A stretch of DNA of 64,000 bases. Origin: Myxococcota bacterium. GTDB lineage: Bacteria > Myxococcota_A > UBA796 > UBA9615 > JAKLKC01. Below the pieces are notes generated by a model. That model was given only the letters and a program-made list of their open reading frames with translations, had not been told where the DNA came from and ran no database searches. The number at the start of each line of letters is the position of its first letter. Position 1 is the stretch's first letter. This document shows, piece by piece, positions 1 to 64,000 of the stretch. The stretch lies in NCBI GenBank assembly GCA_023150875.1, contig JAKLKC010000025.1, positions 1 through 64,000 of the forward strand, read 5' to 3'. The translations under genes were made by a program, and so were the position numbers.

Positions 1-133
1 AAACGATGTTCTGCCCGCGCCGGATCGCGTGCAGGAAGCGCGCGTACTGCGCGTTGGTCACCTCGGTGCGGTCGATCAGGAACGGCGTCAGCTCGACGAG
101 GTGCCTCGGCCCGTGCGGATCCCCTTCCCCCAT
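1..133 (-). CDS. Formylglycine-generating-enzyme (FGE/SUMF1)-like protein, N-terminal fragment cut by window edge
   Basis: Minus-strand reading frame that runs off the left edge. The 44 visible residues contain the block VELTPFLIDRTEVTNAQYAR, the conserved start of the FGE-sulfatase domain found in formylglycine-generating enzymes and in many lectin-like or kinase-associated proteins. In most family members this block follows a short lead ending in a hydrophobic-Met-Gly motif. Here the ATG at 133 is itself that Met-Gly, and an in-frame stop lies upstream, so the protein either starts at the domain edge or has lost its N-terminus. It is divergent from the flavoprotein at 182. The specific function cannot be told from this fragment. 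Confidence 0.6.
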   Translation of the reverse strand, partial: MGEGDPHGPRHLVELTPFLIDRTEVTNAQYARFLHAIRRGQNIV

Positions 134-181
134 CCCGCAAAGTGCCTAAGGATGGTAGCTTTGTCGGATGGAACGCTGGCC

Positions 182-1069
182 ATGGCACTGATCCTCGTCC
201 CTGCGACGGTGACGCGACTCGAAGTCCTCGATCCCGGCGAGTTCCGGGTGGTCGAGCTGACCTTGCCCCCGGCCGCCGAGGTCGACGGCACGATGTACCC
301 GGTGGTGGACGACCTCCGCGCCGGCACGGCCTTCCTGGCGGAGCCCATGGGCGCGCGCACCCGGAAGCCGCAGAAGCGCCTCTACACCCGCAGCAACGTG
401 GGCCTGCTCTCGCCCCGGGTGCTCCAGACGGTGATCAACCGCTCCCACGAGGACCGGGCGGACACCTCCATCTGGTGGCAGACCGAGGAGGTGAGGCTCG
501 GGACCGAGGTGCCGGTCCGGGTCGAGCTGGACGACGCCGGGGAGGCCCTGCGACCCTACGAGCACCGGATCGGCGACGACGAGAAGAACCTCAAGCTCGA
601 GCCCGACGCCTGGTGGCGCGAGCGCCGCTTCCTCGGTCTCGCCTTCGGCACCGGCCTGACCCCCCTCATCGCCCACCTGCGCTACATGGCGGCGATGCGC
701 TTCGGCCGGAGCGCCCGCCACCGGGGGGCCCACTACTCCCTGGTGCTCAGCGTGCGGAACCCCCGGCAGTTGATGTTCCACGAGGAGCTGCTGGGGATCC
801 GGCGGGCCTTCCCCGAGCACTTCGACTACCACCCCATCCTGACCCGGGAGTGGCCGGCGGACTGGGCCCACGGCACGGGGCGCATCGTCCGCACCGAGCG
901 CCGGTCCGACGGGGCCCTGGTCGGCGACGTGTCGGCCCTGCTGGAGCGGGTGCCGGACCTGGAGACCCGCCACGTCCGCATGTGCGGCGGGAAGGCGTGC
1001 GAGCGCCAGCTCCGGGAGGGCTTCGAGCGCCTGGTGCGCCCCGCCAGCTTCAAGGCCGAGGTCTGGTGA
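182..1069 (+). CDS. Ferredoxin-NADP reductase-like FAD/NAD(P)-binding oxidoreductase
   Basis: Encodes 295 aa with FNR-superfamily architecture. An N-terminal FAD-binding barrel carries the flavin motif RLYT (residues 66-69). The C-terminal NAD(P)-binding half has GTGLTP at 156-161, a strand resembling 'lvyGvRnpeelLyreEL' at about 185-203, and an MCGG motif at 268-271 in place of the usual C-G-x-P. Such enzymes pass electrons between NAD(P)H and a ferredoxin, flavodoxin or attached oxygenase. ATG 182 is chosen because homology begins here; ATG 152 is an in-frame alternative, and neither has a strong ribosome site. No partner ferredoxin or oxygenase gene lies next to it, so the electron partner is unknown. 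Confidence 0.75.
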   Translation: MALILVPATVTRLEVLDPGEFRVVELTLPPAAEVDGTMYPVVDDLRAGTAFLAEPMGARTRKPQKRLYTRSNVGLLSPRVLQTVINRSHEDRADTSIWWQTEEVRLGTEVPVRVELDDAGEALRPYEHRIGDDEKNLKLEPDAWWRERRFLGLAFGTGLTPLIAHLRYMAAMRFGRSARHRGAHYSLVLSVRNPRQLMFHEELLGIRRAFPEHFDYHPILTREWPADWAHGTGRIVRTERRSDGALVGDVSALLERVPDLETRHVRMCGGKACERQLREGFERLVRPASFKAEVW

Positions 1070-1136
1070 GGGCCGGCGGCCGCCCCCCCGCGGACCTTCC
1101 CGAACTCCCCCTCATGCTCGGCCTCTCCGCCCGCCG

Positions 1137-1814
1137 GTGACCTCACCACCGGACGTGCCCCGCCCCGATCCCCGCGCCGTCGCGGCGCGCACCCTGTCGC
1201 ACTACTCCCGGAATGCCGCGTCCTTCTGGGCGGCCACGCGGGACCACGACGTCTCGTCCAGCCGGGCGGCGCTGCTCTCGGCCATCGAGTGCACACCCCC
1301 CTTCGCCTTGCTGGACCTGGGCTGCGGAGGGGGCCGCGACCTGGCCGCCTTCCGCGACCTGGGGCACCGGGCGGTGGGGATCGAGGGCTGCCCGGAGCTG
1401 GCGGCCATCGCCCGCGCCCACTCCGGGTGCGAGGTCCTGGAGCAGGACCTGCTGGCCCTGGACCTGCCGGAGGCGGGCCTGGACGGGGTCTTCGCCAACG
1501 CCTCCCTGTTCCACGTCCCGTCCAGGGAGGTCCGCCGGGTCCTGGGGGATCTCCGCCGGGCCCTGCGCCCCCGAGGGGTGCTGTTCTGCTCCAACCCCCG
1601 GGGCGACGACGCGGAAGGGTGGAACGGGGACCGCTACGGCGTGTGGTGGTCCACCCCGTCGTGGCTGGCCCTGGTCGCGGGTCAAGGCTTCGAGCCCCTC
1701 GGGCACTGGTACCGCCCCGAGTGCCTGCCCCCGAGCCAGCAACCCTGGCTCGCCTCCCTGTGGCGCCGCGCCCCCGACGGATGCGACAGGGATCCTGGTG
1801 GCGCGGCGGCGTGA
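1137..1814 (+). CDS. Class I SAM-dependent methyltransferase
   Basis: A 225-aa protein starting at GTG 1137, 67 nt after the flavoprotein and on the same strand. Motif I, LLDLGCGGGRDL, is at residues 58-69. It is followed by an acidic residue ending strand 2 (GIEG), motif II/III regions (QDLLALDLP, ANASLFHVP) and a post-III strand with RPRGVLFCSNPRG. This is the standard Rossmann-like Methyltransf_11/25 fold. The substrate is not evident. It may be co-transcribed with the upstream flavoprotein. Confidence 0.8.
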   Translation: MTSPPDVPRPDPRAVAARTLSHYSRNAASFWAATRDHDVSSSRAALLSAIECTPPFALLDLGCGGGRDLAAFRDLGHRAVGIEGCPELAAIARAHSGCEVLEQDLLALDLPEAGLDGVFANASLFHVPSREVRRVLGDLRRALRPRGVLFCSNPRGDDAEGWNGDRYGVWWSTPSWLALVAGQGFEPLGHWYRPECLPPSQQPWLASLWRRAPDGCDRDPGGAAA

Positions 1815-1937
1815 TTGGTTACACGATCCGCGAAGAAATAAAAGTTTCCATGCCCGCGAATGTCTCCCGCGAGCCCCCCGTCTGCCCGGCCGTGCAACGA
1901 GATACGGCGGCCGACGGAGCCGCCCCGGGAGACAGAA

Positions 1938-2333
1938 ATGAAGCGCATCGCCCTCACCAGCCTCGCCCTCTTCGTCCTCGGCGCCGCCTCCTTCGGGACC
2001 GGCTGCGGCACCGACATCCACGTCCGCGAGACGGTCATCGTGCGGCCGGGCAAGCCCCGCGCGGTCAAGAAGGTCAGCGTCGAGAAGGTCCACGTCGTCC
2101 ACCGGGACGCCGTCCGCCGGGCGACCGGCCCCACGGTGGTGGTCCGCGCGCCCGGAGCGGTGACCGTCGCGGCGAAGGCGGCGAAGGCGAAGGCCGCCCG
2201 CATCGAGGAGCGCCTGGAACGGAGGGCGGAGGCCCGGGAGGACCTGAAGGAGAAGAGGGCGAGGCGGATCGCCGCCCGGAGGGCCGAGCGCAGGGACGAT
2301 CGCCCCCTCCCCATCCTCACCGTCTCCCTGTGA
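1938..2333 (+). CDS. Small Lys/Arg-rich putative lipoprotein
   Basis: Predicted 131 aa. ATG 1938 is preceded by a purine-rich ribosome site (GGGAGACAG). Residues 1-22 form a signal peptide ending in GTGC with Cys23 as the likely lipidation site, although the lipobox is not canonical. The mature part starts with a beta-like Val-rich region and ends in a highly basic Ala/Arg/Lys/Glu helix (about 75-120). No family is recognised. The 123-nt gap before it contains an AT-rich patch (GAAGAAATAAAAG) unusual for this genome, possibly a promoter or leader region. Confidence 0.6.
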   Translation: MKRIALTSLALFVLGAASFGTGCGTDIHVRETVIVRPGKPRAVKKVSVEKVHVVHRDAVRRATGPTVVVRAPGAVTVAAKAAKAKAARIEERLERRAEAREDLKEKRARRIAARRAERRDDRPLPILTVSL

Positions 2334-2342
2334 CCGCCCCCA

Positions 2343-2378
2343 GGACGCCCCCCGCCCCCGCCGGGCGGGGGGCCGTCC
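2343..2378. terminator. Strong GC hairpin between convergent genes
   Basis: Inverted repeat GCCCCCCGCCC (2347-2357) / GGGCGGGGGGC (2363-2373) with a 5-nt loop, extended by GGAC/GTCC on the outside. It sits in the 50-nt gap between two convergent genes. There is no T-tract, so action as an intrinsic terminator for both strands is inferred from position and stem strength. Confidence 0.5.
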
Positions 2379-2383
2379 CCGCT

Positions 2384-3406
2384 CTAGACCCCCGCCCCCG
2401 AGCTGAAGTAGAGCACCCCCACGGCGACGCCGTACACCAGGACCATCAGCAGGCTGGTGGGCTCCAGGGCGGAGAACCTCCGCTCGGCGCGATACACGAT
2501 CCCCGCGAGGCCCAGGCTCATCAGCACGACCACGAACATCGCCGTGATGGCGTGTTCGGGGCCCACCGTGCGGAAGAACGAGCCGGGTCCCTGGACGACG
2601 TCCAGCACCGGGAAGACCAGCATGTTGAAGCCGTTGGAGCCGAAGAGGTTGCCGACGGCGAGGTCGAAGGAGCCCAGCCGCACCGCCGCCAGGCTGGCGA
2701 CCAGCTCCGGCAGCGAGGTCGAGAACCCCACCAGCAACGTGCCGACGAAGCTGGCCCCGAGCCCGGTCAGCTCGGCGATCCGGGCCGCCGACCACGCGAA
2801 GGCGGGCGCGGCGACGAGGATCGCCACCGTGGCCGCGAGGAAGCCCCTCAGCCCCGCGCGCAGGGCCGCCCGGCGGACGGCGGGGTCGGCGGCGTGGGCC
2901 TCCGGGGCGGAGGCCGGGGGGGCCCCGTTCTCCCTCCGCCGGCCGTGGTAGTAGATCGCCCGGGTGCCGCCGACGTACACCAGGATCAGCACGACGCCCC
3001 CGGGATCCACGCCCAGCACGGTCCCGTCCAGGCGCATCAGCAGGAGCGCCGCGGCGAGGGCCGTGAGGACGATCCCGACGTTGGCGGCGAGGGCGTGGTC
3101 CAGGGTCGCCTCCCGCAGCAGGCGTCCCCGGGCGGGCAGCAGGTCCACCAGGGCCAGGATCAGCATGTTGGCGAGCCCGGACCCGAACAGGTCCCCCACC
3201 GCCAGGTCGGGGACGCCCATGCGGACCGCCGAGATGTCGGTGGCAAGCTCCGGCAGGGAGGTCGCCATGGCCAGCAGGATCGATCCGACCCACAGCCGGC
3301 CGATCCCCGTCGCCTCGGCGATGGAGTCGGAGTAGCGGGCCAGCGCCGTCCCCGCCGCCACCACCACCCCGCCGCACACCGTGAACAGCAGCAGCGCGAT
3401 CAGCAT
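2384..3406 (-). CDS. Calcium/sodium (cation/proton) antiporter, CaCA family
   Basis: A 340-aa inner-membrane protein with about ten hydrophobic segments and the two inverted alpha-repeats of the Na+/Ca2+ exchanger superfamily. Repeat 1 has ATSLPEL (48-54) and GDLFGS (71-76). Repeat 2 has STSLPEL (229-235) and GNLFGSNGFN (252-261). The acidic residues in these repeats (Glu53, Glu234) are the ion ligands known in the family. ATG 3406 follows a GAGGGTGG ribosome site. It most resembles the bacterial YrbG type. It is followed on the same strand by nothing and ends at the 2343 hairpin. Exchange of Ca2+ for H+ or Na+ is inferred from the family. Confidence 0.88.
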   Translation of the reverse strand: MLIALLLFTVCGGVVVAAGTALARYSDSIAEATGIGRLWVGSILLAMATSLPELATDISAVRMGVPDLAVGDLFGSGLANMLILALVDLLPARGRLLREATLDHALAANVGIVLTALAAALLLMRLDGTVLGVDPGGVVLILVYVGGTRAIYYHGRRRENGAPPASAPEAHAADPAVRRAALRAGLRGFLAATVAILVAAPAFAWSAARIAELTGLGASFVGTLLVGFSTSLPELVASLAAVRLGSFDLAVGNLFGSNGFNMLVFPVLDVVQGPGSFFRTVGPEHAITAMFVVVLMSLGLAGIVYRAERRFSALEPTSLLMVLVYGVAVGVLYFSSGAGV

Positions 3407-3450
3407 CGGTCCACCCTCTCGATCCCTCCGCGGCGTCCCCGGGTCGGGCC

Positions 3451-4767
3451 CTAGAGCATGACCCCGGCGACGCAGGCGGTCATGAAGGCCGCCAGGGAGC
3501 CCGCCACCATCGCCCGCAGGGCGATCTCCGCCAGGTCCCCCGCCCGGGAGGGCGCCATGCCGCCGATCCCGCCGAGCTGGATCCCCACCGACGCGAAGTT
3601 GGCGAAGCCGCACAGGGCGTAGCTGGCGATGATGGCGCTGCGCTGGGACAGGGGATCGGGGCCCCCCATGATCTCGCCGAGGTGCACGTAGGCGACGAAC
3701 TCGGTGAGGACGAGCTTCTCGCCCAGCAGGGCGCCCACCCGGCCCGCCTCCGCCCAGGGCACCCCCATGAGGGCGGCGATGGGGGTGAAGACCCAGCCCA
3801 GCAGGCGCGAGAGGGAGAGGGGCTCGCAGCCGTCCGGGAGGCCGAAGCGGGGCACGCCGTCGCACACGCCCACGGGCACGAGGGAGAGGGCCCAGTCCGC
3901 CATCGCCATGAGGGCGACGAAGGCGATGAGCATCGCCGCGACGTTGAGGGCCAGGCCCATCCCCTCCGTCGCGCCCCGGGCCGCCGCCTGCATCACGTTG
4001 CGGTCGGGCCTCTCGTCCACGGCGGGCACGGACCGGGCGGTCTCGGGCACGCCGGTCTCGGGCAGCATGACCTTCGCGCAGACCAGCGCCGCGGGGGCGG
4101 AGAGGACCGAGGCGGTGACGAGGTGGCCGGCGATCCCCGGGACGTGCTTGAGGAACTGCACGTAGGCCGCCATGACCCCGCCGGCGACGGTGGCGAAGCC
4201 CCCGGTCATCACGCAGAAGAGCTCGCTGCGGGTCATGCGGGGGATGTAGGGGCGGACCAGCAGGGGGGCCTCGGTCTGCCCCAGCAGGACGTTCGCCGCC
4301 GCCGACAGGGTCTCGGCGCCGCTGGTGCCCATGGTGCGCTTCATCCCCCAGGCCATCCCCCGCACCACGACCTGCATCACCCCCAGGTGGTAGGCCACCG
4401 CCATGAGGCTGGAGAAGAACACGATGCTGGGAAGGACCCAGAAGGCGAAGGTCTTGACCGGGGGGGAGATCCGCCCGGCGTAGACCTGGGACGCGCCCTC
4501 GGGATCGGCGATCCGGTGGGGTTCGACGGACTGGAACACGAACTCGGCCCCGGCCTCGCCGAAGGAGAGGAGGCGGCGCACCGAGGTGTCGACGGTGGTG
4601 AAGAAGAGGTCCTGGGCCCCGGGGCTGAGCACCACCAGGCCCAGGAGGAGCTGGAGGGCCAGTCCCCAGGCGACCACGCGCACCGGGAAGCGCCGCCGCT
4701 CCTCGCTGAGCAGCCAGGCGATGGCGACGAGGGCGAAGAGACCCAGGAAGGAGACGAGGCGGTCCAA
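3451..4767 (-). CDS. Concentrative nucleoside transporter (CNT/NupC family)
   Basis: Encodes 438 aa, the usual bacterial CNT length. TTG 4767 is taken as start because it follows AGGGGG by 5 nt and the first transmembrane helix begins at once. Family signatures are GQTEAPLL (163-170), GEKLVLTEFVAY (349-360, matching the CNT motif G-x-K-x3-N-E-x-x-A-Y with Thr for Asn), and a Gly-rich helical hairpin at about 383-406. It should import nucleosides driven by H+ or Na+ at the inner membrane. It lies 44 nt upstream of the cation exchanger on the same strand, so the two may be co-transcribed. Confidence 0.88.
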   Translation of the reverse strand: MDRLVSFLGLFALVAIAWLLSEERRRFPVRVVAWGLALQLLLGLVVLSPGAQDLFFTTVDTSVRRLLSFGEAGAEFVFQSVEPHRIADPEGASQVYAGRISPPVKTFAFWVLPSIVFFSSLMAVAYHLGVMQVVVRGMAWGMKRTMGTSGAETLSAAANVLLGQTEAPLLVRPYIPRMTRSELFCVMTGGFATVAGGVMAAYVQFLKHVPGIAGHLVTASVLSAPAALVCAKVMLPETGVPETARSVPAVDERPDRNVMQAAARGATEGMGLALNVAAMLIAFVALMAMADWALSLVPVGVCDGVPRFGLPDGCEPLSLSRLLGWVFTPIAALMGVPWAEAGRVGALLGEKLVLTEFVAYVHLGEIMGGPDPLSQRSAIIASYALCGFANFASVGIQLGGIGGMAPSRAGDLAEIALRAMVAGSLAAFMTACVAGVML

Positions 4768-4829
4768 TGGATCCCCCTGCCGCGGACGGGCCGTGCCAGC
4801 ATAGAGCCCCGCCCCCGGGGGACGCAATT

Positions 4830-4868
4830 GCGGGCCGCCGGCCCCGGGGGCCCGGCCGCCGGGCCCGC
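4830..4868. repeat. Imperfect long GC inverted repeat in a divergent promoter region
   Basis: GCGGGCC at 4830-4836 pairs with GGCCCGC at 4862-4868, with further imperfect pairing inside. It lies in the 177-nt space between the divergent nucleoside transporter and the MacA-like gene. It could be an operator or a transcript hairpin in the 5' leader of the efflux operon; no clear -10 box is seen here. Confidence 0.35.
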
Positions 4869-4944
4869 CACCCCCTCCTTGACGGAGGCCCCCGCAGGAC
4901 CCAACCTGCCCCGGACCGCCCGCCCCACCCGTCCCGAGGACCCG

Positions 4945-6180
4945 ATGACCCGCCGCGCCGCCGGCCTGCTCCTCCTGGCCGCCATCGCCGCCGCCGCCTT
5001 CTACCGGGCGCGGGGCGGAGAGCCCGAGGGCCCGTCGTGGCGGACGGGGACCGTCGAGAGGGGGGACCTGAAGAGCGTCGTGTCGGCCACGGGCACCCTG
5101 GAGGCCGTCACCACCGTCGAGGTCGGCACCCAGGTGTCGGGGATCATCTCGGAGATCCTCGTGGACTTCAACGACCTGGTGAAGAAGGGCCAGGTGATCG
5201 CCCGCATCGACGAGGCGCTGCTCCGCATCGACGTCGAGGGCGCCCGGGCCCGGCTCGCCCAGGCCGAGGCCGAGAGGGACCTGGCCGTCGTCGAGCACCG
5301 GCGGATCGCCACGCTGCGGGAGTCCGACTCGGCGACGGAGCGGGAGCTCGAGACCGCGCGCTCCGCCGCCGCAGTGGCCGAGGCCGTCGCCCTCGCCGCC
5401 CGGACGAGCTACGACCGGGCCCGAAAGAACCTCGCCTACGCCACCATCGCCGCCCCCATCGACGGGACGGTGGTGGAGCGGGCCGTGGACGTGGGCCAGA
5501 CCGTCAACGCCGGCTTCTCCGCCCCCCGGCTCTTCACCATCGCCGGCGACCTGTCGCGGATGCGGATCCTCGCCGCCGTGGACGAGGCGGACATCGGCCG
5601 GATCCGCGAGGGCCAGGAGGTCGACTTCAACGTGCAGGCGTGGCCCGACGACACCTTCCACGGCACGGTGCGGCAGGTGCGTCTCCAGTCGGCCCTCCAG
5701 GAGAACGTCGTCACCTACACCGCCGTGGTGGACGTGGCCAACGACGACGGCCGGCTCCTCCCCGGCATGACCGCCACCGTCGAGTTCGTGGCGGCCCGGG
5801 CCCGGGACGTGCTCTCGGTGCCCGGCGCGGCCCTGCGCTTCCGGCCCCCCGGGGCGGGGGATGCGGGCGCTGGGAGGCCGGGGCGGCCCGGCGGCGGAGA
5901 GGGGCGGGCGCGCCGGGGTGAAGGCCGGCGGGGAGGGGCGGAGGCCGGCGGCGGGCCGAAGAGGGGCACGGTCCACCTCCTCGGCCAGGGCGGGGACCTG
6001 GTCCCCGTGGAGGTGGAGCTGGGCCTCGAGGGCGAGGACCGGGTGGAGGTCCGCGCCAACGCGCTGGCGGAGGGGGCGGAGGTGGCCATCGGCACCTGGA
6101 GCGGGGGTCCGGGGGGCGGCGGCTCCAGCCCCTTCCAGCCCGCCCCCACCGGGGAACGGCGGCCTCCCGGGAGCTTCTGA
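4945..6180 (+). CDS. MacA-like periplasmic adaptor (membrane fusion protein) of a tripartite efflux pump
   Basis: A 411-aa protein with an N-terminal membrane anchor (residues 5-20). A lipoyl-like half domain (about 57-90, including GTQVSGIISEI) is followed by an alpha-helical hairpin rich in Ala/Arg/Glu (about 95-160), the second lipoyl half (YATIAAPIDGTVVERAV, about 165-181) and beta-barrel and membrane-proximal domains. This is the HlyD/MacA adaptor plan. It is first in an operon with an ABC ATPase and a MacB-like permease; its TGA overlaps the next ATG. Oddly, about 40 residues (302-341) are almost only Gly, Arg, Ala and Pro, inserted before the last beta domain. ATG 4945 follows GAGGA. 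Confidence 0.88.
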   Translation: MTRRAAGLLLLAAIAAAAFYRARGGEPEGPSWRTGTVERGDLKSVVSATGTLEAVTTVEVGTQVSGIISEILVDFNDLVKKGQVIARIDEALLRIDVEGARARLAQAEAERDLAVVEHRRIATLRESDSATERELETARSAAAVAEAVALAARTSYDRARKNLAYATIAAPIDGTVVERAVDVGQTVNAGFSAPRLFTIAGDLSRMRILAAVDEADIGRIREGQEVDFNVQAWPDDTFHGTVRQVRLQSALQENVVTYTAVVDVANDDGRLLPGMTATVEFVAARARDVLSVPGAALRFRPPGAGDAGAGRPGRPGGGEGRARRGEGRRGGAEAGGGPKRGTVHLLGQGGDLVPVEVELGLEGEDRVEVRANALAEGAEVAIGTWSGGPGGGGSSPFQPAPTGERRPPGSF

Positions 6181-6935
6181 TGGAGGGGGCGCCCCTCATC
6201 GAGCTCCGGGGGATCACCCGGGACTACGTCCTGGGCGGCGACCGCGTCCCGGCGCTGCGGGGCGTGGACCTCGTCGTCCGGCGGGGCGAGATGGTGGCCA
6301 TCATGGGGGCGTCGGGCTCGGGGAAGTCCACCCTGATGAACGTCCTGGGGTGCCTGGACCGCCCCACCTCGGGGACCTACCTGCTGGACGGCGTCCCCGT
6401 GGAGGGGAGGTCCGACGACGCTCTGGCGGACCTGCGGAACCAGAGGCTCGGGTTCATCTTCCAGGGGTTCAACCTGCTCGCCCGCACCAGCGCCGTCGAG
6501 AACGTCGAGCTGCCCCTCCTGTACGACCGCCGGGGGCGCTTCCCGGATCCCCGGGCCCGGGCCCGCGCCGCCCTGGAGAGGGTCGGCCTCGCGGGGCGTC
6601 TCCAGCACCATCCCGACGCCCTCTCGGGGGGCCAGCAACAGCGGGTGGCCATCGCGCGGGCCCTGGTCACCGAGCCCTCCGTCCTGCTCGCCGACGAGCC
6701 CACGGGGAACCTGGACTCCCGCACGTCCCTCGAGATCATGGCGCTCTTCCAGGGGCTCAACGATCAGGGGATCACCCTGCTCATCGTCACCCACGAGGAC
6801 GAGGTCGCCGCGTGCTGCCGGCGCAAGGTCGTCATGCTGGACGGGCGGATCGTCTCGGACCAGCCCGTGGAGGAGCGGATCGGGGCCGAGGAGCAGCGGG
6901 AGCGCCTCGGCCCGGCGGCGGGGGGGGCGAGGTGA
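6180..6935 (+). CDS. ABC transporter ATPase, MacB/LolD type
   Basis: Encodes 251 aa. Walker A is GASGSGKST (43-51), the Q-loop is FQGFN (94-98), the signature is LSGGQQQR (148-155), Walker B is VLLADEP (168-174), and the switch histidine is His205. The pattern is that of the MacB/LolD branch, which drives mechanotransmission rather than classical import. The start ATG overlaps the adaptor stop (TGATG) and its stop overlaps the permease start (GTGA). In E. coli MacB the ATPase and permease are fused; here they are separate polypeptides, which is common outside gammaproteobacteria. Confidence 0.92.
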
Positions 6936-8149
6936 GGTGGATCCCCCTCACCCGCTTCGCCCTGCGCAGCATCCGCCGCAACCCCGGGCGCTCGGCGCTG
7001 ACCATCCTCGGCATGGTGATCGGCGTCGGATCGGTGGTGGTGATGGTGGCCATCGGCCAGGGGGCCCAGGCCCGGATCCAGGCCCAGGTGGACGCCCTCG
7101 GCACCCACCTCGTGGTGGTCACCCCGGGCGCCAGCACCCGGGGGGGCGTCAGCGGCGGCGCGGGCAGCCTGAACCGCCTGACCCTGGAGGACGCCGAGAG
7201 GCTGGAGCGGGAGGGGCTGCGCCTCTCGGCGGTGTCCCCGGTGATCTTCACCCGCACCCGGGCGGTGGGGGGAGGCGGCAACTGGCGCACCATGATCCAC
7301 GGCGTGAACAGCCGCTACCTGGAGATCCGCGACTGGCAGGTCGCGTCGGGCCGCCCCTTCGACCGGGACGACGAGCGGGCGAGGCGGAAGGTGGCCCTCC
7401 TCGGGCACACCGTCGCCGAGGCCCTCTTCCCCGAGCAGGACCCCGTGGGGCAGCAGGTGACCCTGCGGGGCGTGCCCATGAAGGTCCTGGGGGTGCTCCA
7501 GCGGAAGGGCCAGACCGCCGACGGCACCGACCAGGACGACGTGGTGCTCGTGCCCCACACCACCGTGCAGGCCCGCCTGTCGGGCTGGAGCTTCATCGCC
7601 CAGATCCTCGCCAGCGCCTGGTCCAAGGAGGACGTCCCCGAGGCGATGGCGGAGGTGAGGACGCTCATGCGCCACTCCCACCGCCTCGCGTCGTGGGAGG
7701 AGGACGACTTCACCGTCCGGGACCAGGGGGCCCTCGGGGAGGCCGCCCGGGGCACGACGGAGGTGATGACGACGCTGCTGGCCGCCATCGCCAGCATCTC
7801 GCTGCTGGTGGGCGGGATCGGCATCATGAACATCATGCTGGTGTCGGTGACGGAGAGGACCCGCGAGATCGGCATCCGCCGGGCCGTCGGGGCCCGGGGC
7901 TCGGACGTGCTCGCCCAGTTCCTGGTGGAGAGCTGCGTGCTCAGCGCCCTCGGGGGCGTGGCGGGCCTGGTGCTGGGCGTGGTCGCCACGGTTCTGGTGG
8001 GCCGCCTCACCGGCTGGGCGACGGCCATCAGCCCCTCGGTCCTGCTGCTGTCCTTCGGCTTCTCGGCGGCGGTGGGGATCTTCTTCGGCTGGTACCCCGC
8101 CCGGCGGGCCGCGGCCCTGGACCCCATCGAGGCGCTGCGGCACTCGTGA
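6932..8149 (+). CDS. MacB-like ABC permease with periplasmic core domain
   Basis: A 405-aa FtsX-type permease. It has an N-terminal transmembrane helix (about 17-39), a large periplasmic MacB_PCD domain (about 40-280), then three C-terminal helices. The conserved GGIGIMNIMLVSVTERTREI segment and the IRRAVGA motif after it are hallmarks of this family. GTG 6932 overlaps the ATPase stop. With its adaptor and ATPase it should form an efflux pump for a macrolide, peptide or lipopeptide. No outer-membrane TolC partner is encoded nearby, so a shared TolC elsewhere is likely. Confidence 0.92.
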   Translation: MRWIPLTRFALRSIRRNPGRSALTILGMVIGVGSVVVMVAIGQGAQARIQAQVDALGTHLVVVTPGASTRGGVSGGAGSLNRLTLEDAERLEREGLRLSAVSPVIFTRTRAVGGGGNWRTMIHGVNSRYLEIRDWQVASGRPFDRDDERARRKVALLGHTVAEALFPEQDPVGQQVTLRGVPMKVLGVLQRKGQTADGTDQDDVVLVPHTTVQARLSGWSFIAQILASAWSKEDVPEAMAEVRTLMRHSHRLASWEEDDFTVRDQGALGEAARGTTEVMTTLLAAIASISLLVGGIGIMNIMLVSVTERTREIGIRRAVGARGSDVLAQFLVESCVLSALGGVAGLVLGVVATVLVGRLTGWATAISPSVLLLSFGFSAAVGIFFGWYPARRAAALDPIEALRHS

Positions 8150-8235
8150 GACCCGGCGCCCCCCGGGATGGGCAGACGCGATCCGATATGGGTGTGTAGT
8201 CGCTTGCCACCCCGCGGGCGGCCCGGACGGGGCCC

Positions 8236-9768
8236 TCAGTCGTCCACCGACTCCCCCGTTTCGGCCCCCCCTCCGCCATCCGTCACCCCTCCCCGCGCCG
8301 ACGCGGGCCAGACCAGCACCGGGACCCTGCCCGAGGGCACCCGCGGGGCCACCCCCAGGCGGACCTGCCCCGTCTCGCCGTCCATGACGTCCAGGAGCGA
8401 GGCGGCGGGCAGCCCGAGGGCGGCGAGCTCCGGCGCGAGGTCGAAGGGGACGGAGGCGCCGTCCTCGCGCCACACCAGCCAGGCGGGGTGCCCTTCGCCG
8501 GCGCCGTCTCGGGGCCGGATCCGGAGCCGGTGCAGGTAGGTCCCTTCCGGATCGGGAGAGGCGACGATGGCCTCGTGGTCCACGGCCCGCTCGGGGGTGG
8601 CCCGCAGCGCCGCCGCCAGGCCCGCCAGGTGGTAGGGGTAGGGATCCCCCTCCTCGTACCGGAATGAGGAGGCGCCGGGGTTGTCGCCCTCCCAGGCCAC
8701 GAAGCGCTCGTGGACGTCGTCGAAGGTGGCGAAGCAGCCGCCGGGGGGGCGGCCTCCCGAGACGTCGCGGTAGACCACGTCCAGGAAGGTGAGCACTTCG
8801 TCGACCTCGTCGAGGTGCTCCATCCCGACCTCACCCCCCGCGTTGTCGTGGTGGAGGAAGCCGAAGACCCATCGCCGCGGCGGATCCCCGTACCGGGCCG
8901 CGGCCAGGCGCTCCAGCCAGGCCTGGAGGGCCATGACCTGGATGTGGGGCGGGGTGTTGTCCCGGTAGACGTGCAGCGGGCCGTGGGGGGCGGCGAGGCC
9001 GACCTGCCCGCGATGGGGGACGAGCACCGCGAACGCCCCGAGGTCCTCCCCGAGCAGGCTCCCCGTGGCGTAGCGCCAGGGGTTCCAGACCTCGTGGCCC
9101 AGGAGGTCGTCGGCGACGTTGTTGGGTCCCCCACCCATGATGGAGTAGCCGAAGTGGCGCATCAGGGAGTCCCCGAACGCCTGCTCCGATCCGTGGGGGG
9201 TGGCACCGGCCACGGGGGTTTCCCCCAGCGCCCAGGCGGCGAACCTGTGGTGGCCCTCCCACAGGTCCTGGGACCGGCCCTCGTCCAGCGCGGCGGTGGG
9301 GACCGAGCGCCAGTCGTGGGCTCCTTCCCACTCGATGCCGTGGCTGTGGACCCCGACGTGGTGGCCGCGGGCGAGCCAGTCCTGGACGACGCCCTGGAGC
9401 GCCCTCTCGACGACGTACTCGAAGAACTCGCCGTTGGCGTGGATGGTGGCCCGGGCGCCGTGACTCTCGAGCACCCCGAGGGTGCGCTCGATGACGTTGA
9501 AGCGCTTGCCGAAGCTGTCGTCCCGCTCCTCGACGCCTGGCTCGCCGTCCACCGAGAGGGGCTCGCCGTGGATCTTGAAGACGAGGTCGAAGGGGGGCTG
9601 CCCCCCCGGGGAGGCATCCAGGTCGGCGGCGTCGCAGAGGGGATCGTCGACGAAGGCCGGGGGATCGCCGCCGGACGACGTGGCCTCGCACGCGGCGATG
9701 GCCAGGGCGAGGAGCACGGGAGGCGCCCGTCCGGACCGGAGGCCATGGTGGGGAGCGGGAAGGCGCAC
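8236..9768 (-). CDS. Putative lipoprotein with NodB/polysaccharide-deacetylase-like fold
   Basis: Predicted 510 aa, exported: residues 1-26 are a signal peptide ending AIAAC with Cys27 as the lipidation site. Residues about 60-145 have the strand-helix pattern of the glycoside hydrolase/deacetylase superfamily: a start strand (FDLVFKIHGEP), a helix with ERTLGVLESHGARATIHANG, and HHVGVHSHG at 136-144, resembling the 'GHeigsHs' metal-binding motif of deacetylases. The first catalytic Asp pair is not clear, so enzymatic activity is uncertain. The C-terminal third looks like a separate beta-rich domain. It is convergent with the permease gene; the 86-nt gap holds only short GC repeats. Confidence 0.55.
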   Translation of the reverse strand: MRLPAPHHGLRSGRAPPVLLALAIAACEATSSGGDPPAFVDDPLCDAADLDASPGGQPPFDLVFKIHGEPLSVDGEPGVEERDDSFGKRFNVIERTLGVLESHGARATIHANGEFFEYVVERALQGVVQDWLARGHHVGVHSHGIEWEGAHDWRSVPTAALDEGRSQDLWEGHHRFAAWALGETPVAGATPHGSEQAFGDSLMRHFGYSIMGGGPNNVADDLLGHEVWNPWRYATGSLLGEDLGAFAVLVPHRGQVGLAAPHGPLHVYRDNTPPHIQVMALQAWLERLAAARYGDPPRRWVFGFLHHDNAGGEVGMEHLDEVDEVLTFLDVVYRDVSGGRPPGGCFATFDDVHERFVAWEGDNPGASSFRYEEGDPYPYHLAGLAAALRATPERAVDHEAIVASPDPEGTYLHRLRIRPRDGAGEGHPAWLVWREDGASVPFDLAPELAALGLPAASLLDVMDGETGQVRLGVAPRVPSGRVPVLVWPASARGGVTDGGGGAETGESVDD

Positions 9769-9928
9769 GGGCTCTCCGCTTATGCGGCCTCATCGTAACG
9801 CGGGGGCAGGGCGCCCGCAAACTCGAAGGACCGGAAGCGGGAGAGGGACGGCGGGGCGGGAGGGGGCGCGTGGGAGGGGAGCCCCGGGCGGCGGCCTCAG
9901 GTCGCCGCCGCCCGGGGACCGGTGGGAC

Positions 9929-10552
9929 TCAGGGACCGGTCGGGTAGCCGTAGGGGTAGTAGTAGTCGAGGGTCTCGCCCGAAACGTTGGCGAAGCCCCA
10001 GTAGTACCAGCCGTAGCCGTAGTAGCCGGCGGCGTAGTACAGCATCAGGCCGACGCTGCCGTAGTACCCGGTGTAGTAGTAGTACCCGAGGCTGACGGTC
10101 TCGCCGTCGCCCGGCGCGAAGGAGTAGTAGCAGTCGAGGGTGCTGTTGTCGTAGTCGACGGTGTAGGTCACGTCGAACGAGAACTCGCAGTCGGTGCAGG
10201 CGTCGGTGCGGTCACCGGTGGTGATGTAGCCCACGTCGCAGGTGTAGTTGCTGCCGATGGTCTCCCAGTAGTACTCGACGCCGTCCCACATGTCCCAGGC
10301 GGCGCCGAGCTCGGCGGTGCCGAGCTGGTAGGCGCCGAACACGGTGTCGTCGTCGGCGGTGTCGTCGTCGGCGGTGTCGTCGTCGGCGGTGTCGTCGTCG
10401 GCGGTGTCGTCGTCGGCGGTGTCGTCGTCGGCGGTGTCGTCGTCGTCGTCGTCGTCGTCCAGGTTGACCTGGCAGCCCGTCCCCACCAGGCCCAGGCCCA
10501 GGAGCAGCGACAGGAGGGGAGTGGCGGACCTCATCCAGCTCATCGTCGACAT
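9929..10552 (-). CDS. Lipoprotein with Asp/Thr repeat linker and Tyr-rich C-terminus
   Basis: A 207-aa protein with signal peptide and probable lipidated Cys27 (GTGC). ATG 10534, seven codons in, is an alternative start that gives a more typical leader. A linker (about 32-69) is a run of Asp followed by perfect D-D-D-T-A repeats. The mature domain has a C...CxxC...C pattern with the motif CEFSFDVTY and about 20 tyrosines near the end. It is clearly related to the next gene (10865-11653), which has CEFDFDVRY at the same place. Such linkers are common in myxobacterial surface lipoproteins and may bind Ca2+. The function is unknown. Confidence 0.75.
   Translation of the reverse strand: MSTMSWMRSATPLLSLLLGLGLVGTGCQVNLDDDDDDDDTADDDTADDDTADDDTADDDTADDDTADDDTVFGAYQLGTAELGAAWDMWDGVEYYWETIGSNYTCDVGYITTGDRTDACTDCEFSFDVTYTVDYDNSTLDCYYSFAPGDGETVSLGYYYYTGYYGSVGLMLYYAAGYYGYGWYYWGFANVSGETLDYYYPYGYPTGP
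10344..10459. repeat. 15-bp coding tandem repeat plus GTC run
   Basis: About seven tandem copies of GTGTCGTCGTCGGCG, followed by a pure GTC run. On the minus strand they encode D-D-D-T-A units and an Asp tract of the lipoprotein. The 15-bp unit keeps the frame, so copy-number change would lengthen or shorten the linker without breaking the gene. Confidence 0.9.
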
Positions 10553-10703
10553 CTCGTCTGCACCTCACCGCGAAGGACGGTCGGGGAGTCCCGGGACCGC
10601 TCGCGTTCGTTACTGCCCCGGCGACCCCCGAGACGGGGCGCAGGGCGCGATTCATGGCTGGCCCCGGGCGTACAGCGGACCGGGAACTCGGTAACCGATG
10701 GCA

Positions 10704-10709
10704 GTTATA
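10704..10709 (-). promoter_or_regulatory. Possible -10 element upstream of the D-D-D-T-A lipoprotein
   Basis: TATAAC on the minus strand, about 150 nt before ATG 10552, in an AT-richer patch (GCAGTTATAAGC on the plus strand). No good -35 lies at the standard distance; TTTACC is 24 nt upstream. The rest of 10553-10864 (312 nt between two minus-strand genes) contains no recognisable gene. It has GC-rich low-complexity sequence near 10800-10860. Confidence 0.3.
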
Positions 10710-10864
10710 AGCGACCGGAGGGCGTCTGAGTCGGGTAAAGTTCGGCCCGATCGGAATCCTGGAACGACTTCGGGGGTTGCGGCGGTGCCCCGCCTCACGC
10801 GATCCGCGGCGAGCGGGTGCGGGCACGGGCGCGGAGCGCGGGCAGGAGCACGGGCACGGGGGAT

Positions 10865-11653
10865 TCAGTAGCCGTAGGTGTCGTAGCTGTAACGGATCTC
10901 GTCGCCGGACATCGAGAACTCGCCCCAGTACACCCACATGTCCTCGCCGTCGAGGCTCCACAGGTAGGTCCACGTCCAGCCGGTGTCGCCGTAGCCCCCG
11001 GGCCAGTAGGCGAAGGTCCAGGTCTCCCCGTCGGCGGGGGCCAGCGCGCCGCTGCACGAGTCGGTGCGGTCCTCGTCCACCAGCCGGTAGCGGACGTCGA
11101 AGTCGAACTCGCAGCCGTCGCACGCGCCGGCGGCGGATCCCTCGGTCTCGTACAGGAAGCGGCAGTACTCGGTCCCGCTGGGGTAGCCCGACTCGGAGTA
11201 GGTCTCCTCGCCGGCCCAGCCGGTGTAGGGGCCGCCCGTGGGGCTCAGGGTCGCCACCCCCTCCTGGTGGACCTGGGTGAGCCAGTCGCCATCGTCGGTA
11301 TCGTCGTCGCCGGTGTCGTCGTCGCCCGTGTCGTCGTCGGCGGCGCTGTCGTCGTCACCGGTGTCGTCGTCCCCCGTGGCGTCGTCATCGTCGCCGGTGT
11401 CGTCGTCCCCGGTGTCGTCGTCGCCGCCCGTGTCGTCGTCACCGGTGTCGTCGTCGTCGCCGGTCGCGTCGTCGTCCCCGGTGTCGTCGTCGCCGGTCGC
11501 GTCGTCGTCGCCGTCGTCGTCCTCCTTCGCGCCGTCCCCGCCCTCGCCACCTCCGTCGAGGTAGCCCTCCCGGTCCGAGCAGCCCGCCGCCGCGCCCAGG
11601 GCCGCCGCGAGCATGGCCGCGAGGACGAGCCGGCCCCGCAGGTCGGAAGACAT
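10865..11653 (-). CDS. Lipoprotein with long Asp/Thr/Gly linker, paralogue of the neighbouring lipoprotein
   Basis: Encodes 262 aa; ATG 11653 follows the strong ribosome site GGGAGGGG. The signal peptide ends AAAGC with Cys25 lipidated. Residues about 44-126 are an acidic linker of D-D-D-T-G, D-D-D-A-T-G and similar units. The mature domain has C-x11-15-CDGC-EFDFDV...C and an aromatic, Gly-rich C-terminus. It aligns with the 9929-10552 product around the CxxC and the 'ADGETW/GDGETV' motif. It probably displays a small disulfide-stabilised beta domain at the outer-membrane surface on a flexible, perhaps Ca2+-binding stalk. The role is unknown. Confidence 0.78.
   Translation of the reverse strand: MSSDLRGRLVLAAMLAAALGAAAGCSDREGYLDGGGEGGDGAKEDDDGDDDATGDDDTGDDDATGDDDDTGDDDTGGDDDTGDDDTGDDDDATGDDDTGDDDSAADDDTGDDDTGDDDTDDGDWLTQVHQEGVATLSPTGGPYTGWAGEETYSESGYPSGTEYCRFLYETEGSAAGACDGCEFDFDVRYRLVDEDRTDSCSGALAPADGETWTFAYWPGGYGDTGWTWTYLWSLDGEDMWVYWGEFSMSGDEIRYSYDTYGY
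11276..11524. repeat. Degenerate GTC-rich coding repeat (acidic linker)
   Basis: Imperfect 12- and 15-bp units built from GTCGTCGTC plus GCCGGT or GCCCGT variants, encoding the acidic linker of the lipoprotein. Units are more diverged than in the 10344 array, suggesting an older repeat. Confidence 0.85.
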
Positions 11654-11829
11654 CGTGTTCCCCTCCCGCCGTGGGGGATGCCCGGGAGTCCCCCTCGACA
11701 GGTCAACATGCGCCGCGGACCGTGCTCGGGGAGGCCGACGTTGTCCTCCCCCGGAGGGCTCGCTACCCTGTCTCTGGTCACCGGGCGGGCGGGGCGCTGC
11801 GCCCGCGCCCTTTCCGTCCCGAGGTCCGA

Positions 11830-12888
11830 GTGTCCCGAACCCTGTTGACCGCGGCGCTCCTCGTCGCCCTCGCCGGAGCCGGCCCACCCGCCGCCCGAGC
11901 GGCGGGGAGCGAGGAGGCCACGCCCTCCCCCGCCGGGGCGGGCGCGGTGCGGGCCGTGGACGCGCCCCCAGGCGTCGAGGACCCCCGGGCGCTCCGCCGC
12001 CAACTGCGCCTCGCCCCGGACCAGACGGCGGTGCTGGTCACCGGCGGGGCCCGGGTGAGGGCCCGGTTCGGGGACCTGGCGGAGTTCGACCGGGTCACGC
12101 CCTACGCGGTGGTGGGCCTGCCCGAGGGGGTCCACGAGGTGACCCTGTCCCGGGACGGCCGGGTGCAGGTGCAGCCCATCAAGGCCGTCCCCGGCGCGGT
12201 GGTGGCCCTGGACACCGACGCGATCTTCGCCCAGCAGGACTTCGAGGCCCCCGACCGGCAGGCCCACGAGGAAGAGCTGTGGCGGCGGCTCGCGGCGCAG
12301 ATCGAGGCGGTGCCCGACGTCCAGAACCGGCTGCGCCTCATCGAGGCGTTCCTGCGGGACCACCCGTCGGGCTGGGCGGCGGAACGGGCCGTGGAGCGGC
12401 GCGAGGAACTCAAGCGAGGCTACGAGATGAGCGCCGAGGACGAGAGGGCGGTGAGCGAGGGCGCGGACCTGGACGCCGCCCGGCGCCGGCAGCGCGAGCT
12501 GGCGGAGCTCCGGCTGCCGGCGCCCCCGGGGAGCTCGGGGCGCCGGGTCGCGGGGGCGGTCCTGGTGGGGCTCGGGGCGGCCTCCATCGGCGGGGCGGTG
12601 GCGTTCGAGGCCGCCGCCCGGGACGCCGCGTGGCGCTACCACGCCGCCCGCACCGCGGACGATGCCGCCGCCGCCCAGGCGTGGCTGGCGGCGGCCCGGG
12701 GGGACGACGCCGGGCGGGGGATCCTGGCAGCGGGCGGGATCGCCCTCACCGCCGCGGGCGTCGTCACGTGGGTCGTGGACGCGGCTCGGACCGCGGACTG
12801 GAAGGCCAGGAGGCGCGAAGCGGGGATCGCCTCCCTCCAGGTTTCGCCGGGCCCGGGCTCGCTGACGGTGGCGGGGGTGCTGCCGTGA
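11830..12888 (+). CDS. Exported protein with two C-terminal membrane segments, unknown function
   Basis: About 352 aa from GTG 11830, which has GAGG six nt upstream. A signal peptide (residues 1-24) is followed by a PEGA-like beta segment (about 75-125, containing LPEGVHEVTLSRDG and a VQVQPIKAVPG strand), a long charged helical region (about 130-225), and two hydrophobic stretches separated by about 45 residues. The layout (periplasmic domain, helical neck, two C-terminal helices) recalls many uncharacterised myxobacterial proteins. It is followed 73 nt later by the beta-propeller lipoprotein gene on the same strand. Confidence 0.6.
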   Translation: MSRTLLTAALLVALAGAGPPAARAAGSEEATPSPAGAGAVRAVDAPPGVEDPRALRRQLRLAPDQTAVLVTGGARVRARFGDLAEFDRVTPYAVVGLPEGVHEVTLSRDGRVQVQPIKAVPGAVVALDTDAIFAQQDFEAPDRQAHEEELWRRLAAQIEAVPDVQNRLRLIEAFLRDHPSGWAAERAVERREELKRGYEMSAEDERAVSEGADLDAARRRQRELAELRLPAPPGSSGRRVAGAVLVGLGAASIGGAVAFEAAARDAAWRYHAARTADDAAAAQAWLAAARGDDAGRGILAAGGIALTAAGVVTWVVDAARTADWKARRREAGIASLQVSPGPGSLTVAGVLP

Positions 12889-12913
12889 GGCGAGAGCAGG
12901 ATGCCGCAGGCCA

Positions 12914-12961
12914 CTCGCCGCAGGCGAGCCTTCGTGACGAAGGCGGCGCCAGGAGGGCGCC
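12914..12961 (+). promoter_or_regulatory. Three consecutive hairpins, the last enclosing a ribosome-binding site
   Basis: Perfect stem-loops CTCGCC-gca-GGCGAG (12914-12928), GCCTTCG-tga-CGAAGGC (12928-12944) and GGCGCC-aggag-GGCGCC (12945-12961) follow each other with almost no gap. The last has its loop and first stem base forming AGGAGG, the ribosome site of the gene starting at GTG 12962. This could modulate translation of the lipoprotein gene. A role is inferred from position; it matches no riboswitch class I know. Confidence 0.45.
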
Positions 12962-14089
12962 GTGAGTTTCCGCCCCGTCGCCCTGGCCACGTCCCTGGTG
13001 GCCGTCGTCGCGTGCTCCCCCCCGGACGATCCCGAGCCCTCGTGGGGCGGGGCCATCGACCCCCTGGAGGCGGCGCGGGACTGCGTGTTCACCACCATCG
13101 GCACCACCTGGCAGAGGGGGACGTGCTCGCCGGTCTTCGAGGGAGTGGCGTCGTGGGAGTCGGGCGGGATCGGCGGCTACGACGTCGAGGCCTTCGACGT
13201 GCTGGGGGGGACCGGGTACCTGATGCTCTACACCGGAGTAGGCGGCACCGGGCTCGACGAGGATCCCCGGGTGATCGCCCTCGCCGCGTCGATGGACGGG
13301 ATCCGGTGGAGCCGCTTCGCCGACGGCCCCGTCCTGGAGCCGGAGGACCCCGCCGGCCAGCTCTCGGTGGGGTGCACGGCGACGCGGTGGCGGGACGCGA
13401 CCCTCCACCTGTGGCTGGTGGACGAGGGGCAGCGGATCTTCCACGCCGTGTCCCTGGACGGCGCCGACTGGGTGGTCGATCCCGCCCCCGTCGAGGGGCT
13501 GGTCGGCCAGTCCGGCGAGCGGTTCGTCTCGTTCGAGGGGTGCAGCGCCGCCTGGGACGAGGCGGAGCAGCGCTTCGACGTGTGGTGGAGCGGCGTGGTG
13601 CGCCGGGGGGTGGCGGGCGGCTACACCTACACCGCCGAGGTCGTCCACTCCACCACGTCCGGCGGGGCCGACGTGGCGCTGGACGGGGAGGACGCCCACT
13701 TCGCCCCCAGCGGGACCGACGAGGCCGCCTTCGACCACCTGGGCTTCGCCCAGCCAGGGATCGCCTGTCTGGGCGCGGAGTGCGCGATGCTGTACGCCGG
13801 CTGGTCGCGGATCACGGTGGTGGGCTCCAGCCAGGTCCTCTCGGGTCCTCACCAGCTCGGCCTGGCCCTGAGCCACGATGGCGGCAGGACGTGGGAGCGC
13901 TCCGGCGACGACCTCTCCTTCCTGGCCCCCTCGGAGGACGGCGAGGAAGTGGACCGCCCCCGGCCGGTGTTCGCGGCCGGCCGGACCCTCGTGTTCCTCC
14001 AGGACAACTTCGGGCTCGCCAGCCAGCCGGAGCTGGCCATCGCCCTGGTGGCGTCGGGATGGCCTCCCGGGGCCGAGGTGGACCCGTGA
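12962..14089 (+). CDS. Lipoprotein with sialidase-like/five-bladed beta-propeller repeats
   Basis: Encodes 375 aa starting at GTG 12962 with an ideal AGGAGG site. The signal peptide ends AVVAC with Cys18 lipidated. Three Asp-box-like or 'DG-x-x-W' repeats occur: SMDGIRW, SLDGADW and SHDGGRTW, spaced as in propellers of the GH43/GH32/sialidase clans. Overall it resembles secreted glycosidase-like proteins seen in Myxococcota that may bind or cut polysaccharide. No catalytic residues can be assigned with confidence. Its TGA overlaps the GTG of the next small lipoprotein gene. Confidence 0.65.
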   Translation: MSFRPVALATSLVAVVACSPPDDPEPSWGGAIDPLEAARDCVFTTIGTTWQRGTCSPVFEGVASWESGGIGGYDVEAFDVLGGTGYLMLYTGVGGTGLDEDPRVIALAASMDGIRWSRFADGPVLEPEDPAGQLSVGCTATRWRDATLHLWLVDEGQRIFHAVSLDGADWVVDPAPVEGLVGQSGERFVSFEGCSAAWDEAEQRFDVWWSGVVRRGVAGGYTYTAEVVHSTTSGGADVALDGEDAHFAPSGTDEAAFDHLGFAQPGIACLGAECAMLYAGWSRITVVGSSQVLSGPHQLGLALSHDGGRTWERSGDDLSFLAPSEDGEEVDRPRPVFAAGRTLVFLQDNFGLASQPELAIALVASGWPPGAEVDP

Positions 14090-14403
14090 GCCCCGCCCGC
14101 AAAGCGCTCGGGACCGCCCTCGCCGCCGTCCTCGCCGCACTCCCCGGGTGTGCAGCCGTCGAGCCCGGCTGCCAGGACCTGTGCCGCCAGCTCGTCACCG
14201 CCACCGAGGACGGAGGGTGCGGGTACACCACCTGGCCCGACGCGGGGAGCTGCGCCCGGGGCTGCTCCGACGAGCTCTACCGGCGCCCCGACGCCGGGGC
14301 CCTCATGGGCTGCTACGAGGCGGCGGCCTCCGCCTGCAACGACCTCGCCCTGCTGCGCTGCCGGGTCGCGGGCGGACCGGTCCCGGACGCCTCGGAGTTC
14401 TGA
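14086..14403 (+). CDS. Small cysteine-rich lipoprotein
   Basis: A 105-aa product whose GTG overlaps the previous stop (GTGA). The leader ends ALPGC (lipidated Cys22). Nine or so further cysteines are arranged as C-x3-C, GC-G, SC-x3-C, C-x7-C and C, indicating several disulfides in a compact secreted domain. Translational coupling suggests it works with the beta-propeller lipoprotein upstream. No known family is recognised. Confidence 0.65.
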   Translation: MSPARKALGTALAAVLAALPGCAAVEPGCQDLCRQLVTATEDGGCGYTTWPDAGSCARGCSDELYRRPDAGALMGCYEAAASACNDLALLRCRVAGGPVPDASEF

Positions 14404-14433
14404 ACCGCTCTCCCCCCCCTCCGCCGACCGGGT

Positions 14434-15300
14434 TCACACGAAGGCGATCCGGAAGGGCTTGGATCGCCGGAAACCGAGGCGTTCGTAGAGGGCCACCGCC
14501 GCCGTGTTGTCCTCGCGCACGTGGAGGGTCACCCGGGGCAGGGTCTCCAGGAGCTGCCCGCACAGCGCCGCCAGGGCGCGGGTGGCGACCCCCTGCCCAC
14601 GGGACTCGGGCACGGTGTAGACGCCCTCGAGCTGGGCCCCGTGGGCACAGAGGGTGCCGAGATCCACCTTGAAGCGGATCCGCCCCCCCTCGTCGACCAC
14701 GTGGACCCGGCCGGAGGCGATGCGGACTCCGACGTGGCGCACGTACGCCTCGGCGTCCGCCCGCAGGGGATCCTCTCCGAGGTCCTCCTTGTGCATCGCC
14801 ACCGCCAGGGGGACGACGCGGCGCAGGTCCTCGGCCACCGCCAGCCTCAGCCCGCCCGGATGGGCGTGGACCGCGAGGTCGCCGGCCTCCATGACGTAGA
14901 GGCGGGATCGGGTGAGCACCCGGGGCCGCGCGAGGCGGGAGACCAGGACCTCCCGGAAGGTGTCGCAGGCGCCCCGCTCCCCGACGAGCCGGGCCACCCG
15001 GAGCTCCCCCGACAGCCCCCGGGCGAGGGCCACCGCGTCCTCGTGCTCGGGGGCGAAGGGCACGACGAGCTGGCCCGAACCCGCCACGAAGGCGGCGGCC
15101 ACCAGGCGCCCCCCTCGGAAGTAGCCGAAGAAGCGCTGCTCCGGAGCGTGGAGGCGCCCCGATCCGACGGGACCGGTCTCCAGGATCCCCAACAGGAACA
15201 GGGACTCGCCGGGGTCCAGCAGCAGCAGGCGCGTCAGCGCCTCCCGGTCGCGTTCCCCGAGCAGCCGGACGTCGCCCGGCGCCGCCGCCCATACGCTCAT
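14434..15300 (-). CDS. GNAT-family N-acetyltransferase with N-terminal DUF4081-like domain
   Basis: Encodes 288 aa; ATG 15300 follows GGGAGGAAGG. The C-terminal half carries the acetyl-CoA-binding motif A (GVYTVPESRGQGVATRAL, about residues 225-242) and the C-terminal ALYERLGF motif typical of GNAT enzymes. The N-terminal part is like the half-GNAT/DUF4081 domain of actinobacterial and myxobacterial acetyltransferases. It should transfer an acetyl group from acetyl-CoA to a small-molecule or protein amine; the substrate is unknown. It lies 100 nt downstream of the metalloprotease gene on the same strand. Confidence 0.82.
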   Translation of the reverse strand: MSVWAAAPGDVRLLGERDREALTRLLLLDPGESLFLLGILETGPVGSGRLHAPEQRFFGYFRGGRLVAAAFVAGSGQLVVPFAPEHEDAVALARGLSGELRVARLVGERGACDTFREVLVSRLARPRVLTRSRLYVMEAGDLAVHAHPGGLRLAVAEDLRRVVPLAVAMHKEDLGEDPLRADAEAYVRHVGVRIASGRVHVVDEGGRIRFKVDLGTLCAHGAQLEGVYTVPESRGQGVATRALAALCGQLLETLPRVTLHVREDNTAAVALYERLGFRRSKPFRIAFV

Positions 15301-15400
15301 CGGCCCTTCCTCCCGCAGGAGCGGAGTATGCGGCGCGGCCCCGGCCTTGACCAGACCAGGCAGAGGAGCGGGCGGGGGAACGGGTAGGGAGGAGGGCGTT

Positions 15401-17197
15401 TCAGGCGCGGCGGCGGGTGACGGCGAGGGCGAGGAGTCCGGCGAGGCCAGCGAGGCCCGCGGAGGGATCCCCCGCGGCCCCCGCGGCGGCGCAGCCCGCG
15501 CAGGCGACCGCGCGGCTGTCGCCGAGCCGATCGTCGTCATCGTCGTCGTCGTCCCCGCCGTCGTCGTCGTCGCCGGCCGCGTCGTCGTCCCCGGCCGCGT
15601 CGTCGTCCCCCGAGCCACCCCCGGCGTCCTCGACGAAGTCCGCCGAGAAGGACCAGCCCGCGGTCCCCGATCCGTCCATGGGGCTGACCCCGATGTAGAC
15701 GTCGTCGACGTCGCCTCCGAAGCCCTGGACGACGTGCTCGGCGACGCCGTCGTCGGCGACGTACGAGAAGGTCTCCACCGGCCGGGCCAGGCCTCCGCCC
15801 ACCTCCGCGACGCCCAGGACCCAGGGCGTGGAGTCCTGATCGCCGGAGATCTCCACGGTGAGGGTGCCTTCCGCGTCGAGGTTCTCGGAGCTGAAGTGGA
15901 CGTAGTTCGACCCGTAGATCTCGGGGGCCCCGCTGCCGCTGTAGCTTTCCTCGTTGGGGTAGTTCTTGACGTGCTTGCGGAAGAGGTCGATGTCGTAGTG
16001 GTCCACCATGTACTCGTAGACCTGGAGCCAGTAGTCGCCGTCGTCGAAGTCGAAGCCGGCCATCTTGCCGTGGAAGCCCGCCCATGACTTCTGCCAGGAC
16101 GTGTCCCACTCGCTCAGCACCCGCTTGAACGTGTCCACCGCCGTGCTGTCGGCCTCGCTCCACATCTCCTCGACGATGCTGGGATCCCCCTCGCCGACCC
16201 ACTCGCTGAGGTAGCGGGGGAAGACGAAGTGGGCGTACTCGATGCCGGTGCCCTCGTCCAGGAGCGAGGAGTCGGGATCCTGGAAGTACAGGGTGAGGAA
16301 GTCGACGTAGGTCTCGTTGGCGGGGTGGACGATGTCCTCGGACCAAGTCGCCGTCGACTCCCAGAACCAGCCGTCGTTGTAGTGGGTGCTGTAGCCGTAG
16401 GCGAACTGGGAGGCGTGGTTGAACTCGTGGGCGGCGGTGTCCTGGGTGTAGGGCTCCCAGTAGCTGGTGGGGAAGATCTCGGTGTTGTAGACCACGAAGG
16501 CCACGTAGCCGGAGCCCCCGCAGTCCCCGATGGTGGTGAAGGCCCCCACCCCCGACATGGAGCTGGGGAAGTCGGCGAGCATCACCTGGAGGTAGCGGGA
16601 GGAGCTGGCGGCGGGGGCCTTGAAGCCCATGGCGCCGTCGATCTCCACGTCCCAGGAGTGCTCCAGGGCGTCGATGAGCTCCTGGGCCTTCGCGTCGGTC
16701 ACCTGGGAGTTCGAGGTGGACCAGAAGACGTGGAAGTGCTCGGAGTAGAGGTCCTTGTTGTAGCTGTGGTTGGGGAAGCCGTAGGAGTCGAAGCTGTCGG
16801 CGAGGCTCTGGGAGGACCAGCAGTCGTTGAGGGCGGCCTGGGCGCCGTGGACCTCGGGGTTGACGGGGAGGTCGGGCCCCCGGACGAGGAAGTCCCGGAG
16901 GTCCCCCTCGGGGAGCGCGCCGGCGTTCTTCCGCAGGTCGTTGAGGAGGGGGGTGCCGCAGGCGCGGCGGGCGTCCGGGTCCACCTCGCCCCGGTTGACG
17001 TATCGGGGATCGGCCACGTCGGGCTCGAAGAGGGAGGCGGCGAGCTCGCGCCAGTAGGTCGCCTCGTCGATGGCCCCGGTGCGGAGATCGGTGCGTAGGG
17101 TGTCGAACCCGTCGCCCCACTTCTCCTGGGCCCCGACGGTGGCGGGGAGCGCGAAGAGGATCGCGCCGATGATGGCGGCATCGCGGGCGAGGGGCAT
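15401..17197 (-). CDS. Secreted zinc metalloprotease with Asp-rich stalk and MYXO-CTERM-like tail
   Basis: A 598-aa exported protein (signal peptide 1-23). HEFNH at 257-261 is an HExxH zinc site; WFWESTATW at 277-285 supplies a plausible third ligand (Glu280), as in gluzincins. The layout resembles the MXAN_6640-like putative metalloproteases of myxobacteria. The C-terminus has an Asp/Gly/Ala stalk (about 530-556), then CAGC (566-569), a hydrophobic segment (580-594) and RRR, the MYXO-CTERM pattern used for surface sorting in Myxococcota. It probably cleaves extracellular proteins while anchored to the cell surface. It is divergent from tonB with a 294-nt promoter region between them. Confidence 0.8.
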   Translation of the reverse strand: MPLARDAAIIGAILFALPATVGAQEKWGDGFDTLRTDLRTGAIDEATYWRELAASLFEPDVADPRYVNRGEVDPDARRACGTPLLNDLRKNAGALPEGDLRDFLVRGPDLPVNPEVHGAQAALNDCWSSQSLADSFDSYGFPNHSYNKDLYSEHFHVFWSTSNSQVTDAKAQELIDALEHSWDVEIDGAMGFKAPAASSSRYLQVMLADFPSSMSGVGAFTTIGDCGGSGYVAFVVYNTEIFPTSYWEPYTQDTAAHEFNHASQFAYGYSTHYNDGWFWESTATWSEDIVHPANETYVDFLTLYFQDPDSSLLDEGTGIEYAHFVFPRYLSEWVGEGDPSIVEEMWSEADSTAVDTFKRVLSEWDTSWQKSWAGFHGKMAGFDFDDGDYWLQVYEYMVDHYDIDLFRKHVKNYPNEESYSGSGAPEIYGSNYVHFSSENLDAEGTLTVEISGDQDSTPWVLGVAEVGGGLARPVETFSYVADDGVAEHVVQGFGGDVDDVYIGVSPMDGSGTAGWSFSADFVEDAGGGSGDDDAAGDDDAAGDDDDGGDDDDDDDDRLGDSRAVACAGCAAAGAAGDPSAGLAGLAGLLALAVTRRRA

Positions 17198-17267
17198 GTG
17201 GTTCCCTTGGGGGGTCCGGCGTGGCGCCTCCCACCGTCGGCCGGGCCCGACCGGCAGGAGCCAAGGT

Positions 17268-17276
17268 TAAATAGCA
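17268..17276 (-). promoter_or_regulatory. Possible extended -10 promoter for the metalloprotease gene
   Basis: On the minus strand TGCTATTTA (extended -10, TG-n-TATTTA) occurs in an AT-rich island (GGTTAAATAGC on the plus strand), about 70 nt before ATG 17197. TTGACT lies 32 nt upstream, too far for a standard -35, so recognition through the extended -10 is inferred. Confidence 0.35.
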
Positions 17277-17391
17277 TCGCCCCGCGGCCGGGGCGAGCGC
17301 GGGGAAGTCAAGATACCGTCAACGCCCCCCCCCGGGACGGCGTCTGGCACTCGTCCTGCCCGGGATCCGCGTCCCGACGCGAGGTTGCGGC

Positions 17392-17421
17392 TTTACATCC
17401 GCGCCGGAGCCCGATTATCCT
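17392..17421 (+). promoter_or_regulatory. Sigma-70-like promoter for the tonB-exb operon
   Basis: TTTACA (17392-17397), an 18-nt spacer and TATCCT (17416-17421) on the plus strand, about 70 nt before the TTG start of tonB. The spacing and the -10 TATCCT are the same as in the candidate promoter at 33689-33718. Confidence 0.55.
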
Positions 17422-17491
17422 CCGGCCCCCTTCGGCCCGCATCCCGGGCACACGATCCGCGGGGTCCCTCCCCCGACCGCGAGGTCGCTCC

Positions 17492-18220
17492 TTGTTCGAA
17501 GCCACCCAACAGACCGTCGAAGGACGCCGCCGGAGCCCCGCGGGCCTGGCGTTGTCGGTCGTCGTCCACGGGATCCTCATCGCCCTGGTCGTGGTCTTCG
17601 GGGCCCGGCAGGTCGCCAAGGAGGTCGAGAAGATCGTCGACGTCAAGTTCTACGCCCCGCCGCCCCCGCCCCCACCGCCCCCGCCGCCGGCCTCGTCGAG
17701 CCGCTCCTCGAAGCCGAAGGTGGACAAGGTCGTGCTCCAGTCCACCGAGATCGTGCAGCCGACCGAGGTGAAGCCCGTGGACGAGACGCCGGTGGAGGAC
17801 GACGGGCCCGAGGAGGAGGTCGACAACGGCGTCGAGGGGGGCGTCGAGGGGGGGGATCCCAACTTCGGCGTGCTGGGGGGAGTCCTCGGCGGGACCCCGG
17901 GGGGCGTCATAGGCGGGGTGATCGGCGGCACCGGCACCACGATCACCGACGTGGCCGAAGGCGACGTCCGGTGCGACGGGGGAAGGGACGCCGAGTACCC
18001 TCCGCTGGCGAAGAAGTCGGGGATCACCGGCTCGGTGCTGGTGGTGATGATCATCGGCCTCGACGGCCGCGTGGAGAGCGCGAAGGTCGAGAGCGGCCCC
18101 TCCCTGTTCCACCAGTCGGCGCTGCAGGCGGCCAAGAGGACGGTGTGCGAGCCCTACCGCTCGGGCAGCGTCGTCGCGAAGGTGCGCTTCAAGCGCCGGT
18201 ACAACTTCTCTTTGCAGTAG
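17492..18220 (+). CDS. tonB: TonB-like energy transducer
   Basis: A 242-aa protein from TTG 17492, preceded by GAGG. The N-terminal transmembrane helix (about 17-37) keeps the S-x3-H motif (Ser22, His26) needed for coupling to ExbB-ExbD. A run of 11 prolines (56-66), an acidic stretch and a Gly-rich region with VLGG/VIGG repeats span the periplasm. The C-terminal TonB domain (about 160-242) includes YPPLAKKSGITGSVLVVMI. It transmits proton-motive force to outer-membrane receptors. It is first in a four-gene operon with exbB and two exbD genes. No TonB-dependent receptor gene is in the window. Confidence 0.9.
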   Translation: MFEATQQTVEGRRRSPAGLALSVVVHGILIALVVVFGARQVAKEVEKIVDVKFYAPPPPPPPPPPPASSSRSSKPKVDKVVLQSTEIVQPTEVKPVDETPVEDDGPEEEVDNGVEGGVEGGDPNFGVLGGVLGGTPGGVIGGVIGGTGTTITDVAEGDVRCDGGRDAEYPPLAKKSGITGSVLVVMIIGLDGRVESAKVESGPSLFHQSALQAAKRTVCEPYRSGSVVAKVRFKRRYNFSLQ

Positions 18221-18268
18221 CTCGTCATCAGGCGGCCGGGCGGCGCGCCCGGCGCGGGAGAACGACTC

Positions 18269-18976
18269 ATGGGTTTCAGCTTCGCCGAGATCTGGCAGCA
18301 CATGGGGGCGCCGGCCATCGCCGTCGCCGTCTGCCTCCTGCTGATGAGCATGGTCTCCCTCGGCATCACCGTGGACCGGATCCTGGCCTACCGCAAGGGA
18401 AAGAGGCAGTCGGTGGAGTTCGCCGCCCGGGTCGGGGCGCTGCTCAAGTCCCACCGGATCCAGGACGCCTCGAAGCTGGCCGACTCCGAGGACTTCAAGC
18501 ACTCCTACCTCGCCCGGATCGTGAAGGCCGCCATCGACGACTTCGTCGAGGTCGCGGCGAAGCACGGCGACGAGGCGACCTACGGCACGGTCAAGTCCGC
18601 CATGGAGCGGGCCGTGTCCCAGGAGACCCTGGCGCTCCGGCGGGGCATGACCATCCTGGCCACCGTCGCGTCCACCGCGCCCTTCGTCGGCCTCTTCGGC
18701 ACGGTGCTGGGCGTCATCAACGCCTTCGCCGGGATCGCCGCCGCCAAGTCCGCGGGCATCGGCGCGGTCGCGGCGGGGATCTCCGAGGCCCTCATCGAGA
18801 CCGCCGCCGGCCTCCTCGTCGCCATCCCCGCGGTGTGGGTCTACAACTACTTCAACGGCAGGGTCGACGGCTTCGGGGTCGAGATGAACAACTCGGTCTC
18901 GGAGATGGTGGACTACTTCGCCAAGAACAAGGCCGAGCTCCTCGAGGCGCACTACAAGGACGCCAAGGCGAGCTGA
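18269..18976 (+). CDS. exbB: ExbB/TolQ/MotA-family proton channel protein
   Basis: Encodes 235 aa with three transmembrane helices: N-terminal (about 15-35), then two in the second half after a cytoplasmic loop. The conserved block TVASTAPFVGLFGTVLGVIN (about 131-150) and the following helix with GISEALIETAAGLLVAIPAV are diagnostic for ExbB/TolQ. It forms the pentameric stator with ExbD and TonB. Start ATG 18269 is 48 nt after tonB, with a GGGAGA site. Confidence 0.93.
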   Translation: MGFSFAEIWQHMGAPAIAVAVCLLLMSMVSLGITVDRILAYRKGKRQSVEFAARVGALLKSHRIQDASKLADSEDFKHSYLARIVKAAIDDFVEVAAKHGDEATYGTVKSAMERAVSQETLALRRGMTILATVASTAPFVGLFGTVLGVINAFAGIAAAKSAGIGAVAAGISEALIETAAGLLVAIPAVWVYNYFNGRVDGFGVEMNNSVSEMVDYFAKNKAELLEAHYKDAKAS

Positions 18977-19054
18977 CGCCGCCGCCCCGCTCTCCCCACC
19001 GGGGCGCGGCGGGACCACCCAACCACACGCCCCAATCCCGGGACGAGGCGGAAC

Positions 19055-19507
19055 ATGTCCTTCGACACCGGCGGCAGCAAGGGCCCCAAGGGAGACATCA
19101 ACGTCACCCCCCTGGTGGACGTGGTGCTGGTGCTCCTGATCATCTTCATGGTCATCACCCCCATGATGGACGAAGGGGCCCCGGTCGAGCTGCCGAAGCT
19201 CCAGAACACGGCCTCGAAGGAGGACAGCTCCGACGACCTGCTGGTCAGCGTCACCCGCGACGGCCGACTGTGGCTGGACGAGGGGCAGGTGGACGAGGCG
19301 GGCTTCCGGGCCAAGGTGGGCCCCATGCTGGCGGCGGAGCCCAACAAGCCGGTGATGATCCGCGGTGACGTCAACGGGCGCTACGGCGACGTCCGGCGTG
19401 CGATGCAGCTCACCCAGGAGCTGGGCGCCCGCCAGGTGGCCCTGATGGCCGACAAGGACAGCGACGAGATGCCCGCACCGGGCGACAAGAACAAGGAGAG
19501 CCGCTGA
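19055..19507 (+). CDS. exbD: ExbD/TolR-family biopolymer transport protein (first copy)
   Basis: A 150-aa protein with the N-terminal motif DINVTPLVDVVLVLLIIFMV; Asp22 in the single transmembrane helix is the proton-carrying residue of the family. The periplasmic C-terminal domain has the expected strand-helix pattern. It is followed after 3 nt by a second exbD-like gene. Two ExbD subunits per system are usual in Myxococcota. Confidence 0.93.
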   Translation: MSFDTGGSKGPKGDINVTPLVDVVLVLLIIFMVITPMMDEGAPVELPKLQNTASKEDSSDDLLVSVTRDGRLWLDEGQVDEAGFRAKVGPMLAAEPNKPVMIRGDVNGRYGDVRRAMQLTQELGARQVALMADKDSDEMPAPGDKNKESR

Positions 19508-19510
19508 GCC

Positions 19511-19960
19511 ATGGCGTTCGAGGTCGGCAAGGGCGGTGTCCAGAGCGAGATCAACGTCACCCCGCTGGTGGACGTCGTCCTGGTGCTCCTCATCATCTTC
19601 ATGGTGATCACGCCCCTCCTCACCAAGAGCCTGCCCGTCCTGGTGCCCGAGAAGGCCGAGGAGGAGGCCCCCCCGGAGCAGGTCAACCAGCAGCTCGTGG
19701 TCTACGTGAACGAAGACAACAGCATCGACCTGAACGGCACCCCCACCACCATCCCCGAGCTGGTCGAGAAGCTCCCGGGGCTCCTCAAGCGGGTGCCCCA
19801 GAAGGTGGTGTTCTTCGACGCCGACGACGGCGCACCCTACGGGACCTGCGTGAACGTGATGGACGCCGCCCGGGGTGCGGGCGCCGCTACCCTGGGCATC
19901 ATGACCCCCGACCTGCTGGGGGACTCCGGGGCCTCCGCTCCGCCTCCGGCCGTTCCCTAG
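19511..19960 (+). CDS. exbD: ExbD/TolR-family biopolymer transport protein (second copy)
   Basis: Encodes 149 aa, similar to the preceding product in the membrane part (INVTPLVDVVLVLLIIFMVI, with Asp21 as proton carrier) but different in the periplasmic domain. The gene starts 3 nt after the first exbD, so both are probably translated together and may form a heterodimer in the TonB complex. It is the last gene of the operon; 150 nt follow before the next start. Confidence 0.92.
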   Translation: MAFEVGKGGVQSEINVTPLVDVVLVLLIIFMVITPLLTKSLPVLVPEKAEEEAPPEQVNQQLVVYVNEDNSIDLNGTPTTIPELVEKLPGLLKRVPQKVVFFDADDGAPYGTCVNVMDAARGAGAATLGIMTPDLLGDSGASAPPPAVP

Positions 19961-20112
19961 CCGTTCCGACGCCGCGCCCGACGGAATTCGACCGAGTTGT
20001 CCGGTGATCGACGTCTTCCCTTGACGGGTCCGTCGGCGGGGGTCAATGTGAGGGGGACGTCGGGGCGGGGCCTGCCGGCCGTTCCCTCCCCCACGGCCCG
20101 CCCGGTGCTCGA

Positions 20113-21495
20113 TTGCCCCGCCTCCCCCTCGCCGCCGCGCTCCTCGCGCTGACGCCGCTCCTCCTCGGCGCCACCTCCCCCCGTCCGGTGAGGCCGGGCC
20201 CGGGGGACTGCTTCCTGGGGCTGAGTGACCCCCGTTTCACCGAGTGGCGCCAGGCCACCGAGGACGCCTGCCGGGTCGGTCTGGCGCGGGCGGAGGCCCG
20301 GCTGGGCCTCTCCGCTCCCGGCGCCCGGATCCGGTGCGTGGTCACCACCCGGGAGGCCCGCCGCCTCCCCCACGACGACTGGCGCTACGCCACCACCACC
20401 ACCCTCCCGGACGGGTCCGTCGAGACCTTCTTCGCGGCCGAGGCGCTGGCGTCGGGGGCGCTGCGCCTCCCCCAGACCGCCGTGCACGAGATGACCCACG
20501 CGCTCCTCCGGGCCGCCATGGGCGAGACCTACGTCGCCGTCGATCCCTGGTTCCGCGAGGGCCTTGCGGTGTGGGCGGCGGGCCAGGGGCAGGAGCGCCT
20601 GGACAACGCCGTCGCCCGCGCCGTCGCCACGAATCGCGGGGCCACCCCCACTCTGGCGATGTTGCTGGACGGCCTTCCGTCGGTCCCCGGGGAGGCCCAC
20701 GGAGCCGACGACTACGCCGAGGACTTCCTGGCCTTCGAGTGGCTGGAGGAGAGGGCGGGGGAGACCGCGGTGGGCGCCGTGGCCCGCCGGGTGGCGGCGG
20801 GGGTGGCTCCCCTGGCGGCGTTCTCCGAGGAGGCGGGCCTGGACGAGGGGGAGGTGCTGGGTGCCGTGGACGGGCACGCCCGGCGGCGCGTCTCCCGCGC
20901 CATCCGGAGCGCCCACGCGGCGGCGCTGCGGAGCTGCGGGCGCAAGCTGGACCGGGGCCGGAGCGCCGACGCCGCCGCCTGCTTCGACCGGTTCGTGGCC
21001 CGCCACCCCGGCTCCGCGGTGAGCGACGCGGCGCGGATGCTGGGCGCGGTGGCCTGGCAGCGGGCGGACCGGCCGAACCTCGCCCGGGAGGCGCTGGCGC
21101 CGGTGGCGGCCTCGGGCTCCCCCTTCGCGGACGAGGCTCGGGACCGGATCGCCGCCGCCCTGGAGCGGGAGGGCCAGCCCGAGGCGGCCCTCCACGCCGC
21201 GTGCTCCGCGCTCCGGGACGGCTTCACCCGCCACGCTCCCCACCTGTCGTTCGTGGCGGCCCGGGCGCTGATGCGCCTGGACTCACCCGCCGCGGCCGCG
21301 CCCTGGCTGGAGCGCATCGTGTCCCGGTACGCCGCCTCCCGCTATGCCGACGGGGCGGAGAGGCTGCTCGCCGAGGCCCGTCGCCGACTCACCGCCACCG
21401 GGGCCGACGTCGACGCCTCCTCCGCCGCCTCCCCCCACGACGCCGACGGGCGCCCGCCCCTTCCGGAACCGGAGGCTCCACCCCCGGAGCGGTAG
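20113..21495 (+). CDS. Putative secreted gluzincin-type metallopeptidase (peptidase MA-like) with helical repeats
   Basis: A 460-aa exported protein (signal peptide 1-20) from TTG 20113. HEMTH at 125-129 followed by WFREGLAVW (Glu149) matches the peptidase MA-like/DUF1570 arrangement, where HExxH and a downstream Glu bind zinc. The rest (about 235-400) consists of Ala/Arg-rich helical pairs resembling tetratricopeptide or Sel1-like repeats, such as AAACFDRFVARHPGS. A Pro/Glu-rich tail ends the protein. The ribosome site is weak and the start uncertain by a few codons. It follows the exb genes on the same strand but has its own TTGACG (20021) upstream. Confidence 0.7.
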   Translation: MPRLPLAAALLALTPLLLGATSPRPVRPGPGDCFLGLSDPRFTEWRQATEDACRVGLARAEARLGLSAPGARIRCVVTTREARRLPHDDWRYATTTTLPDGSVETFFAAEALASGALRLPQTAVHEMTHALLRAAMGETYVAVDPWFREGLAVWAAGQGQERLDNAVARAVATNRGATPTLAMLLDGLPSVPGEAHGADDYAEDFLAFEWLEERAGETAVGAVARRVAAGVAPLAAFSEEAGLDEGEVLGAVDGHARRRVSRAIRSAHAAALRSCGRKLDRGRSADAAACFDRFVARHPGSAVSDAARMLGAVAWQRADRPNLAREALAPVAASGSPFADEARDRIAAALEREGQPEAALHAACSALRDGFTRHAPHLSFVAARALMRLDSPAAAAPWLERIVSRYAASRYADGAERLLAEARRRLTATGADVDASSAASPHDADGRPPLPEPEAPPPER

Positions 21496-21521
21496 CGCCT
21501 CGGCCCGGCGGAGCGGTGGGC

Positions 21522-21977
21522 TCAGCCCGCCCGGAGCCGGGGATACGTGCGGTCCAGCCGGCGCCGTACCCGCGCCAGGACCCAGGCCCCGCCGAGGCCG
21601 GCGAAGCCGAACCACACCGCCGTCACCAGTCCCTGGAGACCGGCCTGGGGGAGCCCGGCGTCGGTCCAGAGCACGGCCGGGGGAATCGTCACGGTGCCGG
21701 TGAAGAAGGCCGTGGCCACGGGGCCGACGGCGCAGTACAGCAGCCCGCGGCCCAGGCAGTGGCCCGGGGGATCCCCGAGCCGCCACGATCCCAGCGCCAC
21801 CCCCGCCGCCGCCGTCCAGGTCGCCCCGAGGAGCAGCAGCGCGTCGACCCAGCCCGGATCGACGGGGACCGGCCCCACCACCAGGGCGAGGGGGGCGGAC
21901 AGAAGCGCAGGCAGGGCGAGGGGCCAGAGGGGACGGGGAACGACCGGCGGGGTGGGTCCGGGGTCCGGGGGCGCCAC
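21522..21977 (-). CDS. Small four-helix membrane protein, unknown function
   Basis: About 151 aa from GTG 21977, 8 nt after the stop of the upstream gene on the same strand. Four hydrophobic segments are visible: PLALPALLSAPLALVVG, VDALLLLGATWTAAAGVAL, LLYCAVGPVATAFFTG and LVTAVWFGFAGLGGAWVLA. No family is recognised. Tight spacing suggests it is co-transcribed with and may work alongside the SH3-domain membrane protein. Confidence 0.6.
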   Translation of the reverse strand: MAPPDPGPTPPVVPRPLWPLALPALLSAPLALVVGPVPVDPGWVDALLLLGATWTAAAGVALGSWRLGDPPGHCLGRGLLYCAVGPVATAFFTGTVTIPPAVLWTDAGLPQAGLQGLVTAVWFGFAGLGGAWVLARVRRRLDRTYPRLRAG

Positions 21978-21985
21978 GGGCCGGA

Positions 21986-23005
21986 TCAGCCGTCGGCGGG
22001 ATCGCCCATCACCACCTCGCCCACGGCGCCTCCCCCGGCGCCTCCTTCCGGCGCCCCTTCCGTGGCGGGCGCCCCGGGGGCGTTCGGGGGCGTCTTCTCG
22101 TGGGCCCGGGCGCCGACGATCCGCACCCGGGAGTTGGGGACGGCGGCGATGTCCACCATGACCTCGACGTTGTCGATCTCCGCCTTGCCCCGGGGGGGGA
22201 TCGGGTCGGCGACCTGCACGTCGCGGTTGGCCACGGTGCGGCCGTCCTTGTCGAGGAAGGTGATCCGCACCACCACCTGGTCCATCCAGTAGTCGGTGGA
22301 GTTGCTGATGTTGAAGGTGAAGAGGGTCTTGCGCTCGGTGCCACGCTTGGGCGAGTCCTCGGCGATGTCCCAGGTGTGGGCGTTGAGCAGCAGGTACCGC
22401 TCGGGGTTGAAGATGGGATCGAGGCGGGAGTGGGCCTGCTCGGTGAACACGTAGGCGGGGGCGACCTCGCCGACCGTCACCCATCCCCGGTTGCCCGCCT
22501 GGCTCTGCACCCGGTACCACTCGCCGCTCTTGCTCACCAGGGACACCCGGGCGTCCTTGACCAGGGCCTCGACCTGGGGGGCGGTGGCGCTGGGCTGGGC
22601 CCGCAGGGAGGCGGACTGGGTGAGGAGGGCGTCGCGGTCCTGGAGGGCGTTGGGGCCGTCGCCGGTGAGCAGGAGCTGCTCCGGCGAGGGGGGGTTCATG
22701 AAGACCTTCAGCACGACCCCGAACGCCGCGACGATGCCGAGGAAGCACAGGGCGATCACCAGCTTGCGGACGCCGGTGGACGCCGGGGCCGCGGGGGCGT
22801 CGTCCAGGGCGAGGGAGGCCGCGCTCCTCTTCTTGACGAGGCCCGCAAGCTCCTTGACTTCGTAAGCGTACTCCCAGCGGTTCGTCCCCTGGGCCTGGAC
22901 GAGGTCGTCGACGAAGACCTTGCCGCTGGCCGCCCAGAGCTTGAGCTCCGCGACGTCCCGCGCGACGAAGGTCTGGTCGCCCCGGTTGATGCGGTATGAA
23001 GCCAT
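21986..23005 (-). CDS. Membrane protein with GYF_2-like, single TM and bacterial SH3 domains
   Basis: Encodes 339 aa; ATG 23005. Residues 1-60 (YRINRGDQTFVARDVAELK and following) resemble the GYF_2/DUF4339 module. A single transmembrane helix lies at about 88-108. Residues about 135-185 form an SH3_3-like domain (SLRAQPSATAPQVEALVKDA, then GEWYRVQ and GWV). A C-terminal beta domain of the FxLYD type follows, then a Gly/Ala/Pro tail. Such proteins are common in Myxococcota, where SH3 modules bind peptidoglycan or peptides. A promoter-like TTGACC-N18-TACGGT lies upstream. Confidence 0.65.
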   Translation of the reverse strand: MASYRINRGDQTFVARDVAELKLWAASGKVFVDDLVQAQGTNRWEYAYEVKELAGLVKKRSAASLALDDAPAAPASTGVRKLVIALCFLGIVAAFGVVLKVFMNPPSPEQLLLTGDGPNALQDRDALLTQSASLRAQPSATAPQVEALVKDARVSLVSKSGEWYRVQSQAGNRGWVTVGEVAPAYVFTEQAHSRLDPIFNPERYLLLNAHTWDIAEDSPKRGTERKTLFTFNISNSTDYWMDQVVVRITFLDKDGRTVANRDVQVADPIPPRGKAEIDNVEVMVDIAAVPNSRVRIVGARAHEKTPPNAPGAPATEGAPEGGAGGGAVGEVVMGDPADG

Positions 23006-23059
23006 CGCCGAGTCCGTCCGATCGGGCGTTCCGGGAACGCCGGGGCCGAAAAAGGAGGC

Positions 23060-23089
23060 ACCGTACCACCCCGCCGCGGGGGCGGTCAA
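23060..23089 (-). promoter_or_regulatory. Possible promoter for the GYF/SH3 membrane protein gene
   Basis: On the minus strand TTGACC (23084-23089), an 18-nt spacer and TACGGT (23060-23065), about 55 nt before ATG 23005. The -10 match is weak (3 of 6), but the spacing equals that of other candidate promoters here. Confidence 0.4.
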
Positions 23090-23118
23090 GACGGCCTCGC
23101 GACGCGGGCGCACCGCCC

Positions 23119-23147
23119 TTGATCTCGCGGGATCCGGCCCCTAGGAT
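23119..23147 (+). promoter_or_regulatory. Possible promoter for dapC-dapD-dapE
   Basis: TTGATC (23119-23124), a 17-nt spacer and TAGGAT (23142-23147) on the plus strand, 28 nt before ATG 23176. Together with the opposite-strand promoter at 23060-23089 it fills the 170-nt divergent region. Confidence 0.5.
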
Positions 23148-23175
23148 CGCGCACCCTTCCCGCACCCGGCACGCC

Positions 23176-24333
23176 ATGAACCCGGTCCTCTTGCGCCTGA
23201 CGACCTACCCGACGGTGATCCTCGACGAGGCCAAGGACGACCTGCTGCGGCGGGGGCTCCCGGTCTACGACTTCGGGGTGGGGGATCCCCGGGAGCCGAC
23301 GCCCCCCTTCCTGGTGGAGGCGCTCCGGCGCGCGGTCCCCGAGGTGTCCCAGTACCCGACCGTGGTGGGCCACCCCTCCCTGCGCGGGGCCATCGCCTCG
23401 TGGTGTCGCCGCCGCTTCGGCGTCGCTCTGGACCCCGACTCCGAGGTCCTGCCCACCTCGGGCTCGAAGGAGGCGATCTTCCACCTCCCCTTCGCCTTCA
23501 TCGACCCCCGGGGGCCGCGCCGGGGGGTGGTGGTGCCGACCCCGGGCTACCCGGTGTACGAGCGGGGCACCCTGTTCGCGGGGGGCGAGGTGGTGCCCCT
23601 GGTCCTGACCGCCGACCGCGACTTCGTGCCCGGGGCGGACCAGGTGGACGAGGAGACGCTATCCCGCTGCCGGATCCTGTGGGTCTGCAACCCCCACAAC
23701 CCGACGGGGACGGTGGCCACCCTGGGGCAGCTCGAGGCGCTGGTGGACCTCGCCCACCGCCACGACATGCTGCTCTGCGGCGACGAGTGCTACGCGGACA
23801 TGCACTTCGGCGATCCGCCCCCCTCCCTGCTCCAGATCTCCCGGGAGCGGGTGCTGGTCTTCCACTCCCTCTCGAAGCGGTCGGGGATGACCGGCTTCCG
23901 CTCGGGCTTCGTGGCCGGGGACGCCGCCGCGATCTCCGCCCTCAAGAAGTTCCGCCCCAACGCGGGGATCGCCTCCCAGGACTTCGTGCAGGACGCCGCC
24001 GAGGCCGCCTGGAACGACGACGCCCACGTGGTGGAGCGCATGGCGGTCTTCGGAGCCAAGCGTGCGATATTGCTTGAGTTTCTGCGTGCGCGCGGCTTCG
24101 AGGTGCTCGGGTCCCGGGCGACCTTCTACCTGTGGGCCCGCGCCCCGGGGGGCGACGACGTCGCCTACGCCCGCGCCCTCCTGGCGTCGGGGGTGGTGGT
24201 GATGCCGGGCTCGTGGTTCGGCGCCGGCGGCGAGGGCTTCTTCCGCCTCGCCCTGGTGCCCACCGTCGACGAGTGCCGCCGGGCCGTCCTCGCCTGGGGG
24301 GCCCTCATCGACCGGGGAGGATGCCCCTCGTGA
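23176..24333 (+). CDS. dapC: Succinyldiaminopimelate aminotransferase (class I/II aminotransferase)
   Basis: A 385-aa fold-type I PLP aminotransferase. CNPHNPTG (171-178), an Asp-Glu-Cys-Tyr block (203-206) and SLSKRSGMTGFRSG, with Lys234 as PLP lysine and the Arg contacts after it, are all present. The next two genes are dapD and dapE with 4-nt overlaps, so this is assigned as DapC, which converts N-succinyl-2-amino-6-ketopimelate to N-succinyl-L,L-diaminopimelate. By sequence alone it could be another aspartate-family aminotransferase; gene order decides. Confidence 0.88.
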   Translation: MNPVLLRLTTYPTVILDEAKDDLLRRGLPVYDFGVGDPREPTPPFLVEALRRAVPEVSQYPTVVGHPSLRGAIASWCRRRFGVALDPDSEVLPTSGSKEAIFHLPFAFIDPRGPRRGVVVPTPGYPVYERGTLFAGGEVVPLVLTADRDFVPGADQVDEETLSRCRILWVCNPHNPTGTVATLGQLEALVDLAHRHDMLLCGDECYADMHFGDPPPSLLQISRERVLVFHSLSKRSGMTGFRSGFVAGDAAAISALKKFRPNAGIASQDFVQDAAEAAWNDDAHVVERMAVFGAKRAILLEFLRARGFEVLGSRATFYLWARAPGGDDVAYARALLASGVVVMPGSWFGAGGEGFFRLALVPTVDECRRAVLAWGALIDRGGCPS

Positions 24334-25154
24334 CCGAAGACGCGACGCTCCGGGCCCGTATCGAGGCCGCCTACGCCGACCGCGCCCTGCTGGAGCGCCC
24401 CCTGTACGTGGAGGCGGTGCGCGAGGCCGTGGCCGCCGTGGGCCGGGGCGAGCTGCGGGTCGCCGAGAAGGGGGAGGCGGGCTGGACGACCCACGCCTGG
24501 CTGAGCCAGGCCATCCTGCTCTACTTCGCGGTGTCGGAGATGAGGGTGATGGAGGCCGGGCCCCTGGAGTGGTACGACAAGATCCCCGTGCAGGAGGACT
24601 GGGCGGCCAAGGGGGTGCGGGTGGTGCCCCCGGCGGTGGTCCGCCACGGCGCCCACGTCGAGAGGGGCGCGGTCCTGATGCCCTGCTACGTGAACATCGG
24701 GGCGCGGATCGAGGCGGGCACCATGGTGGACACCTGGGCCACCGTGGGGTCCTGCGCCCAGATCGGCCGGGGGGTGCACCTGTCGGGGGGCGTGGGGATC
24801 GGCGGCGTGCTGGAGCCCCCGGGGGCCACCCCGGTGATCGTGGAGGACGGCGCCTTCGTGGGCTCCCGCTGCGTGGTGGTGGAGGGGGTGATCGTGGAGG
24901 AGGAGGCGGTCCTGGGGGCCAACGTGGTGCTGACTGCCTCGACGCCCATCATCGACGTGACGGGCCCGGAGCCGGTGGAGCACCGGGGGAGGGTGCCGGC
25001 CCGGTCGGTGGTGGTGCCGGGTACGCGCCCGCGGCGCTTCCCCGCGGGGGAGTTCGCCCTGGCCTGCGCGCTGATCGTGGGGCGCCGCAAGGAGAGCACG
25101 GACCGGCGCACCTCCCTCAACGAGGCCCTGCGGGACTTCGGCGTGACGGCGTGA
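24330..25154 (+). CDS. dapD: 2,3,4,5-tetrahydropyridine-2,6-dicarboxylate N-succinyltransferase
   Basis: Left-handed beta-helix acyltransferase. Starting at GTG 24330, which overlaps the dapC stop and has GGGGAGG 9 nt upstream, it has 274 aa, equal to the E. coli enzyme; ATG 24321 is in frame but abuts the ribosome site. The hexapeptide-repeat core includes GAVLMPCYVNIGARIEAGTM, VDTWATVGSCAQIG and the loop GGVLEPPGATPVIVEDGAFVG, all diagnostic for DapD. It succinylates tetrahydrodipicolinate using succinyl-CoA. It lies between dapC and dapE. Confidence 0.95.
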   Translation: MTEDATLRARIEAAYADRALLERPLYVEAVREAVAAVGRGELRVAEKGEAGWTTHAWLSQAILLYFAVSEMRVMEAGPLEWYDKIPVQEDWAAKGVRVVPPAVVRHGAHVERGAVLMPCYVNIGARIEAGTMVDTWATVGSCAQIGRGVHLSGGVGIGGVLEPPGATPVIVEDGAFVGSRCVVVEGVIVEEEAVLGANVVLTASTPIIDVTGPEPVEHRGRVPARSVVVPGTRPRRFPAGEFALACALIVGRRKESTDRRTSLNEALRDFGVTA

Positions 25155-26272
25155 CGGCGCCGGACGGGGCGGCCATCGACCTCGCGGAACGCCTCGCCCG
25201 GGACGCGCTGGAGCTGGTGCGGATCGAGAGCGAGACCGGCCGCGAGGGCCCGATCTGCGACCGGATCGAGGCCCGCCTCCGCGCGGTGGAGCGGCTGCGG
25301 GTCCGCCGCCACTCCCACAGCCTGCTGGCCGACCTGCCCCCCCGCGGCGGGACGCGGCCCGTGGTGATGCTCCTGGGCCACCTGGACACGGTGCCCACCT
25401 ACGCGGACACCCGCGTGGAGCGCCGGGGCGGGCGGATCCACGGCGCGGGAGCCTCGGACATGAAGGGGGCCCTGGCGGTGATGCTGGCCCTGGCCGAGGA
25501 CCTGGGGGAGGCGGCGGACCCGCCCCACCACGTCGCCTTCGCCTTCTACGAGAGGGAGGAGGGGCCCATCGCCGCCAACGGGCTCCTGCCCCTGCTGGAC
25601 GCCTGCGGGGGATGCCTGCCCCGGGTGGACCTCGGGATCGCCCTGGAGCCGACGGACGGGCGGATCCACCTCGGGTGCGTGGGCTCCCTCCACGCCACGG
25701 TGGTGTTCCACGGGCGGAAGGCCCACGCGGCGCGCCCCTGGCAGGGGGACAACGCCATCGCCAAGGCGGGGACCTTCCTGACCCGGCTGCACGACCTGGG
25801 GCCGAGGGACGTGGAGGTGGGGGGCTTGACGTACCGCGAGGTGATGACCATCACCCAGGCCGTGGGGGGAGGAGGCCGCAACGTCGTCCCGGACCGTTTC
25901 GAGGTGAACGTGAACGCCCGCTTCGCGCCGGGGAGGACGGCGGACGAGACGCTGGCGCGGCTCCGGGAGCTGGCCGGCGAGGGCGCCGAGGTCGTGGTGA
26001 CGGACCTGGCGCCGCCGGGGCCGGTCTGCGTGGACAACCCCCACTACCAGCGGTTCCGGGTGGTCTCGGGGGCGGAGGTCCAGGCGAAGCAGGCCTGGAC
26101 CGACGTCGCCCAGCTCGGCGCCCGGGGGATCGACGCCATCAACTACGGGCCGGGCCTGACCTCCCAGGCGCACCAGGTGGGCGAGTACGTCGAGGAGGCC
26201 GCCCTGGCGACCGCCCACGGCGCCCTGTGGCGCTTCCTGGCCGGGGCCCCCTCCCCCGCCGGCCCGCCCTAG
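25151..26272 (+). CDS. dapE: Succinyl-diaminopimelate desuccinylase
   Basis: A 373-aa M20-family zinc peptidase. Metal-binding motifs are GHLDTVP (76-82; His77, Asp79), GASDMKGAL (100-108; Asp103), EREEGP with the catalytic Glu (about 134-139) and ALEPTD, and a C-terminal His in AHQVGEYV. The dimerisation domain carries HGRKAHAARPWQGDNAI. GTG 25151 overlaps the dapD stop. It removes succinate from N-succinyl-L,L-diaminopimelate, completing the succinylase branch toward lysine and peptidoglycan cross-bridges. Confidence 0.93.
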   Translation: MTAPDGAAIDLAERLARDALELVRIESETGREGPICDRIEARLRAVERLRVRRHSHSLLADLPPRGGTRPVVMLLGHLDTVPTYADTRVERRGGRIHGAGASDMKGALAVMLALAEDLGEAADPPHHVAFAFYEREEGPIAANGLLPLLDACGGCLPRVDLGIALEPTDGRIHLGCVGSLHATVVFHGRKAHAARPWQGDNAIAKAGTFLTRLHDLGPRDVEVGGLTYREVMTITQAVGGGGRNVVPDRFEVNVNARFAPGRTADETLARLRELAGEGAEVVVTDLAPPGPVCVDNPHYQRFRVVSGAEVQAKQAWTDVAQLGARGIDAINYGPGLTSQAHQVGEYVEEAALATAHGALWRFLAGAPSPAGPP

Positions 26273-26302
26273 CCCTTCCACCCCCCATCCCCCCTTCGTC
26301 GC

Positions 26303-26320
26303 GCGCCCCCCGGGGGGCGC
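26303..26320. terminator. Perfect 18-bp palindrome before ychF
   Basis: GCGCCCCCC followed directly by its complement GGGGGGCGC, 30 nt after the dapE stop and 18 nt before the ychF ATG. It may end dap transcription or sit in the ychF leader; no T-tract follows. Confidence 0.4.
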
Positions 26321-26337
26321 GGTCCCCGGAGCAAGCC

Positions 26338-27432
26338 ATGTCGGTCCAAGCGGGCATCGTCGGTCTGCCCAACGTCGGCAAGAGCACGATCTTCAACGCC
26401 CTCACGGCGGCGGGCGCGGAGAGCGCCAACTACCCCTTCTGCACCATCGAGCCCAACGTCGGCATCGTTCCCGTCCACGACCCGCGCCTCCAGCGGATCG
26501 AGTCGGTGATCCCGACCCAGAAGGTGATCCCGGCGGCGGTGGAGATCCTGGACATCGCGGGCCTGGTGCGGGGCGCCTCCAAGGGCGAGGGCCTGGGCAA
26601 CCAGTTCCTGGGCCACATCCGCTCGGTGGACGCCATCCTCCACGTGGTCCGCTGCTTCGAGGACCCGGACGTGGTCCACGTGGACGGCGCCGTAGACCCC
26701 CTGCGGGACATCGAGACCATCGACCTGGAGCTGGCCCTGGCGGACCTGGACTCGGCGGAGAAGCGCCTGGACAAGTACCGCAAGCAGTCCAAGGGCGGGG
26801 ACAAGGAGGCGGCCTTCCACCGGGACGTGGCGGAGAAGCTGGTGGCGTGGCTCTCCGCCGGCCACCCGGTCCGCGCCGCCTCGTTCACCCCCGAGGAGCG
26901 CGTGTCGGTCCGCGAGGCCCAGCTCCTGACCTCGAAGCCGGTGCTCTACGTCTGCAACGTGGACGAGTCGGCGGTCCCGGGCGGCAACGCCCACACCGAG
27001 CGCGTCCGCGCCCACGCCCAGCGCCACGGCGCCGGCTCCGTGGTCCTCTCGGGCAAGATCGAGGCCGAGATCGCCGAGCTGGCCCCGGGCGAGCGCCTGG
27101 CCTTCCTCCACGACCTGGGCCTGGAAGAGCCCGGCCTGAACCTCCTGGCCCGGGAGGCCTACCGCCTCCTGGGCCTCCAGACCTACTTCACCGCCGGCCC
27201 CAAGGAGATCCGCGCCTGGACCGTCCCCATCGGCTGCAAGGCCCCCCAGGCCGCCGGCGTCATCCACACCGACTTCGAGCGCGGCTTCATCCGCGCCGAG
27301 GTCTACACCGTCCCCGACCTCCTCGCCTGCGGCTCCGAAGCCGCCCTCAAGTCCAAGGGCCTCCTGCGGGTGGAGGGCAAGGAGTACGTCGTCCAGGACG
27401 GCGACGTGATGCACTTCCGGTTCAACGTGTGA
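26338..27432 (+). CDS. ychF: Redox-regulated ATPase YchF (Obg-like)
   Basis: Encodes 364 aa (E. coli YchF has 363). The P-loop GLPNVGKS at 9-16, switch region with the DIAGLV motif (G3), and CNVDE in place of the GTPase NKxD motif give the adenine preference typical of YchF. A helical insert and a C-terminal TGS domain (ending [10 protein letters not shown]) complete the family plan. It is a ribosome-associated ATPase linked to oxidative-stress control. It converges with the histidine phosphatase gene, only 9 nt away. Confidence 0.96.
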
Positions 27433-27441
27433 GCGGTTCGC

Positions 27442-28101
27442 TCAGCCCCACGCCAAGGGACGACGCCGCCCACGGTACTCGGCCTGCACCATGGCCCCAT
27501 CGGCGACGAGGACGAGCGCCTCCAGGAAGAGGGGCCAGTCCAGCGGGCCGAGCGGGACACCCAGCGCGTGTGCCGCGGTCGCGGTGACCAGCGAGTCATG
27601 GGTGACGAAGACGTGTACCCCGGGGCGCGCGTCCGCGGTCGCCAGCATGTGGGCCACAAGACGGCGTGCGGCCGCTCGTGGGTCCGCCAGGCCGGGCAGG
27701 GCCACTCCCCGGACCAACGCCTCCATCACCGCTTCATGGCCCCGGCGACGCCAGACCTCCCACGCAACACGCCCGTCCAGAACGTAGACGCCGGGGCCGC
27801 CCAGCGCGGTGTCCGGGGCAGGGTGCACGGGCGATCCTGACCCGTCCACGACGGCGTCAGCGGTCTGCATGCAGCGCAGGACCGGGCTTGACCGGGCGGT
27901 ACGTAACCGCGACCCGATCCGCTCCCCCAGGGTCCGTGCCAGACTGACGCCCTCCTCCAGGAGCGGCGTCTCGTCCCCCGGGCCGTCCGGTGGCAGAGGG
28001 CCCCTCGCCGAGTGGCGGAGAAGCAGGACGACCGCGGCGTCCGGGCTCGCCTCATCGATGGCCCGCACCGTGGAAGTCGGTATGACCAGATTCGAAGTCA
28101 C
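27442..28101 (-). CDS. Histidine phosphatase superfamily protein, last gene of the rSAM-GT operon
   Basis: A 219-aa protein with LLLRHSARG (Arg29, His30 as the phospho-accepting RH motif), SSPVLRCMQTADAV (second catalytic Arg) and VTHDS (second His). This matches phosphoglycerate-mutase-like phosphatases. ATG 28101 overlaps the stop of the WG-repeat methyltransferase (ATGA), so it is translated with the biosynthetic operon. A role as phosphatase on a sugar-phosphate or phosphorylated product of that pathway is inferred; a stress or signalling phosphatase is also possible. Confidence 0.8.
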   Translation of the reverse strand: MTSNLVIPTSTVRAIDEASPDAAVVLLLRHSARGPLPPDGPGDETPLLEEGVSLARTLGERIGSRLRTARSSPVLRCMQTADAVVDGSGSPVHPAPDTALGGPGVYVLDGRVAWEVWRRRGHEAVMEALVRGVALPGLADPRAAARRLVAHMLATADARPGVHVFVTHDSLVTATAAHALGVPLGPLDWPLFLEALVLVADGAMVQAEYRGRRRPLAWG

Positions 28102-29762
28102 GCCGGGACCCCCACGAGGACCGTGCAGATCCCTGGAAGCGGGCGAGCTTCGGCGATCCGCAGGCCCGCGGCTCGGAAGAGCCGATCGAACTCGGCCCTC
28201 GTTCGTTCCCGGCCGCCCGTCGCCAACATCATGTGGAGGCCGAGCAGGGAGCCGGAGAACCCTCGCTCCGGCCGGACCAGTTCCACGACGTAGATGCGAC
28301 CACCGGCGTCGAGGGCGCGCGCGGCATTGCGGAGGACCGTCGCAGCGCGGTCGTCCTCCCAGTCATGGAGCACCCGGGCCAGGACGATCCCGTCACCGCG
28401 GACCGGCCAGGGGGCGAAGAGGTCCGCCTCCACGAAGCACGCTCGGTCCCCACCCAAAGCCCCGCCGCGGCCGAGAGCGGCAACTTCCGGGCGTTCGAGG
28501 ACGGTGACGTCGCACCCGGGCAGCGCCCGCGTGATCGACGCCGCGAGTGCACCTGTTCCCCCGCCGGCGTCGATCAGGCGACGGTGTCCGGGCTCGAGCA
28601 CGGCCGGCACGGCCGCATAGTCGTGCGCGGCATAGGGCGAGATGGCGTGGTGGTAGGCCGCGACCCGCCCGGGGTCCCGCGCCATGTCGGCGAAAGGATC
28701 GGCCGCATGCCAGTCCGGGTCTCGGAGCGCGCGATCCAGGTCACGCCACGGCGCCCTGCCGTCGGTCGCCCAGTAGCGGCACGCCTCGGCCAGGGACGAG
28801 GGGTGCTCCCGACGAAGATGGTCGCCGCTCTCGGTCGCGCGCCACTCGTCCCCGACGCGATCGACCAGACCCGTCTCCGCCAGCGCGGCCAGTAGGGTCC
28901 GGAGGCGCTCGGCGAGGACACCGTCTCCCATCGTCCTGTCCTCCAGCGGAAGCCTCTCGAACAATCCCAACGACACTGCGGCGGTCGCGGCCTCGGATCG
29001 CCACCACGCCACCAGCTCCCCCGACGCGGCCTGGAGGCCCGAGCGTAGGGCTCCACGCAGCTCGACGACGGTCTCGCCTCGCTCGTCGATCACCTCCATG
29101 CCTCCATCCCACCGCTCGACGCGGGACTGGCCATTGTAGAAGGGCTCCACGGCGGCGAACCGGCGCGGATAGGCCGGAGCGCCGGTCGCGTCCACGTGGG
29201 TCCAGCCGGACGCGTCGCGGGCGCGGGCGAAGCCCTTGTGATACACGTCGAGATCGAGGAACCACCGGCGGTGCACCATCCTCCCTGCGCGATCGACGTG
29301 GGTCGACCAACCGTCTTCCCCTTGAACCACCGCGACGCCATCGCGGTAGTCGCCCGCGTACCGCCATCTCGCGGCTGAAACGGGAGCCCCCGTCTCGTCG
29401 AGGTGGAGATACCCTCCGTCCCCCGCACGCACCGCGCTCCGGCCCTCCTGGTAGTTCCCGCACCATGCGTATCGCTCCGGGTACAGTGCGCGGCCCCCGG
29501 GAAGGACGTGGTGCCATCCCGAGACGCCGGCTACGGCGGCCCTCCCCTCGTAGAACCCGAAGACCTGGAGGTGTCGCGCGGGGTAGGCGGCGAGCCCGTG
29601 CTCGTCGATGTGGAAGGCGCCGTCGTCCGCCGAGACCGGCGCCAGGCCGGGCACATGGTACTTCCACACTCTCCGGAACCGGGCCGGGTAGAGCGGTACT
29701 CCGTCCAGGAGGTGGTGGGTGCCCTCGGGAGCTACCTTTGCGCGGGGCCACGAGGCGGTCAC
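28098..29762 (-). CDS. WG-repeat protein fused to a class I O-methyltransferase
   Basis: A 554-aa two-part protein from GTG 29762, which overlaps the stop of the radical SAM gene. Residues about 15-235 contain some six WG-like repeats of 34-35 aa with a pattern of W/F-x-H-V/I-D-x-x-G, YPxRF/W, FYEGR or YRDG, as in the KWG/WG beta-repeat family. Residues 240-554 are a Methyltransf_2 domain: DAGGGTG (398-404), LERPEVAALGRG and LHDWEDD (465-471), as in plant and polyketide O-methyltransferases. The helical dimerisation part precedes motif I. It probably methylates a hydroxyl on the pathway product, with the repeat domain binding substrate or a partner. The fusion is uncommon. Confidence 0.85.
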   Translation of the reverse strand: MTASWPRAKVAPEGTHHLLDGVPLYPARFRRVWKYHVPGLAPVSADDGAFHIDEHGLAAYPARHLQVFGFYEGRAAVAGVSGWHHVLPGGRALYPERYAWCGNYQEGRSAVRAGDGGYLHLDETGAPVSAARWRYAGDYRDGVAVVQGEDGWSTHVDRAGRMVHRRWFLDLDVYHKGFARARDASGWTHVDATGAPAYPRRFAAVEPFYNGQSRVERWDGGMEVIDERGETVVELRGALRSGLQAASGELVAWWRSEAATAAVSLGLFERLPLEDRTMGDGVLAERLRTLLAALAETGLVDRVGDEWRATESGDHLRREHPSSLAEACRYWATDGRAPWRDLDRALRDPDWHAADPFADMARDPGRVAAYHHAISPYAAHDYAAVPAVLEPGHRRLIDAGGGTGALAASITRALPGCDVTVLERPEVAALGRGGALGGDRACFVEADLFAPWPVRGDGIVLARVLHDWEDDRAATVLRNAARALDAGGRIYVVELVRPERGFSGSLLGLHMMLATGGRERTRAEFDRLFRAAGLRIAEARPLPGICTVLVGVPA

Positions 29763-32104
29763 GACGACACCGGACGGCGCATGTTGCAGCCGAGGCAGAG
29801 GGCCCGGGTGTGGTAGGTGGCGACGAGGCCGCGGTAGCGTCCGCCGTTCCAGATCTCGCGGATCCCGACGTCGTGGAGGTTGCCGAAGTCGCCCAGCGCC
29901 CTCCGCTCGGCGTCGGGGGCGCAGCAGGGGTTGAACCTTCCCTCGGCGCCGATCCACGCCTCCTGCCCGAGGAACGGGCACTTCCCACCCGGGGCGACGT
30001 CGGTGGGCGCGGTGGGGTCGAGGGGGAAGAGGTTGTCCAACATGACTTCCCGCCCGTCCGGGAGGCGATGCTCCTCTGCCGCGGCGCGCGCCTCGTCGAC
30101 CGCTTTGTTCCACCTCCCGACGGCCTCGGCGCTCCGCCGCATCGAGAGGCCGGCGATGGTGTCCCAGTGGACCCAGAGGTGGTGCCCCTTGACACGGTCC
30201 ACCCCCAGGGACGCCGCTAGGCGGACGACGTCCGCAAGCTCGCCCACGTTCGAGTCCAAGTACGTCAGTTGGAAGGTGACGCGGCATCGGTCGCCCCCCG
30301 AGGCGGCGTGGCGATCCCGCACGGCGACGAAGTCACGGACGTTGGCGAGCATCCTCTCCCAGCGGGCCCCGATCATGATCGCCTCCTGCGTCTCCTTGCG
30401 GGCGCCATTCCAGGAGACCTTCACGTCGGAGGCGACCGGGACGATGCGCTCGGCCCACGCGGTCGCGCCCAGCCTGGGAAAGGTCCCGTTCGTGGTGAGA
30501 TTGAGCTTGACTCCGTGCCTCTCGCAGAGGGTCAGGATCTCCTCGAAGTCGGCGTAGAGGAGGGGCTCTCCCATCGTCGACGGGATCACCTCCTTCAGCC
30601 CGGTGCCCCGGGACTCCTCCAGCACGCGGCGGATCGTCTCGACCGGCATGCGTCTCGGAGGGCGCCGATCCGCCCGGCGGGTGACCTGGAGGGGGCTGTG
30701 GGCACTGTGCTCCTCGCACATGATGCAACGCAGGTTGCAGTCATCCGGGTTGGTGTCGAACGTGATGCGCCACGGCCCGGGCAGCACGGTGACCCGGGAG
30801 GAGTCGCGGCCCTCGACGACCTCGCGATACAGGTCCTCCACGGCTCGAACGTGCTCGGCGATGTCGGGGACGTCTCCTTCGGGATGGTGGAGGTAGCCGC
30901 GCGCGCCCAGGCTCGATGCCAATCCGGGTTCGTCCACCAGGCGCTGCATCTGCCGCGCGAGGTCCTCGGCGTCGCGGTGCCGGAACAGGAGCCCGTTGAC
31001 CTCGTGGGCGACGTACTCCGCCATCCCGCCCACGTCAGCGGTCACTACCGGTACGCGCGCGCCCTGCGCCTCGTGGATCACGAGGGGGGAGTTCTCCAGC
31101 CAGACCGATGGGACGACGATGGCGTCGACCTGGTCGAAGACCTCCGCGACGATTCCCTGGTTCCGGTACTCCGGAAGCCACTCCACCCGCTGAGCGGCGC
31201 TCCCCGGCAGAGCCGCGGCCATGGTGCGCAGCGCCTCGGTGTCTTGCCCGCGAGGGCGGCCGTAGACGCGAAGGCGCGGCTCGCCCTGGAGTGTGCCGAA
31301 GGCGGAGACGAGCAGGTGGATCCCCTTGGCGGGGATGTGCGTGCCGATGTAACCGAACGTGAACGGCTCGCCCGGCACACGGCACCGACCCGACAGTCGG
31401 CTCCGGTCGAAGCCGTAGTCCAGGTACCGGACCTTGGCCTGGGGCAGGCCGAAGTCCCTCACGAAGCGGCCCGCCAGGTCGCGAGCGGGGGCGATGAACA
31501 GGTCGACGAGGTCCGCGACCTCCCGAACGTGGGCCATCCGGCGCGACACCCAGTCCGCCCACGTTGCGGCGTCGCGCGCCTCCTCGGCGGGATCGCCCGA
31601 GAAGTATCGGGCGTAGCACCGGCGCGCGCACTTCTCGTCCTCCTGCCCGTCGCAGGCCGCCCACAGGTCCAGGGGATCTTCGGGGAACATCTGCATGAGC
31701 TGTCCCCGCGGACACATGAGCCAGTAGTCGTGCAGGGTGAAGACGACGGGGACCTGACGACGGGCAGCCTCGCGGATCAGGGAGGTGGACAGGTGGTTCA
31801 GGTGGCCGACGTGGACGACGTCCGGGCGCATGCGCCCGAGCACCTCGGCGAAGCGCTGGTCGACGCCCTCGTGGCGGTAGCGGTCACGGAACCGCGGCAT
31901 GTTGACGACGTGGAGCCGGATCCTGGGGTCGTCGGGTTCGGTTTCCTCGCACAGACGGTAGTCGGGGCCGAACGAGTCCTCTTCCCGCGTGAAGACCTCG
32001 ACGTGGTGTCGCTCGGCCAGGGCCCGGCACAGGGTCTGGCTGTAGACCTCGGAGCCGGCGTTGTAGCGCATGGGGTAGCCGTGGATGACCTTCAGGATCC
32101 TCAT
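29759..32104 (-). CDS. Fusion of GT4 glycosyltransferase with radical SAM/SPASM domain
   Basis: A 781-aa protein. Residues 1-430 are a GT-B glycosyltransferase of family 4: an N-terminal GSEVYSQTL loop, GYIGTHIPAKGIHLL (251-265) and a donor-site segment SVWLENSPLVIHEAQGARVP (333-352) with the conserved Glu. Residues about 440-700 are a radical SAM domain with C-x3-C-x2-C (Cys456, 460, 463) and GEP (512-514). A SPASM-like region has Cys709, Cys727, Cys728, Cys770 and Cys773. The ATG overlaps the epimerase stop and its stop overlaps the methyltransferase start. It could transfer and rework a sugar on a shared substrate; the reaction is not known. Confidence 0.9.
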   Translation of the reverse strand: MRILKVIHGYPMRYNAGSEVYSQTLCRALAERHHVEVFTREEDSFGPDYRLCEETEPDDPRIRLHVVNMPRFRDRYRHEGVDQRFAEVLGRMRPDVVHVGHLNHLSTSLIREAARRQVPVVFTLHDYWLMCPRGQLMQMFPEDPLDLWAACDGQEDEKCARRCYARYFSGDPAEEARDAATWADWVSRRMAHVREVADLVDLFIAPARDLAGRFVRDFGLPQAKVRYLDYGFDRSRLSGRCRVPGEPFTFGYIGTHIPAKGIHLLVSAFGTLQGEPRLRVYGRPRGQDTEALRTMAAALPGSAAQRVEWLPEYRNQGIVAEVFDQVDAIVVPSVWLENSPLVIHEAQGARVPVVTADVGGMAEYVAHEVNGLLFRHRDAEDLARQMQRLVDEPGLASSLGARGYLHHPEGDVPDIAEHVRAVEDLYREVVEGRDSSRVTVLPGPWRITFDTNPDDCNLRCIMCEEHSAHSPLQVTRRADRRPPRRMPVETIRRVLEESRGTGLKEVIPSTMGEPLLYADFEEILTLCERHGVKLNLTTNGTFPRLGATAWAERIVPVASDVKVSWNGARKETQEAIMIGARWERMLANVRDFVAVRDRHAASGGDRCRVTFQLTYLDSNVGELADVVRLAASLGVDRVKGHHLWVHWDTIAGLSMRRSAEAVGRWNKAVDEARAAAEEHRLPDGREVMLDNLFPLDPTAPTDVAPGGKCPFLGQEAWIGAEGRFNPCCAPDAERRALGDFGNLHDVGIREIWNGGRYRGLVATYHTRALCLGCNMRRPVSS

Positions 32105-33015
32105 GGACGCGCCTCCCGAGACGGCGGACCGGGGTGGGACAGGTCGAGGATGAGGGCGGCGATGCCCTCCTCGAGCGAAACGCGGGGGAACCAGCCAAGC
32201 AGTTCTCGCGCGAGGCGGGGATCCCCGACGAACCGAGAGACCTCGTGCCGGGGCGGCTCGAGGTAGGCGCAGTCGACGGGGCGTCGCACCGCGCGGACGA
32301 CCGTCGCGCTGAGGCCCGCGAGCGTCGTCTCGATGCCGCTGACCAGGTTGACGGGAGGGACCCGCTCGTCGCCGTCGTCGAGCAGGTGCATCATTCGGAG
32401 GAGCCCGTCGACCACGTCGTCGACGTGCACCAGGTCGACGGAACGCGCTGGGCCATGCACCGTGATACGGCGGGCCCCCAGGGCCGCGGCGACCCACGCG
32501 GGCACCACCCGGTCTGGGTGGTCCCATGGAGCGCCATACACGTTACCGAGACGGGCGACCGCCGTGCGGAGACCCATCCCTCGCGCCTCCCCCAGGACGA
32601 GCCGCTCGCCGGAAGCCTTGGTGCGGCCGTAGGTGTTGACGGGGAAGATCGGCGCCGTTTCGGCGACCGGGAGAGTGAGCGGTTCCCCATAGACCTCGCG
32701 ACTGCTGGCGAACAGGACCCAGGGGCGATCCCGTTGCTCCGCCGCGGCATGGAGGACGCGGATCGTCCCGTCGCGGTTGACCCGCCATGCCCTCACCGGA
32801 TCGCGCTCGGCCTCACCGACGCGCGACACCGCCGCGAGATGGATGACCCCGCGACACCCCCGGATGGCGCGGACGAGCCGGTCGTGCCTCAGGATGTCGT
32901 CAGCCGAATGGACCGCGGTGTCGTAGGTCCGGACCCCGCTTCCCTCCCGGCGGAGTGCACGCACGACCGCGCGGCCGATGACCCCGCCGGCCCCCGTGAC
33001 GAGGACGGGCCTCAT
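32101..33015 (-). CDS. NAD-dependent epimerase/dehydratase (extended SDR)
   Basis: Encodes 304 aa. The Rossmann signature TGAGGVIG (7-14), the catalytic Ser (about 104-105 in SSREVYG) and Y129-x3-K133 are all intact, as in nucleotide-sugar epimerases and dehydratases. It starts in a 4-nt overlap with the small DUF4258-like gene and ends in a 4-nt overlap with the GT-radical SAM gene. It probably prepares the nucleotide sugar used by the GT4 domain; the exact sugar cannot be told. Confidence 0.88.
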   Translation of the reverse strand: MRPVLVTGAGGVIGRAVVRALRREGSGVRTYDTAVHSADDILRHDRLVRAIRGCRGVIHLAAVSRVGEAERDPVRAWRVNRDGTIRVLHAAAEQRDRPWVLFASSREVYGEPLTLPVAETAPIFPVNTYGRTKASGERLVLGEARGMGLRTAVARLGNVYGAPWDHPDRVVPAWVAAALGARRITVHGPARSVDLVHVDDVVDGLLRMMHLLDDGDERVPPVNLVSGIETTLAGLSATVVRAVRRPVDCAYLEPPRHEVSRFVGDPRLARELLGWFPRVSLEEGIAALILDLSHPGPPSREARP

Positions 33016-33311
33016 CGCTCGCCCCAGATCCGCACGGCGAACGCCCGCTGGGCGGGACCGAACCGGAGGTAGGTGACGAGGGTCCAGGGCAGGTGGACGC
33101 TCGGGTGCGAACGCACCACCACCAGGACGCCCCGGCGGTCGTCAGCGAGGAAGTACCGGTCAAGGACGCCCTCGAGGGATCGCCCCAGCAGGGGAGCGAC
33201 CATCGCCGAATCGACCTCCACGGCACGCTCGAGGATTCGGAGCGCCTCCGGGGTGCCGATGTCGTGGTCGTGGACTCCGAGCCGGGCGCGGGCGTGCCGG
33301 GTGACGTGCAC
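33012..33311 (-). CDS. Small DUF4258-like protein, first gene of the operon
   Basis: About 99 aa from GTG 33311, with an in-frame ATG much further upstream (33485) as an alternative. The sequence begins VTRHARARLGVHDHDIGT and has a later strand DRRGVLVVVRSHPSVH and TLVTYLRFG, which fits the DUF4258/RelE-like pattern (H-A-x-x-R near the N-terminus, V-V-V then T-x-Y). Its TGA overlaps the epimerase ATG, so it is coupled to the pathway. It might be a regulatory or processing protein. The call is tentative because the gene is short. Confidence 0.5.
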   Translation of the reverse strand: MHVTRHARARLGVHDHDIGTPEALRILERAVEVDSAMVAPLLGRSLEGVLDRYFLADDRRGVLVVVRSHPSVHLPWTLVTYLRFGPAQRAFAVRIWGER

Positions 33312-33688
33312 TCCACGGGGCCGAGCACATGAGTCGGAACCCGCATGCACGCGAGAGGAAGGTGCCACGGGCACCCACCTCTTCGTGCGGCGGTTACCGT
33401 CCGTCTCACGGGAAGATCTGGACGCGCGGGGGTGCTTGCCGACCCGATGGCGGGCCGACCGACGGAAGCCGGGGATGTGGCGCATGGACGGACACTCCAG
33501 AGGTCCTGTAGCAGCCAGCAGACCGACGGCACCCCGATAGGGGTCGCCTGGAGCATGCGCGCGATGCGGCCGAGGTCTTCTGGCTGGGGGTCGGGGAGTA
33601 GTCTGCTCCGAAACGGTACCGCCCCCTCGCCCGCTCGCGCGGGCGCCCTGACCCCATCAGGACGAGGGGGGTGGTAACGTTCGGGAGC

Positions 33689-33718
33689 AGGATAGTCACG
33701 GTGGGAACCGGGAGTCAA
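33689..33718 (-). promoter_or_regulatory. Candidate promoter of the rSAM-GT operon; 33312-33891 otherwise without a confident gene
   Basis: On the minus strand TTGACT (33713-33718), an 18-nt spacer and TATCCT (33689-33694), reading toward the operon with a leader of about 370 nt to GTG 33311. The leader has short open frames on the minus strand, one starting near 33485 and continuous with the DUF4258-like gene, but none is clearly coding. The rest of the 580-nt gap up to the HEAT-like gene is GC-rich without a recognised element; no tRNA was found. Confidence 0.55.
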
Positions 33719-33891
33719 GTGGAAATCTCATGGAGCGGTTGCCGGCCGGGGGCGCACTCACCCTCCGCCCTGCGCGAGTCAGACTCCCTTCGGGACCCGC
33801 CGTCTTTCCTCAGCCCCGCAAGGGGGCTTGAACGGTCGCCGCCAAGTCACACCCGAATCGGGGACCTCGGCCCTGGCGAGGTGGCGGGCGG

Positions 33892-34551
33892 TCACGCCCC
33901 CCGAAGCTCCTCCAACAGCGCCTCCGCCTTCCCGACGTCGAACCGGGGACACGACGCGTCCTCGCGCACCTCGGTCCGGCCCGCCGCCAACCGCTCGAGG
34001 AGGGCGAGGGCCGTCGGGTCCGCGTCGCGCGTGACGTCCAGCAGGCGGACGAGGAGGTTCGCATCTCGGGGGTGCACCGGGCTGTACTCGGCCTCCTCCA
34101 CGATCCGCTCCACGAGCATCGGCAGGGCCCGGGGGGCGAGTTCCACGAGGACGGCCTCGTAGTCCGTCCCGTCGTCGCCCCACGCCGACGTGTCCGGCCA
34201 GGTGTTGACGAGCGCCTGGACGGCCTCGTCGGTCCCGATCCCCTGGAGGGCCTCCGCCGCCGCGCCCTCGGACCCGAAACGGCTGGCGGCGTGGAGGACG
34301 AACTCGAGCCATGGGATGGCCCGGGGATCGCCCAGCGCGCCGAGGAGGCGGACCAGCGTCTCCTCGTGGGCCGCCCACTTCGGGTTCGGACGGGCGCCCT
34401 CGTGGGGTTCGCCGCCGACGGAGAGGGCGCGGATCACGGCCTCGAAGGCGTCGGTGCCGAGGTCCCGGACGGCGACGACGAGATCGTCCCAGCCCAGGTC
34501 CTCGTCCTCGTGCTTCCGGAGCAGGCGTTCGAGTGGGCGGTCGGGCTTCAA
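33892..34551 (-). CDS. HEAT-repeat-like protein
   Basis: A 219-aa product from TTG 34551, which follows CGGAGG by 6 nt. It consists of paired helices such as LVRLLGALGDPRAIPWLEFV and ALQGIGTDEAVQALVN, with the D-P-R/D-E-A turns typical of HEAT/PBS-lyase-like repeats. No catalytic residues are seen. It is divergent from the PD-(D/E)XK gene and reads toward the biosynthetic operon's promoter region. A protein-interaction role, perhaps as immunity or adaptor protein in the accessory block, is only a guess. Confidence 0.6.
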   Translation of the reverse strand: MKPDRPLERLLRKHEDEDLGWDDLVVAVRDLGTDAFEAVIRALSVGGEPHEGARPNPKWAAHEETLVRLLGALGDPRAIPWLEFVLHAASRFGSEGAAAEALQGIGTDEAVQALVNTWPDTSAWGDDGTDYEAVLVELAPRALPMLVERIVEEAEYSPVHPRDANLLVRLLDVTRDADPTALALLERLAAGRTEVREDASCPRFDVGKAEALLEELRGA

Positions 34552-35035
34552 GGTGGACCTCCGGGACGGTAGTGCCAGGTGGCGGCGGGGGAGCCGCGCG
34601 CGGGACCGCGCCCGGTCCAGGAGAGGGGGATACCACCAAAGCACCTCCGCACGATACTCCAAAGGCCGCTCCGGAGCTTCGAGATGGCCGGCGCGAAGTC
34701 GAAGACAGCGCAGTCGTTGGGATCCGGGGCCGCCCTCGTCACCCTGCGTCGCCGTCCTCTCCTGCTGGCACCGGGTCGCGGGCCGCCGGCTCGTCTCGCT
34801 CCGCTTCGCACACCGGATCGATCCCGCATCCCGGAATCGACCGGGCGCACATCCCCGGCCGTGCGTAATCGTCGCGGGCCGGGTATCATCCCCGAGCACC
34901 CGCGGCCGCCCTCATTGGCGTCCCTCGGCCCCGCGCCCGGGGGGCTCGCGGTCGGACGCACCCCGCTCCGAGGGGGGCCGACGACATCACCGATCCCGGG
35001 ATCCACTCGTGCCCTCGGTACCCCCGCCGTCTCCG
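34552..35035. other. Non-coding interval between divergent genes
   Basis: 484 nt between the HEAT-like gene and the PD-(D/E)XK gene. A TATCAT hexamer (34884-34889, plus strand) could be a -10 for the nuclease gene, but no -35 is found at 17-18 nt. Open frames across this interval look like composition artefacts. No RNA gene or inverted repeat stands out. Confidence 0.4.
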
Positions 35036-35923
35036 ATGCCCCTCAGCCATGCGCCGAGCCTGTTGCCGTACGACGAGGACCGCCCACGGCGGGTGGATGC
35101 GGTCCGGCGCCTGGGGGACCTGAGCCACCAGCGCCGTTCGCGTCGCACGGCGGTGATCGGCCGGATCGCGGCGCACTCCCGCGCCTTCTTCGCCGAGCAC
35201 GCTGACGGGGTCATCGCCGACGCGCGAAGATGGCTCCGGGTCGGCGCCGTGCCCTCCCTGCGGCTCGCGGCCGGTGAGCCCCGTAGGGAGGTCCCGATCA
35301 ATCGGATCATGGGGTGGCTGCTCGATCCTGGGGAGTCCCACGGGGCCGGGGCGGCGTTCCTCTGCGCCGTCGCCCGTCACATCGGCTTCGATGACCTGGT
35401 CGGCGACCTGTCCGAAGGCGCCCCCGTGCGGACCTACGTTCAGCGGGTCCCCGGAGCCGTGTTCGCCGGCCGGATGCCCGACCTGCTGATCGACACGCCT
35501 CGCTCGGTGCTCCTGCTGGAGAACAAGGTCGACGCGCGGGAGACCCGCCCGGCGCAATACGCCGACTATCGCGCCGCTCTCGAGGAGTGGGCGGGCACCC
35601 GAAGCGCTCGGGCCGTCCTTGCGGCGCCCGGAGGGCGTGACGTGCCCGAGGGGTGGTCGCTCCTGACCCACGCCGAGATCGCCCGACTCCTGAGGCACGC
35701 GGCGTCCCGCGACGAAGACCCGATCCCGCTGTGGGCCAGGGCCGTGGCCCTCCAGACCGCGGAAGCGCTCGATCCGATGATCTCGATCGGCGACGTCCGG
35801 ACGATGGCCCGGGTCCTCCGCCGGGCCGACCGCGGTCCGGTCCCGGTCATCGACATCGTGCGGCTCCGGGCAAGCCTGGTGCGGATCGGGGAGCCGCGAT
35901 GGCCCCGGTGCGAAGAGGAGTAG
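35036..35923 (+). CDS. PD-(D/E)XK nuclease superfamily protein
   Basis: A 295-aa protein from ATG 35036; GTG 35009, with GGGA upstream, is an alternative. It has the PDDEXK_4-like plan: a helical lead, INRIMGWLLDPGESHGAGAA (88-107), GRMPDLLID (Pro148-Asp149), LLLENKVDA (Glu162-x-Lys164), then Q-x3-Y (174-178). All core residues of the restriction-endonuclease fold are present. It is followed after 3 nt by a gene of unknown function, forming a two-gene unit. A role in defence against foreign DNA is suggested by fold and context. Confidence 0.75.
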   Translation: MPLSHAPSLLPYDEDRPRRVDAVRRLGDLSHQRRSRRTAVIGRIAAHSRAFFAEHADGVIADARRWLRVGAVPSLRLAAGEPRREVPINRIMGWLLDPGESHGAGAAFLCAVARHIGFDDLVGDLSEGAPVRTYVQRVPGAVFAGRMPDLLIDTPRSVLLLENKVDARETRPAQYADYRAALEEWAGTRSARAVLAAPGGRDVPEGWSLLTHAEIARLLRHAASRDEDPIPLWARAVALQTAEALDPMISIGDVRTMARVLRRADRGPVPVIDIVRLRASLVRIGEPRWPRCEEE

Positions 35924-35926
35924 GGC

Positions 35927-36541
35927 GTGAGTACCTGGAACGAGCTGATCGCGGCTTACGACCGCGACTACGACGACATCGAGGCCGCCCGCGCCGAGTA
36001 CGTGGACGCGACGCACCGCCTCCTAGACTCCCTGAACCATGCTGCCGAAGGGGCGCTGCGGCGGAACGGGGCGCCCAACGGCTGGGCGCGGCGCCACGTC
36101 ACCGTCGGCGGGGCCAACGATGCGGGCGGAGTGACCCCACGCGACTTCCTTCTGGTCGAGCTCCAAGCAGGAGCGTCCTACGCGGGCGTGAACGCATGGA
36201 TCGGCCGGCCTTGGCACGGCCCGGAGCGCACCCTCCGGATCGGACTCTGGTGCCACGCCGCGGCCGGGAGACCCGTCGAGAGGCAGTCCATGCTCGCCCG
36301 CGACGGCAGCGAGGAGGTCCTTCCCTCGCAGCTCCCGGGAGCGCCCCTGGACCCGGATGTCGACACCGACGAGTTCGTGGAGGACGAGGGCGATGGGTCG
36401 GTGTGGCTGCGGATCGCGTCCGTCGACCTCTCCGACCCCGGCGTGGCGGGCAAGGCCTCGGCGGTGCTGGGGGACTACGTCGAGGCCTCCCACCGCGTGC
36501 TCGCCCACCTCGTCGCCCGCCCGCCACGTCGCCGGACCTGA
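35927..36541 (+). CDS. Unknown protein partnered with the PD-(D/E)XK nuclease
   Basis: Encodes 204 aa from GTG 35927, 3 nt after the nuclease gene, with GAGGAG upstream. It has an acidic helical N-terminus (YDRDYDDIEAARAEYVDATH), a beta-rich middle with several Trp and Gly, an acidic loop (about 140-155) and a C-terminal helix. I do not recognise a family. Spacing implies co-expression and probably joint function with the nuclease-like protein. It ends 238 nt before the DndD-like operon, with hairpins between. Confidence 0.55.
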   Translation: MSTWNELIAAYDRDYDDIEAARAEYVDATHRLLDSLNHAAEGALRRNGAPNGWARRHVTVGGANDAGGVTPRDFLLVELQAGASYAGVNAWIGRPWHGPERTLRIGLWCHAAAGRPVERQSMLARDGSEEVLPSQLPGAPLDPDVDTDEFVEDEGDGSVWLRIASVDLSDPGVAGKASAVLGDYVEASHRVLAHLVARPPRRRT

Positions 36542-36680
36542 GCCCCGCAGCCGCCCCGGGCTCCCGGGAACGTCCCGCGGAGCGCCCCGTCAGCGGCGGG
36601 GGTGTGCTCTTCGGAGGGTCCGTGCCCCAGGACGCCGGTGCCCGGTCGGCGATGAGGTCCGCGAGCGGGGAGTGCGCGAC

Positions 36681-36740
36681 CGGTGGGGGCATGGCCCAGG
36701 GCTGTCCCCCACCGAGTGGGTGTCCCCGCGAAACCGCGGG
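36681..36740. terminator. Two hairpins between the nuclease pair and the DndD-like operon
   Basis: First CGGTGGGGG (36681-36689) / CCCCCACCG (36706-36714) with a 16-nt loop that itself contains GCCC/GGGC; then CCCGCG-aaac-CGCGGG (36725-36740). A perfect TTGACA follows at 36758-36763. These probably end the upstream unit or act in the leader of the next one. The rest of the 238-nt gap has no gene. Confidence 0.45.
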
Positions 36741-36779
36741 CGTGCGGCTCGTCCGCCTTGACAGGGAGCCCCGATTCCA

Positions 36780-39011
36780 GTGAACCTCCCGCCCCGGGAG
36801 CCCGTGCGCGAGACCACGACACAGGAGAGCGTCCGCGAGGCCGTGGACGGCGGGGATGGGGTGCTCGCGGATGCCGCCGCGGCGGGGGATCTGCCCCCGT
36901 GGCTCCTGCCGTGGCTGGTCGAGCTGGAGCGACGCCAGGTCCGACGCTACGGGCGCGCCGGGATCACCACCCAGGTCGCGTCGGCGCTGGAGCACGCCGC
37001 CCTGGGCAGGGTGCCCGCCGGGGCCGGCGGGGTGGACACCTCGGCCGACGCGGCGCGGTCCCCCCGCGTGTTCCTGCGGGAGCTGCGACTGGTCAACTTC
37101 CGGCAGTTCGCCGAGGCGCGGATCGACTTCACCGAGCAGCCCTCGCGCCCGGTGACCCTGGTGGAGGCCCAGAACGGCTTCGGCAAGTCGCACCTCGTCG
37201 AGGCCCTGCGCTTCGCCCTCGTCGATTACCTCGCCCGGCCCGGGCCCGGGGCCCGGGGCTCCTTCGACACCCTGCTGCACCGATACGCCCAGGGCGAGAA
37301 GCCCCACCTGGAGGTCCACGTCGCGCTGGAGATCGACGGCGACGCGGTGCTCGTGTGGCGACGACTCTCCTTCCGGCGGTCCGGCTCGGGCTTCGCCGCC
37401 GAGGGACGTCCCACCATGAGCGTCCGGATCCCGGGAAGGACGAACCCTCTCCAGGACTCCGAGGCCACCGACTGGCTGTCGCATCGCCTGCCCCCCGCGG
37501 TGGTCGGCTACTTCGTGTTCGATGCCGAGAGCCAGGTCGTCCAGGAGCTGTCCGGCCAGGCCGGCGAGCGCCTCCCCGAGGTCAAGGGGCAGGTGGAGGC
37601 GGCCATCGGGGCCAGGTCCGTCCGAGACGCCGCCCGCCGCGTCCGGGAACGGGAGGCCGCGATCCGCGCCGATCTGGGCGAGCTGCGCCGGGAGCGCACG
37701 CCCGAGCAGCTCGCGGCCCGCCTCGCGGAGATCGGCTCCGCGCGGGCAGCGACCGAGGTCAAGGTGGCGGAGGCGCAGGCGCGGGCCGGGGAGGCCCGTC
37801 TCCGCATCGACGAGATCGAGCGCCTGCTGGGGAGCCGGCCTGGCCCCCCCAGCGGAGACGGGCCCATCGCCGCTCCCGGCGACGACGCCCGCCTCGCCGA
37901 CCTGCACGCGGAGATCGAGCGCCTCCGGGGCATCGACCTCGCCGGGGTCGTCGATGACCTCCCCCTGGCCCTGCTCCAGCCGATCCTGGGCGAGACCAGG
38001 CCGCGGCGGGCGGCCGTCGAGGACACTCCCGCGCTCCGGCGCGCCCTCGACGTCGTCGCCGACGCCGTGGCCCGGGGCGCGTTCCCGTGGGCACGGCCCG
38101 GCCCCGTCGAGGGCATCCGCGCCGACCTGGTCGCCGCGGTGGGCCTGCCTCCGAGCCCGTCCGAGGCGCTCCTGGAGCTGGCCCGGCGCTCCCGGTTGGC
38201 CCGGCAACGGTTGGAGGGCTCCGGCCTGGGGCGCCTGCCCGCGGCCCTGGCCGAGGCGCGGGAACTGGAAGCTCGGACGCGGGACCGGCCGCCCCCTTCC
38301 CCCGACGGGCCCGAAGAGGGGCGGGCGCTGTGGGCGGAGCGCGACCGGAGGCGGGGGGAGGAGCTGGCCGCCCTCCAGGAGGATGAGCTTGGACGCGGTC
38401 GGCTGGCGGAACTGGACGCGGAGGCGCAGGAGCTGGAGCGGCTGCGGGGACCATCCCAGGAGACGGCGCGGCGGCGGTCGTCCCTGGAGCGACAGGCGCA
38501 ACTGGCCCGGGCCGCCGGAGTGGCCCTGGACGCCGCGGCGGACGCGATGAGGCAGGGGAGCCTGCGCGCCCTCCAGCGGGCGGCCTCGGCGGCGCTGCAC
38601 CGGACCACCAACAAGCCCGACCTGTTCCACGCCATCGAGTTCGACCCCGACACCCTGCGCTACCGGGTCGTCGACCCCGATGGCCATCCGGTGCCCCCCG
38701 ACCGCTCCACCGGCGAGCGCACCGTCCTGGCCCTCGCCCTGGTCACCGGCCTCCAGAGGGCGTCGGGCCTCGAGTTCCCCCTCGTCATGGAGGCTCCCCT
38801 CAAGCCGCTGGATCCCGTCCACCAGACCAAGGTCGTGACCGAGCTCCTGGCGAGCCGCGGCCACCAGACGATCCTCCTCGTCAAGCCCGGCGAGATCCCG
38901 GAGTACCTGCTGGGCGTCGTGTCGGCCCGGGTGGGGCGCCGCTTCACGCTCCGCCGTCCCATCGGCCAACGGGACCTCACCGAGGTGGTGGCCGACGGGG
39001 GGACTCCGTGA
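36780..39011 (+). CDS. DndD-like SMC/Rad50-type ATPase
   Basis: Encodes 743 aa from GTG 36780; GTG 36804, with GGGAG nearby, is possible. A helical lead (1-95) precedes the ATPase head: FLRELRLVNFRQFAEARIDF, P-loop AQNGFGKS (130-137, first Gly replaced by Ala) and FVFDAE (245-250), matching the 'FFFDGE' motif of DndD. A coiled-coil region (about 265-350 and 460-590) follows. The C-terminal half-head has STGER (643-647, ABC signature) and FPLVMEAPLKPLD (666-678), where DndD has I-I-D-T-P-L. Such ATPases act on DNA in phosphorothioation or defence systems. Its stop overlaps the next GTG. Confidence 0.8.
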   Translation: MNLPPREPVRETTTQESVREAVDGGDGVLADAAAAGDLPPWLLPWLVELERRQVRRYGRAGITTQVASALEHAALGRVPAGAGGVDTSADAARSPRVFLRELRLVNFRQFAEARIDFTEQPSRPVTLVEAQNGFGKSHLVEALRFALVDYLARPGPGARGSFDTLLHRYAQGEKPHLEVHVALEIDGDAVLVWRRLSFRRSGSGFAAEGRPTMSVRIPGRTNPLQDSEATDWLSHRLPPAVVGYFVFDAESQVVQELSGQAGERLPEVKGQVEAAIGARSVRDAARRVREREAAIRADLGELRRERTPEQLAARLAEIGSARAATEVKVAEAQARAGEARLRIDEIERLLGSRPGPPSGDGPIAAPGDDARLADLHAEIERLRGIDLAGVVDDLPLALLQPILGETRPRRAAVEDTPALRRALDVVADAVARGAFPWARPGPVEGIRADLVAAVGLPPSPSEALLELARRSRLARQRLEGSGLGRLPAALAEARELEARTRDRPPPSPDGPEEGRALWAERDRRRGEELAALQEDELGRGRLAELDAEAQELERLRGPSQETARRRSSLERQAQLARAAGVALDAAADAMRQGSLRALQRAASAALHRTTNKPDLFHAIEFDPDTLRYRVVDPDGHPVPPDRSTGERTVLALALVTGLQRASGLEFPLVMEAPLKPLDPVHQTKVVTELLASRGHQTILLVKPGEIPEYLLGVVSARVGRRFTLRRPIGQRDLTEVVADGGTP

Positions 39012-40468
39012 CGGCCGAATTCGATCCCGCGGCGTTCCGGGACCGGCTGGCGCGGGACCTGGACCTGCCCGCCGCGTCCTTGGACCGCCTGGCGGTGGCG
39101 CTCGGGCTCGCCCACGGCGTCTCCGCCACCCGCCCGGTCGCGGTCCATCCCGACCTCGACGGGTTCGCCGGCGGGCCGGTGTTCGCCCCCCTGCTGGCGG
39201 CGCGGGGCGTCGATGGCGGTCCCACCCTGGCCCGGGCGGCGGCGGCGGGCTACGCGCTCCTGTCCGATGGGGTGGACGCGGCGGACGGGGACGCGCGGGT
39301 GGCGCTGGCCCGGCTCGCCGCGGGGCCGGCCGCGAGTCCCGTCGGCCCCGCCCCGGGCGCGGTCGCCCCCATTACGGTCCCCATCGGGGAGGGCTCTAGC
39401 GGCCCGGTGACCTGGACCGTCAACCGGGAGTCGGGACGCCGCACCAACGCCAACGTCCGGATCGCCGGCGCCCAGGGCAAGGGCAAGACGCAGTTCCTCA
39501 TGCACCTCCTGGCCGCCATCGCCGCGAGGTCGCCGCGCACCGGACTCATCCTGCTCGACTACAAGGGCGATCTGTCGGCGGACGCGCCGTTCGTCGCCGC
39601 GGTCGGCGCACGGGTGATCCGGCCCGAGCGCGAGCCGGTGCCCATCAACCCCTTCGACGTGCCCAGCGAGGTCAACGTGCGCCTGGTGCCCGCCGAGGTC
39701 GCCGAGCTGCTGGCCTCGCTCCAGCCGGGCATGGGCCAGGTCCAGCGCCTGCTGGTCCGCCGGGGGCTGGAGGCGGCCTACGGCGAGTCGGTCAGCGCCG
39801 GAGGCCCGGGCCCGACGGCGCGGCAGGTGGCGGCGGCGGTCGCCGAGGTCTACGCGGGGGAGGCGCGCGCCGCCGACTCGGTGACGGCGTGGATGGACCA
39901 CCTCGCCGAGCTGGGTCTGTTCGCGGAGCGCACCGCGGGCTCGGCCGAGGACTTCCTCCGCGGCCGGTGGATCATCGACCTCTCAGCGCTCCAGTCCCTG
40001 AGGAACGTGGTCGCGTTCGTGCTCCTGCACTGGACCTCCCGCGCGGTCCAGGCCCTGCCCGACTCGACCCTCGCCCCCGGCGCCATCCGCGAGATCCGCA
40101 GCATCGTGGCCGTCGACGAGGCCCACCACTACCTGCGTGCCCGGTGCCGCCCGGTCCTCGACCTGCTCCGGATCGGCCGTTCCAAGGGCGTCCCGGTGTT
40201 CCTCTCGAGCCAGAGCCTGTCGGACTTCAAGGAGCACACCGAGACCGACCAGCTCTTCGCCGGCACCTACGTGCTCGGTCACGGCATGCCCCCCGACGCC
40301 CGGACCGTCCAGGGCGCGCTGGGCCTGCCGGCGGCGGAGGCCGCCCGCGCCGCGGCCCGGACCTGCCAGCTCGAACAGTTCGAAGCGCTGGCCCCCGACG
40401 ACGCGGGGAGCGCCCGCCCCGCCCCCCTGAAGCTCCGGGCGTTCTTCGAACGACGCTGGCGCCCCTGA
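39008..40468 (+). CDS. FtsK/HerA-like DNA-translocase ATPase, N-terminus possibly DndE-like
   Basis: A 486-aa protein from GTG 39008 overlapping the previous stop. Residues 1-105 are helical and may be distantly DndE-like (LDLPAASLDRLAVALGLAHG). The ATPase core has Walker A GAQGKGKT (154-161), a strand LILLDYKGDLS (180-190), Walker B VAVDEAHH (367-374) and FLSSQSLSDF (398-407), the pattern of FtsK/HerA/VirB4-type hexameric motors. It should work as a DNA pump or remodeller together with the DndD-like protein. The gene order SMC-like ATPase then FtsK/HerA ATPase is suggestive of a defence complex. Confidence 0.78.
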   Translation: MTAEFDPAAFRDRLARDLDLPAASLDRLAVALGLAHGVSATRPVAVHPDLDGFAGGPVFAPLLAARGVDGGPTLARAAAAGYALLSDGVDAADGDARVALARLAAGPAASPVGPAPGAVAPITVPIGEGSSGPVTWTVNRESGRRTNANVRIAGAQGKGKTQFLMHLLAAIAARSPRTGLILLDYKGDLSADAPFVAAVGARVIRPEREPVPINPFDVPSEVNVRLVPAEVAELLASLQPGMGQVQRLLVRRGLEAAYGESVSAGGPGPTARQVAAAVAEVYAGEARAADSVTAWMDHLAELGLFAERTAGSAEDFLRGRWIIDLSALQSLRNVVAFVLLHWTSRAVQALPDSTLAPGAIREIRSIVAVDEAHHYLRARCRPVLDLLRIGRSKGVPVFLSSQSLSDFKEHTETDQLFAGTYVLGHGMPPDARTVQGALGLPAAEAARAAARTCQLEQFEALAPDDAGSARPAPLKLRAFFERRWRP

Positions 40469-40509
40469 AACGCCCACCCCACGCGATCCCTGGACCGGAG
40501 GACCTGTCG

Positions 40510-41364
40510 ATGCGCTCGACCGTGACGATCGAAGACGAGTGGAAGGAGCTGGTGGCCGAGGCGGACGCGCTCGCGGCCGCGGCGACCGCCTTGCGCCGGA
40601 CGACCCGCCTGCTCGCCCGCCCCGACGGGTACGACTCCCTGCCCAAGGTGGCCCGCGCCCTGGACGGCATCGAGAAGGCGACCGCTCTGCCCGAATCGCT
40701 GCGGGACCGCGCGGCCGACGCGGCGCGCTCGGCGCGTACGTGGCTCGACGCGGAGCGGGAGATCCGGGCACGGGGGTTCGCCCGCGAGGCGGTCGAGCAC
40801 TTCCGGGCGAGGGGCGTGGGCGCGGTCCAGGACGGCCTGGAGATCTCGGCCCCTCCCTGCGGCATCCGTTTCGATCCCGCCCGGGACCGGGCCGAGGTCC
40901 ACCACGCGGGCGAGCCGGTGATCGAGGGCGTGCCCCTCGTGCCGGAGCGGATCTTCGCGGCCTGGCAGTCCGCCCAGGCCCGCCTCGCCGCCGGAGAGAC
41001 TCCCCCCGAGCGGTTCGCCGACCTGCTGATCGGAGCCTACGACCGGATCGTCGCCCGCGACCGCGAGGGTCGCGCCGGGCCGCGCGTCCCCCTCCCCGAG
41101 GTCCACTTCGAGATGTTCGTCGGCCGCCAGACGGCCCAGGCCCGGACGAGCCCCACCCAGGGCCGGATCAAGGAGTACCCTCGCTTCCAATTCGCCTGGG
41201 ACCTGGCCCGGCTGCTCGACTCCCCCGAGTTCCACGCCCGCGGCGCCCGCCGGATCGAGATCCTCCCCGCGTCACCGAGCGCGTCCAAGAGCCGGTCCGC
41301 GTCGGTGCTCGTGGTGGGCGAGGACGGCGAGCGCCGCGTCCTGGGGGACGTCCGGGTGGGGTAG
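40510..41364 (+). CDS. Third component of the DndD/FtsK-like operon, unknown family
   Basis: Encodes 284 aa from ATG 40510, 41 nt after the ATPase gene. The first half is predicted helical, with many Ala, Arg and Glu and the piece LDAEREIRARGFAREAVEHF. The middle has strands and the segment VHFEMFVGRQTAQARTSPTQ; the end has LVVGEDGERRVLGDVRVG. No catalytic motif or family is recognised. Position last in the operon, before a terminator-like hairpin, argues that it is part of the same system, perhaps a specificity or effector subunit. Confidence 0.65.
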   Translation: MRSTVTIEDEWKELVAEADALAAAATALRRTTRLLARPDGYDSLPKVARALDGIEKATALPESLRDRAADAARSARTWLDAEREIRARGFAREAVEHFRARGVGAVQDGLEISAPPCGIRFDPARDRAEVHHAGEPVIEGVPLVPERIFAAWQSAQARLAAGETPPERFADLLIGAYDRIVARDREGRAGPRVPLPEVHFEMFVGRQTAQARTSPTQGRIKEYPRFQFAWDLARLLDSPEFHARGARRIEILPASPSASKSRSASVLVVGEDGERRVLGDVRVG

Positions 41365-41373
41365 TCCACGGGA

Positions 41374-41392
41374 GGCGCCCCCCGAGGGGCGC
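41374..41392 (+). terminator. Terminator-like hairpin after the DndD/FtsK-like operon
   Basis: GCGCCCC (41375-41381), loop CCGA, GGGGCGC (41386-41392), 10 nt after the stop of the third gene. No T-tract. The 164 nt to the HIT gene contain nothing else recognisable. Confidence 0.5.
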
Positions 41393-41528
41393 GCCGGCGG
41401 CGCTGCGGGCCGCACCCCGGGACCTGGTGCCGCCAGGCCCGCTGTCCTGCAGTCGGGAGAGGAAGCGCCCGCCCGAGCACCCACCTCTCGATGCTGTCGA
41501 CACCCTCCAAGGGGGAGGGCCGCCCCAT

Positions 41529-41936
41529 TCACATCGCGCCGCGGATCTTCTCCGCCTGCGCCCGGAGGTCCGCGGGATCGGCGGGGCGGGGGCACCAGGG
41601 GAGGCGGACGTCGTCGTCCTCGTAGCGGGGGATCACGTGGAAGTGGATGTGGAAGACCGACTGGAAGGCGGCGGCTCCCGAGGACTGGACCAGGTTCACG
41701 CCGTCGGCGGCGAGGGCCGTGCGGGCGGCGCCCGCGACGCGCTGGGCGACCTTCGCCACGTGGGCGAGAACCTCGGGGTCGATGTCGTGGATGTCCCGGA
41801 AGTGGCTTCGGGGGATCACCAGGGCGTGGCCCCGGGTGCCGGGGTTGATGTCCATGAAGGCGATGGCGCCCTCGTCCTCATAGATCCGGGTCGAGGGGAT
41901 CGCCCCCGAGACGATGCCGCAGAAGATGCAGTCCAT
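41529..41936 (-). CDS. HIT-family nucleotide hydrolase (Hint/HinT-like)
   Basis: A 135-aa protein with the histidine triad HIHFH (His96, His98, His100) and the N-terminal CIFC motif (Cys3, Cys6) of zinc-binding HIT proteins. The family hydrolyses purine nucleoside phosphoramidates or adenylated substrates. Length and motif spacing are normal. It stands alone on the minus strand, 88 nt after the start-proximal end of the next minus-strand unit. Confidence 0.93.
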   Translation of the reverse strand: MDCIFCGIVSGAIPSTRIYEDEGAIAFMDINPGTRGHALVIPRSHFRDIHDIDPEVLAHVAKVAQRVAGAARTALAADGVNLVQSSGAAAFQSVFHIHFHVIPRYEDDDVRLPWCPRPADPADLRAQAEKIRGAM

Positions 41937-42024
41937 GGGATCCCTCCGGGTCCGCCGGCGCGGCGGCGCCCACAGTTCTAGGCGCGAGCACGGGGTCTTG
42001 GGAAGCCCCCTACCGTCCGGGCCC

Positions 42025-43161
42025 TCAGCCCGCGCTCGCGGCCAGCCAGGCGGCTACCCCGTATCCTCCCGCGCCCAGGAGGGCCGCCACGGGGAGCGTC
42101 ACGATCCAGGCGAGGCCGATGTCCCGCAGCGAGCGGCGGTCGAGGGTGCCGCGGACGACGCCGGCGCCGAAGATGCCGCCCGTCGCCACGTGGGTGGTGG
42201 ACATCGGGAGCCCCTGGACGGCGCCCACGGTCACCAGGGCCGCCGTGACGAGGTTCGCGGCGAAGCCCTCCCGGTCGTCCATCGGCGTGACCCCCTCGGC
42301 AAGCGCCCGGGTGACGCGCTGCCCCGCCAGGAGGCTCCCCGCCACCATGGCCCCCGCGACGACGGCAAAGAGGACCGGGGAGGGCACCGCGGGAGCCCCG
42401 CCCAGGGTGGAGGCCAGCAGGGCGAGGCCCACGATCTTCGGGGCGTCGTTCATCCCGCGGGCGAGGCTGGTGGCCCCGCTGGTGGCCCAATGGAGGTGGG
42501 CCAGGGTCACCCGCAGGGCCCGGGGACGCTCCGCGGCGCACCGCTCCGCCGGCGCCGAGAAGATCCTCAGACCCACCGGGGCCACGGCGACCGCCTGCGC
42601 CGCGCCCGATCCCGCCAGGGCGACTCCGTTCTCCGCCTCGGCGCAGAGGCAGTCGGGCGGTGCCTCCCGCCCCGGGCGAGCCCGCGACGCCCGCAGGAGG
42701 GCGCCCGTGAGGAGCAGGGAGACGAGGGGCGAGAGGAGCAGCGGCAGGAAGACCGCCCCGCCGATGGCGCTCCACCGCACCGCGGACGCCCCCTGGGCCA
42801 GCGTGGCGACGCCCAGGGCCGAGCCGACGAGGGCGTGGGTGGTGGACACGGGGAGCCCCGCCCGGGTGGCGAAGACCACCCACACCGCCGCCCCCGCGAG
42901 GGAGGCCAGGGCGGCGAGGAAGGTCGGACTCGAACCGCCGGCGAGGAGCCCGCCCCCGAAGGTGGCCAGCATGGCCCCCCCGAAGACGGCCCCGAGCACG
43001 CCACCCGCCCCCGTCCACAGGGCTCCCCAGGCGATGGCGCGCCGGTAGTCGGTGACGCCGCTGCCCGCCAGGGTCGCGATCCCCTTGGACACGTCGTTGG
43101 CGCCGTTGGCGTAGGCGAGTCCCGCCGCGACGAGGGAGATCGCCAGGACCGATCCGCTCAC
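42025..43161 (-). CDS. pit: Pit-family inorganic phosphate transporter
   Basis: Encodes 378 aa from GTG 43161. Two repeats carry the PHO4 signatures: AYANGANDVSKGIATLAGSG near the N-terminus and GMNDAPKIVGLALL in the second half; each is followed by PVSTTHALVGSALG or PMSTTHVATGGIFG. About ten hydrophobic helices are visible, with a short cytoplasmic loop containing cysteines (CLCAEAE). It should import phosphate (and, unavoidably, arsenate) with protons or Na+. It lies 55 nt after the ArsM-like gene on the same strand. Confidence 0.9.
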   Translation of the reverse strand: MSGSVLAISLVAAGLAYANGANDVSKGIATLAGSGVTDYRRAIAWGALWTGAGGVLGAVFGGAMLATFGGGLLAGGSSPTFLAALASLAGAAVWVVFATRAGLPVSTTHALVGSALGVATLAQGASAVRWSAIGGAVFLPLLLSPLVSLLLTGALLRASRARPGREAPPDCLCAEAENGVALAGSGAAQAVAVAPVGLRIFSAPAERCAAERPRALRVTLAHLHWATSGATSLARGMNDAPKIVGLALLASTLGGAPAVPSPVLFAVVAGAMVAGSLLAGQRVTRALAEGVTPMDDREGFAANLVTAALVTVGAVQGLPMSTTHVATGGIFGAGVVRGTLDRRSLRDIGLAWIVTLPVAALLGAGGYGVAAWLAASAG

Positions 43162-43216
43162 CGCCTCGCCCTCCCCGCGGCCCGGTCTCGCGGCGCCGGA
43201 GCGACGCTCGCCCGCA

Positions 43217-44404
43217 TCAGCAGCACCCTCCCTCGCCATCCGCGCCCGGGGCGCAGGCGGACCGGGCCTCGGTGGTCGTCCGATGCTCGGCGCCCTTGGT
43301 CTCGCGCGGATCCCGTAGGAGGCCCATGGCGTTGCAGGGGAAGGGAGGGGAGTCCTCCAGATCGGGCAGCACCAGGGGCGGCACCGGCTCGACGTGCCCG
43401 CGGTAGGGCTCCCTGGAGTAGATGGCAAAGGTCTTGTCGCACACCGCCGTGCGCGCGCCCCGCCTCAGCACGTGCCCGTCGTCGTCCCGGACCTCCAGGA
43501 AGGGGCCCTTGTAGATCACGGCCTGCCTGCGGTCGATGCAGGGGCCGTCCTTGCCCTTGTAGGCGACCACCGTGACGCTCCGGAACTCGATGCCTTCCAC
43601 GCTCCGCCAGGGCTCGGCGTCCCGGGCGACGACCTCGATGCCGTAGAAGCCCGCCTCCTCGAATGCCTCCAGGAAGCGGTCCTCGCGGAAGGCGCCGGAC
43701 ACGCAGCCGCTCCAGAGTTCGGGATCGTTCGCCAGGTGTTCCGGCACGTCCTCGTCGCCGACGATGTCCGAGATCACCGCGCGCCCGCCCCGCCGGAGCA
43801 CACGCAGGATCTCCCCGAACAGCCTCCGCTTGTCCTCGGGGCGGACCAGGTTCAGCACGCAGTTCGAGACCACCACGTCCACCGAGTCCGCCTCGACCAG
43901 GGGCGCTTCCCTCCGGATCCGTGCCACCTCGGCGTCCATGTGCGCGAGACGCTCCACGGAACCCACCGGGTGCTCCCCCAGCCAGGCGTCCAGGCGGTCC
44001 AGGTCCAGGGCGAGGTCCTGGATCCGCCCCCGCCGGAACTCCACGTTGGCGAAGCCCACCCTCTCCGCGACCACGGGCGTGGAGCGGCGAGCCAGCGCCA
44101 GCATCTCTTCGTTCACGTCGACGCCGATCACCCGGCCCCGGGGACCCACCACCTGGCTGGCGATGAAGCAGATCTTCCCCGCTCCCGAGCCCAGGTCCAG
44201 CACCGTCTCCCCCTCCCGCAGCCGCGCCGACGGATCGCCGCATCCGTAGTCCCGCTCCAGCACCTCCCGTGGGATCGCCTGGAGGAGGGCGGGATCGTAC
44301 CGCGTGGGGCAGCAGAGGCTCTCCTCGCGGGCGCGGGCCGCCTCGGTGTAGCGCGCGCGGACGGCACCCTCGATGTCGAGGGGGGGATCGGTCGTGCTGG
44401 ACAT
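43217..44404 (-). CDS. arsM: ArsM-like arsenite S-adenosylmethionine methyltransferase
   Basis: A 395-aa methyltransferase; ATG 44404 follows GGAGGTGG. SAM motif I is VLDLGSGAGK (68-77). The As(III)-binding cysteines of ArsM are all present: CC at 31-32, YGCG (Cys55), VVSNCVLNL (Cys182) and SGCVSG (Cys234). A C-terminal extension (about 285-395) has further cysteines and ends in CC, like longer proteobacterial ArsM proteins. It should methylate arsenite to volatile or less toxic species. Being next to a phosphate transporter, which also takes in arsenate, fits a detoxification role. No arsR is seen. Confidence 0.82.
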   Translation of the reverse strand: MSSTTDPPLDIEGAVRARYTEAARAREESLCCPTRYDPALLQAIPREVLERDYGCGDPSARLREGETVLDLGSGAGKICFIASQVVGPRGRVIGVDVNEEMLALARRSTPVVAERVGFANVEFRRGRIQDLALDLDRLDAWLGEHPVGSVERLAHMDAEVARIRREAPLVEADSVDVVVSNCVLNLVRPEDKRRLFGEILRVLRRGGRAVISDIVGDEDVPEHLANDPELWSGCVSGAFREDRFLEAFEEAGFYGIEVVARDAEPWRSVEGIEFRSVTVVAYKGKDGPCIDRRQAVIYKGPFLEVRDDDGHVLRRGARTAVCDKTFAIYSREPYRGHVEPVPPLVLPDLEDSPPFPCNAMGLLRDPRETKGAEHRTTTEARSACAPGADGEGGCC

Positions 44405-44661
44405 GGGCTCCACCTCCCGTTCGGATCGACGCACTCTACGCGATCTCGGGCCGGCGCACGGCCGCCGGTCCGCCCGCGACGGTGCCCTCCACCCAGCAGC
44501 GTCTCCGGAGCGTTCCGCGCGTTACACGGCGCACGCGAGAAATCCGGGACGGGCCCACCCTGGCCGCCGAAGGCGCGGACCCTTCCACCCCGGCGCACCC
44601 CCTCCGCCGGGTGCGGACCCGCTCCGAGGCCATCGCCCCCTCGCTCTGGGCCCGAGGCGGG

Positions 44662-44892
44662 TCAGCGCTTCCAGCCGCGGAACTTCTCGAGGAGTTCGTC
44701 GCGTACCACGGGCGGGATCGGGTCCGCCGGCAACTTCCCGAGCGTCTCGATCGCCAGCTTCCGGTCGTGGAGGAACGCTCGGCAGTGGCGGCACATCCCG
44801 ACGTGGAGACGGAATCGCACCCGGTCCCACAGGCTGAGACGACCTTCCAGGTAGTCCGTGACGAGCTCGGTCAGCTCCTGGCAAGTCAACAT
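44662..44892 (-). CDS. Zinc-finger anti-sigma factor (ZAS-like)
   Basis: Encodes 76 aa from ATG 44892. The HVGMCRHC motif (His30, Cys34, Cys37) is the H-x3-C-x2-C signature of ZAS-type anti-sigma factors. It lacks a transmembrane helix, so it is cytoplasmic and may sense redox or metal state. The gene follows the ECF sigma gene after 5 nt and should hold that sigma factor inactive. Confidence 0.8.
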   Translation of the reverse strand: MLTCQELTELVTDYLEGRLSLWDRVRFRLHVGMCRHCRAFLHDRKLAIETLGKLPADPIPPVVRDELLEKFRGWKR

Positions 44893-44897
44893 GGCAC

Positions 44898-45605
44898 CTA
44901 CTCTTCCTCCAGGCACCGATCCAGGGCGCGGTGCAGGGCAGATCGGGCGCGGTGTAGTAGCACTCGTTGGTTGGTATCGGCGATCTCCAGGATGTTACAC
45001 ACCTCGTCGGCCGACACCCCTTCGATGTCCCGCAGCACGAGCACGGCCCGCTGGCGGGCGGGCAGGTCCTCGACGGCCTGCTCCAGCCGCCCTCGAGCCT
45101 CCTCGCGCAGCAGGAGGGTTTCCGGCGTGTCGTCCTCCCACCGCCGGGGCGGGTCCGCCCACATCCCGTCGGACCCGAAGCGCGAGGGGTCGACCGCCGG
45201 CTCGCCCACGTCGTCGAGGCCCGGGAGTCCCGAGAATGGCACCGACCTCGCCTCGCGGACCCCGCGGGTCTTCGCCCGGTTGACCAGGATCCGGAAGATC
45301 CACGTCTTGATGGCCGACCGCCCCTCGAAGCCGCGAAGCCCGTCCAGCACGCCGACCCAGGTGTCCTGGACGACTTCCTCAGCCGTCGCCTGGTCCTTCA
45401 CGAAGGTCCGGGCGAGACGGACGAGCCGGCCGTGGAACCCATCGATGAGCCCCGCGAAGGCAGCCTCGTCTCCCGCGAGCAGACGCTCGATCAGCGCGGC
45501 GTCCTCCGGCGTCGCGGAGTCCGCACCCCCGGTCGCCCGGTGGACCCCGACCTTGGCAGGCGGGTTCCTCGGGGTGGCTCCGCGGATGTCGTCGCTCCGG
45601 TCCAT
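44898..45605 (-). CDS. ECF-type RNA polymerase sigma factor
   Basis: A 235-aa sigma-70-family protein. Region 2 has the block KDQATAEEVVQDTWVGVLDG and a -10-recognition helix with WIFRILVNRAK; region 4 has EDLPARQRAVLVLRDIEG and the helix-turn-helix VSADEVCNILEIADTNQRVL. A linker of about 45 residues lies between them. The first 30 residues are a disordered lead; a later start is possible. It is paired with the ZAS-like anti-sigma gene 5 nt downstream, and is divergent from two plus-strand genes that may be its targets. Confidence 0.92.
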   Translation of the reverse strand: MDRSDDIRGATPRNPPAKVGVHRATGGADSATPEDAALIERLLAGDEAAFAGLIDGFHGRLVRLARTFVKDQATAEEVVQDTWVGVLDGLRGFEGRSAIKTWIFRILVNRAKTRGVREARSVPFSGLPGLDDVGEPAVDPSRFGSDGMWADPPRRWEDDTPETLLLREEARGRLEQAVEDLPARQRAVLVLRDIEGVSADEVCNILEIADTNQRVLLHRARSALHRALDRCLEEE

Positions 45606-45811
45606 GCTGTCCTGAAAGCCCCCGAAGCCCCTCGCCCGGGGGCACCGCGTAGACTTGCATCACGCGGGCCCTCCTGTCCATCGGGGCCGGTCTTCGAGGG
45701 GATTCGAGATCGCGGCGTAACACTCGCCCCCCTCGCCGGACGTTGCATCGTGGGCGGCGGTTCGGGACCGACGCCGTGAACCAACCGACGGAAAAAGAGA
45801 AGGAGTCCGCC

Positions 45812-46261
45812 ATGTTCGACAAGATCGACTTCGGTCGCACCATCCTCGCCGGGCTCGCCGGCACCGCCGCGATGACCGCGCTCATGCTCGCCGCCCCGAT
45901 GATGGGCATGCCCCCCATGAACATCGGCGAGATGCTGGGCTCGATGCTCGGCGGCGTCGTCGCCCTCGGGTGGGCCGCCCACTTCATGATCGGCGTCGCG
46001 CTCGCCGGGGTCTACGCTGCGGCCTTCGCCCACCGCCTGCCGGGGCCCGTCGCGGTCCGCGGCGCGCTCTACGGCATCGGGCCGTGGCTGCTCGCGCAGG
46101 TCGTCGTGATGCCGATGATGGGCGCCGGCCTGTTCAGTGGCTCCGCCCTCGTCGCGGCGGGCAGCCTCATGGGCCACCTGGTGTACGGCGCGGTGGTCGG
46201 GACCGTGTACGGGCACACCGCGACCGCCCACGAGGGCCACGCGGTGCGCGGGCACGCCTGA
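45812..46261 (+). CDS. Small multi-helix membrane protein (DUF6789-like)
   Basis: Encodes 149 aa from ATG 45812, with AAGGAG 7 nt upstream; GTG 45776 is an in-frame alternative. Four hydrophobic helices rich in Ala, Met and Gly are present, with LAGLAGTAAMTALMLAAPMM near the N-terminus as in DUF6789 proteins. A His-containing tail (HTATAHEGHAVRGHA) could bind metal. It is divergent from the ECF sigma gene; GTAAC (45717-45721) and CGTT (45741-45744) upstream resemble an ECF promoter but with a longer spacer. Confidence 0.65.
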   Translation: MFDKIDFGRTILAGLAGTAAMTALMLAAPMMGMPPMNIGEMLGSMLGGVVALGWAAHFMIGVALAGVYAAAFAHRLPGPVAVRGALYGIGPWLLAQVVVMPMMGAGLFSGSALVAAGSLMGHLVYGAVVGTVYGHTATAHEGHAVRGHA

Positions 46262-46298
46262 ACCTCGTCCACCGCGACAGGTCAAGGAGGAGGTCGGG

Positions 46299-47183
46299 AT
46301 GCGGTCCAACGCCACGACGGATGACACCCCGGGAGCGCTCGTTCGCGGATCCCGTTCGCGGGAACGGCGGCGGACGCTGCCCCTCCTCGTGCTCGTCGTC
46401 GCCGCCCTCGCCGGCGTCGCGCTCCGGGCGGGCCTCGCCCGGGCGGGCGCCGGGGAGGGCGCCGCGGACTCCTGTACGACCTTCGACCAGGAGCACGCCG
46501 CTTGGACCCACCTGCTCGGCAAGCATGTGCGTGACGGCGTCGTCGACTACACGGGCTGGAAGCGGGCCGGGGAGGGGGATCTCGACGCCTACCTCGGGTC
46601 GCTCCAGTCCGTGTGCCTGGGCCACTACGACAGCTGGACGCGCGCGCAGAAGCTCGCCTTCTGGATCAACGGATACAACGCCTACACGGTCCGGCTGGTC
46701 CTGAGACACCACCCGCTCAGGTCCATCCGGGACGTCGGGCAGCAGCCGGGAGCGCTCTTCGGGGAGGGCTTCATCCCGATGGAGAAGCTCCGCGGAAGGA
46801 CGCTCTCCCTCAACGACATCGAGCACGAGATCCTCCGCAAGGAGCTGCGGGAGCCCCGCATCCACTTCGCGATCGTCTGCGCCTCGAAGGGCTGCCCCGC
46901 CCTGCGCCCCGAGGCGTATCGAGCCGGGACGCTGGACCGCCAGCTCGAAGACGCGGCGCGGGGGTTCCTGCGCGACGGGACCCGGAACCGCTTCGACGGC
47001 GCGGCGCGGACGCTGCGGCTGTCGTCCATCTTCGACTGGTTCCGCGATGACTTCGCGGGCGCGGCCGGGAGCGTGCAGGCGTTCGTCGCCCGCTACGCCG
47101 ACGAGCCCACCGCCCGCGCCATCGGGGCCGGCGGCGTCCGCGTGGAGTTCCTGGACTACGACTGGTCCTTGAACGGGAGGTAG
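46299..47183 (+). CDS. DUF547 domain protein, exported
   Basis: A 294-aa product; ATG 46299 has an AAGGAGGAGG site. After a charged cytoplasmic lead comes one hydrophobic segment (about 28-50), then a DUF547 domain with KLAFWINGYNAYTVRLVL, LNDIEHEILRK and IVCASKGCPALRPEAY, the three conserved blocks of that family. DUF547 has a papain-like fold in some predictions; its reaction is not established. It follows the small membrane protein after 37 nt and is probably co-transcribed with it under the divergent sigma factor. Confidence 0.85.
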   Translation: MRSNATTDDTPGALVRGSRSRERRRTLPLLVLVVAALAGVALRAGLARAGAGEGAADSCTTFDQEHAAWTHLLGKHVRDGVVDYTGWKRAGEGDLDAYLGSLQSVCLGHYDSWTRAQKLAFWINGYNAYTVRLVLRHHPLRSIRDVGQQPGALFGEGFIPMEKLRGRTLSLNDIEHEILRKELREPRIHFAIVCASKGCPALRPEAYRAGTLDRQLEDAARGFLRDGTRNRFDGAARTLRLSSIFDWFRDDFAGAAGSVQAFVARYADEPTARAIGAGGVRVEFLDYDWSLNGR

Positions 47184-47352
47184 GGATGACCCGCGGGGGC
47201 GGCGTGGCGCTCGGCGGAGCACCCCGTGGTGGTCGTCTCGCTCAAGACCGTGGAATAGCCGCGCGGTGGCGGCGCCCTTGCCTCCGCCGGGGCGCCCCGC
47301 CACACTGGCGCGCCGGCCCGGCCGCGGGGGGGCGGAGCCGGCGGAGACGACC

Positions 47353-47808
47353 GTGAGAACCATCCTTGGCATCCCCTTCCGGGGGCTCGCGCTCGCGGGC
47401 TGCCTGCTCCTCGCCGCCTGCGGCGGCGGAGCGGAACCGTCCCCCCCGGCGGACCCGCCGGCCGCCCCTCCCGCCGCGCCCGCCGGGCCCGCCGAGGCCA
47501 TGGGCGCGGCCGTGAAGGAGTGCGAGGACCTGTGCGAGGAGATGGCCCGGAAGGCCGAGGCCTGCCTGACCGAGTCGGGCCGCGCCTGGGGCCCCGACGC
47601 CGCCGGGGAGGGCGGGGACTCCCTCTCGTCCCGGGAGGGCTTCGTCTCGGGCTGCCGCGGGCAGATGATCGGCGACATGGGCGCCGCCGCCTGCGCTTCC
47701 GCCCGGGCCTCCCTCGCCGCCGGCCGCCTGGGCTGCGAGTTCATCTCGCCCCGCCTCTGGGGAGGGAGCCTGCCGTCGGGATCGCCCCTCGCCGCGCCGC
47801 CGGGCTGA
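47353..47808 (+). CDS. Small cysteine-containing lipoprotein
   Basis: About 151 aa from GTG 47353. The leader ends LLLAAC (lipidated Cys23), followed by a Gly/Pro/Ala spacer and a domain with Cys in CEDLCEEMARKAEACL, SGC, AAC and GC. The pattern of paired cysteines on helices suggests a disulfide-stabilised helical bundle. No known family is recognised; it resembles other small Cys-rich lipoproteins of myxobacteria, including that at 14086-14403 (C-x3-C spacing). Confidence 0.6.
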   Translation: MRTILGIPFRGLALAGCLLLAACGGGAEPSPPADPPAAPPAAPAGPAEAMGAAVKECEDLCEEMARKAEACLTESGRAWGPDAAGEGGDSLSSREGFVSGCRGQMIGDMGAAACASARASLAAGRLGCEFISPRLWGGSLPSGSPLAAPPG

Positions 47809-47889
47809 TCCCGGCGGTCTCTGGTCCCCCCTCGCTTCCTCGCGCCCGCGCCGGCCTGCTATGCTGCCTCCTCGTTGGAGGCCGCGCCC

Positions 47890-48573
47890 GTGAACCCCGT
47901 CCCCCGCCCGAGCCTCGCCCGAGCCCTCGCCCCGGCGGCCCTCGCCGCCCTGGCGTGGGGTTGCCAGTACGAGCTGCCGGGCCTCGATGGCCCCCCCGAG
48001 GCCGACGCCGCGCGGGTCCCCCCGGTGGAGACCGACGTCGACATCGAGGGCTACGTCTTCACCCTGGTCACCTTCGACGAGGAGGACGCCGCCAACGGCC
48101 GCTACGAGTGCTACGTCACCGAGTCCTTCGAGGGTCGCAGGCGCGACGACATCGCCAGCAACTCCTGCCGGGGCTGCGATCGCTACTACCGCGTCAAGCT
48201 CTACCTGCTCACCGACGCCGAGAGCGATCCCTGCGGCCTCGCCGACGTGTTCCCCTTCATGTCCTCCGAGGGCCGCACCTCGAACATCGGGCTCACCCCC
48301 ATCGCCGACGCCGACGGGAGCTTCTCGTGGCTCGGGAACTACGGGATCACCGACCTGTTGTACACCGACTGGACCCCCGGGGGCGAGAACGCCGGCTCGG
48401 ACTACGGCTTCCTGATGTACGGCATCCCCGACGGCGAGGCCCTGGAGGGGGAGCACTACCTGGCCGGGGAGTGGGGCTACTTCGGCTACTACTACTACCG
48501 CCTGAACACCGACGCCGTGGACGAGGGCACGGTCTACTCGACGCCCCAGGCGCTGGTGGGGACCTACAACTGA
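47890..48573 (+). CDS. Lipoprotein of the C...CxxC...C family
   Basis: A 227-aa lipoprotein; GTG 47890 has GGAGG upstream and the leader ends AWGC (Cys25). The mature domain has C, then CRGC, then C, in the same order as the 9929 and 10865 products, plus TDWTPGGEN and a Tyr-rich strand FGYYYYRL near the end. Its TGA overlaps the ATG of the next gene, which encodes a diverged relative. The function is unknown; the pair may act together at the outer membrane. Confidence 0.65.
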   Translation: MNPVPRPSLARALAPAALAALAWGCQYELPGLDGPPEADAARVPPVETDVDIEGYVFTLVTFDEEDAANGRYECYVTESFEGRRRDDIASNSCRGCDRYYRVKLYLLTDAESDPCGLADVFPFMSSEGRTSNIGLTPIADADGSFSWLGNYGITDLLYTDWTPGGENAGSDYGFLMYGIPDGEALEGEHYLAGEWGYFGYYYYRLNTDAVDEGTVYSTPQALVGTYN

Positions 48574-49199
48574 TGCGCGCCCAGGGCCTCGTCCTGGCCG
48601 CCGCGCTGCTCGCCCTCGCCCCGGGCGCGGGGGGATGCGGGCCCCGCCAGGCCCCGGACGAGCCCGCCACCGAGGCCGCCTTCCTCACCCTCCAGGGCTG
48701 GATCTCCCTCGCCGGCGGCGACCTCTCGGGCTACCTCCGGTGGGACTGGATCGCCGACGACCCCGGGGAGTACGCCGATCCCCGGAGCGTCTGCGAGCGC
48801 TGGGACCAGGTCACGGGCGCGAGGGACCAGTCGATCCTCGCCGCCGAGTGCCCGGGGTGCGTCGAGGGGCTGGTCCTGGACACCGCCCGGGTGTCCACGA
48901 CCTGCGCCGGGGAGCTGGGCGAGTTCGCGGGCCCCTCGGACTGGCGGATCGGTTTCGCCCCCCTCGATCCCCAGGACGACCTCGGCGGGAGGCTGGCGGA
49001 CGAGGGCTTCACCCACCTAGTATACTCCGACTGGGCGCCCGAGGGCACCCTGGACTCCATGGAGGCGGTCTTCGCCGCCTATCCCATCGTCTGGACGGGC
49101 CCCCAGGGGTCGCCCGGGAGCGACGACGGCACGGAGCTGTCGGGGGACTTCGAGCTCTACGCGCTCTGGTACTGGTCCCTCGGCGCGGAGGAGGGCTGA
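48573..49199 (+). CDS. Lipoprotein of the C...CxxC...C family, second copy
   Basis: Encodes 208 aa; ATG 48573 overlaps the previous stop (TGATG). The leader ends GAGGC (Cys22). The mature part has Cys, then CPGC, then Cys, and SDWAPEGTL, aligning with the previous product's TDWTPGGEN and with its aromatic end (YALWYWSL). Tandem duplication followed by divergence is likely. No known domain is recognised. Confidence 0.65.
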   Translation: MRAQGLVLAAALLALAPGAGGCGPRQAPDEPATEAAFLTLQGWISLAGGDLSGYLRWDWIADDPGEYADPRSVCERWDQVTGARDQSILAAECPGCVEGLVLDTARVSTTCAGELGEFAGPSDWRIGFAPLDPQDDLGGRLADEGFTHLVYSDWAPEGTLDSMEAVFAAYPIVWTGPQGSPGSDDGTELSGDFELYALWYWSLGAEEG

Positions 49200-49251
49200 C
49201 GACCGCGCCCGCCCCGGGACCGGCCCCGGCGGGGCGCCCGAGCCACCCGCG

Positions 49252-49962
49252 ATGCGCGCACCGCTGAAAACGCTCCGGGGTCCACTCCCCGGGCTGGCCG
49301 TCGCCCTGGCCCTGGCCGCGGGGACGGCCCACGCCGGGACGCCCCCCGCTCCCCGCGCCCCGGCGACCGTGGCGCCCCCCGAGCCCCAGCCGGTGCCCGT
49401 GACCCTGGGGTCCGTCACCGCCCTCGCCCGGGAGGCGGGGTGGCCCACCGCCGTCGAGGTGTCCAAGGGCGCGGTGCGGATCGGGATCCGGGGGGAGAAC
49501 GTGGAGTTCGACCTCTTCGTCCAGCCCGCGTCCGCCGCGGACGCCCGGGGGGTGCAGCTCGTCACCTTCGCCGTCCCCCAGGTGGCCATCGTCCCCGGGG
49601 ATCACGCGCTGATCGACGAGGTGCTCCAGCGGCTGATGACCCTGAACTGGGAGCGGGTGGTGGGGCACTGGTCGTGGGACCGCCGGGACGGCGAGATCCG
49701 CTTCGAGTACGTCCTGCTCACCGCGGATCCCCTGGGGCTCGGCGAGTTCGTCGCCGCCGCCGAGAGGGTGGCGACCACCGTGGACGACGACATCCTCAAG
49801 ATCTACCAGGCCCTGGGGGCGCAGACCCCGCCCACCACCACGGCGGGGCTCGCCATCGAGAGGGGCGAGGCCCCCGCCCGACCTCCCCTGCCCCGCGCCC
49901 GCCTGCCCCGGCCTCCTCCCCCGCCGCCCCGCGCCGATGAGGATGGCGATCCACCGGACTGA
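49252..49962 (+). CDS. Exported protein with YbjN/secretion-chaperone-like fold
   Basis: A 236-aa protein with signal peptide (1-29) and a central alpha/beta domain (about 50-190) whose pattern of strand, strand, strand then helix (VEFDLFVQP, VQLVTFAVPQ, LMTLNWERVVGHWSWD, EIRFEYVLL) resembles the YbjN/type III secretion chaperone superfamily. A Pro/Arg-rich tail ends the protein. In other bacteria such domains bind partner proteins. It precedes the LOG-family gene by 20 nt. Confidence 0.55.
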   Translation: MRAPLKTLRGPLPGLAVALALAAGTAHAGTPPAPRAPATVAPPEPQPVPVTLGSVTALAREAGWPTAVEVSKGAVRIGIRGENVEFDLFVQPASAADARGVQLVTFAVPQVAIVPGDHALIDEVLQRLMTLNWERVVGHWSWDRRDGEIRFEYVLLTADPLGLGEFVAAAERVATTVDDDILKIYQALGAQTPPTTTAGLAIERGEAPARPPLPRARLPRPPPPPPRADEDGDPPD

Positions 49963-49982
49963 AGCCCCCGCCCCGAGGTCCC

Positions 49983-50573
49983 ATGGCGATCCGCCGCGTC
50001 TGCGTCTTCTGCGGCTCCAGCCCCGGCCGGAGCCCCCTCTACCTCGACCACGCCCGGCAGGTGGGCACCCTGCTGGCCCGCCGCGGGCTCGGCCTCGTGT
50101 ACGGCGGGGCGAGCGTGGGCCTGATGGGCGCCGTCGCCGACGCGGCGCTGGAGGCGGGGGGCGAGGTCACCGGCGTGATCCCCGAGGGGGTGCTGGCGCG
50201 GGAGGTCGCCCACCGGGGGGTGACCACCCTGCACGTGGTCCCCTCGATGCACGCCCGCAAGGCGAAGATGGCCGCAGCCTCCGACGCCTTCGTCGTCCTC
50301 CCCGGGGGCTTCGGCACCCTGGAGGAGGCCTTCGAGGTCATCACCTGGGGCCAGCTCGGGATCCACCGCAAGCCCGTCGGGTTCCTGGACACCGGGGGCT
50401 TCTACGGCCCGCTCCTCGCCGCCATCGGGCACGCCATGGGCGAGGAGTTCATCTCGCCGGGGCTGCTGTCCCTCTTCGTCACCGCCCCGGACCCCGAGGC
50501 GCTGCTGGACGCCCTGGACGCCTGGCGCCCGAGGGACGTCGGGCCGAAGTGGATGGAGCGCAAGGAGATCTGA
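49983..50573 (+). CDS. LOG-family protein (putative nucleoside 5'-monophosphate phosphoribohydrolase)
   Basis: Encodes 196 aa with the family signature PGGFGTLEE (107-115) and the preceding MHARKAKM segment (89-96), plus the N-terminal VCVFCGSSPG and YGGASVGLMG motifs. LOG proteins cleave nucleoside monophosphates, such as cytokinin ribotides in plants, to base and ribose 5-phosphate; bacterial members often have housekeeping roles. Length and motifs are complete. Confidence 0.93.
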   Translation: MAIRRVCVFCGSSPGRSPLYLDHARQVGTLLARRGLGLVYGGASVGLMGAVADAALEAGGEVTGVIPEGVLAREVAHRGVTTLHVVPSMHARKAKMAAASDAFVVLPGGFGTLEEAFEVITWGQLGIHRKPVGFLDTGGFYGPLLAAIGHAMGEEFISPGLLSLFVTAPDPEALLDALDAWRPRDVGPKWMERKEI

Positions 50574-50625
50574 CCGCCTTCGGGCGGGGCGCCGGGCCCA
50601 CCGTCCGGTTGACACCCGCCCCCCC

Positions 50626-51816
50626 TTGCACGACCCTCCCGGCGTGCGCCGCCTGCCCTTCGCCCGCTCCGAGCTGGACGCCCTCGCCGAGGGGCGGCTC
50701 CTGCGCGTGCCGCCGGTGGTGGTCACCGGGGACGGGGTGCGGGGCCGCGTCGACGGGCGCGAGGCGGTGCTGTTCTGCGGCAACGACTACCTCGCCCTGC
50801 GCCACCACCCGCGGGTGATCGAGGGGGCGGCCCGGGCCCTCCGGGAGGAGGGGGCGGGCTCGGGCTCGTCCCGGCTGGTGGCGGGCACCCTCCCCTGCCA
50901 CCTCGCCCTGGAGGCGGCCCTCGCGGAGCGCTTCGGGGCCGAGGCGGCGCTGCTGTTCGCCTCGGGCTACCACGCCAACCTCGCCGTGCTGGGCGCCCTC
51001 ACCGGCGAGGGGGACCTGGTGGCCAGCGACGCCCTGGACCACGCCTCCCTCATCGACGGCTGCCGCCTCTCCCGCGCCCGCACCGCCGTCTTCGCCCACG
51101 CGGACCCCGCGGACCTTGCGGCCCGCCTGGACGCCCCGGCCCGGAGGCGCTTCGTCGTCACCGAGGGGCTCTTCTCCATGGACGGGGACGTCGCCCCCCT
51201 GGGGGCCCTGCTGGACGTCGCCGAGCGCGCCGGCGCCCACGCCATCGTCGACGACGCCCACGGCCTGGGGGTCCTCGGCCCCACCGGGGGCGGGGCGGTG
51301 GAGGAGGCGGGGCTCCTGGACCGCGTCCCGGTGCGGACCGGCACCCTGGGCAAGGCGCTGGGCTCCCACGGGGCCTTCGTCCTGTGCGATCCCGACACCC
51401 GGGAGCTGCTGCTCAACCGAGGGCGGACCTTCGTGTTCACCACCGGCCTCCCCCCCGCCGCCTGCGGCGCCGCCCTGGCCGCCCTCGCCCTGCTGGACGA
51501 CGAGCCCTGGCGTCGCGAGCGCGCCCTGGCCCTCGCCGGCCGCCTCCGGGACGGACTGCGCGCCCTGGGTCTCGACACCGGCCCCTCCGCCCGCCAGATC
51601 GTCCCCGTGATGCTGGGCACCGAGGCGCGGGCCCTGGCCCTGGCCGCCGCCCTCCTCCGCCGCGGCGTCTACGCCCAGGCGATCCGCCCCCCGACGGTGC
51701 CCCGCGGCACCAGCCGGATCCGCTTCACCCTGTCCGCCGGCCACTCCCGGGACGACGTGGACCGCGCCCTGGACGCCGTCTCGGGGGCCCTCGCCGAGCT
51801 GCCCCCGCTGGCCTGA
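50626..51816 (+). CDS. bioF: 8-amino-7-oxononanoate synthase
   Basis: A 396-aa fold-type I PLP enzyme. DDAHG (209-213) and GTLGKALGSHGAF with Lys243 as PLP lysine are typical of the alpha-oxoamine synthase family; GAGSGSSRLVAGT near residue 77 is a BioF hallmark. It condenses pimeloyl-ACP/CoA with alanine in biotin synthesis. TTG 50626 is used; GTG 50644 is possible, and neither has a good ribosome site. It is first in bioF-bioA-bioD. A TTGACA sits just 12 nt before the start. Confidence 0.9.
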   Translation: MHDPPGVRRLPFARSELDALAEGRLLRVPPVVVTGDGVRGRVDGREAVLFCGNDYLALRHHPRVIEGAARALREEGAGSGSSRLVAGTLPCHLALEAALAERFGAEAALLFASGYHANLAVLGALTGEGDLVASDALDHASLIDGCRLSRARTAVFAHADPADLAARLDAPARRRFVVTEGLFSMDGDVAPLGALLDVAERAGAHAIVDDAHGLGVLGPTGGGAVEEAGLLDRVPVRTGTLGKALGSHGAFVLCDPDTRELLLNRGRTFVFTTGLPPAACGAALAALALLDDEPWRRERALALAGRLRDGLRALGLDTGPSARQIVPVMLGTEARALALAAALLRRGVYAQAIRPPTVPRGTSRIRFTLSAGHSRDDVDRALDAVSGALAELPPLA

Positions 51817-51823
51817 ACCGCCC

Positions 51824-53278
51824 ATGCCCGCCCCCTTCGCCTTCCGCCCCGCCGCCGACCTCCACCCGTTCGGGGACCCGCGCCCCCTCCCCGAGGCCGA
51901 GGCCGCGCGCCTCCTCGAACTGGACCGCCGGGTCCTGTGGAAGCCCTTCACCCAGATGCGGGACTACGTCGGCGAGGAGCAGGTGGTGATCGTGGAGGGC
52001 CGGGGGAACTGGCTGCTGGACCACCGGGGGCGCCCCCTCCTGGACGGCGTGTCGAGCCTGTGGGTGAACGTGCACGGCCACCGGGTCCCCGAGGTCGACG
52101 CCGCCGTGGCCGCGCAGCTCGGGCGCCTCGCCCACTCCACCCTCCTCGGCCCCTCCCACCCCGCCGCCATCGAGCTGGCGGCCGAGCTGGTGGCCCGCGC
52201 CCCCTCTCCCCGCCTGAGCCGTGTCTTCTACTCCGACTCCGGCAGCACCGCCGTCGAGATCGCGGTGAAGATGGCCTTCCAATATTGGAAACAGCAGCCC
52301 CGGGAGTCGGACCGGGCCCGGGACGTCTTCGTCACCCTGGACAACGCCTACCACGGCGACACCCTGGGCTCGGTGAGCGTCGGGGGGATCTCCCTGTTCC
52401 ACGGCCTCTACGCCCCCCTCCTCTTCCGGGCCGAGAGGGCCACCTCCCCCTCCTGTTACCGCTGCCCCCTGGGGCGGAGCCTGCCCGGCTGCGGGATCGC
52501 CTGCGCGGACGACGTGGAGCGCGCCTTCGCCGCCCACCCCGGGAGGGTGGCCGCCCTGGTGGTGGAGCCCCTGGTGCAGGGGGCCGCGGGGATCCTGGTC
52601 TACCCCGACGAGTTCCTGGCCCGGGCGGCGCGGATCGCCCGGGACCACGGGGCGCTGCTGATCGTGGACGAGGTCGCCACCGGCTTCGGCCGCACCGGCA
52701 CGATGTGGGCCTGCGAGCAGGCCGGGGTGGAGCCGGACCTGCTGTGCGCCGCCAAGGGGATCGGCGCGGGCTACCTGCCCCTGGCGGCGACCCTGGCCAC
52801 CGAGGCGATCTACGATGCCTTCCTCGGGGCCCACGAGGACTTCCGCACCTTCTTCCACGGCCACAGCTTCACCGGCAACCCGCTGGCCTGCGCCGCCGGG
52901 CTGGCCTCCCTGCGCCTGTTCGACGAGGGGCGGGTGCTGGAGCGGGCGCGGGCCCTCGGGGGAAGGCTCGGGGAACGCCTCGCCCCCTTCCGCGACCACC
53001 CCCGCGTCGGGGACGTGCGGCGGCGCGGGGTGATGGTGGGGATCGAGCTGGTCCGGGACCGGGGGACGAAGGAGCCCTACCCCCCGGCCGCGAAGGTGGG
53101 CCAGCGGGTGGTGGCCCGGGCCCGGGAGGCGGGGGTGCTGGCGCGGCCCCTGGGCCCGGTGCTGGTGCTGAACCCCCCCCTCTCCCTGACCGACGACGAG
53201 GCGGACCTGTTGTGCGGAGTCCTGTACGAGGCGATGGACGCGGTGACCCTGGAACTGGACGGAGAGCTGGGGGGGTGA
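51824..53278 (+). CDS. bioA: Adenosylmethionine-8-amino-7-oxononanoate aminotransferase
   Basis: Encodes 484 aa, 7 nt after bioF. It is a class III aminotransferase with WKPFTQM (39-45), [15 protein letters not shown] (136-150), [12 protein letters not shown] (281-292) and Lys311 in [11 protein letters not shown] Cys-rich insertion with C-x2-C...C-x3-C (Cys211, 214, 223, 227) is seen in many non-enterobacterial BioA proteins. It converts KAPA to DAPA. It is longer than E. coli BioA (429 aa), mainly in the N-terminus and this insert. Confidence 0.92.
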
Positions 53279-54018
53279 CGGCCGCCCCCTTCCGCGCCGG
53301 CCTCGCCGTCACCGGCACCGACACCGGGATCGGCAAGACCGCCGTGTCCCGGGGGCTGCTGGCGCGGCTCCGGGGGGACGACCTGGTCGTGGCGGCGTTC
53401 AAGGCGGTGGAGTCGGGCTGCGCCCCGGGGGCGGACGGCGCGCCGGTGCCCGCGGACGCCCTCTCCCTGTGGGAGGCCGCGGGGCGGCGCGGTCCCCCCG
53501 AGGCCGCCTGCGGCCTGGCCCTGGAGGAGCCCCTGTCCCCCGCCCTGGCGGCGCGCCGGGCGGGTGTGGAGATCGGGCCCCGGGACCTCGCCGCCCGGGC
53601 CCGGGTCGCCGGGGCGGGGGCGGACCTGCTGCTGGTGGAGGGCGCCGGGGGGCTGCTGGCGCCCCTGTGGGACGGCGGGGACCTGGCCGACCTCGCCCGG
53701 GACCTGGGGCTGGCCCTGCTGGTGGTGGCGGGCAACCGCCTCGGCGTCCAGAACCACGCCCTCCTGACCGTCCGGACCGCCCGCGCCGCCGGCCTGCGGG
53801 TCGCGGGCGTGGTGCTGAACGAGGTCGCCGCCCCCGATCCCGCGGACCTCGCCCGGGCGACCAACGCTGGGGAGCTGGCGAGGCTGCTGGGGGGTCCCGG
53901 AGCGTCCGAGGCGCCCTTCCTGGGCACCGTGCCGTGGATCGCCGGGGCCGGGACCGAGGACCTGGCGGGGGCGATGCCGACGGCGCTGCTGGCCGCGGTC
54001 CGCTCGCTCTCGGAGTAG
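53275..54018 (+). CDS. bioD: Dethiobiotin synthetase
   Basis: A 247-aa ATPase from GTG 53275, overlapping the bioA stop. The P-loop TGTDTGIGKTAVS (about 13-25), the KAVESGC segment and a VEGAGGLLAPL loop are the BioD signatures. It carboxylates and closes DAPA to dethiobiotin using ATP and CO2. bioB is not in the window. The gene is followed by 192 nt without a recognisable gene before the histidine kinase. Confidence 0.95.
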   Translation: MTAAPFRAGLAVTGTDTGIGKTAVSRGLLARLRGDDLVVAAFKAVESGCAPGADGAPVPADALSLWEAAGRRGPPEAACGLALEEPLSPALAARRAGVEIGPRDLAARARVAGAGADLLLVEGAGGLLAPLWDGGDLADLARDLGLALLVVAGNRLGVQNHALLTVRTARAAGLRVAGVVLNEVAAPDPADLARATNAGELARLLGGPGASEAPFLGTVPWIAGAGTEDLAGAMPTALLAAVRSLSE

Positions 54019-54210
54019 TTCCGCCCCTTCCGCCCTGATCGAAGTGGCCGGTCCAGCTCCAACTCCGCGGAGCTCATCGCCGAGCGGTCCACCGGCGACC
54101 CGACGGTCCGGGTCTCGGCCTCCCCACACCCGGCGCGGGGCGGGCGTCCCCGGATCCCACCGGTCTGGCCACTCTCCCCTCTCCTCGTGATCGGTCCTAC
54201 ACTCCCAGCC

Positions 54211-56901
54211 ATGCCTCCGTCACGCCCCCATCCCCGGCGATCACGATGGACCGTCCCGTCGGTCGCGCTGATCCTGGTGCTCGCGCTGACCGCGGGGGTG
54301 TCCGCCTGGATGGAGCGGGCGGTCCGGGCCCGCGACCTCGACTGGTTCCGCAACGCCGTCGAGTCCAGCGAGGACCGGATCCACAACCGGCTCGCCAACT
54401 ACGTCCTCGTGTTGTACGGCGCCCGCGGGCTCCTCGCGGCGGACCACGACGTCACCTCCGCCGAGTTCCACGCCTACGCCGAACAGCTCGAGCTCCAGCG
54501 GCGCTACCCCGGGATCCAGGGGATCGGCTTCGCGAAGCGGATCCCCCCCGGCCAGGCGGGAGCGCTGGTCCAGGAGCGCCTCCGCGACGGCCTCACCGGG
54601 TTCCGGGTGTGGCCGGATCCGGCGGGCGGAGAGTCCCACGCCATCGTGTTCCTCGAACCCCTGGACCGCCGCAACCGCGCCGCGCTCGGGTACGACATGT
54701 CGAGCGAGGCGGAGCGGCGGCGGGCGATGGAGCGGGCGCGGGACACGGGCGAGCCCGCCGCGACCGGCCGGGTGACCCTGGTCCAGGAGATCGACGCCAA
54801 GAAGCAGTCGGGCTTCTTGATCTACCTCGCGGTCTACGCGGGCGGGCGCACTCCCGAGACGGTGGCCGAGCGTCGCGACAGGCTCCTGGGCTTCGTCTAC
54901 AGCCCCTTCCGCACCGGCGACCTGTTCCGGGGGATCTTCGGCACCGAGACCCGCCCGCGCATCGCCTTCGAGGTCCACGACTCCCCCTCGACGGGCACCA
55001 CCTCGCTGATGTACGCGTCGACCCCGCGGGGCGACCCGCCGGGATACCGCCCGCGCCACGTCGCGCGCCGGACCCTGGAGATCGCCGGGCGACCCTGGAC
55101 GGTCGACTTCCGGACCCGCCCCGCCTTCGACTCCACCCCGAGCGCCTCGCTGTTGTGGCTGGTCCCCATCACCGGGCTCCTGCTCGGGGGCATGCTGTTC
55201 GTCCTGCTGCGGGTCCAGGTGCGGGCGCGGGAAGAGGCGGAGCGGAGCGAGGCGCGGCTGCGGTTCCTGGCCCGGGCCACCGGGGCGATCCAGAGATCCC
55301 TCGATCCCCGGTCCATGCTCGTCGCCGTCGCTGCCGAGGCGGTCCCCAGGCTCGGCGAGAGGTGCCTCGCCGACCTGGTGGGTCCCGAGGGCACGCTGGA
55401 GCCCGTCGCCGACGCCCGCGCCCCGGGCGGCGCCCTGGAAGTCGCGCCGGATCCCGCTCCGGCTGGGATGCGCCCGCGCCCGGGGGAGGCGATGGCCCGG
55501 ATCCTCGACGGCGGTCGCGCGGCGGTCGTGCTGGCCGCGGACGCGCTCCGGGGGCGGGAGGATGACGCTCCGGGGGGCGCGACGGCCCGGCCGGAGGGAG
55601 CGGAGTGGGCCCTCGTGGCGCCGCTGGTCGCCCGGGGCGCCACGCTGGGGGTGCTCACGTTCCTGTCGCCGCGGCCCGCGACCGCGTCGGACCTGGGCCT
55701 GGCGGAGGAGCTGGCGAGCCGGGCCGGCCTCGCGCTGGACAACGCGAGGCTCTACCAGGATGCTCAAGAGGCCAACCGGCGCAAGGACCGGTTCCTGGCG
55801 ATGCTCGGCCACGAGCTCCGGAACCCCCTGGCCGCGATCCAGTACGCGCTGCGCCTGCTCGGGCGGGCGAGCGATGGCGACGGTGGGGCGCGCGGGGTGA
55901 TCGCCCGCCAGGCGAGACAGCTCGCGCGGCTGGTCGACGACCTCCTGGACGTGTCCCGCATCGACGCCGGGAAGATCACGCTGCGGCTGAGCACCGTCGA
56001 TCTCCGAGAGGTCGCGTTGTCGTCGTGGGAGGCGCATCGCCCCACGTGGGAGTCCCGCGGTCAGCGTGGTGCGGCGCGCGTCCCGGACGAGCCGGTGTGG
56101 GTGGAGGGCGATCCCGCGCGCCTGGAGCAGGTCGTTTCCAACTTGTTGGACAACGCGATCAAGTACACCCCCCCGGGGGGACGGATCGCGCTCGACGTCT
56201 CCCGGGCGGGGACCTGCGCGGTGCTCGCCGTCGAGGACGACGGGATCGGGATCGCGCCCGAGATGCTGCCGCGGATCTTCGAGCTGTTCACCCAGGAGGA
56301 GCGGTCGGTCGGCCGGACCCAGGGAGGACTCGGCCTCGGACTGGCGCTGGTGCGCGAGCTGGTCCGCATGCACGGGGGCGAGGTGGTGGCGTCGAGCCCG
56401 GGGCCGGACCGGGGCAGCCGCTTCGAGGTGCGGGTCCCGCTGGCCGCCCCGGGCGGGGTGCGCCCCGCCCCAGAGGGAATCCCGGCCCGCCCCGCGCGGC
56501 GCCGCATCCTGATCGTCGAGGACCAGGATGACGTCCGGGAGACGCTGCGGGAGGTCCTGGAGATGGAGGGGCACACCGTCGCCACCGCCGTGGACGGACC
56601 TGGAGGGGTGGACGGGGCGAGGGCCTTCCGGCCGGACGTCGCCCTGGTGGACATCGGCCTGCCGGGCTTCGACGGCCTGGAGGTGGCGCGGCGCATCCGG
56701 AGCGGGCCCGTGGGGCGGACCTGCGTCCTGCTGGCGCTGACCGGGTACGGGCAGCCGGCGGACCGGGAGCGCGCCCTGGCGGCGGGGTTCGACGGCCACC
56801 TCGTCAAGCCGGTGGACCCGGACGCCCTGGGCGAGTGGATCGCGGGAGCGGGGCACTCCCCCGAGCCGGGAAGGCATGTGGCCGGGCCGCGGGCGTTCTA
56901 G
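54211..56901 (+). CDS. Hybrid sensor histidine kinase with CHASE, GAF and receiver domains
   Basis: Encodes 896 aa from ATG 54211; GTG 54187 is an alternative. A transmembrane helix (about 14-33) is followed by an extracytoplasmic CHASE domain (about 50-290, with YPGIQGIGFAKRI), a second helix (about 314-334), a GAF-like domain (about 360-515), a HisKA domain with His534 (LGHELRNPLAAIQ), and an HATPase domain: N-box NLLDNAIKY (644-652), DDGIG (676-680), GLGLGLA. A receiver domain at the end has Asp814 and Lys866. It senses a periplasmic ligand and phosphorylates its own receiver. No separate regulator lies next to it. Confidence 0.9.
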   Translation: MPPSRPHPRRSRWTVPSVALILVLALTAGVSAWMERAVRARDLDWFRNAVESSEDRIHNRLANYVLVLYGARGLLAADHDVTSAEFHAYAEQLELQRRYPGIQGIGFAKRIPPGQAGALVQERLRDGLTGFRVWPDPAGGESHAIVFLEPLDRRNRAALGYDMSSEAERRRAMERARDTGEPAATGRVTLVQEIDAKKQSGFLIYLAVYAGGRTPETVAERRDRLLGFVYSPFRTGDLFRGIFGTETRPRIAFEVHDSPSTGTTSLMYASTPRGDPPGYRPRHVARRTLEIAGRPWTVDFRTRPAFDSTPSASLLWLVPITGLLLGGMLFVLLRVQVRAREEAERSEARLRFLARATGAIQRSLDPRSMLVAVAAEAVPRLGERCLADLVGPEGTLEPVADARAPGGALEVAPDPAPAGMRPRPGEAMARILDGGRAAVVLAADALRGREDDAPGGATARPEGAEWALVAPLVARGATLGVLTFLSPRPATASDLGLAEELASRAGLALDNARLYQDAQEANRRKDRFLAMLGHELRNPLAAIQYALRLLGRASDGDGGARGVIARQARQLARLVDDLLDVSRIDAGKITLRLSTVDLREVALSSWEAHRPTWESRGQRGAARVPDEPVWVEGDPARLEQVVSNLLDNAIKYTPPGGRIALDVSRAGTCAVLAVEDDGIGIAPEMLPRIFELFTQEERSVGRTQGGLGLGLALVRELVRMHGGEVVASSPGPDRGSRFEVRVPLAAPGGVRPAPEGIPARPARRRILIVEDQDDVRETLREVLEMEGHTVATAVDGPGGVDGARAFRPDVALVDIGLPGFDGLEVARRIRSGPVGRTCVLLALTGYGQPADRERALAAGFDGHLVKPVDPDALGEWIAGAGHSPEPGRHVAGPRAF

Positions 56902-57533
56902 TCAGGAGGGCCCACCTCGTCCCCGACGGCCACAGCCGCCGCCACGACTTCTTCCGGACCGAGGGGAGTCCTCGCGGGGACCAGGCTGTCGGTGAGGGGC
57001 TTCAGGACGTCCTGGACAAGCTTCTCGGAATCCGACACCCGGACGAGGGGGAGCGCCAGGCACCACGTCTCTTCCCATCCCCATCCGTTGGGAGTTCCCG
57101 CGGAGTTGACCCAGCGAGCGGGCGAACCGTCCCTCGGGCAGTCCGTCCAGCCGATCATCTTGGGCGCCCAAGCCTGGGGCTGAACCTTGTCGTCCCGGAA
57201 CCGCACCCAACCCGCGCTAACGAGGGGCTCGACGAAGGGGCGTCGATGCGCCTCGGGCTGGCGCGGGCAGAGGACCACCGATACGAACACCAGCCGGTCG
57301 GGATGGTCCTTCGGCGGCTGGTACAGGCGGAACGCGTATTCCGGTGTCCAGCGATCGGGGAGCACCACCGAGTAGGACAGCTCGGCCAGGGCGGTGTTGT
57401 CCTTGCGAGGCCGATACCCGAGGGTTCTCAGGTGATCGTCGCAGGTGCGGAGCAGCAGCGCCACCTCGGCGTGCAGGCGGCGGACGCTCATGAGTGCCTG
57501 GTACATCGCCACCCCATCGGCTTGTTTCGTCAT
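56898..57533 (-). CDS. Unknown partner protein of the second PD-(D/E)XK module
   Basis: Encodes 211 aa; ATG 57533 overlaps the nuclease-like gene's stop (ATGA) with GGGAGGATGG upstream. It shows a helical N-terminus (LMSVRRLHAEVALLLRTCDD), a middle with several strands (YAFRLYQPP, RLVFVSVVLCPR) and a Trp/Gly-rich part, ending in an acidic Ala/Val tail. No family is recognised. It converges with the hybrid kinase gene (4-nt overlap at 56898-56901). Confidence 0.6.
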   Translation of the reverse strand: MTKQADGVAMYQALMSVRRLHAEVALLLRTCDDHLRTLGYRPRKDNTALAELSYSVVLPDRWTPEYAFRLYQPPKDHPDRLVFVSVVLCPRQPEAHRRPFVEPLVSAGWVRFRDDKVQPQAWAPKMIGWTDCPRDGSPARWVNSAGTPNGWGWEETWCLALPLVRVSDSEKLVQDVLKPLTDSLVPARTPLGPEEVVAAAVAVGDEVGPPD

Positions 57534-58294
57534 TCCATCCTCCCGAAAGTCCAAGGCGGCGCAACCTTGACATGCGGCCACGTGAACCGGCGGCAGAACC
57601 GGTACGGTGGGACCTCCTGCGCCCCGGTGCATCCCTGGTACCGCTCCAGGCCCCACCGCTCGAGACATGCGGCTGCGTCCTCGGTCAGGCTTGCGAGGAG
57701 CGGCATGGAGCGCCGGACCCGGTGGGCGGCGTCAGACAGGATCGGCCCCACATCCCGCCACGAGATCCACCACATCGGCGCGTCCAGAACGGGCTCCCGA
57801 CGGAGTTCGGCGTGAGATTCGGCGAGGTCGCCTTCGGGGATCGACAAGTCTTCGGTGACGTAGAGGAGCCCGAGGAACATCCGGGTGGTCCCCGCGATCC
57901 GCCGACCGTTCCGCACCTGGCGAGCGAGCTGATCCCTGTCACCCCGACCGGACTTGGGGCTCTTCCGCTTGCACTCGACCACCAGGAGCGTGGGCGGCTG
58001 CCCCGGGACCTTCAACGTGAGGGTGACATCCGGCTCGGCGCCGTGGGGCTCGCCATCGGCGTGCCACCACGGCCAGAACTCCACGTCGACGTCCACGGCC
58101 CGGTGCGCGACATCGGACAGATCCCCCCCATCCCCGTCCATGCCGCCTGTCCCGGACTTTGCCAAGTCTAGGAAGGGCTGGAATCCGAACGCCACGGGAA
58201 GCTGGTCCAGAGCTCCGAAGACCACCGACGTGAGCAGGTCTTCGTACCCGTCCACTGACCTCGGGATCTTGCCCTTCAGGATCGCCTGCAGCAT
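57530..58294 (-). CDS. PD-(D/E)XK endonuclease-like protein
   Basis: A 254-aa protein with the restriction-endonuclease fold signature: GYEDLLTSVVFGAL (16-29) supplies the first Glu, EPDVTL (87-92) the PD, LLVVECKRK (103-111) the E-x-K (Glu107, Lys109), and Gln122 a later conserved position. It resembles the uncharacterised PD-(D/E)XK proteins that start with an 'E-D-x-L-T-S' helix. It is coupled to the 211-aa partner. A role in defence or DNA repair is inferred from the fold. Confidence 0.75.
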   Translation of the reverse strand: MLQAILKGKIPRSVDGYEDLLTSVVFGALDQLPVAFGFQPFLDLAKSGTGGMDGDGGDLSDVAHRAVDVDVEFWPWWHADGEPHGAEPDVTLTLKVPGQPPTLLVVECKRKSPKSGRGDRDQLARQVRNGRRIAGTTRMFLGLLYVTEDLSIPEGDLAESHAELRREPVLDAPMWWISWRDVGPILSDAAHRVRRSMPLLASLTEDAAACLERWGLERYQGCTGAQEVPPYRFCRRFTWPHVKVAPPWTFGRME

Positions 58295-58366
58295 GGGCGG
58301 ATGATACTTGCTGGCAGGCGGCTCCGTCTACGGCCGGGACGGGATACGAGCGGCCGTGGAGGCGGG

Positions 58367-58501
58367 ATGGGGGCGGGCCTCGTGGCCACGGGAGCGGCGG
58401 CCCTCGGGATCGCCGCGGCTACGGTCCTCCTCGCCCGAAGCGGGGCTTTGCGGAGGGAGGGGCGGGGGGAGAGTCCATCCGGGACGCGGTCTTCCACTTG
58501 A
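58367..58501 (+). CDS. Possible 44-aa single-helix membrane peptide
   Basis: ATG 58367 is preceded by GGAGGCGGG. The product has one hydrophobic stretch (LVATGAAALGIAAATVLLA, about residues 5-23), a basic stretch, then Ser/Thr. It lies in the 336-nt gap (58295-58630) after the nuclease-like module's start. Composition bias makes such frames common here, so this is weak. Confidence 0.3.
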   Translation: MGAGLVATGAAALGIAAATVLLARSGALRREGRGESPSGTRSST

Positions 58502-58630
58502 GGGTCCCGCGGGCGGACCCCGCGTCTCCCGGGCGGGGCACATGGGATGCTTCCGCCCGGCGGAAGGCCGCCAATCCCGGCGCAGGAAGCGCCCGAGCGC
58601 TCGCGCGGCACCCGAAGAAGGGAGAGGCCC

Positions 58631-59005
58631 ATGACGAGGCGATGGTGGAGGCTCGGCCCCGGGCTGGTCCTCGCGCTCTGGGGAGCGACGGCGTTCGGAT
58701 CCACCGGATCCGGCGACGCTGACCAGGAGGCCGCGCAGGCGGGGACGCACGGCTCCGGCGCGACCGCCCGCGAGGTGCGCGACGGGCGTGGCGGGCGGGG
58801 CGGCGGCCCGGGATGCCTCGCCTGGGGCTTCTTCGCCGCCCCGGAATACGGCCGGGCGGCCCCAGATCCCGGCGACGGCCTCCCCGCCGCCGATCATTGC
58901 TGGTGCACGCTGGCAGGGCGGGGGGCGCCGACCCGTTCCCTCCGCCCGGACCCGTCCTCGCCCCGGAGGCGCCCTCCCCCGCATTGTCGTCCGACCCCTT
59001 CTTGA
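58631..59005 (+). CDS. Possible small exported protein, unknown
   Basis: A 124-aa frame from ATG 58631 with GGGAGAGG upstream. The N-terminus (RWWRLGPGLVLALWGATAFG) looks like a genuine signal peptide; the middle has PGCLAWGFFAAPEYG. The last 35 residues are Arg/Pro/Ser-rich and look like out-of-frame sequence, so the gene may be frameshifted or degenerate. No relative is recognised. Confidence 0.35.
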   Translation: MTRRWWRLGPGLVLALWGATAFGSTGSGDADQEAAQAGTHGSGATAREVRDGRGGRGGGPGCLAWGFFAAPEYGRAAPDPGDGLPAADHCWCTLAGRGAPTRSLRPDPSSPRRRPPPHCRPTPS

Positions 59006-59063
59006 TTGCGAAATCGGGCCAGCCACCTCGTTGGATCCCGTATGCTCCCTCTGGAGACGCCCC

Positions 59064-60149
59064 GTGATCCACGTTCCACCGCCGCCCGTGTTTCCCCTGG
59101 AAGACGCCGACCACCGCTTTTCCCGCGCCGACCTGCCCCGGCGCTGGCTCGCCTTCCTGGTGGACGGCCTCGTCGTCGGGCTCCTGGCGTGGGGGCTCGG
59201 TGCGATGGGGCTTCCGTACCGCCTGCCGTGGGGGGACGACGGCGCGCCCGGTGGGGCCCTCCTGATCGCCACGATCTACTTCGGGATCATGCACAGCCGG
59301 ATCGCCGGGGGGCGGACCGTGGGCAAGGCCCTGACCGGAATCCGGGTGGCGGGGGTGGACGGCCGGGCCGTCGGTCTTCCGCGCTCCTTCCTCCGCGTGG
59401 CGGTCCTGGCCCTTCCCGGGCTCGTCGCCGACGTCCCGGTGCGGGCCTCCACGCCCCACGAGATGATCGCCTGGCAGGCACTCCTGTCCCTCCCGCATGT
59501 CATCGCCTTCGTGATGATCCTGTCCGATCGCGTCGCGCGCCGCGGCCTGCACGACGTCGTGGCCGGAACCTTTGTGGTCCGCGCCCACACCATTCGGGGG
59601 CTGCGGGACTTCAACCCGGAGGTGGCGGTGGCCCGCGCCTTTCCGCGGCGGGTGGCGCTGGCCTGCACGGTCCTGGTCCTCCTCGGAGCGGCGACCCCCT
59701 GGGTCCTGTCCTACGTCCAGCAGGGCGAGACGCCCGCGACCCTCTGGGAGCACCTCGTCCGGGCCCACCGCCTCTCCGAGCGGATCGAGGAGAGCCCCGC
59801 CGTGTCCTCCGCCCGGGTCTGGTTCTTCGATGACCATCGCCGGAGCGGCGCCGTGGCCGTCGACGTGGCCGTCACCGTCGCGCCGGGGGCCGGCCTCGAG
59901 GAGGCGGCGCGCGGAGCCTTCGACGCCGTGGTGCTGATGTCGCCGGAGTTCCCGGCGGCCGGCCCCGCGGTCCTGTCGTTCGGCATCCTCGACTCCCCCG
60001 TCGACCCGGTCGTGAAGATGAGGTGGCGAGCCCCCATCCCGGTCTGGCAGGCCAGCCACGTCATCGACCCCGACGCGCCCCGGACCCATCCCCCGGAGGA
60101 CATGGGCTTTCCCCTGGAGCCGCAGCACGCCTGCACGTTCTGCCACTGA
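59064..60149 (+). CDS. RDD-family membrane protein
   Basis: Encodes 361 aa from GTG 59064 (GGAG upstream). The N-terminal half is an RDD domain: ADLPRRWLAFLVDGLVVGLL (Arg and Asp on the first helix), GGRTVGKALTGIRVAGVDG, and DRVARRGLHDVVAGTFVV. A further helix (about 198-218) leads to a periplasmic C-terminal domain with a final CTFCH motif, which could bind heme or metal. The function of RDD proteins is mostly unknown; some affect ion homeostasis. Confidence 0.8.
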   Translation: MIHVPPPPVFPLEDADHRFSRADLPRRWLAFLVDGLVVGLLAWGLGAMGLPYRLPWGDDGAPGGALLIATIYFGIMHSRIAGGRTVGKALTGIRVAGVDGRAVGLPRSFLRVAVLALPGLVADVPVRASTPHEMIAWQALLSLPHVIAFVMILSDRVARRGLHDVVAGTFVVRAHTIRGLRDFNPEVAVARAFPRRVALACTVLVLLGAATPWVLSYVQQGETPATLWEHLVRAHRLSERIEESPAVSSARVWFFDDHRRSGAVAVDVAVTVAPGAGLEEAARGAFDAVVLMSPEFPAAGPAVLSFGILDSPVDPVVKMRWRAPIPVWQASHVIDPDAPRTHPPEDMGFPLEPQHACTFCH

Positions 60150-60254
60150 GGGGCGGGCATGGATGCGGGGCGGCTCGTCCCTCCCGCGGGCGCCTTCCCG
60201 CTTGCGTGCGTGCGAGCATGTTGTCATCGTACGACCGTGCCTTGGAGGTCTCCC

Positions 60255-60497
60255 ATGCCCATCTCCGCCTCGGAGCTCCGCGCCGACGTCGACAACATCC
60301 TTGACCGGGTGCTGGAGTCGGGGGAGCCGGTGGAGATCGAGAGGAAGGGGCGCATCGTGCGCCTCGTGCCCGAGGCCCGTCCCTCCAAGCTCCTCCGCCT
60401 CGTCCGCCGGCCAGGCGTCGTGGTCGGCGATCCCGAAGACCTCGTGCACCTCGACTGGCCGTCGGAGTGGACCGGCGAGCCTGGTCCATCTCGATAG
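60255..60497 (+). CDS. Phd/YefM-like antitoxin
   Basis: An 80-aa protein from ATG 60255 with GGAGG 8 nt upstream. The fold pattern (SASELRADVDNILDRVLESG, EPVEIERKGRIVRLVPE) matches Phd/YefM DNA-binding antitoxins, with a C-terminal toxin-binding tail containing DWPSEW. The next frame overlaps its end by 17 nt and starts like a PIN toxin but is quickly lost. If only the antitoxin remains it may be an orphan regulator or protect against a related toxin elsewhere. Confidence 0.75.
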   Translation: MPISASELRADVDNILDRVLESGEPVEIERKGRIVRLVPEARPSKLLRLVRRPGVVVGDPEDLVHLDWPSEWTGEPGPSR

Positions 60498-60540
60498 TCA
60501 CGTCCTGGTCTGGCCCTGCTCGGGCGACCACGGCACCCGT
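60481..60540 (+). pseudogene. Remnant of a PIN-domain (VapC-like) toxin
   Basis: Right after the antitoxin tail and overlapping it by 17 nt, the frame LVHLDSHVLVW is read, matching the start of PIN toxins (L-L-D-T-H-V-L-L-W, with the first catalytic Asp). The sequence after it (PCSGDHGTRRSPAP...) no longer fits a PIN domain in any frame and only 110 nt remain before the next, opposite gene. The toxin has been truncated by deletion or decayed by frameshift. There is no clear start codon (CTG 60481 only). Confidence 0.6.
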
Positions 60541-60651
60541 CGGTCCCCGGCCCCTCGTCGATCGGGGCGCCGATCGGCCCAACCACCTCCATCGCCGGGG
60601 ACTTGGGACCGTGAAGTCCGCCCGGGCGGCCGCGGCCCGCTCGCTCCCCGG

Positions 60652-61737
60652 CTAGTCCCCCCCCTCTTCCAGGGCCGTCAGGAACGCGCGGGGCTTGCGG
60701 GGGAGGGGGAAGGTCAGGGTCGTCTCCGCCGAGGCGATCCCGCCGCCCTCGGGCACGGGGAACCGCCACGAGCTGGCGGTGCCGCAGACGCAGCGGCGCA
60801 GGGAGCGGCTGTCCAGGCTGCCCCAGTCGGCCCGGCACGACCCCACGTCCCCGTAGGGCCCGACGACGAAGCGCAGCTTCAGCGTGCCCCGGCTCTCGCC
60901 GTGGTGGGCGACCTCCTCGCTCCAACAGGCGTCGAGATCGTCCCGGTGGTGCAGCAGGATGGCGGCGACGTGGTCCTCCTGGAGCCGGGCGGGGGGGAGC
61001 ACCGTCTCCAGGGGCGCCGTCTCGGGGGCCAGGAACTCCAGCAGGAAGCGGCCGGGAAGCTCCATGTCCCGCAGGTTGCGCTCCAGGCTCCCGGCCATCA
61101 CGGCGTCCCGGGGGGTGGCGCGGGGGCCCCCCGCGAGCTCGCGGCCCCGCCCTTGGAGCCAGGGCTCCAGGACCCGGTCGTGGTAGGTCAGCACCGGGCT
61201 CCCCCGCAAGGCGTCGGCGTAGGCGAGGGTGGCCGATCCCTCGCGGCCCAGCCCCCACAGGAGGGCGGCGTGGAGGGCCGCCAGGACGGGCTCCCGGGGG
61301 CGGGCCTCGCGCCACAGGCCCGCCGCCGACGCCGCCCCCTCCAAGTCCCCCAGGGCCAGGGCCCGGGGGAGGGCGAGGGCCACCCCGGGGGGGAGACCGG
61401 CCGACTGGAGCAGGACCGGCCAGCGGAGGTCCCAGTAGCGCAGGTCCCGCTCCGCCGCCCACCTCACCCGCAGGGTCAGCAGGTCCGCCAGGCTGGCCTC
61501 CCCGTGGCCGAAGCGGTCCGCCAGGAGGGCGACGTCCTCGGCGCTCAGCGCCTGGACCCTCTCCCCCTCGCGCACCGCCGCCGCGACATCGGGCGGCAGG
61601 GGCGTCGCGGGGATCGGGCCGCGACGGGCGGCCAGGGCGGAGCCCCCCGCGGCCAGGAAGAGGCCCCACGCCAGCAGGAGGACCGAGGGCGGCGCGACGA
61701 GGCGCGCGCGCGGCCGCGCTTCGGCTCGCGGGGACAT
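60652..61737 (-). CDS. AgmX/PglI C-terminal domain protein
   Basis: A 361-aa exported protein (signal peptide or anchor about 15-36). The middle is helical. The C-terminal 100 residues (LDACWSEEVAHHGESRGTLK, RFVVGPYGDVGSCRAD, LRRCVCGTASSWRFPVPEGG) form the TonB-like AgmX/PglI C-terminal domain, with the typical CxxR and C-x-C pattern. In Myxococcus these domains occur in motility-associated (AgmX/AglT/PglI) and other envelope proteins. It lacks the N-terminal zinc-ribbon and long repeats of AgmX itself. No motility gene is adjacent. Confidence 0.8.
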   Translation of the reverse strand: MSPRAEARPRARLVAPPSVLLLAWGLFLAAGGSALAARRGPIPATPLPPDVAAAVREGERVQALSAEDVALLADRFGHGEASLADLLTLRVRWAAERDLRYWDLRWPVLLQSAGLPPGVALALPRALALGDLEGAASAAGLWREARPREPVLAALHAALLWGLGREGSATLAYADALRGSPVLTYHDRVLEPWLQGRGRELAGGPRATPRDAVMAGSLERNLRDMELPGRFLLEFLAPETAPLETVLPPARLQEDHVAAILLHHRDDLDACWSEEVAHHGESRGTLKLRFVVGPYGDVGSCRADWGSLDSRSLRRCVCGTASSWRFPVPEGGGIASAETTLTFPLPRKPRAFLTALEEGGD

Positions 61738-61852
61738 GGCGGCTCCGGGAGGATCGCCGTCCTCCGGTCCGGCCCGACCTACCGCTCCCAGATCCCCGTT
61801 CGGCGCCGCGCCGCGATCCTTGAGGTCGGGGACGCGGCGGCCCCCCCGCCGC

Positions 61853-62338
61853 TCACGCCGGGTCGTCGCACGAGGTGTCCCCCCCGCAGGTGATCCACCT
61901 CACCACCAGCGTGAACTCGTCCAGCTCCGGCGCGGCTCCCCCCTCGGCGTCGTCCAGGTCCAGGACCGTGACCCTCGCCTGGCTGACCTTCTCGCCGTCG
62001 GGGCCGTCGGAAGTGGCGGTCACCCGCCAGGTCAGCGACTCCCCAGGATCCGCCTCGTCACACGGATCGGCGTCCACACAGGCGATCTCGACGTGGTTGA
62101 GGTCGGAGCTGAGCTCCAGGCGCCAGCGGAAGGGGCCGACGTTGCGGAACTCCACCAGGGCCTCGGCGGTATCGCCGTGGGGCACCCGCCCGAGGTCCAG
62201 GTCGCTGCCCGGCACCGCCTCGACGTAGGGGCCGGACTCGCCCTCGCCGGGGGCCTCGCAGCCCCCCGCCAGGGCGACGGCCCAGGGGAGGGCGAGGACC
62301 AGGAGTCCCGCCCGGACGGGGGTGCGGCGCCAGTTCAT
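61853..62338 (-). CDS. Lipoprotein with immunoglobulin-like (CARDB/HYDIN-type) domain
   Basis: Encodes 161 aa from ATG 62338. The leader ends LAGGC (Cys27). The mature sequence has a beta-sandwich pattern: DLGRVPHGDTAEALVEFRNV followed by FRWRLELS, TWRVTATSD and VTVLDL, resembling Ig-like 'choice-of-anchor' or HYDIN/ASPM domains. Two Cys pairs (CVDADPC, CGGDTSC) may form disulfides and an Asp-rich loop may bind Ca2+. The function is unknown. Confidence 0.6.
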   Translation of the reverse strand: MNWRRTPVRAGLLVLALPWAVALAGGCEAPGEGESGPYVEAVPGSDLDLGRVPHGDTAEALVEFRNVGPFRWRLELSSDLNHVEIACVDADPCDEADPGESLTWRVTATSDGPDGEKVSQARVTVLDLDDAEGGAAPELDEFTLVVRWITCGGDTSCDDPA

Positions 62339-62434
62339 CCGCCCTTCATACCGCCTCGCGCCGCCGATGGGAAGCACGCGCCGATCCGGGGGGCACCCGC
62401 GGGTCGACCACCGTTGGCCCCTTCCCGGAGCCCC

Positions 62435-64000
62435 TCACGCGACCGCGGCGGGTGTGCTGCCTCCCGGACGGCGCACCATCCGCGGCACCGCGCGGGGGAC
62501 GCCGGCCTCGCCCGCCCCGCGGCCGATGACCTGCTGCTCGACGGGGACCAGGTACTCGGGGCGGAAGCGGATCGGCTCGCCCACCGGCGCCTGCCGCGCC
62601 CGCAGGTCGAACGCGAAGTGGTTCCAGTTCAGGGCCAGGAGAAGCACGTTCACGATCGAGTCGAGGTTCACGCGGCGGCCGACCCGCAGGACCATGGCGA
62701 AGAAGAACCGCCGCTGGGCCCACGATCCGTGCAACACGTACTCGCTGAGCAGCCGCCAGGCGATCCGGGCCTGCTCCTTGGGGTGGAGCGTCATCGAGTT
62801 CTGGCGCCATTCACCCTGAGCGAGGCTGGCGCCGAGGCGCAGGCGCAGGCTGTCCCAGTCGTACACCTCCCGGTACAGCCACCGGAAGCCTTCCTCGATC
62901 TCCTCGCGGCTCATGTGGGGGTGCTCGACGGTGGCATGCGCCCCATCGAGCTCGTCGTAGCTGTAGACGCGGTTGCGATCCTCGGCCTCCATCTCGCGGA
63001 TGAGACGGGTCCCCGGAGGGCTGTTCACGATGTTCACCATCACCCACGAGAGCGAAACCTCCCGGGTGAAGTCGCGGATCTTCGCGAACGCGTCCTTCCG
63101 GTCGAAGTCCGTGCCGACGATGAACGACCCGATGACGTGCATCCCGTGGGCCTGGATGTTCCGGATCGCCTGCGCGTAGTCGCGCTTGTTGACGTCCTTT
63201 CCGAAGGTGGCGATCGCCTCGGCCTCCAGGCTCTCGAACCCGACGAAGACGAAGAAGCACCCCGCGTCCTGCATCAGCTTCAGCATCTCGGGCATGAACG
63301 CCACGTTGAGGCTCATCTGGCAGCCCCAAGAGGCGTTCTTCCCCTTCAGTCCCATCATCAGCGCCTTCACGAACGGCTTGTTCCCGATGAGGTTGTCGTC
63401 GGTGAAGAAGATCTGGTTCGACGGAGCGCGGTCGATCTCGTCGAGCACGTCCTGGACGGTGCGGGTGCGGAAGCCGTCCCCATAGATCTGCTTGATGCTG
63501 CAGAAGTGGCAGTCGAACGGGCATCCACGGGTGGCCTCGACGCCGAAGAATACGTATCGCTCGCCGTGCGCCGCCTGCCAGTCGGGCGGGCGCGACGCCG
63601 TGAGATCGGGGCGGGCGTCGACGCCTCGGTACACCTCCTTCAGCTCGCCGGCCTCGAAGTCGGCCAGCAGCGCTTCCCAGACGCCCTCGGCCTCGCCGAT
63701 GACGACCGCGTCGGCGTGCTCCAGCGTCTCGTAAGGCGCGAGTGTCGCGTGGGGGCCTCCGAACACCACGGGCACTCCCCGCCTGCGGAACTCGTCGGCG
63801 ATCTCGTAGGCGCGGTTCACGTAGCAGGTCATGCCCGTGAGGCCGACGAGGTCCCAGGACCCGTCATAGGGGATGTCGTCGAGGTGGTCGTCGCAGATGA
63901 CGACCTCGTGCTGCCTCGGGGTGAGAGACGCCACGGTGGGCAGGGCCAGGGGCAGGCTCGCGGAGGTGCGGCCGAGCACGTCGCTCAGCTTGCGGAAGTC
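62435..64000 (-). CDS. B12-binding-type radical SAM enzyme, 5' end beyond window
   Basis: At least 521 aa with the frame open to the right edge. The N-terminal visible part (about the first 130 residues) is a cobalamin-binding-like Rossmann domain (WDLVGLTGMTCYVNRAYEIA, VVFGGPHATL, ADAVVIGEAEG). Then RGCPFDCHFC gives the C-x3-C-x2-C cluster, followed by SIKQIYGDGFRTRTVQDVLD, IFFTDDNLIG and CFFVFVGFESL, typical of BchE-like/class B radical SAM enzymes. A C-terminal helical domain follows (about 350-520). Substrate unknown; relatives modify lipids, hopanoids or tetrapyrroles. Confidence 0.85.
   Translation of the reverse strand, partial: DFRKLSDVLGRTSASLPLALPTVASLTPRQHEVVICDDHLDDIPYDGSWDLVGLTGMTCYVNRAYEIADEFRRRGVPVVFGGPHATLAPYETLEHADAVVIGEAEGVWEALLADFEAGELKEVYRGVDARPDLTASRPPDWQAAHGERYVFFGVEATRGCPFDCHFCSIKQIYGDGFRTRTVQDVLDEIDRAPSNQIFFTDDNLIGNKPFVKALMMGLKGKNASWGCQMSLNVAFMPEMLKLMQDAGCFFVFVGFESLEAEAIATFGKDVNKRDYAQAIRNIQAHGMHVIGSFIVGTDFDRKDAFAKIRDFTREVSLSWVMVNIVNSPPGTRLIREMEAEDRNRVYSYDELDGAHATVEHPHMSREEIEEGFRWLYREVYDWDSLRLRLGASLAQGEWRQNSMTLHPKEQARIAWRLLSEYVLHGSWAQRRFFFAMVLRVGRRVNLDSIVNVLLLALNWNHFAFDLRARQAPVGEPIRFRPEYLVPVEQQVIGRGAGEAGVPRAVPRMVRRPGGSTPAAVA

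Follow-up and report, generated by a model that had tools for sequence, protein, structure and literature searches.

The locus described here raises the question of whether a single polypeptide truly joins a GT4 glycosyltransferase to a radical SAM enzyme, and of what the two would do together. In the window (the whole stretch of 64,000 nucleotides that we analysed), the fusion gene is located at 29759-32104 on the minus strand, a strand that the preliminary description of this DNA did not give, and it encodes a protein of 781 aa: residues 1-435 make up the glycosyltransferase (GT) half (30800-32104, minus strand) and residues 440-781 the radical SAM/Twitch half (29762-30784, minus strand).

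Domains and catalytic residues of the two halves

That one chain contains both enzymes, the central claim of the preliminary description, was borne out by Pfam domains, invariant motifs and GC3 in both halves. All three of the families that had been named for a search, Glycos_transf_1, Radical_SAM and SPASM, were matched: the GT half contains Glyco_transf_4 (residues 17-235) and Glycos_transf_1 (243-404, 4.9e-23), and the radical half contains Radical_SAM (455-592, 2.5e-14) and, at its C-terminus, SPASM (709-774, 8.3e-8). GC3 is 0.90 versus 0.92 in the two halves, and therefore one frame is coding throughout. The AlphaFold2 model of the 781-aa protein has a pLDDT of 86.8 and a pTM of 0.85.

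The GT half carries the EX7E glutamates (E337/E345), which are invariant in 19 aligned homologues; together with the family profile and the Foldseek matches to GT4 structures, this identifies it, at the level of sequence and fold, as a GT4 glycosyltransferase of predicted retaining type (GT-B). Its nearest folds include MshA, BshA and GlgM, and the matches also include the LPS/glycan glycosyltransferases PglA, WaaG and WbnH.

In the radical half, Cys456, Cys460 and Cys463 form a C-x3-C-x2-C motif, followed by GEP at 512; these three cysteines and five near the C-terminus (C709, C727, C728, C770, and C773) are all invariant in 23 aligned homologues. The N-terminal triad, the Radical_SAM profile and the fold place this half in the radical SAM superfamily. 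Although the Pfam SPASM profile matches, there are five conserved C-terminal cysteines and not the approximately seven of SPASM domains with two auxiliary clusters; the invariant C709-x17-C727 and C770-x2-C773 agree with the four-cysteine Twitch pattern, C-x(~17)-C...C-x2-C, a BtrN-like spacing. Since four or five C-terminal cysteines are conserved, a Twitch/SPASM-type C-terminus with a single predicted auxiliary cluster is the fitting description. Foldseek matched this half to SuiB, SkfB, DesII, PqqE, BlsE, and BtrN, and BlsE had the highest TM-score among the fold matches listed (0.69/0.71); in sequence, this half bears no more than a weak resemblance to characterised radical SAM enzymes.

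The operon and its RNA leader

The fusion sits in a five-gene operon, each junction of which is a 4-nt overlap; neither the operon around the fusion nor its RNA leader appeared in the preliminary description. The small first gene (33012-33485, minus strand; 157 aa) matched no known family, and has homologues in two other loci, L022 (41%) and L106 (52% over 98 aa). The SDR gene (32101-33015, minus strand; Pfam Epimerase, 2e-39), which resembles NAD-dependent sugar epimerases/dehydratases and whose best NCBIfam match is GalE, under its cut-off, overlaps the fusion by 4 nt and recurs upstream of the GT in homologous loci. On the other side, again with a 4-nt overlap, is a gene that joins a WG-repeat domain to an O-methyltransferase (28098-29762, minus strand; Methyltransf_2, 7.8e-29, in the longer frame); the WG half shares 41-65% identity across phyla, and no match to the WG domain was found by sequence in the PDB. 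A histidine-phosphatase-superfamily gene (27442-28101, minus strand; His_Phos_1, 1.1e-10) completes the operon, and its homologues elsewhere carry, or come before, a nucleotidyltransferase-like domain. The SDR, WG and phosphatase genes recur across cassettes. The tailoring domain on the WG protein is exchangeable (O-methyltransferase in the window, class II aldolase elsewhere), and the accessory enzymes of the cassettes are a phosphatase, a carbamoyltransferase, a dioxygenase, and PLP aldolases.

Upstream of the first gene is a structured RNA leader of about 195 nt with two multi-helix domains (33494-33684, minus strand). It begins just past a promoter-like site, TTGACT-18-TATCCT (33689-33718, minus strand), the sole site of its kind between 26800 and 34200, against an expectation of 0.1, and one placed alike, relative to the leader, in other loci; it ends at the Shine-Dalgarno segment of the first gene. 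The RNA model R1 scored the leader at 45.2 bits (E=1.1e-8 genome-wide), its sole match in this genome; a second model, R2, added no loci to those of R1 in the locus set examined. Covariation is extensive, with 41 of the 49 pairs changed on both sides (0/500 shuffles). The leader is present in 7 of 12 cassette genomes and in none of 59 cassette-free genomes; several cassettes lack it or gave no detection. Each leader-bearing cassette has one copy, and no confident copy was found elsewhere in the genomes scanned, so that a riboswitch in general use across many loci is not supported. In Rfam 15, eight leader loci had no match at gathering thresholds, and a search of the window at E<=1 gave none at the leader and two implausible weak matches elsewhere; on these results a known Rfam family was rejected. 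We thus regard the leader as an uncatalogued structured RNA and a candidate new RNA family.

The Shine-Dalgarno segment, CTGGAG (33495-33500, minus strand), pairs in the model with the loop CTCCAG (about 33548-33553), and this pseudoknot pairing is consistent and covarying across loci (own versus swapped permutation p=3e-4, with relatedness uncorrected). Like the translational riboswitches of known classes in Rfam 15, this is a structured 5′ leader, with a pseudoknot that would be able to occlude the Shine-Dalgarno; it is conserved and covarying, with promoter-like sites at its 5′ end, but it has no Rfam match and is confined to this cassette in the genomes searched. Judged from the modelled pairing, it looks able to switch translation of the first gene on and off.

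A proposed two-step glycoside pathway or, less probably, peptide maturation

We consider the chances about even that the fusion catalyses two steps within a dedicated, RNA-regulated glycoside pathway, in which transfer is followed by radical alteration. Transcription would begin at the leader RNA, whose pseudoknot would mask the Shine-Dalgarno of the first gene; such masking, together with translational coupling, would make the whole operon switchable. The SDR would supply or adjust an NDP-sugar, and the GT4 half would move its sugar, with retention, onto an acceptor. Next, the radical SAM half, of Twitch type, would abstract hydrogen from that sugar once transferred, or from the adjoining acceptor, and would then oxidise, epimerise or decarboxylate it. 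The WG-repeat partner may hold or present the substrate, with the exchangeable domain attached to it and the accessory enzymes completing the product. This reading draws on the conserved catalytic residues in both halves, on halves that are fused or adjacent, on the recurring SDR, WG and phosphatase genes, on the exchangeable tailoring domains, on the evidence for the leader RNA, and on the sugar and nucleoside enzymes DesII, BlsE, and BtrN. Because these three are structural neighbours, it is plausible that the substrate of the radical step is the glycosylated product. In blasticidin S biosynthesis, BlsD is the GT partner of BlsE. As proposed for the fusion, radical SAM decarboxylation by BlsE follows sugar attachment, its substrate being cytosylglucuronic acid, in which the sugar has already been attached by glycosylation (PMC3715490); BlsD and BlsE are, however, two separate proteins, and the likeness to BlsE is at the fold level, with 18% identity. 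Against the two-step pathway we count the weak sequence similarity to characterised radical SAM enzymes, the cassettes in which the leader was missing or undetected, and the peptide enzymes SuiB, SkfB and PqqE, which are also among the top folds of the radical half.

Those peptide enzymes suggest RiPP-like maturation, in which the GT and radical SAM halves would both act on a ribosomally made peptide or on a carrier protein, the candidates being the small protein encoded next to the leader and the WG-repeat protein; we think this improbable, at roughly one chance in five. SPASM/Twitch enzymes often act on peptides, and the fusion has in common with SuiB, SkfB, PqqE, anSME, and BtrN a radical SAM core and a C-terminal Fe-S domain fold; but it has just four or five conserved C-terminal cysteines, the Pfam scan found no peptide-recognition domain, and no precursor peptide was identified in the window. 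An ORF with the motif DNRANQLNP..AY..SRG, at times repeated, precedes the cassette in 11 loci, and across 40 cassette genomes each of the 11 strong matches to it is at the cassette. However, neither the window genome nor most cassettes contain this ORF, and it is found alone in one cassette-free genome; it was therefore rejected as an obligatory substrate. In addition, the first operon gene of the window is unrelated to the motif family, and in some loci (L036, L023) the leader runs straight into the GT or SDR. A literature search for the motif peptide gave no match.

Relatives in symbionts and the conservation of the join

The preliminary description knew of no characterised enzyme with this layout. 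This stands insofar as we found no characterised enzyme with a GT4::radical SAM layout, and a phrase search of the literature that combined the names of the two enzymes, with near variants, gave no match; the layout itself, however, is already published for Wolbachia WD0613 (UC3 of the Undecim Cluster; PMC9203015, PMC4701759), with which the window fusion shares 49.9% identity over its full length. UC2-UC4 of Wolbachia phage WO (WD0612-WD0614) and the copies on Rickettsia plasmids have the same neighbours as the window, in the order SDR, GT::radical SAM fusion, and WG/KWG-repeat::O-methyltransferase. Whereas the Undecim Cluster is a phage WO-associated island of eleven contiguous genes, the window has the UC2-UC4 equivalents alone in its operon, with no phage or further UC genes recognised nearby. 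The operon lacks the dioxygenase, ABC transporter and threonine aldolases of the cluster, and has instead the histidine phosphatase and the RNA leader; no leader was detected in the phage WO record. For the remaining UC genes, related free-living loci gave nothing beyond weak PhyH, ABC, and UGD matches.

Decoration of surface polysaccharide or LPS has been put forward as the role of the Undecim Cluster (PMC9203015); an envelope glycan would receive a sugar from the GT, with modification by the radical SAM half. The GT half, ExpE7-like according to PMC4701759, and the neighbouring SDR epimerase are consistent with such a role, but the conserved cassette core contains no polymerase, flippase, or lipid carrier glycosyltransferase, and the nearest solved GT folds include the small-acceptor enzymes MshA and BshA, though PglA, WaaG and WbnH appear too. 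We give this explanation the same low probability as peptide maturation.

Full-length, stop-free homologues with 50-75% identity are found in many unrelated genomes, and the fusion is conserved in gene order, the support that had been sought for it. Of the named homologous loci, 27 carry an intact join, finished Sorangium and Nannocystis chromosomes included (complete chromosomes with the same join are NZ_CP114040, NZ_CP012670, and NZ_CP012673). Retention of the join is not universal: the halves are two adjacent genes in 8 of the 35 informative named loci, and also on Arsenophonus plasmids, the split form being found in Chlamydiae, Ignavibacteria, and these plasmids. The two Arsenophonus ORFs are intact and were left without annotation. 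In every lineage seen the halves are either fused or adjacent, both layouts occur within one clade, and the tree indicates at least three switches between them; repeated switching with halves that always stay neighbours fits close functional coupling. The same two observations speak against a fusion that serves co-expression alone, with the halves at separate, non-consecutive steps, which we judge quite unlikely even though in several lineages the split forms work with no covalent connection. That the join is an artefact of assembly or of a frameshift, whether through a missed stop between the halves or as a join unique to this assembly, is favoured by nothing in the window and is refuted, to near certainty, because orthologues in the 27 informative named loci, including the three complete chromosomes, carry the same stop-free join. 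On these sequence comparisons, the GT4::radical SAM fusion is real and widely conserved.

More tentatively, and with less confidence than we have in the two-step pathway, the leader might be a new riboswitch class, dedicated to this pathway, that senses its product, an intermediate or a cosubstrate and controls a natural product of a new type, made on one polypeptide by glycosyl transfer and then radical chemistry. If it binds a ligand, the leader would point directly at the pathway metabolite. Some relatives are culturable (Ramlibacter, Myxococcus, Sorangium, Nannocystis, and Ectothiorhodospira), and deletion combined with metabolomics is feasible there. The window and its relatives represent a compact form of the Undecim core in free-living bacteria; if the riboswitch reading is true, the core common to Wolbachia, Rickettsia, and Arsenophonus may serve host association.

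The fused protein and its relatives

The fusion of a GT4 glycosyltransferase (GT) half with a radical SAM half occupies 32104-29759 on the minus strand as one open frame of 781 aa. Pfam detects each half independently; the preliminary description had the radical SAM cysteines (456/460/463) in the right place, and the five C-terminal cysteines that it counted are present (709, 727, 728, 770, and 773). All of these cysteines are invariant in an alignment of 23 homologues (from Myxococcota, Proteobacteria, Planctomycetota, Verrucomicrobiota, Chlamydiota, Ignavibacteriota, and one Thermoplasmata MAG), and the two glutamates of the catalytic EX7E motif in the GT half (E337/E345) do not vary among 19 homologues, phage WO and Arsenophonus copies included. 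GC3 is about 0.9 on either side of the join, and AlphaFold2 modelled the full 781-aa chain with a pLDDT of 86.8 and a pTM of 0.85.

A tblastn search against phages found a full-length match to the fusion (49.9% identity) in Wolbachia phage WO, annotated as glycosyl transferase / moaA-nifB-pqqE. Since UC3 (WD0613) of the phage WO Undecim Cluster has been reported as a glycosyltransferase fused with a radical SAM domain (PMC9203015), and WD0612-WD0614 as an SDR, a GT::radical SAM::SPASM protein, and a KWG::O-methyltransferase (PMC4701759), an arrangement shared with the window, the layout is not new. The products of WD0612-WD0614 have been detected at the protein level, and Rickettsia plasmids carry homologues of these genes (PMC4701759); their functions were still termed unknown in 2025 (PMC12801941). 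The earlier remark that no characterised enzyme with this layout was known holds as regards demonstrated activity, but not for the layout, which was already published.

Scanning one genome per species gave 36 loci, many on MAG contigs, and a relatives search found full-length fusion copies in about 10 further genomes, partly overlapping with those of the named loci. Among named loci spanning the join, 27 carry the fusion and eight (L049-L056) have the halves as neighbouring separate genes, proportions that are not prevalences since the queries were window-protein peptides, which favour close relatives. In the split loci the homologous stretches are mostly 22-26 nt apart, with the frame shifted. 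On a tree with weak deep branches, the fused/split state requires at least three changes, and the fused Wolbachia form is nested in a clade of split forms. The GT/radical SAM gene is missing from the deposited annotation of Arsenophonus plasmids CP132904 and CP132902; the DNA of CP132904 holds two intact overlapping frames (GT, 7828-9177; radical SAM, 9174-10196). This plasmid additionally carries panBCE, a dioxygenase gene, and aldolase-like genes. In a Nannocystis pusilla contig (L041), a single open frame runs from the SDR through the O-methyltransferase (6942-12011); its radical SAM match has frameshift-like breaks, either sequencing error or real.

The operon and its variants

The window operon consists of five consecutive minus-strand genes with a 4-nt overlap at every junction. 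It opens with the gene for a small protein (33485-33012), followed by that for an SDR (33015-32101) and by the fusion; the WG-repeat::O-methyltransferase gene (29762-28098) comes next, and the histidine phosphatase gene (28101-27442) is last. The set of SDR, fusion, WG, and phosphatase recurs across phyla. Of the partners, the WG domain is the least variable, but its own attachment differs (the O-methyltransferase is joined to it or is a separate gene). A variant (L021, 7713-11341; L022; L023) has a WG-containing class II aldolase gene downstream and gains a carbamoyltransferase as well as two further radical SAM genes of the SPASM type. A nucleotidyltransferase-like domain is often carried on the phosphatase protein or encoded just after it; in L024 (9346-10698) and L029 (11790-13325) the phosphatase is fused to a half that by eye seems nucleotidyltransferase-like (GGAFKSLLTGRPPRDLDLW), for which Pfam gave no match. 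Beside the window cassette, genes at 36780-40468 (plus strand) resemble the DndD/PbeC ATPase and the C-terminal part of DndH, and this pair is possibly defence-related.

A structured leader RNA

In several cassettes the small ORFs are preceded by conserved DNA that covaries as RNA. A covariance model of eight loci, the window left out (R1), has its sole match in the window genome at 33684-33494 (minus strand; E=1.1e-8 genome-wide, a rough value, as for all our home-made models). Leader RNAs were found in the window, L026, L046, L037, L028, L024, L008, L040, L035, L021, L010, L042, L047, L023, L036, L033, L038, and L106. In a 17-sequence alignment, itself fitted to the model, 92.3% of cells are paired and 41 of 49 pairs vary on both sides, a count reached by 0 of 500 shuffles and falling to 19-22 when partners are slid by 1-3 columns. 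Rfam 15 has no match, and we regard the leader as a candidate new, uncatalogued RNA family.

The leader loop (GCTCC in most loci) is complementary to the Shine-Dalgarno sequence immediately 5′ of the first start codon, and the two covary: TTTCTCC/GGAGAAA in L024, CGCTCC/GGAGCG in L028, CTGCTCGGC/GCCGAGCAG in L021 and L042, and CTCCAG/CTGGAG in the window. Own-locus pairing exceeds swapped pairing (p=3e-4, by a permutation ignoring kinship), and the two may form a pseudoknot; a second long-range pairing, GGGTC/GACCC, seems by eye to covary too. Promoter-like sites stop 0-7 nt upstream of the leader in 14 of 15 loci, and that of the window is the only one within 7.4 kb.

The refined model (R2) matches 7 of 71 genomes of the class: 7 of 12 with the cassette versus 0 of 59 without it (Fisher p=6e-7, which speaks mainly to absence elsewhere because five of the seven copies were in the training set). 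One genome (G022) has two cassette fragments and two leaders, and the G065 copy (L106), outside model building, is followed by the same series of genes: the small protein, the SDR, and the beginning of the GT. The RNA model search detected no copy in Wolbachia, Arsenophonus, chlamydial, and several Myxococcota cassettes.

A small protein with the motif DNRANQLNPxxxAYxxSRG, at times repeated, is the first gene in 11 loci (L024:4089-4334, L026:3073-3318, L037:6722-7006, L035:2479-2736, and others); it belongs to a wider NDQRSNVxNPNN family (L077-L079), and two motif proteins tested had no Pfam family. In 40 cassette genomes, 11 of 11 strong matches were at the cassette. We take the leader to be the steadier feature of the cassette and the small ORFs to be optional, because the motif family also stands alone elsewhere (L081) and was not found in the window genome, and because in L036 and L023 the leader leads straight into the GT or SDR gene with no small ORF between.

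Possible substrates

The fold of the GT half is like those of retaining GT4 enzymes, small-acceptor ones included (MshA, BshA, and GlgM). That of the radical SAM half resembles both the peptide enzymes SuiB, SkfB, and PqqE and the sugar/nucleoside enzymes DesII, BlsE, and BtrN, and sequence profiles give only weak anSME matches; fold alone does not decide the substrate. A peptide or carrier protein, in keeping with the first group of folds, seems unlikely to us, and a surface glycan similarly improbable. The conserved coupling of the halves, the presence of an SDR, and the interchangeability of the tailoring genes point rather to a small glycoside. We put at about even chances that the GT half would transfer a sugar to give a small glycoside, whose sugar would then be modified by the radical SAM half; the blasticidin S enzyme BlsE, which acts on an already attached sugar (PMC3715490), is a precedent for such modification after transfer.
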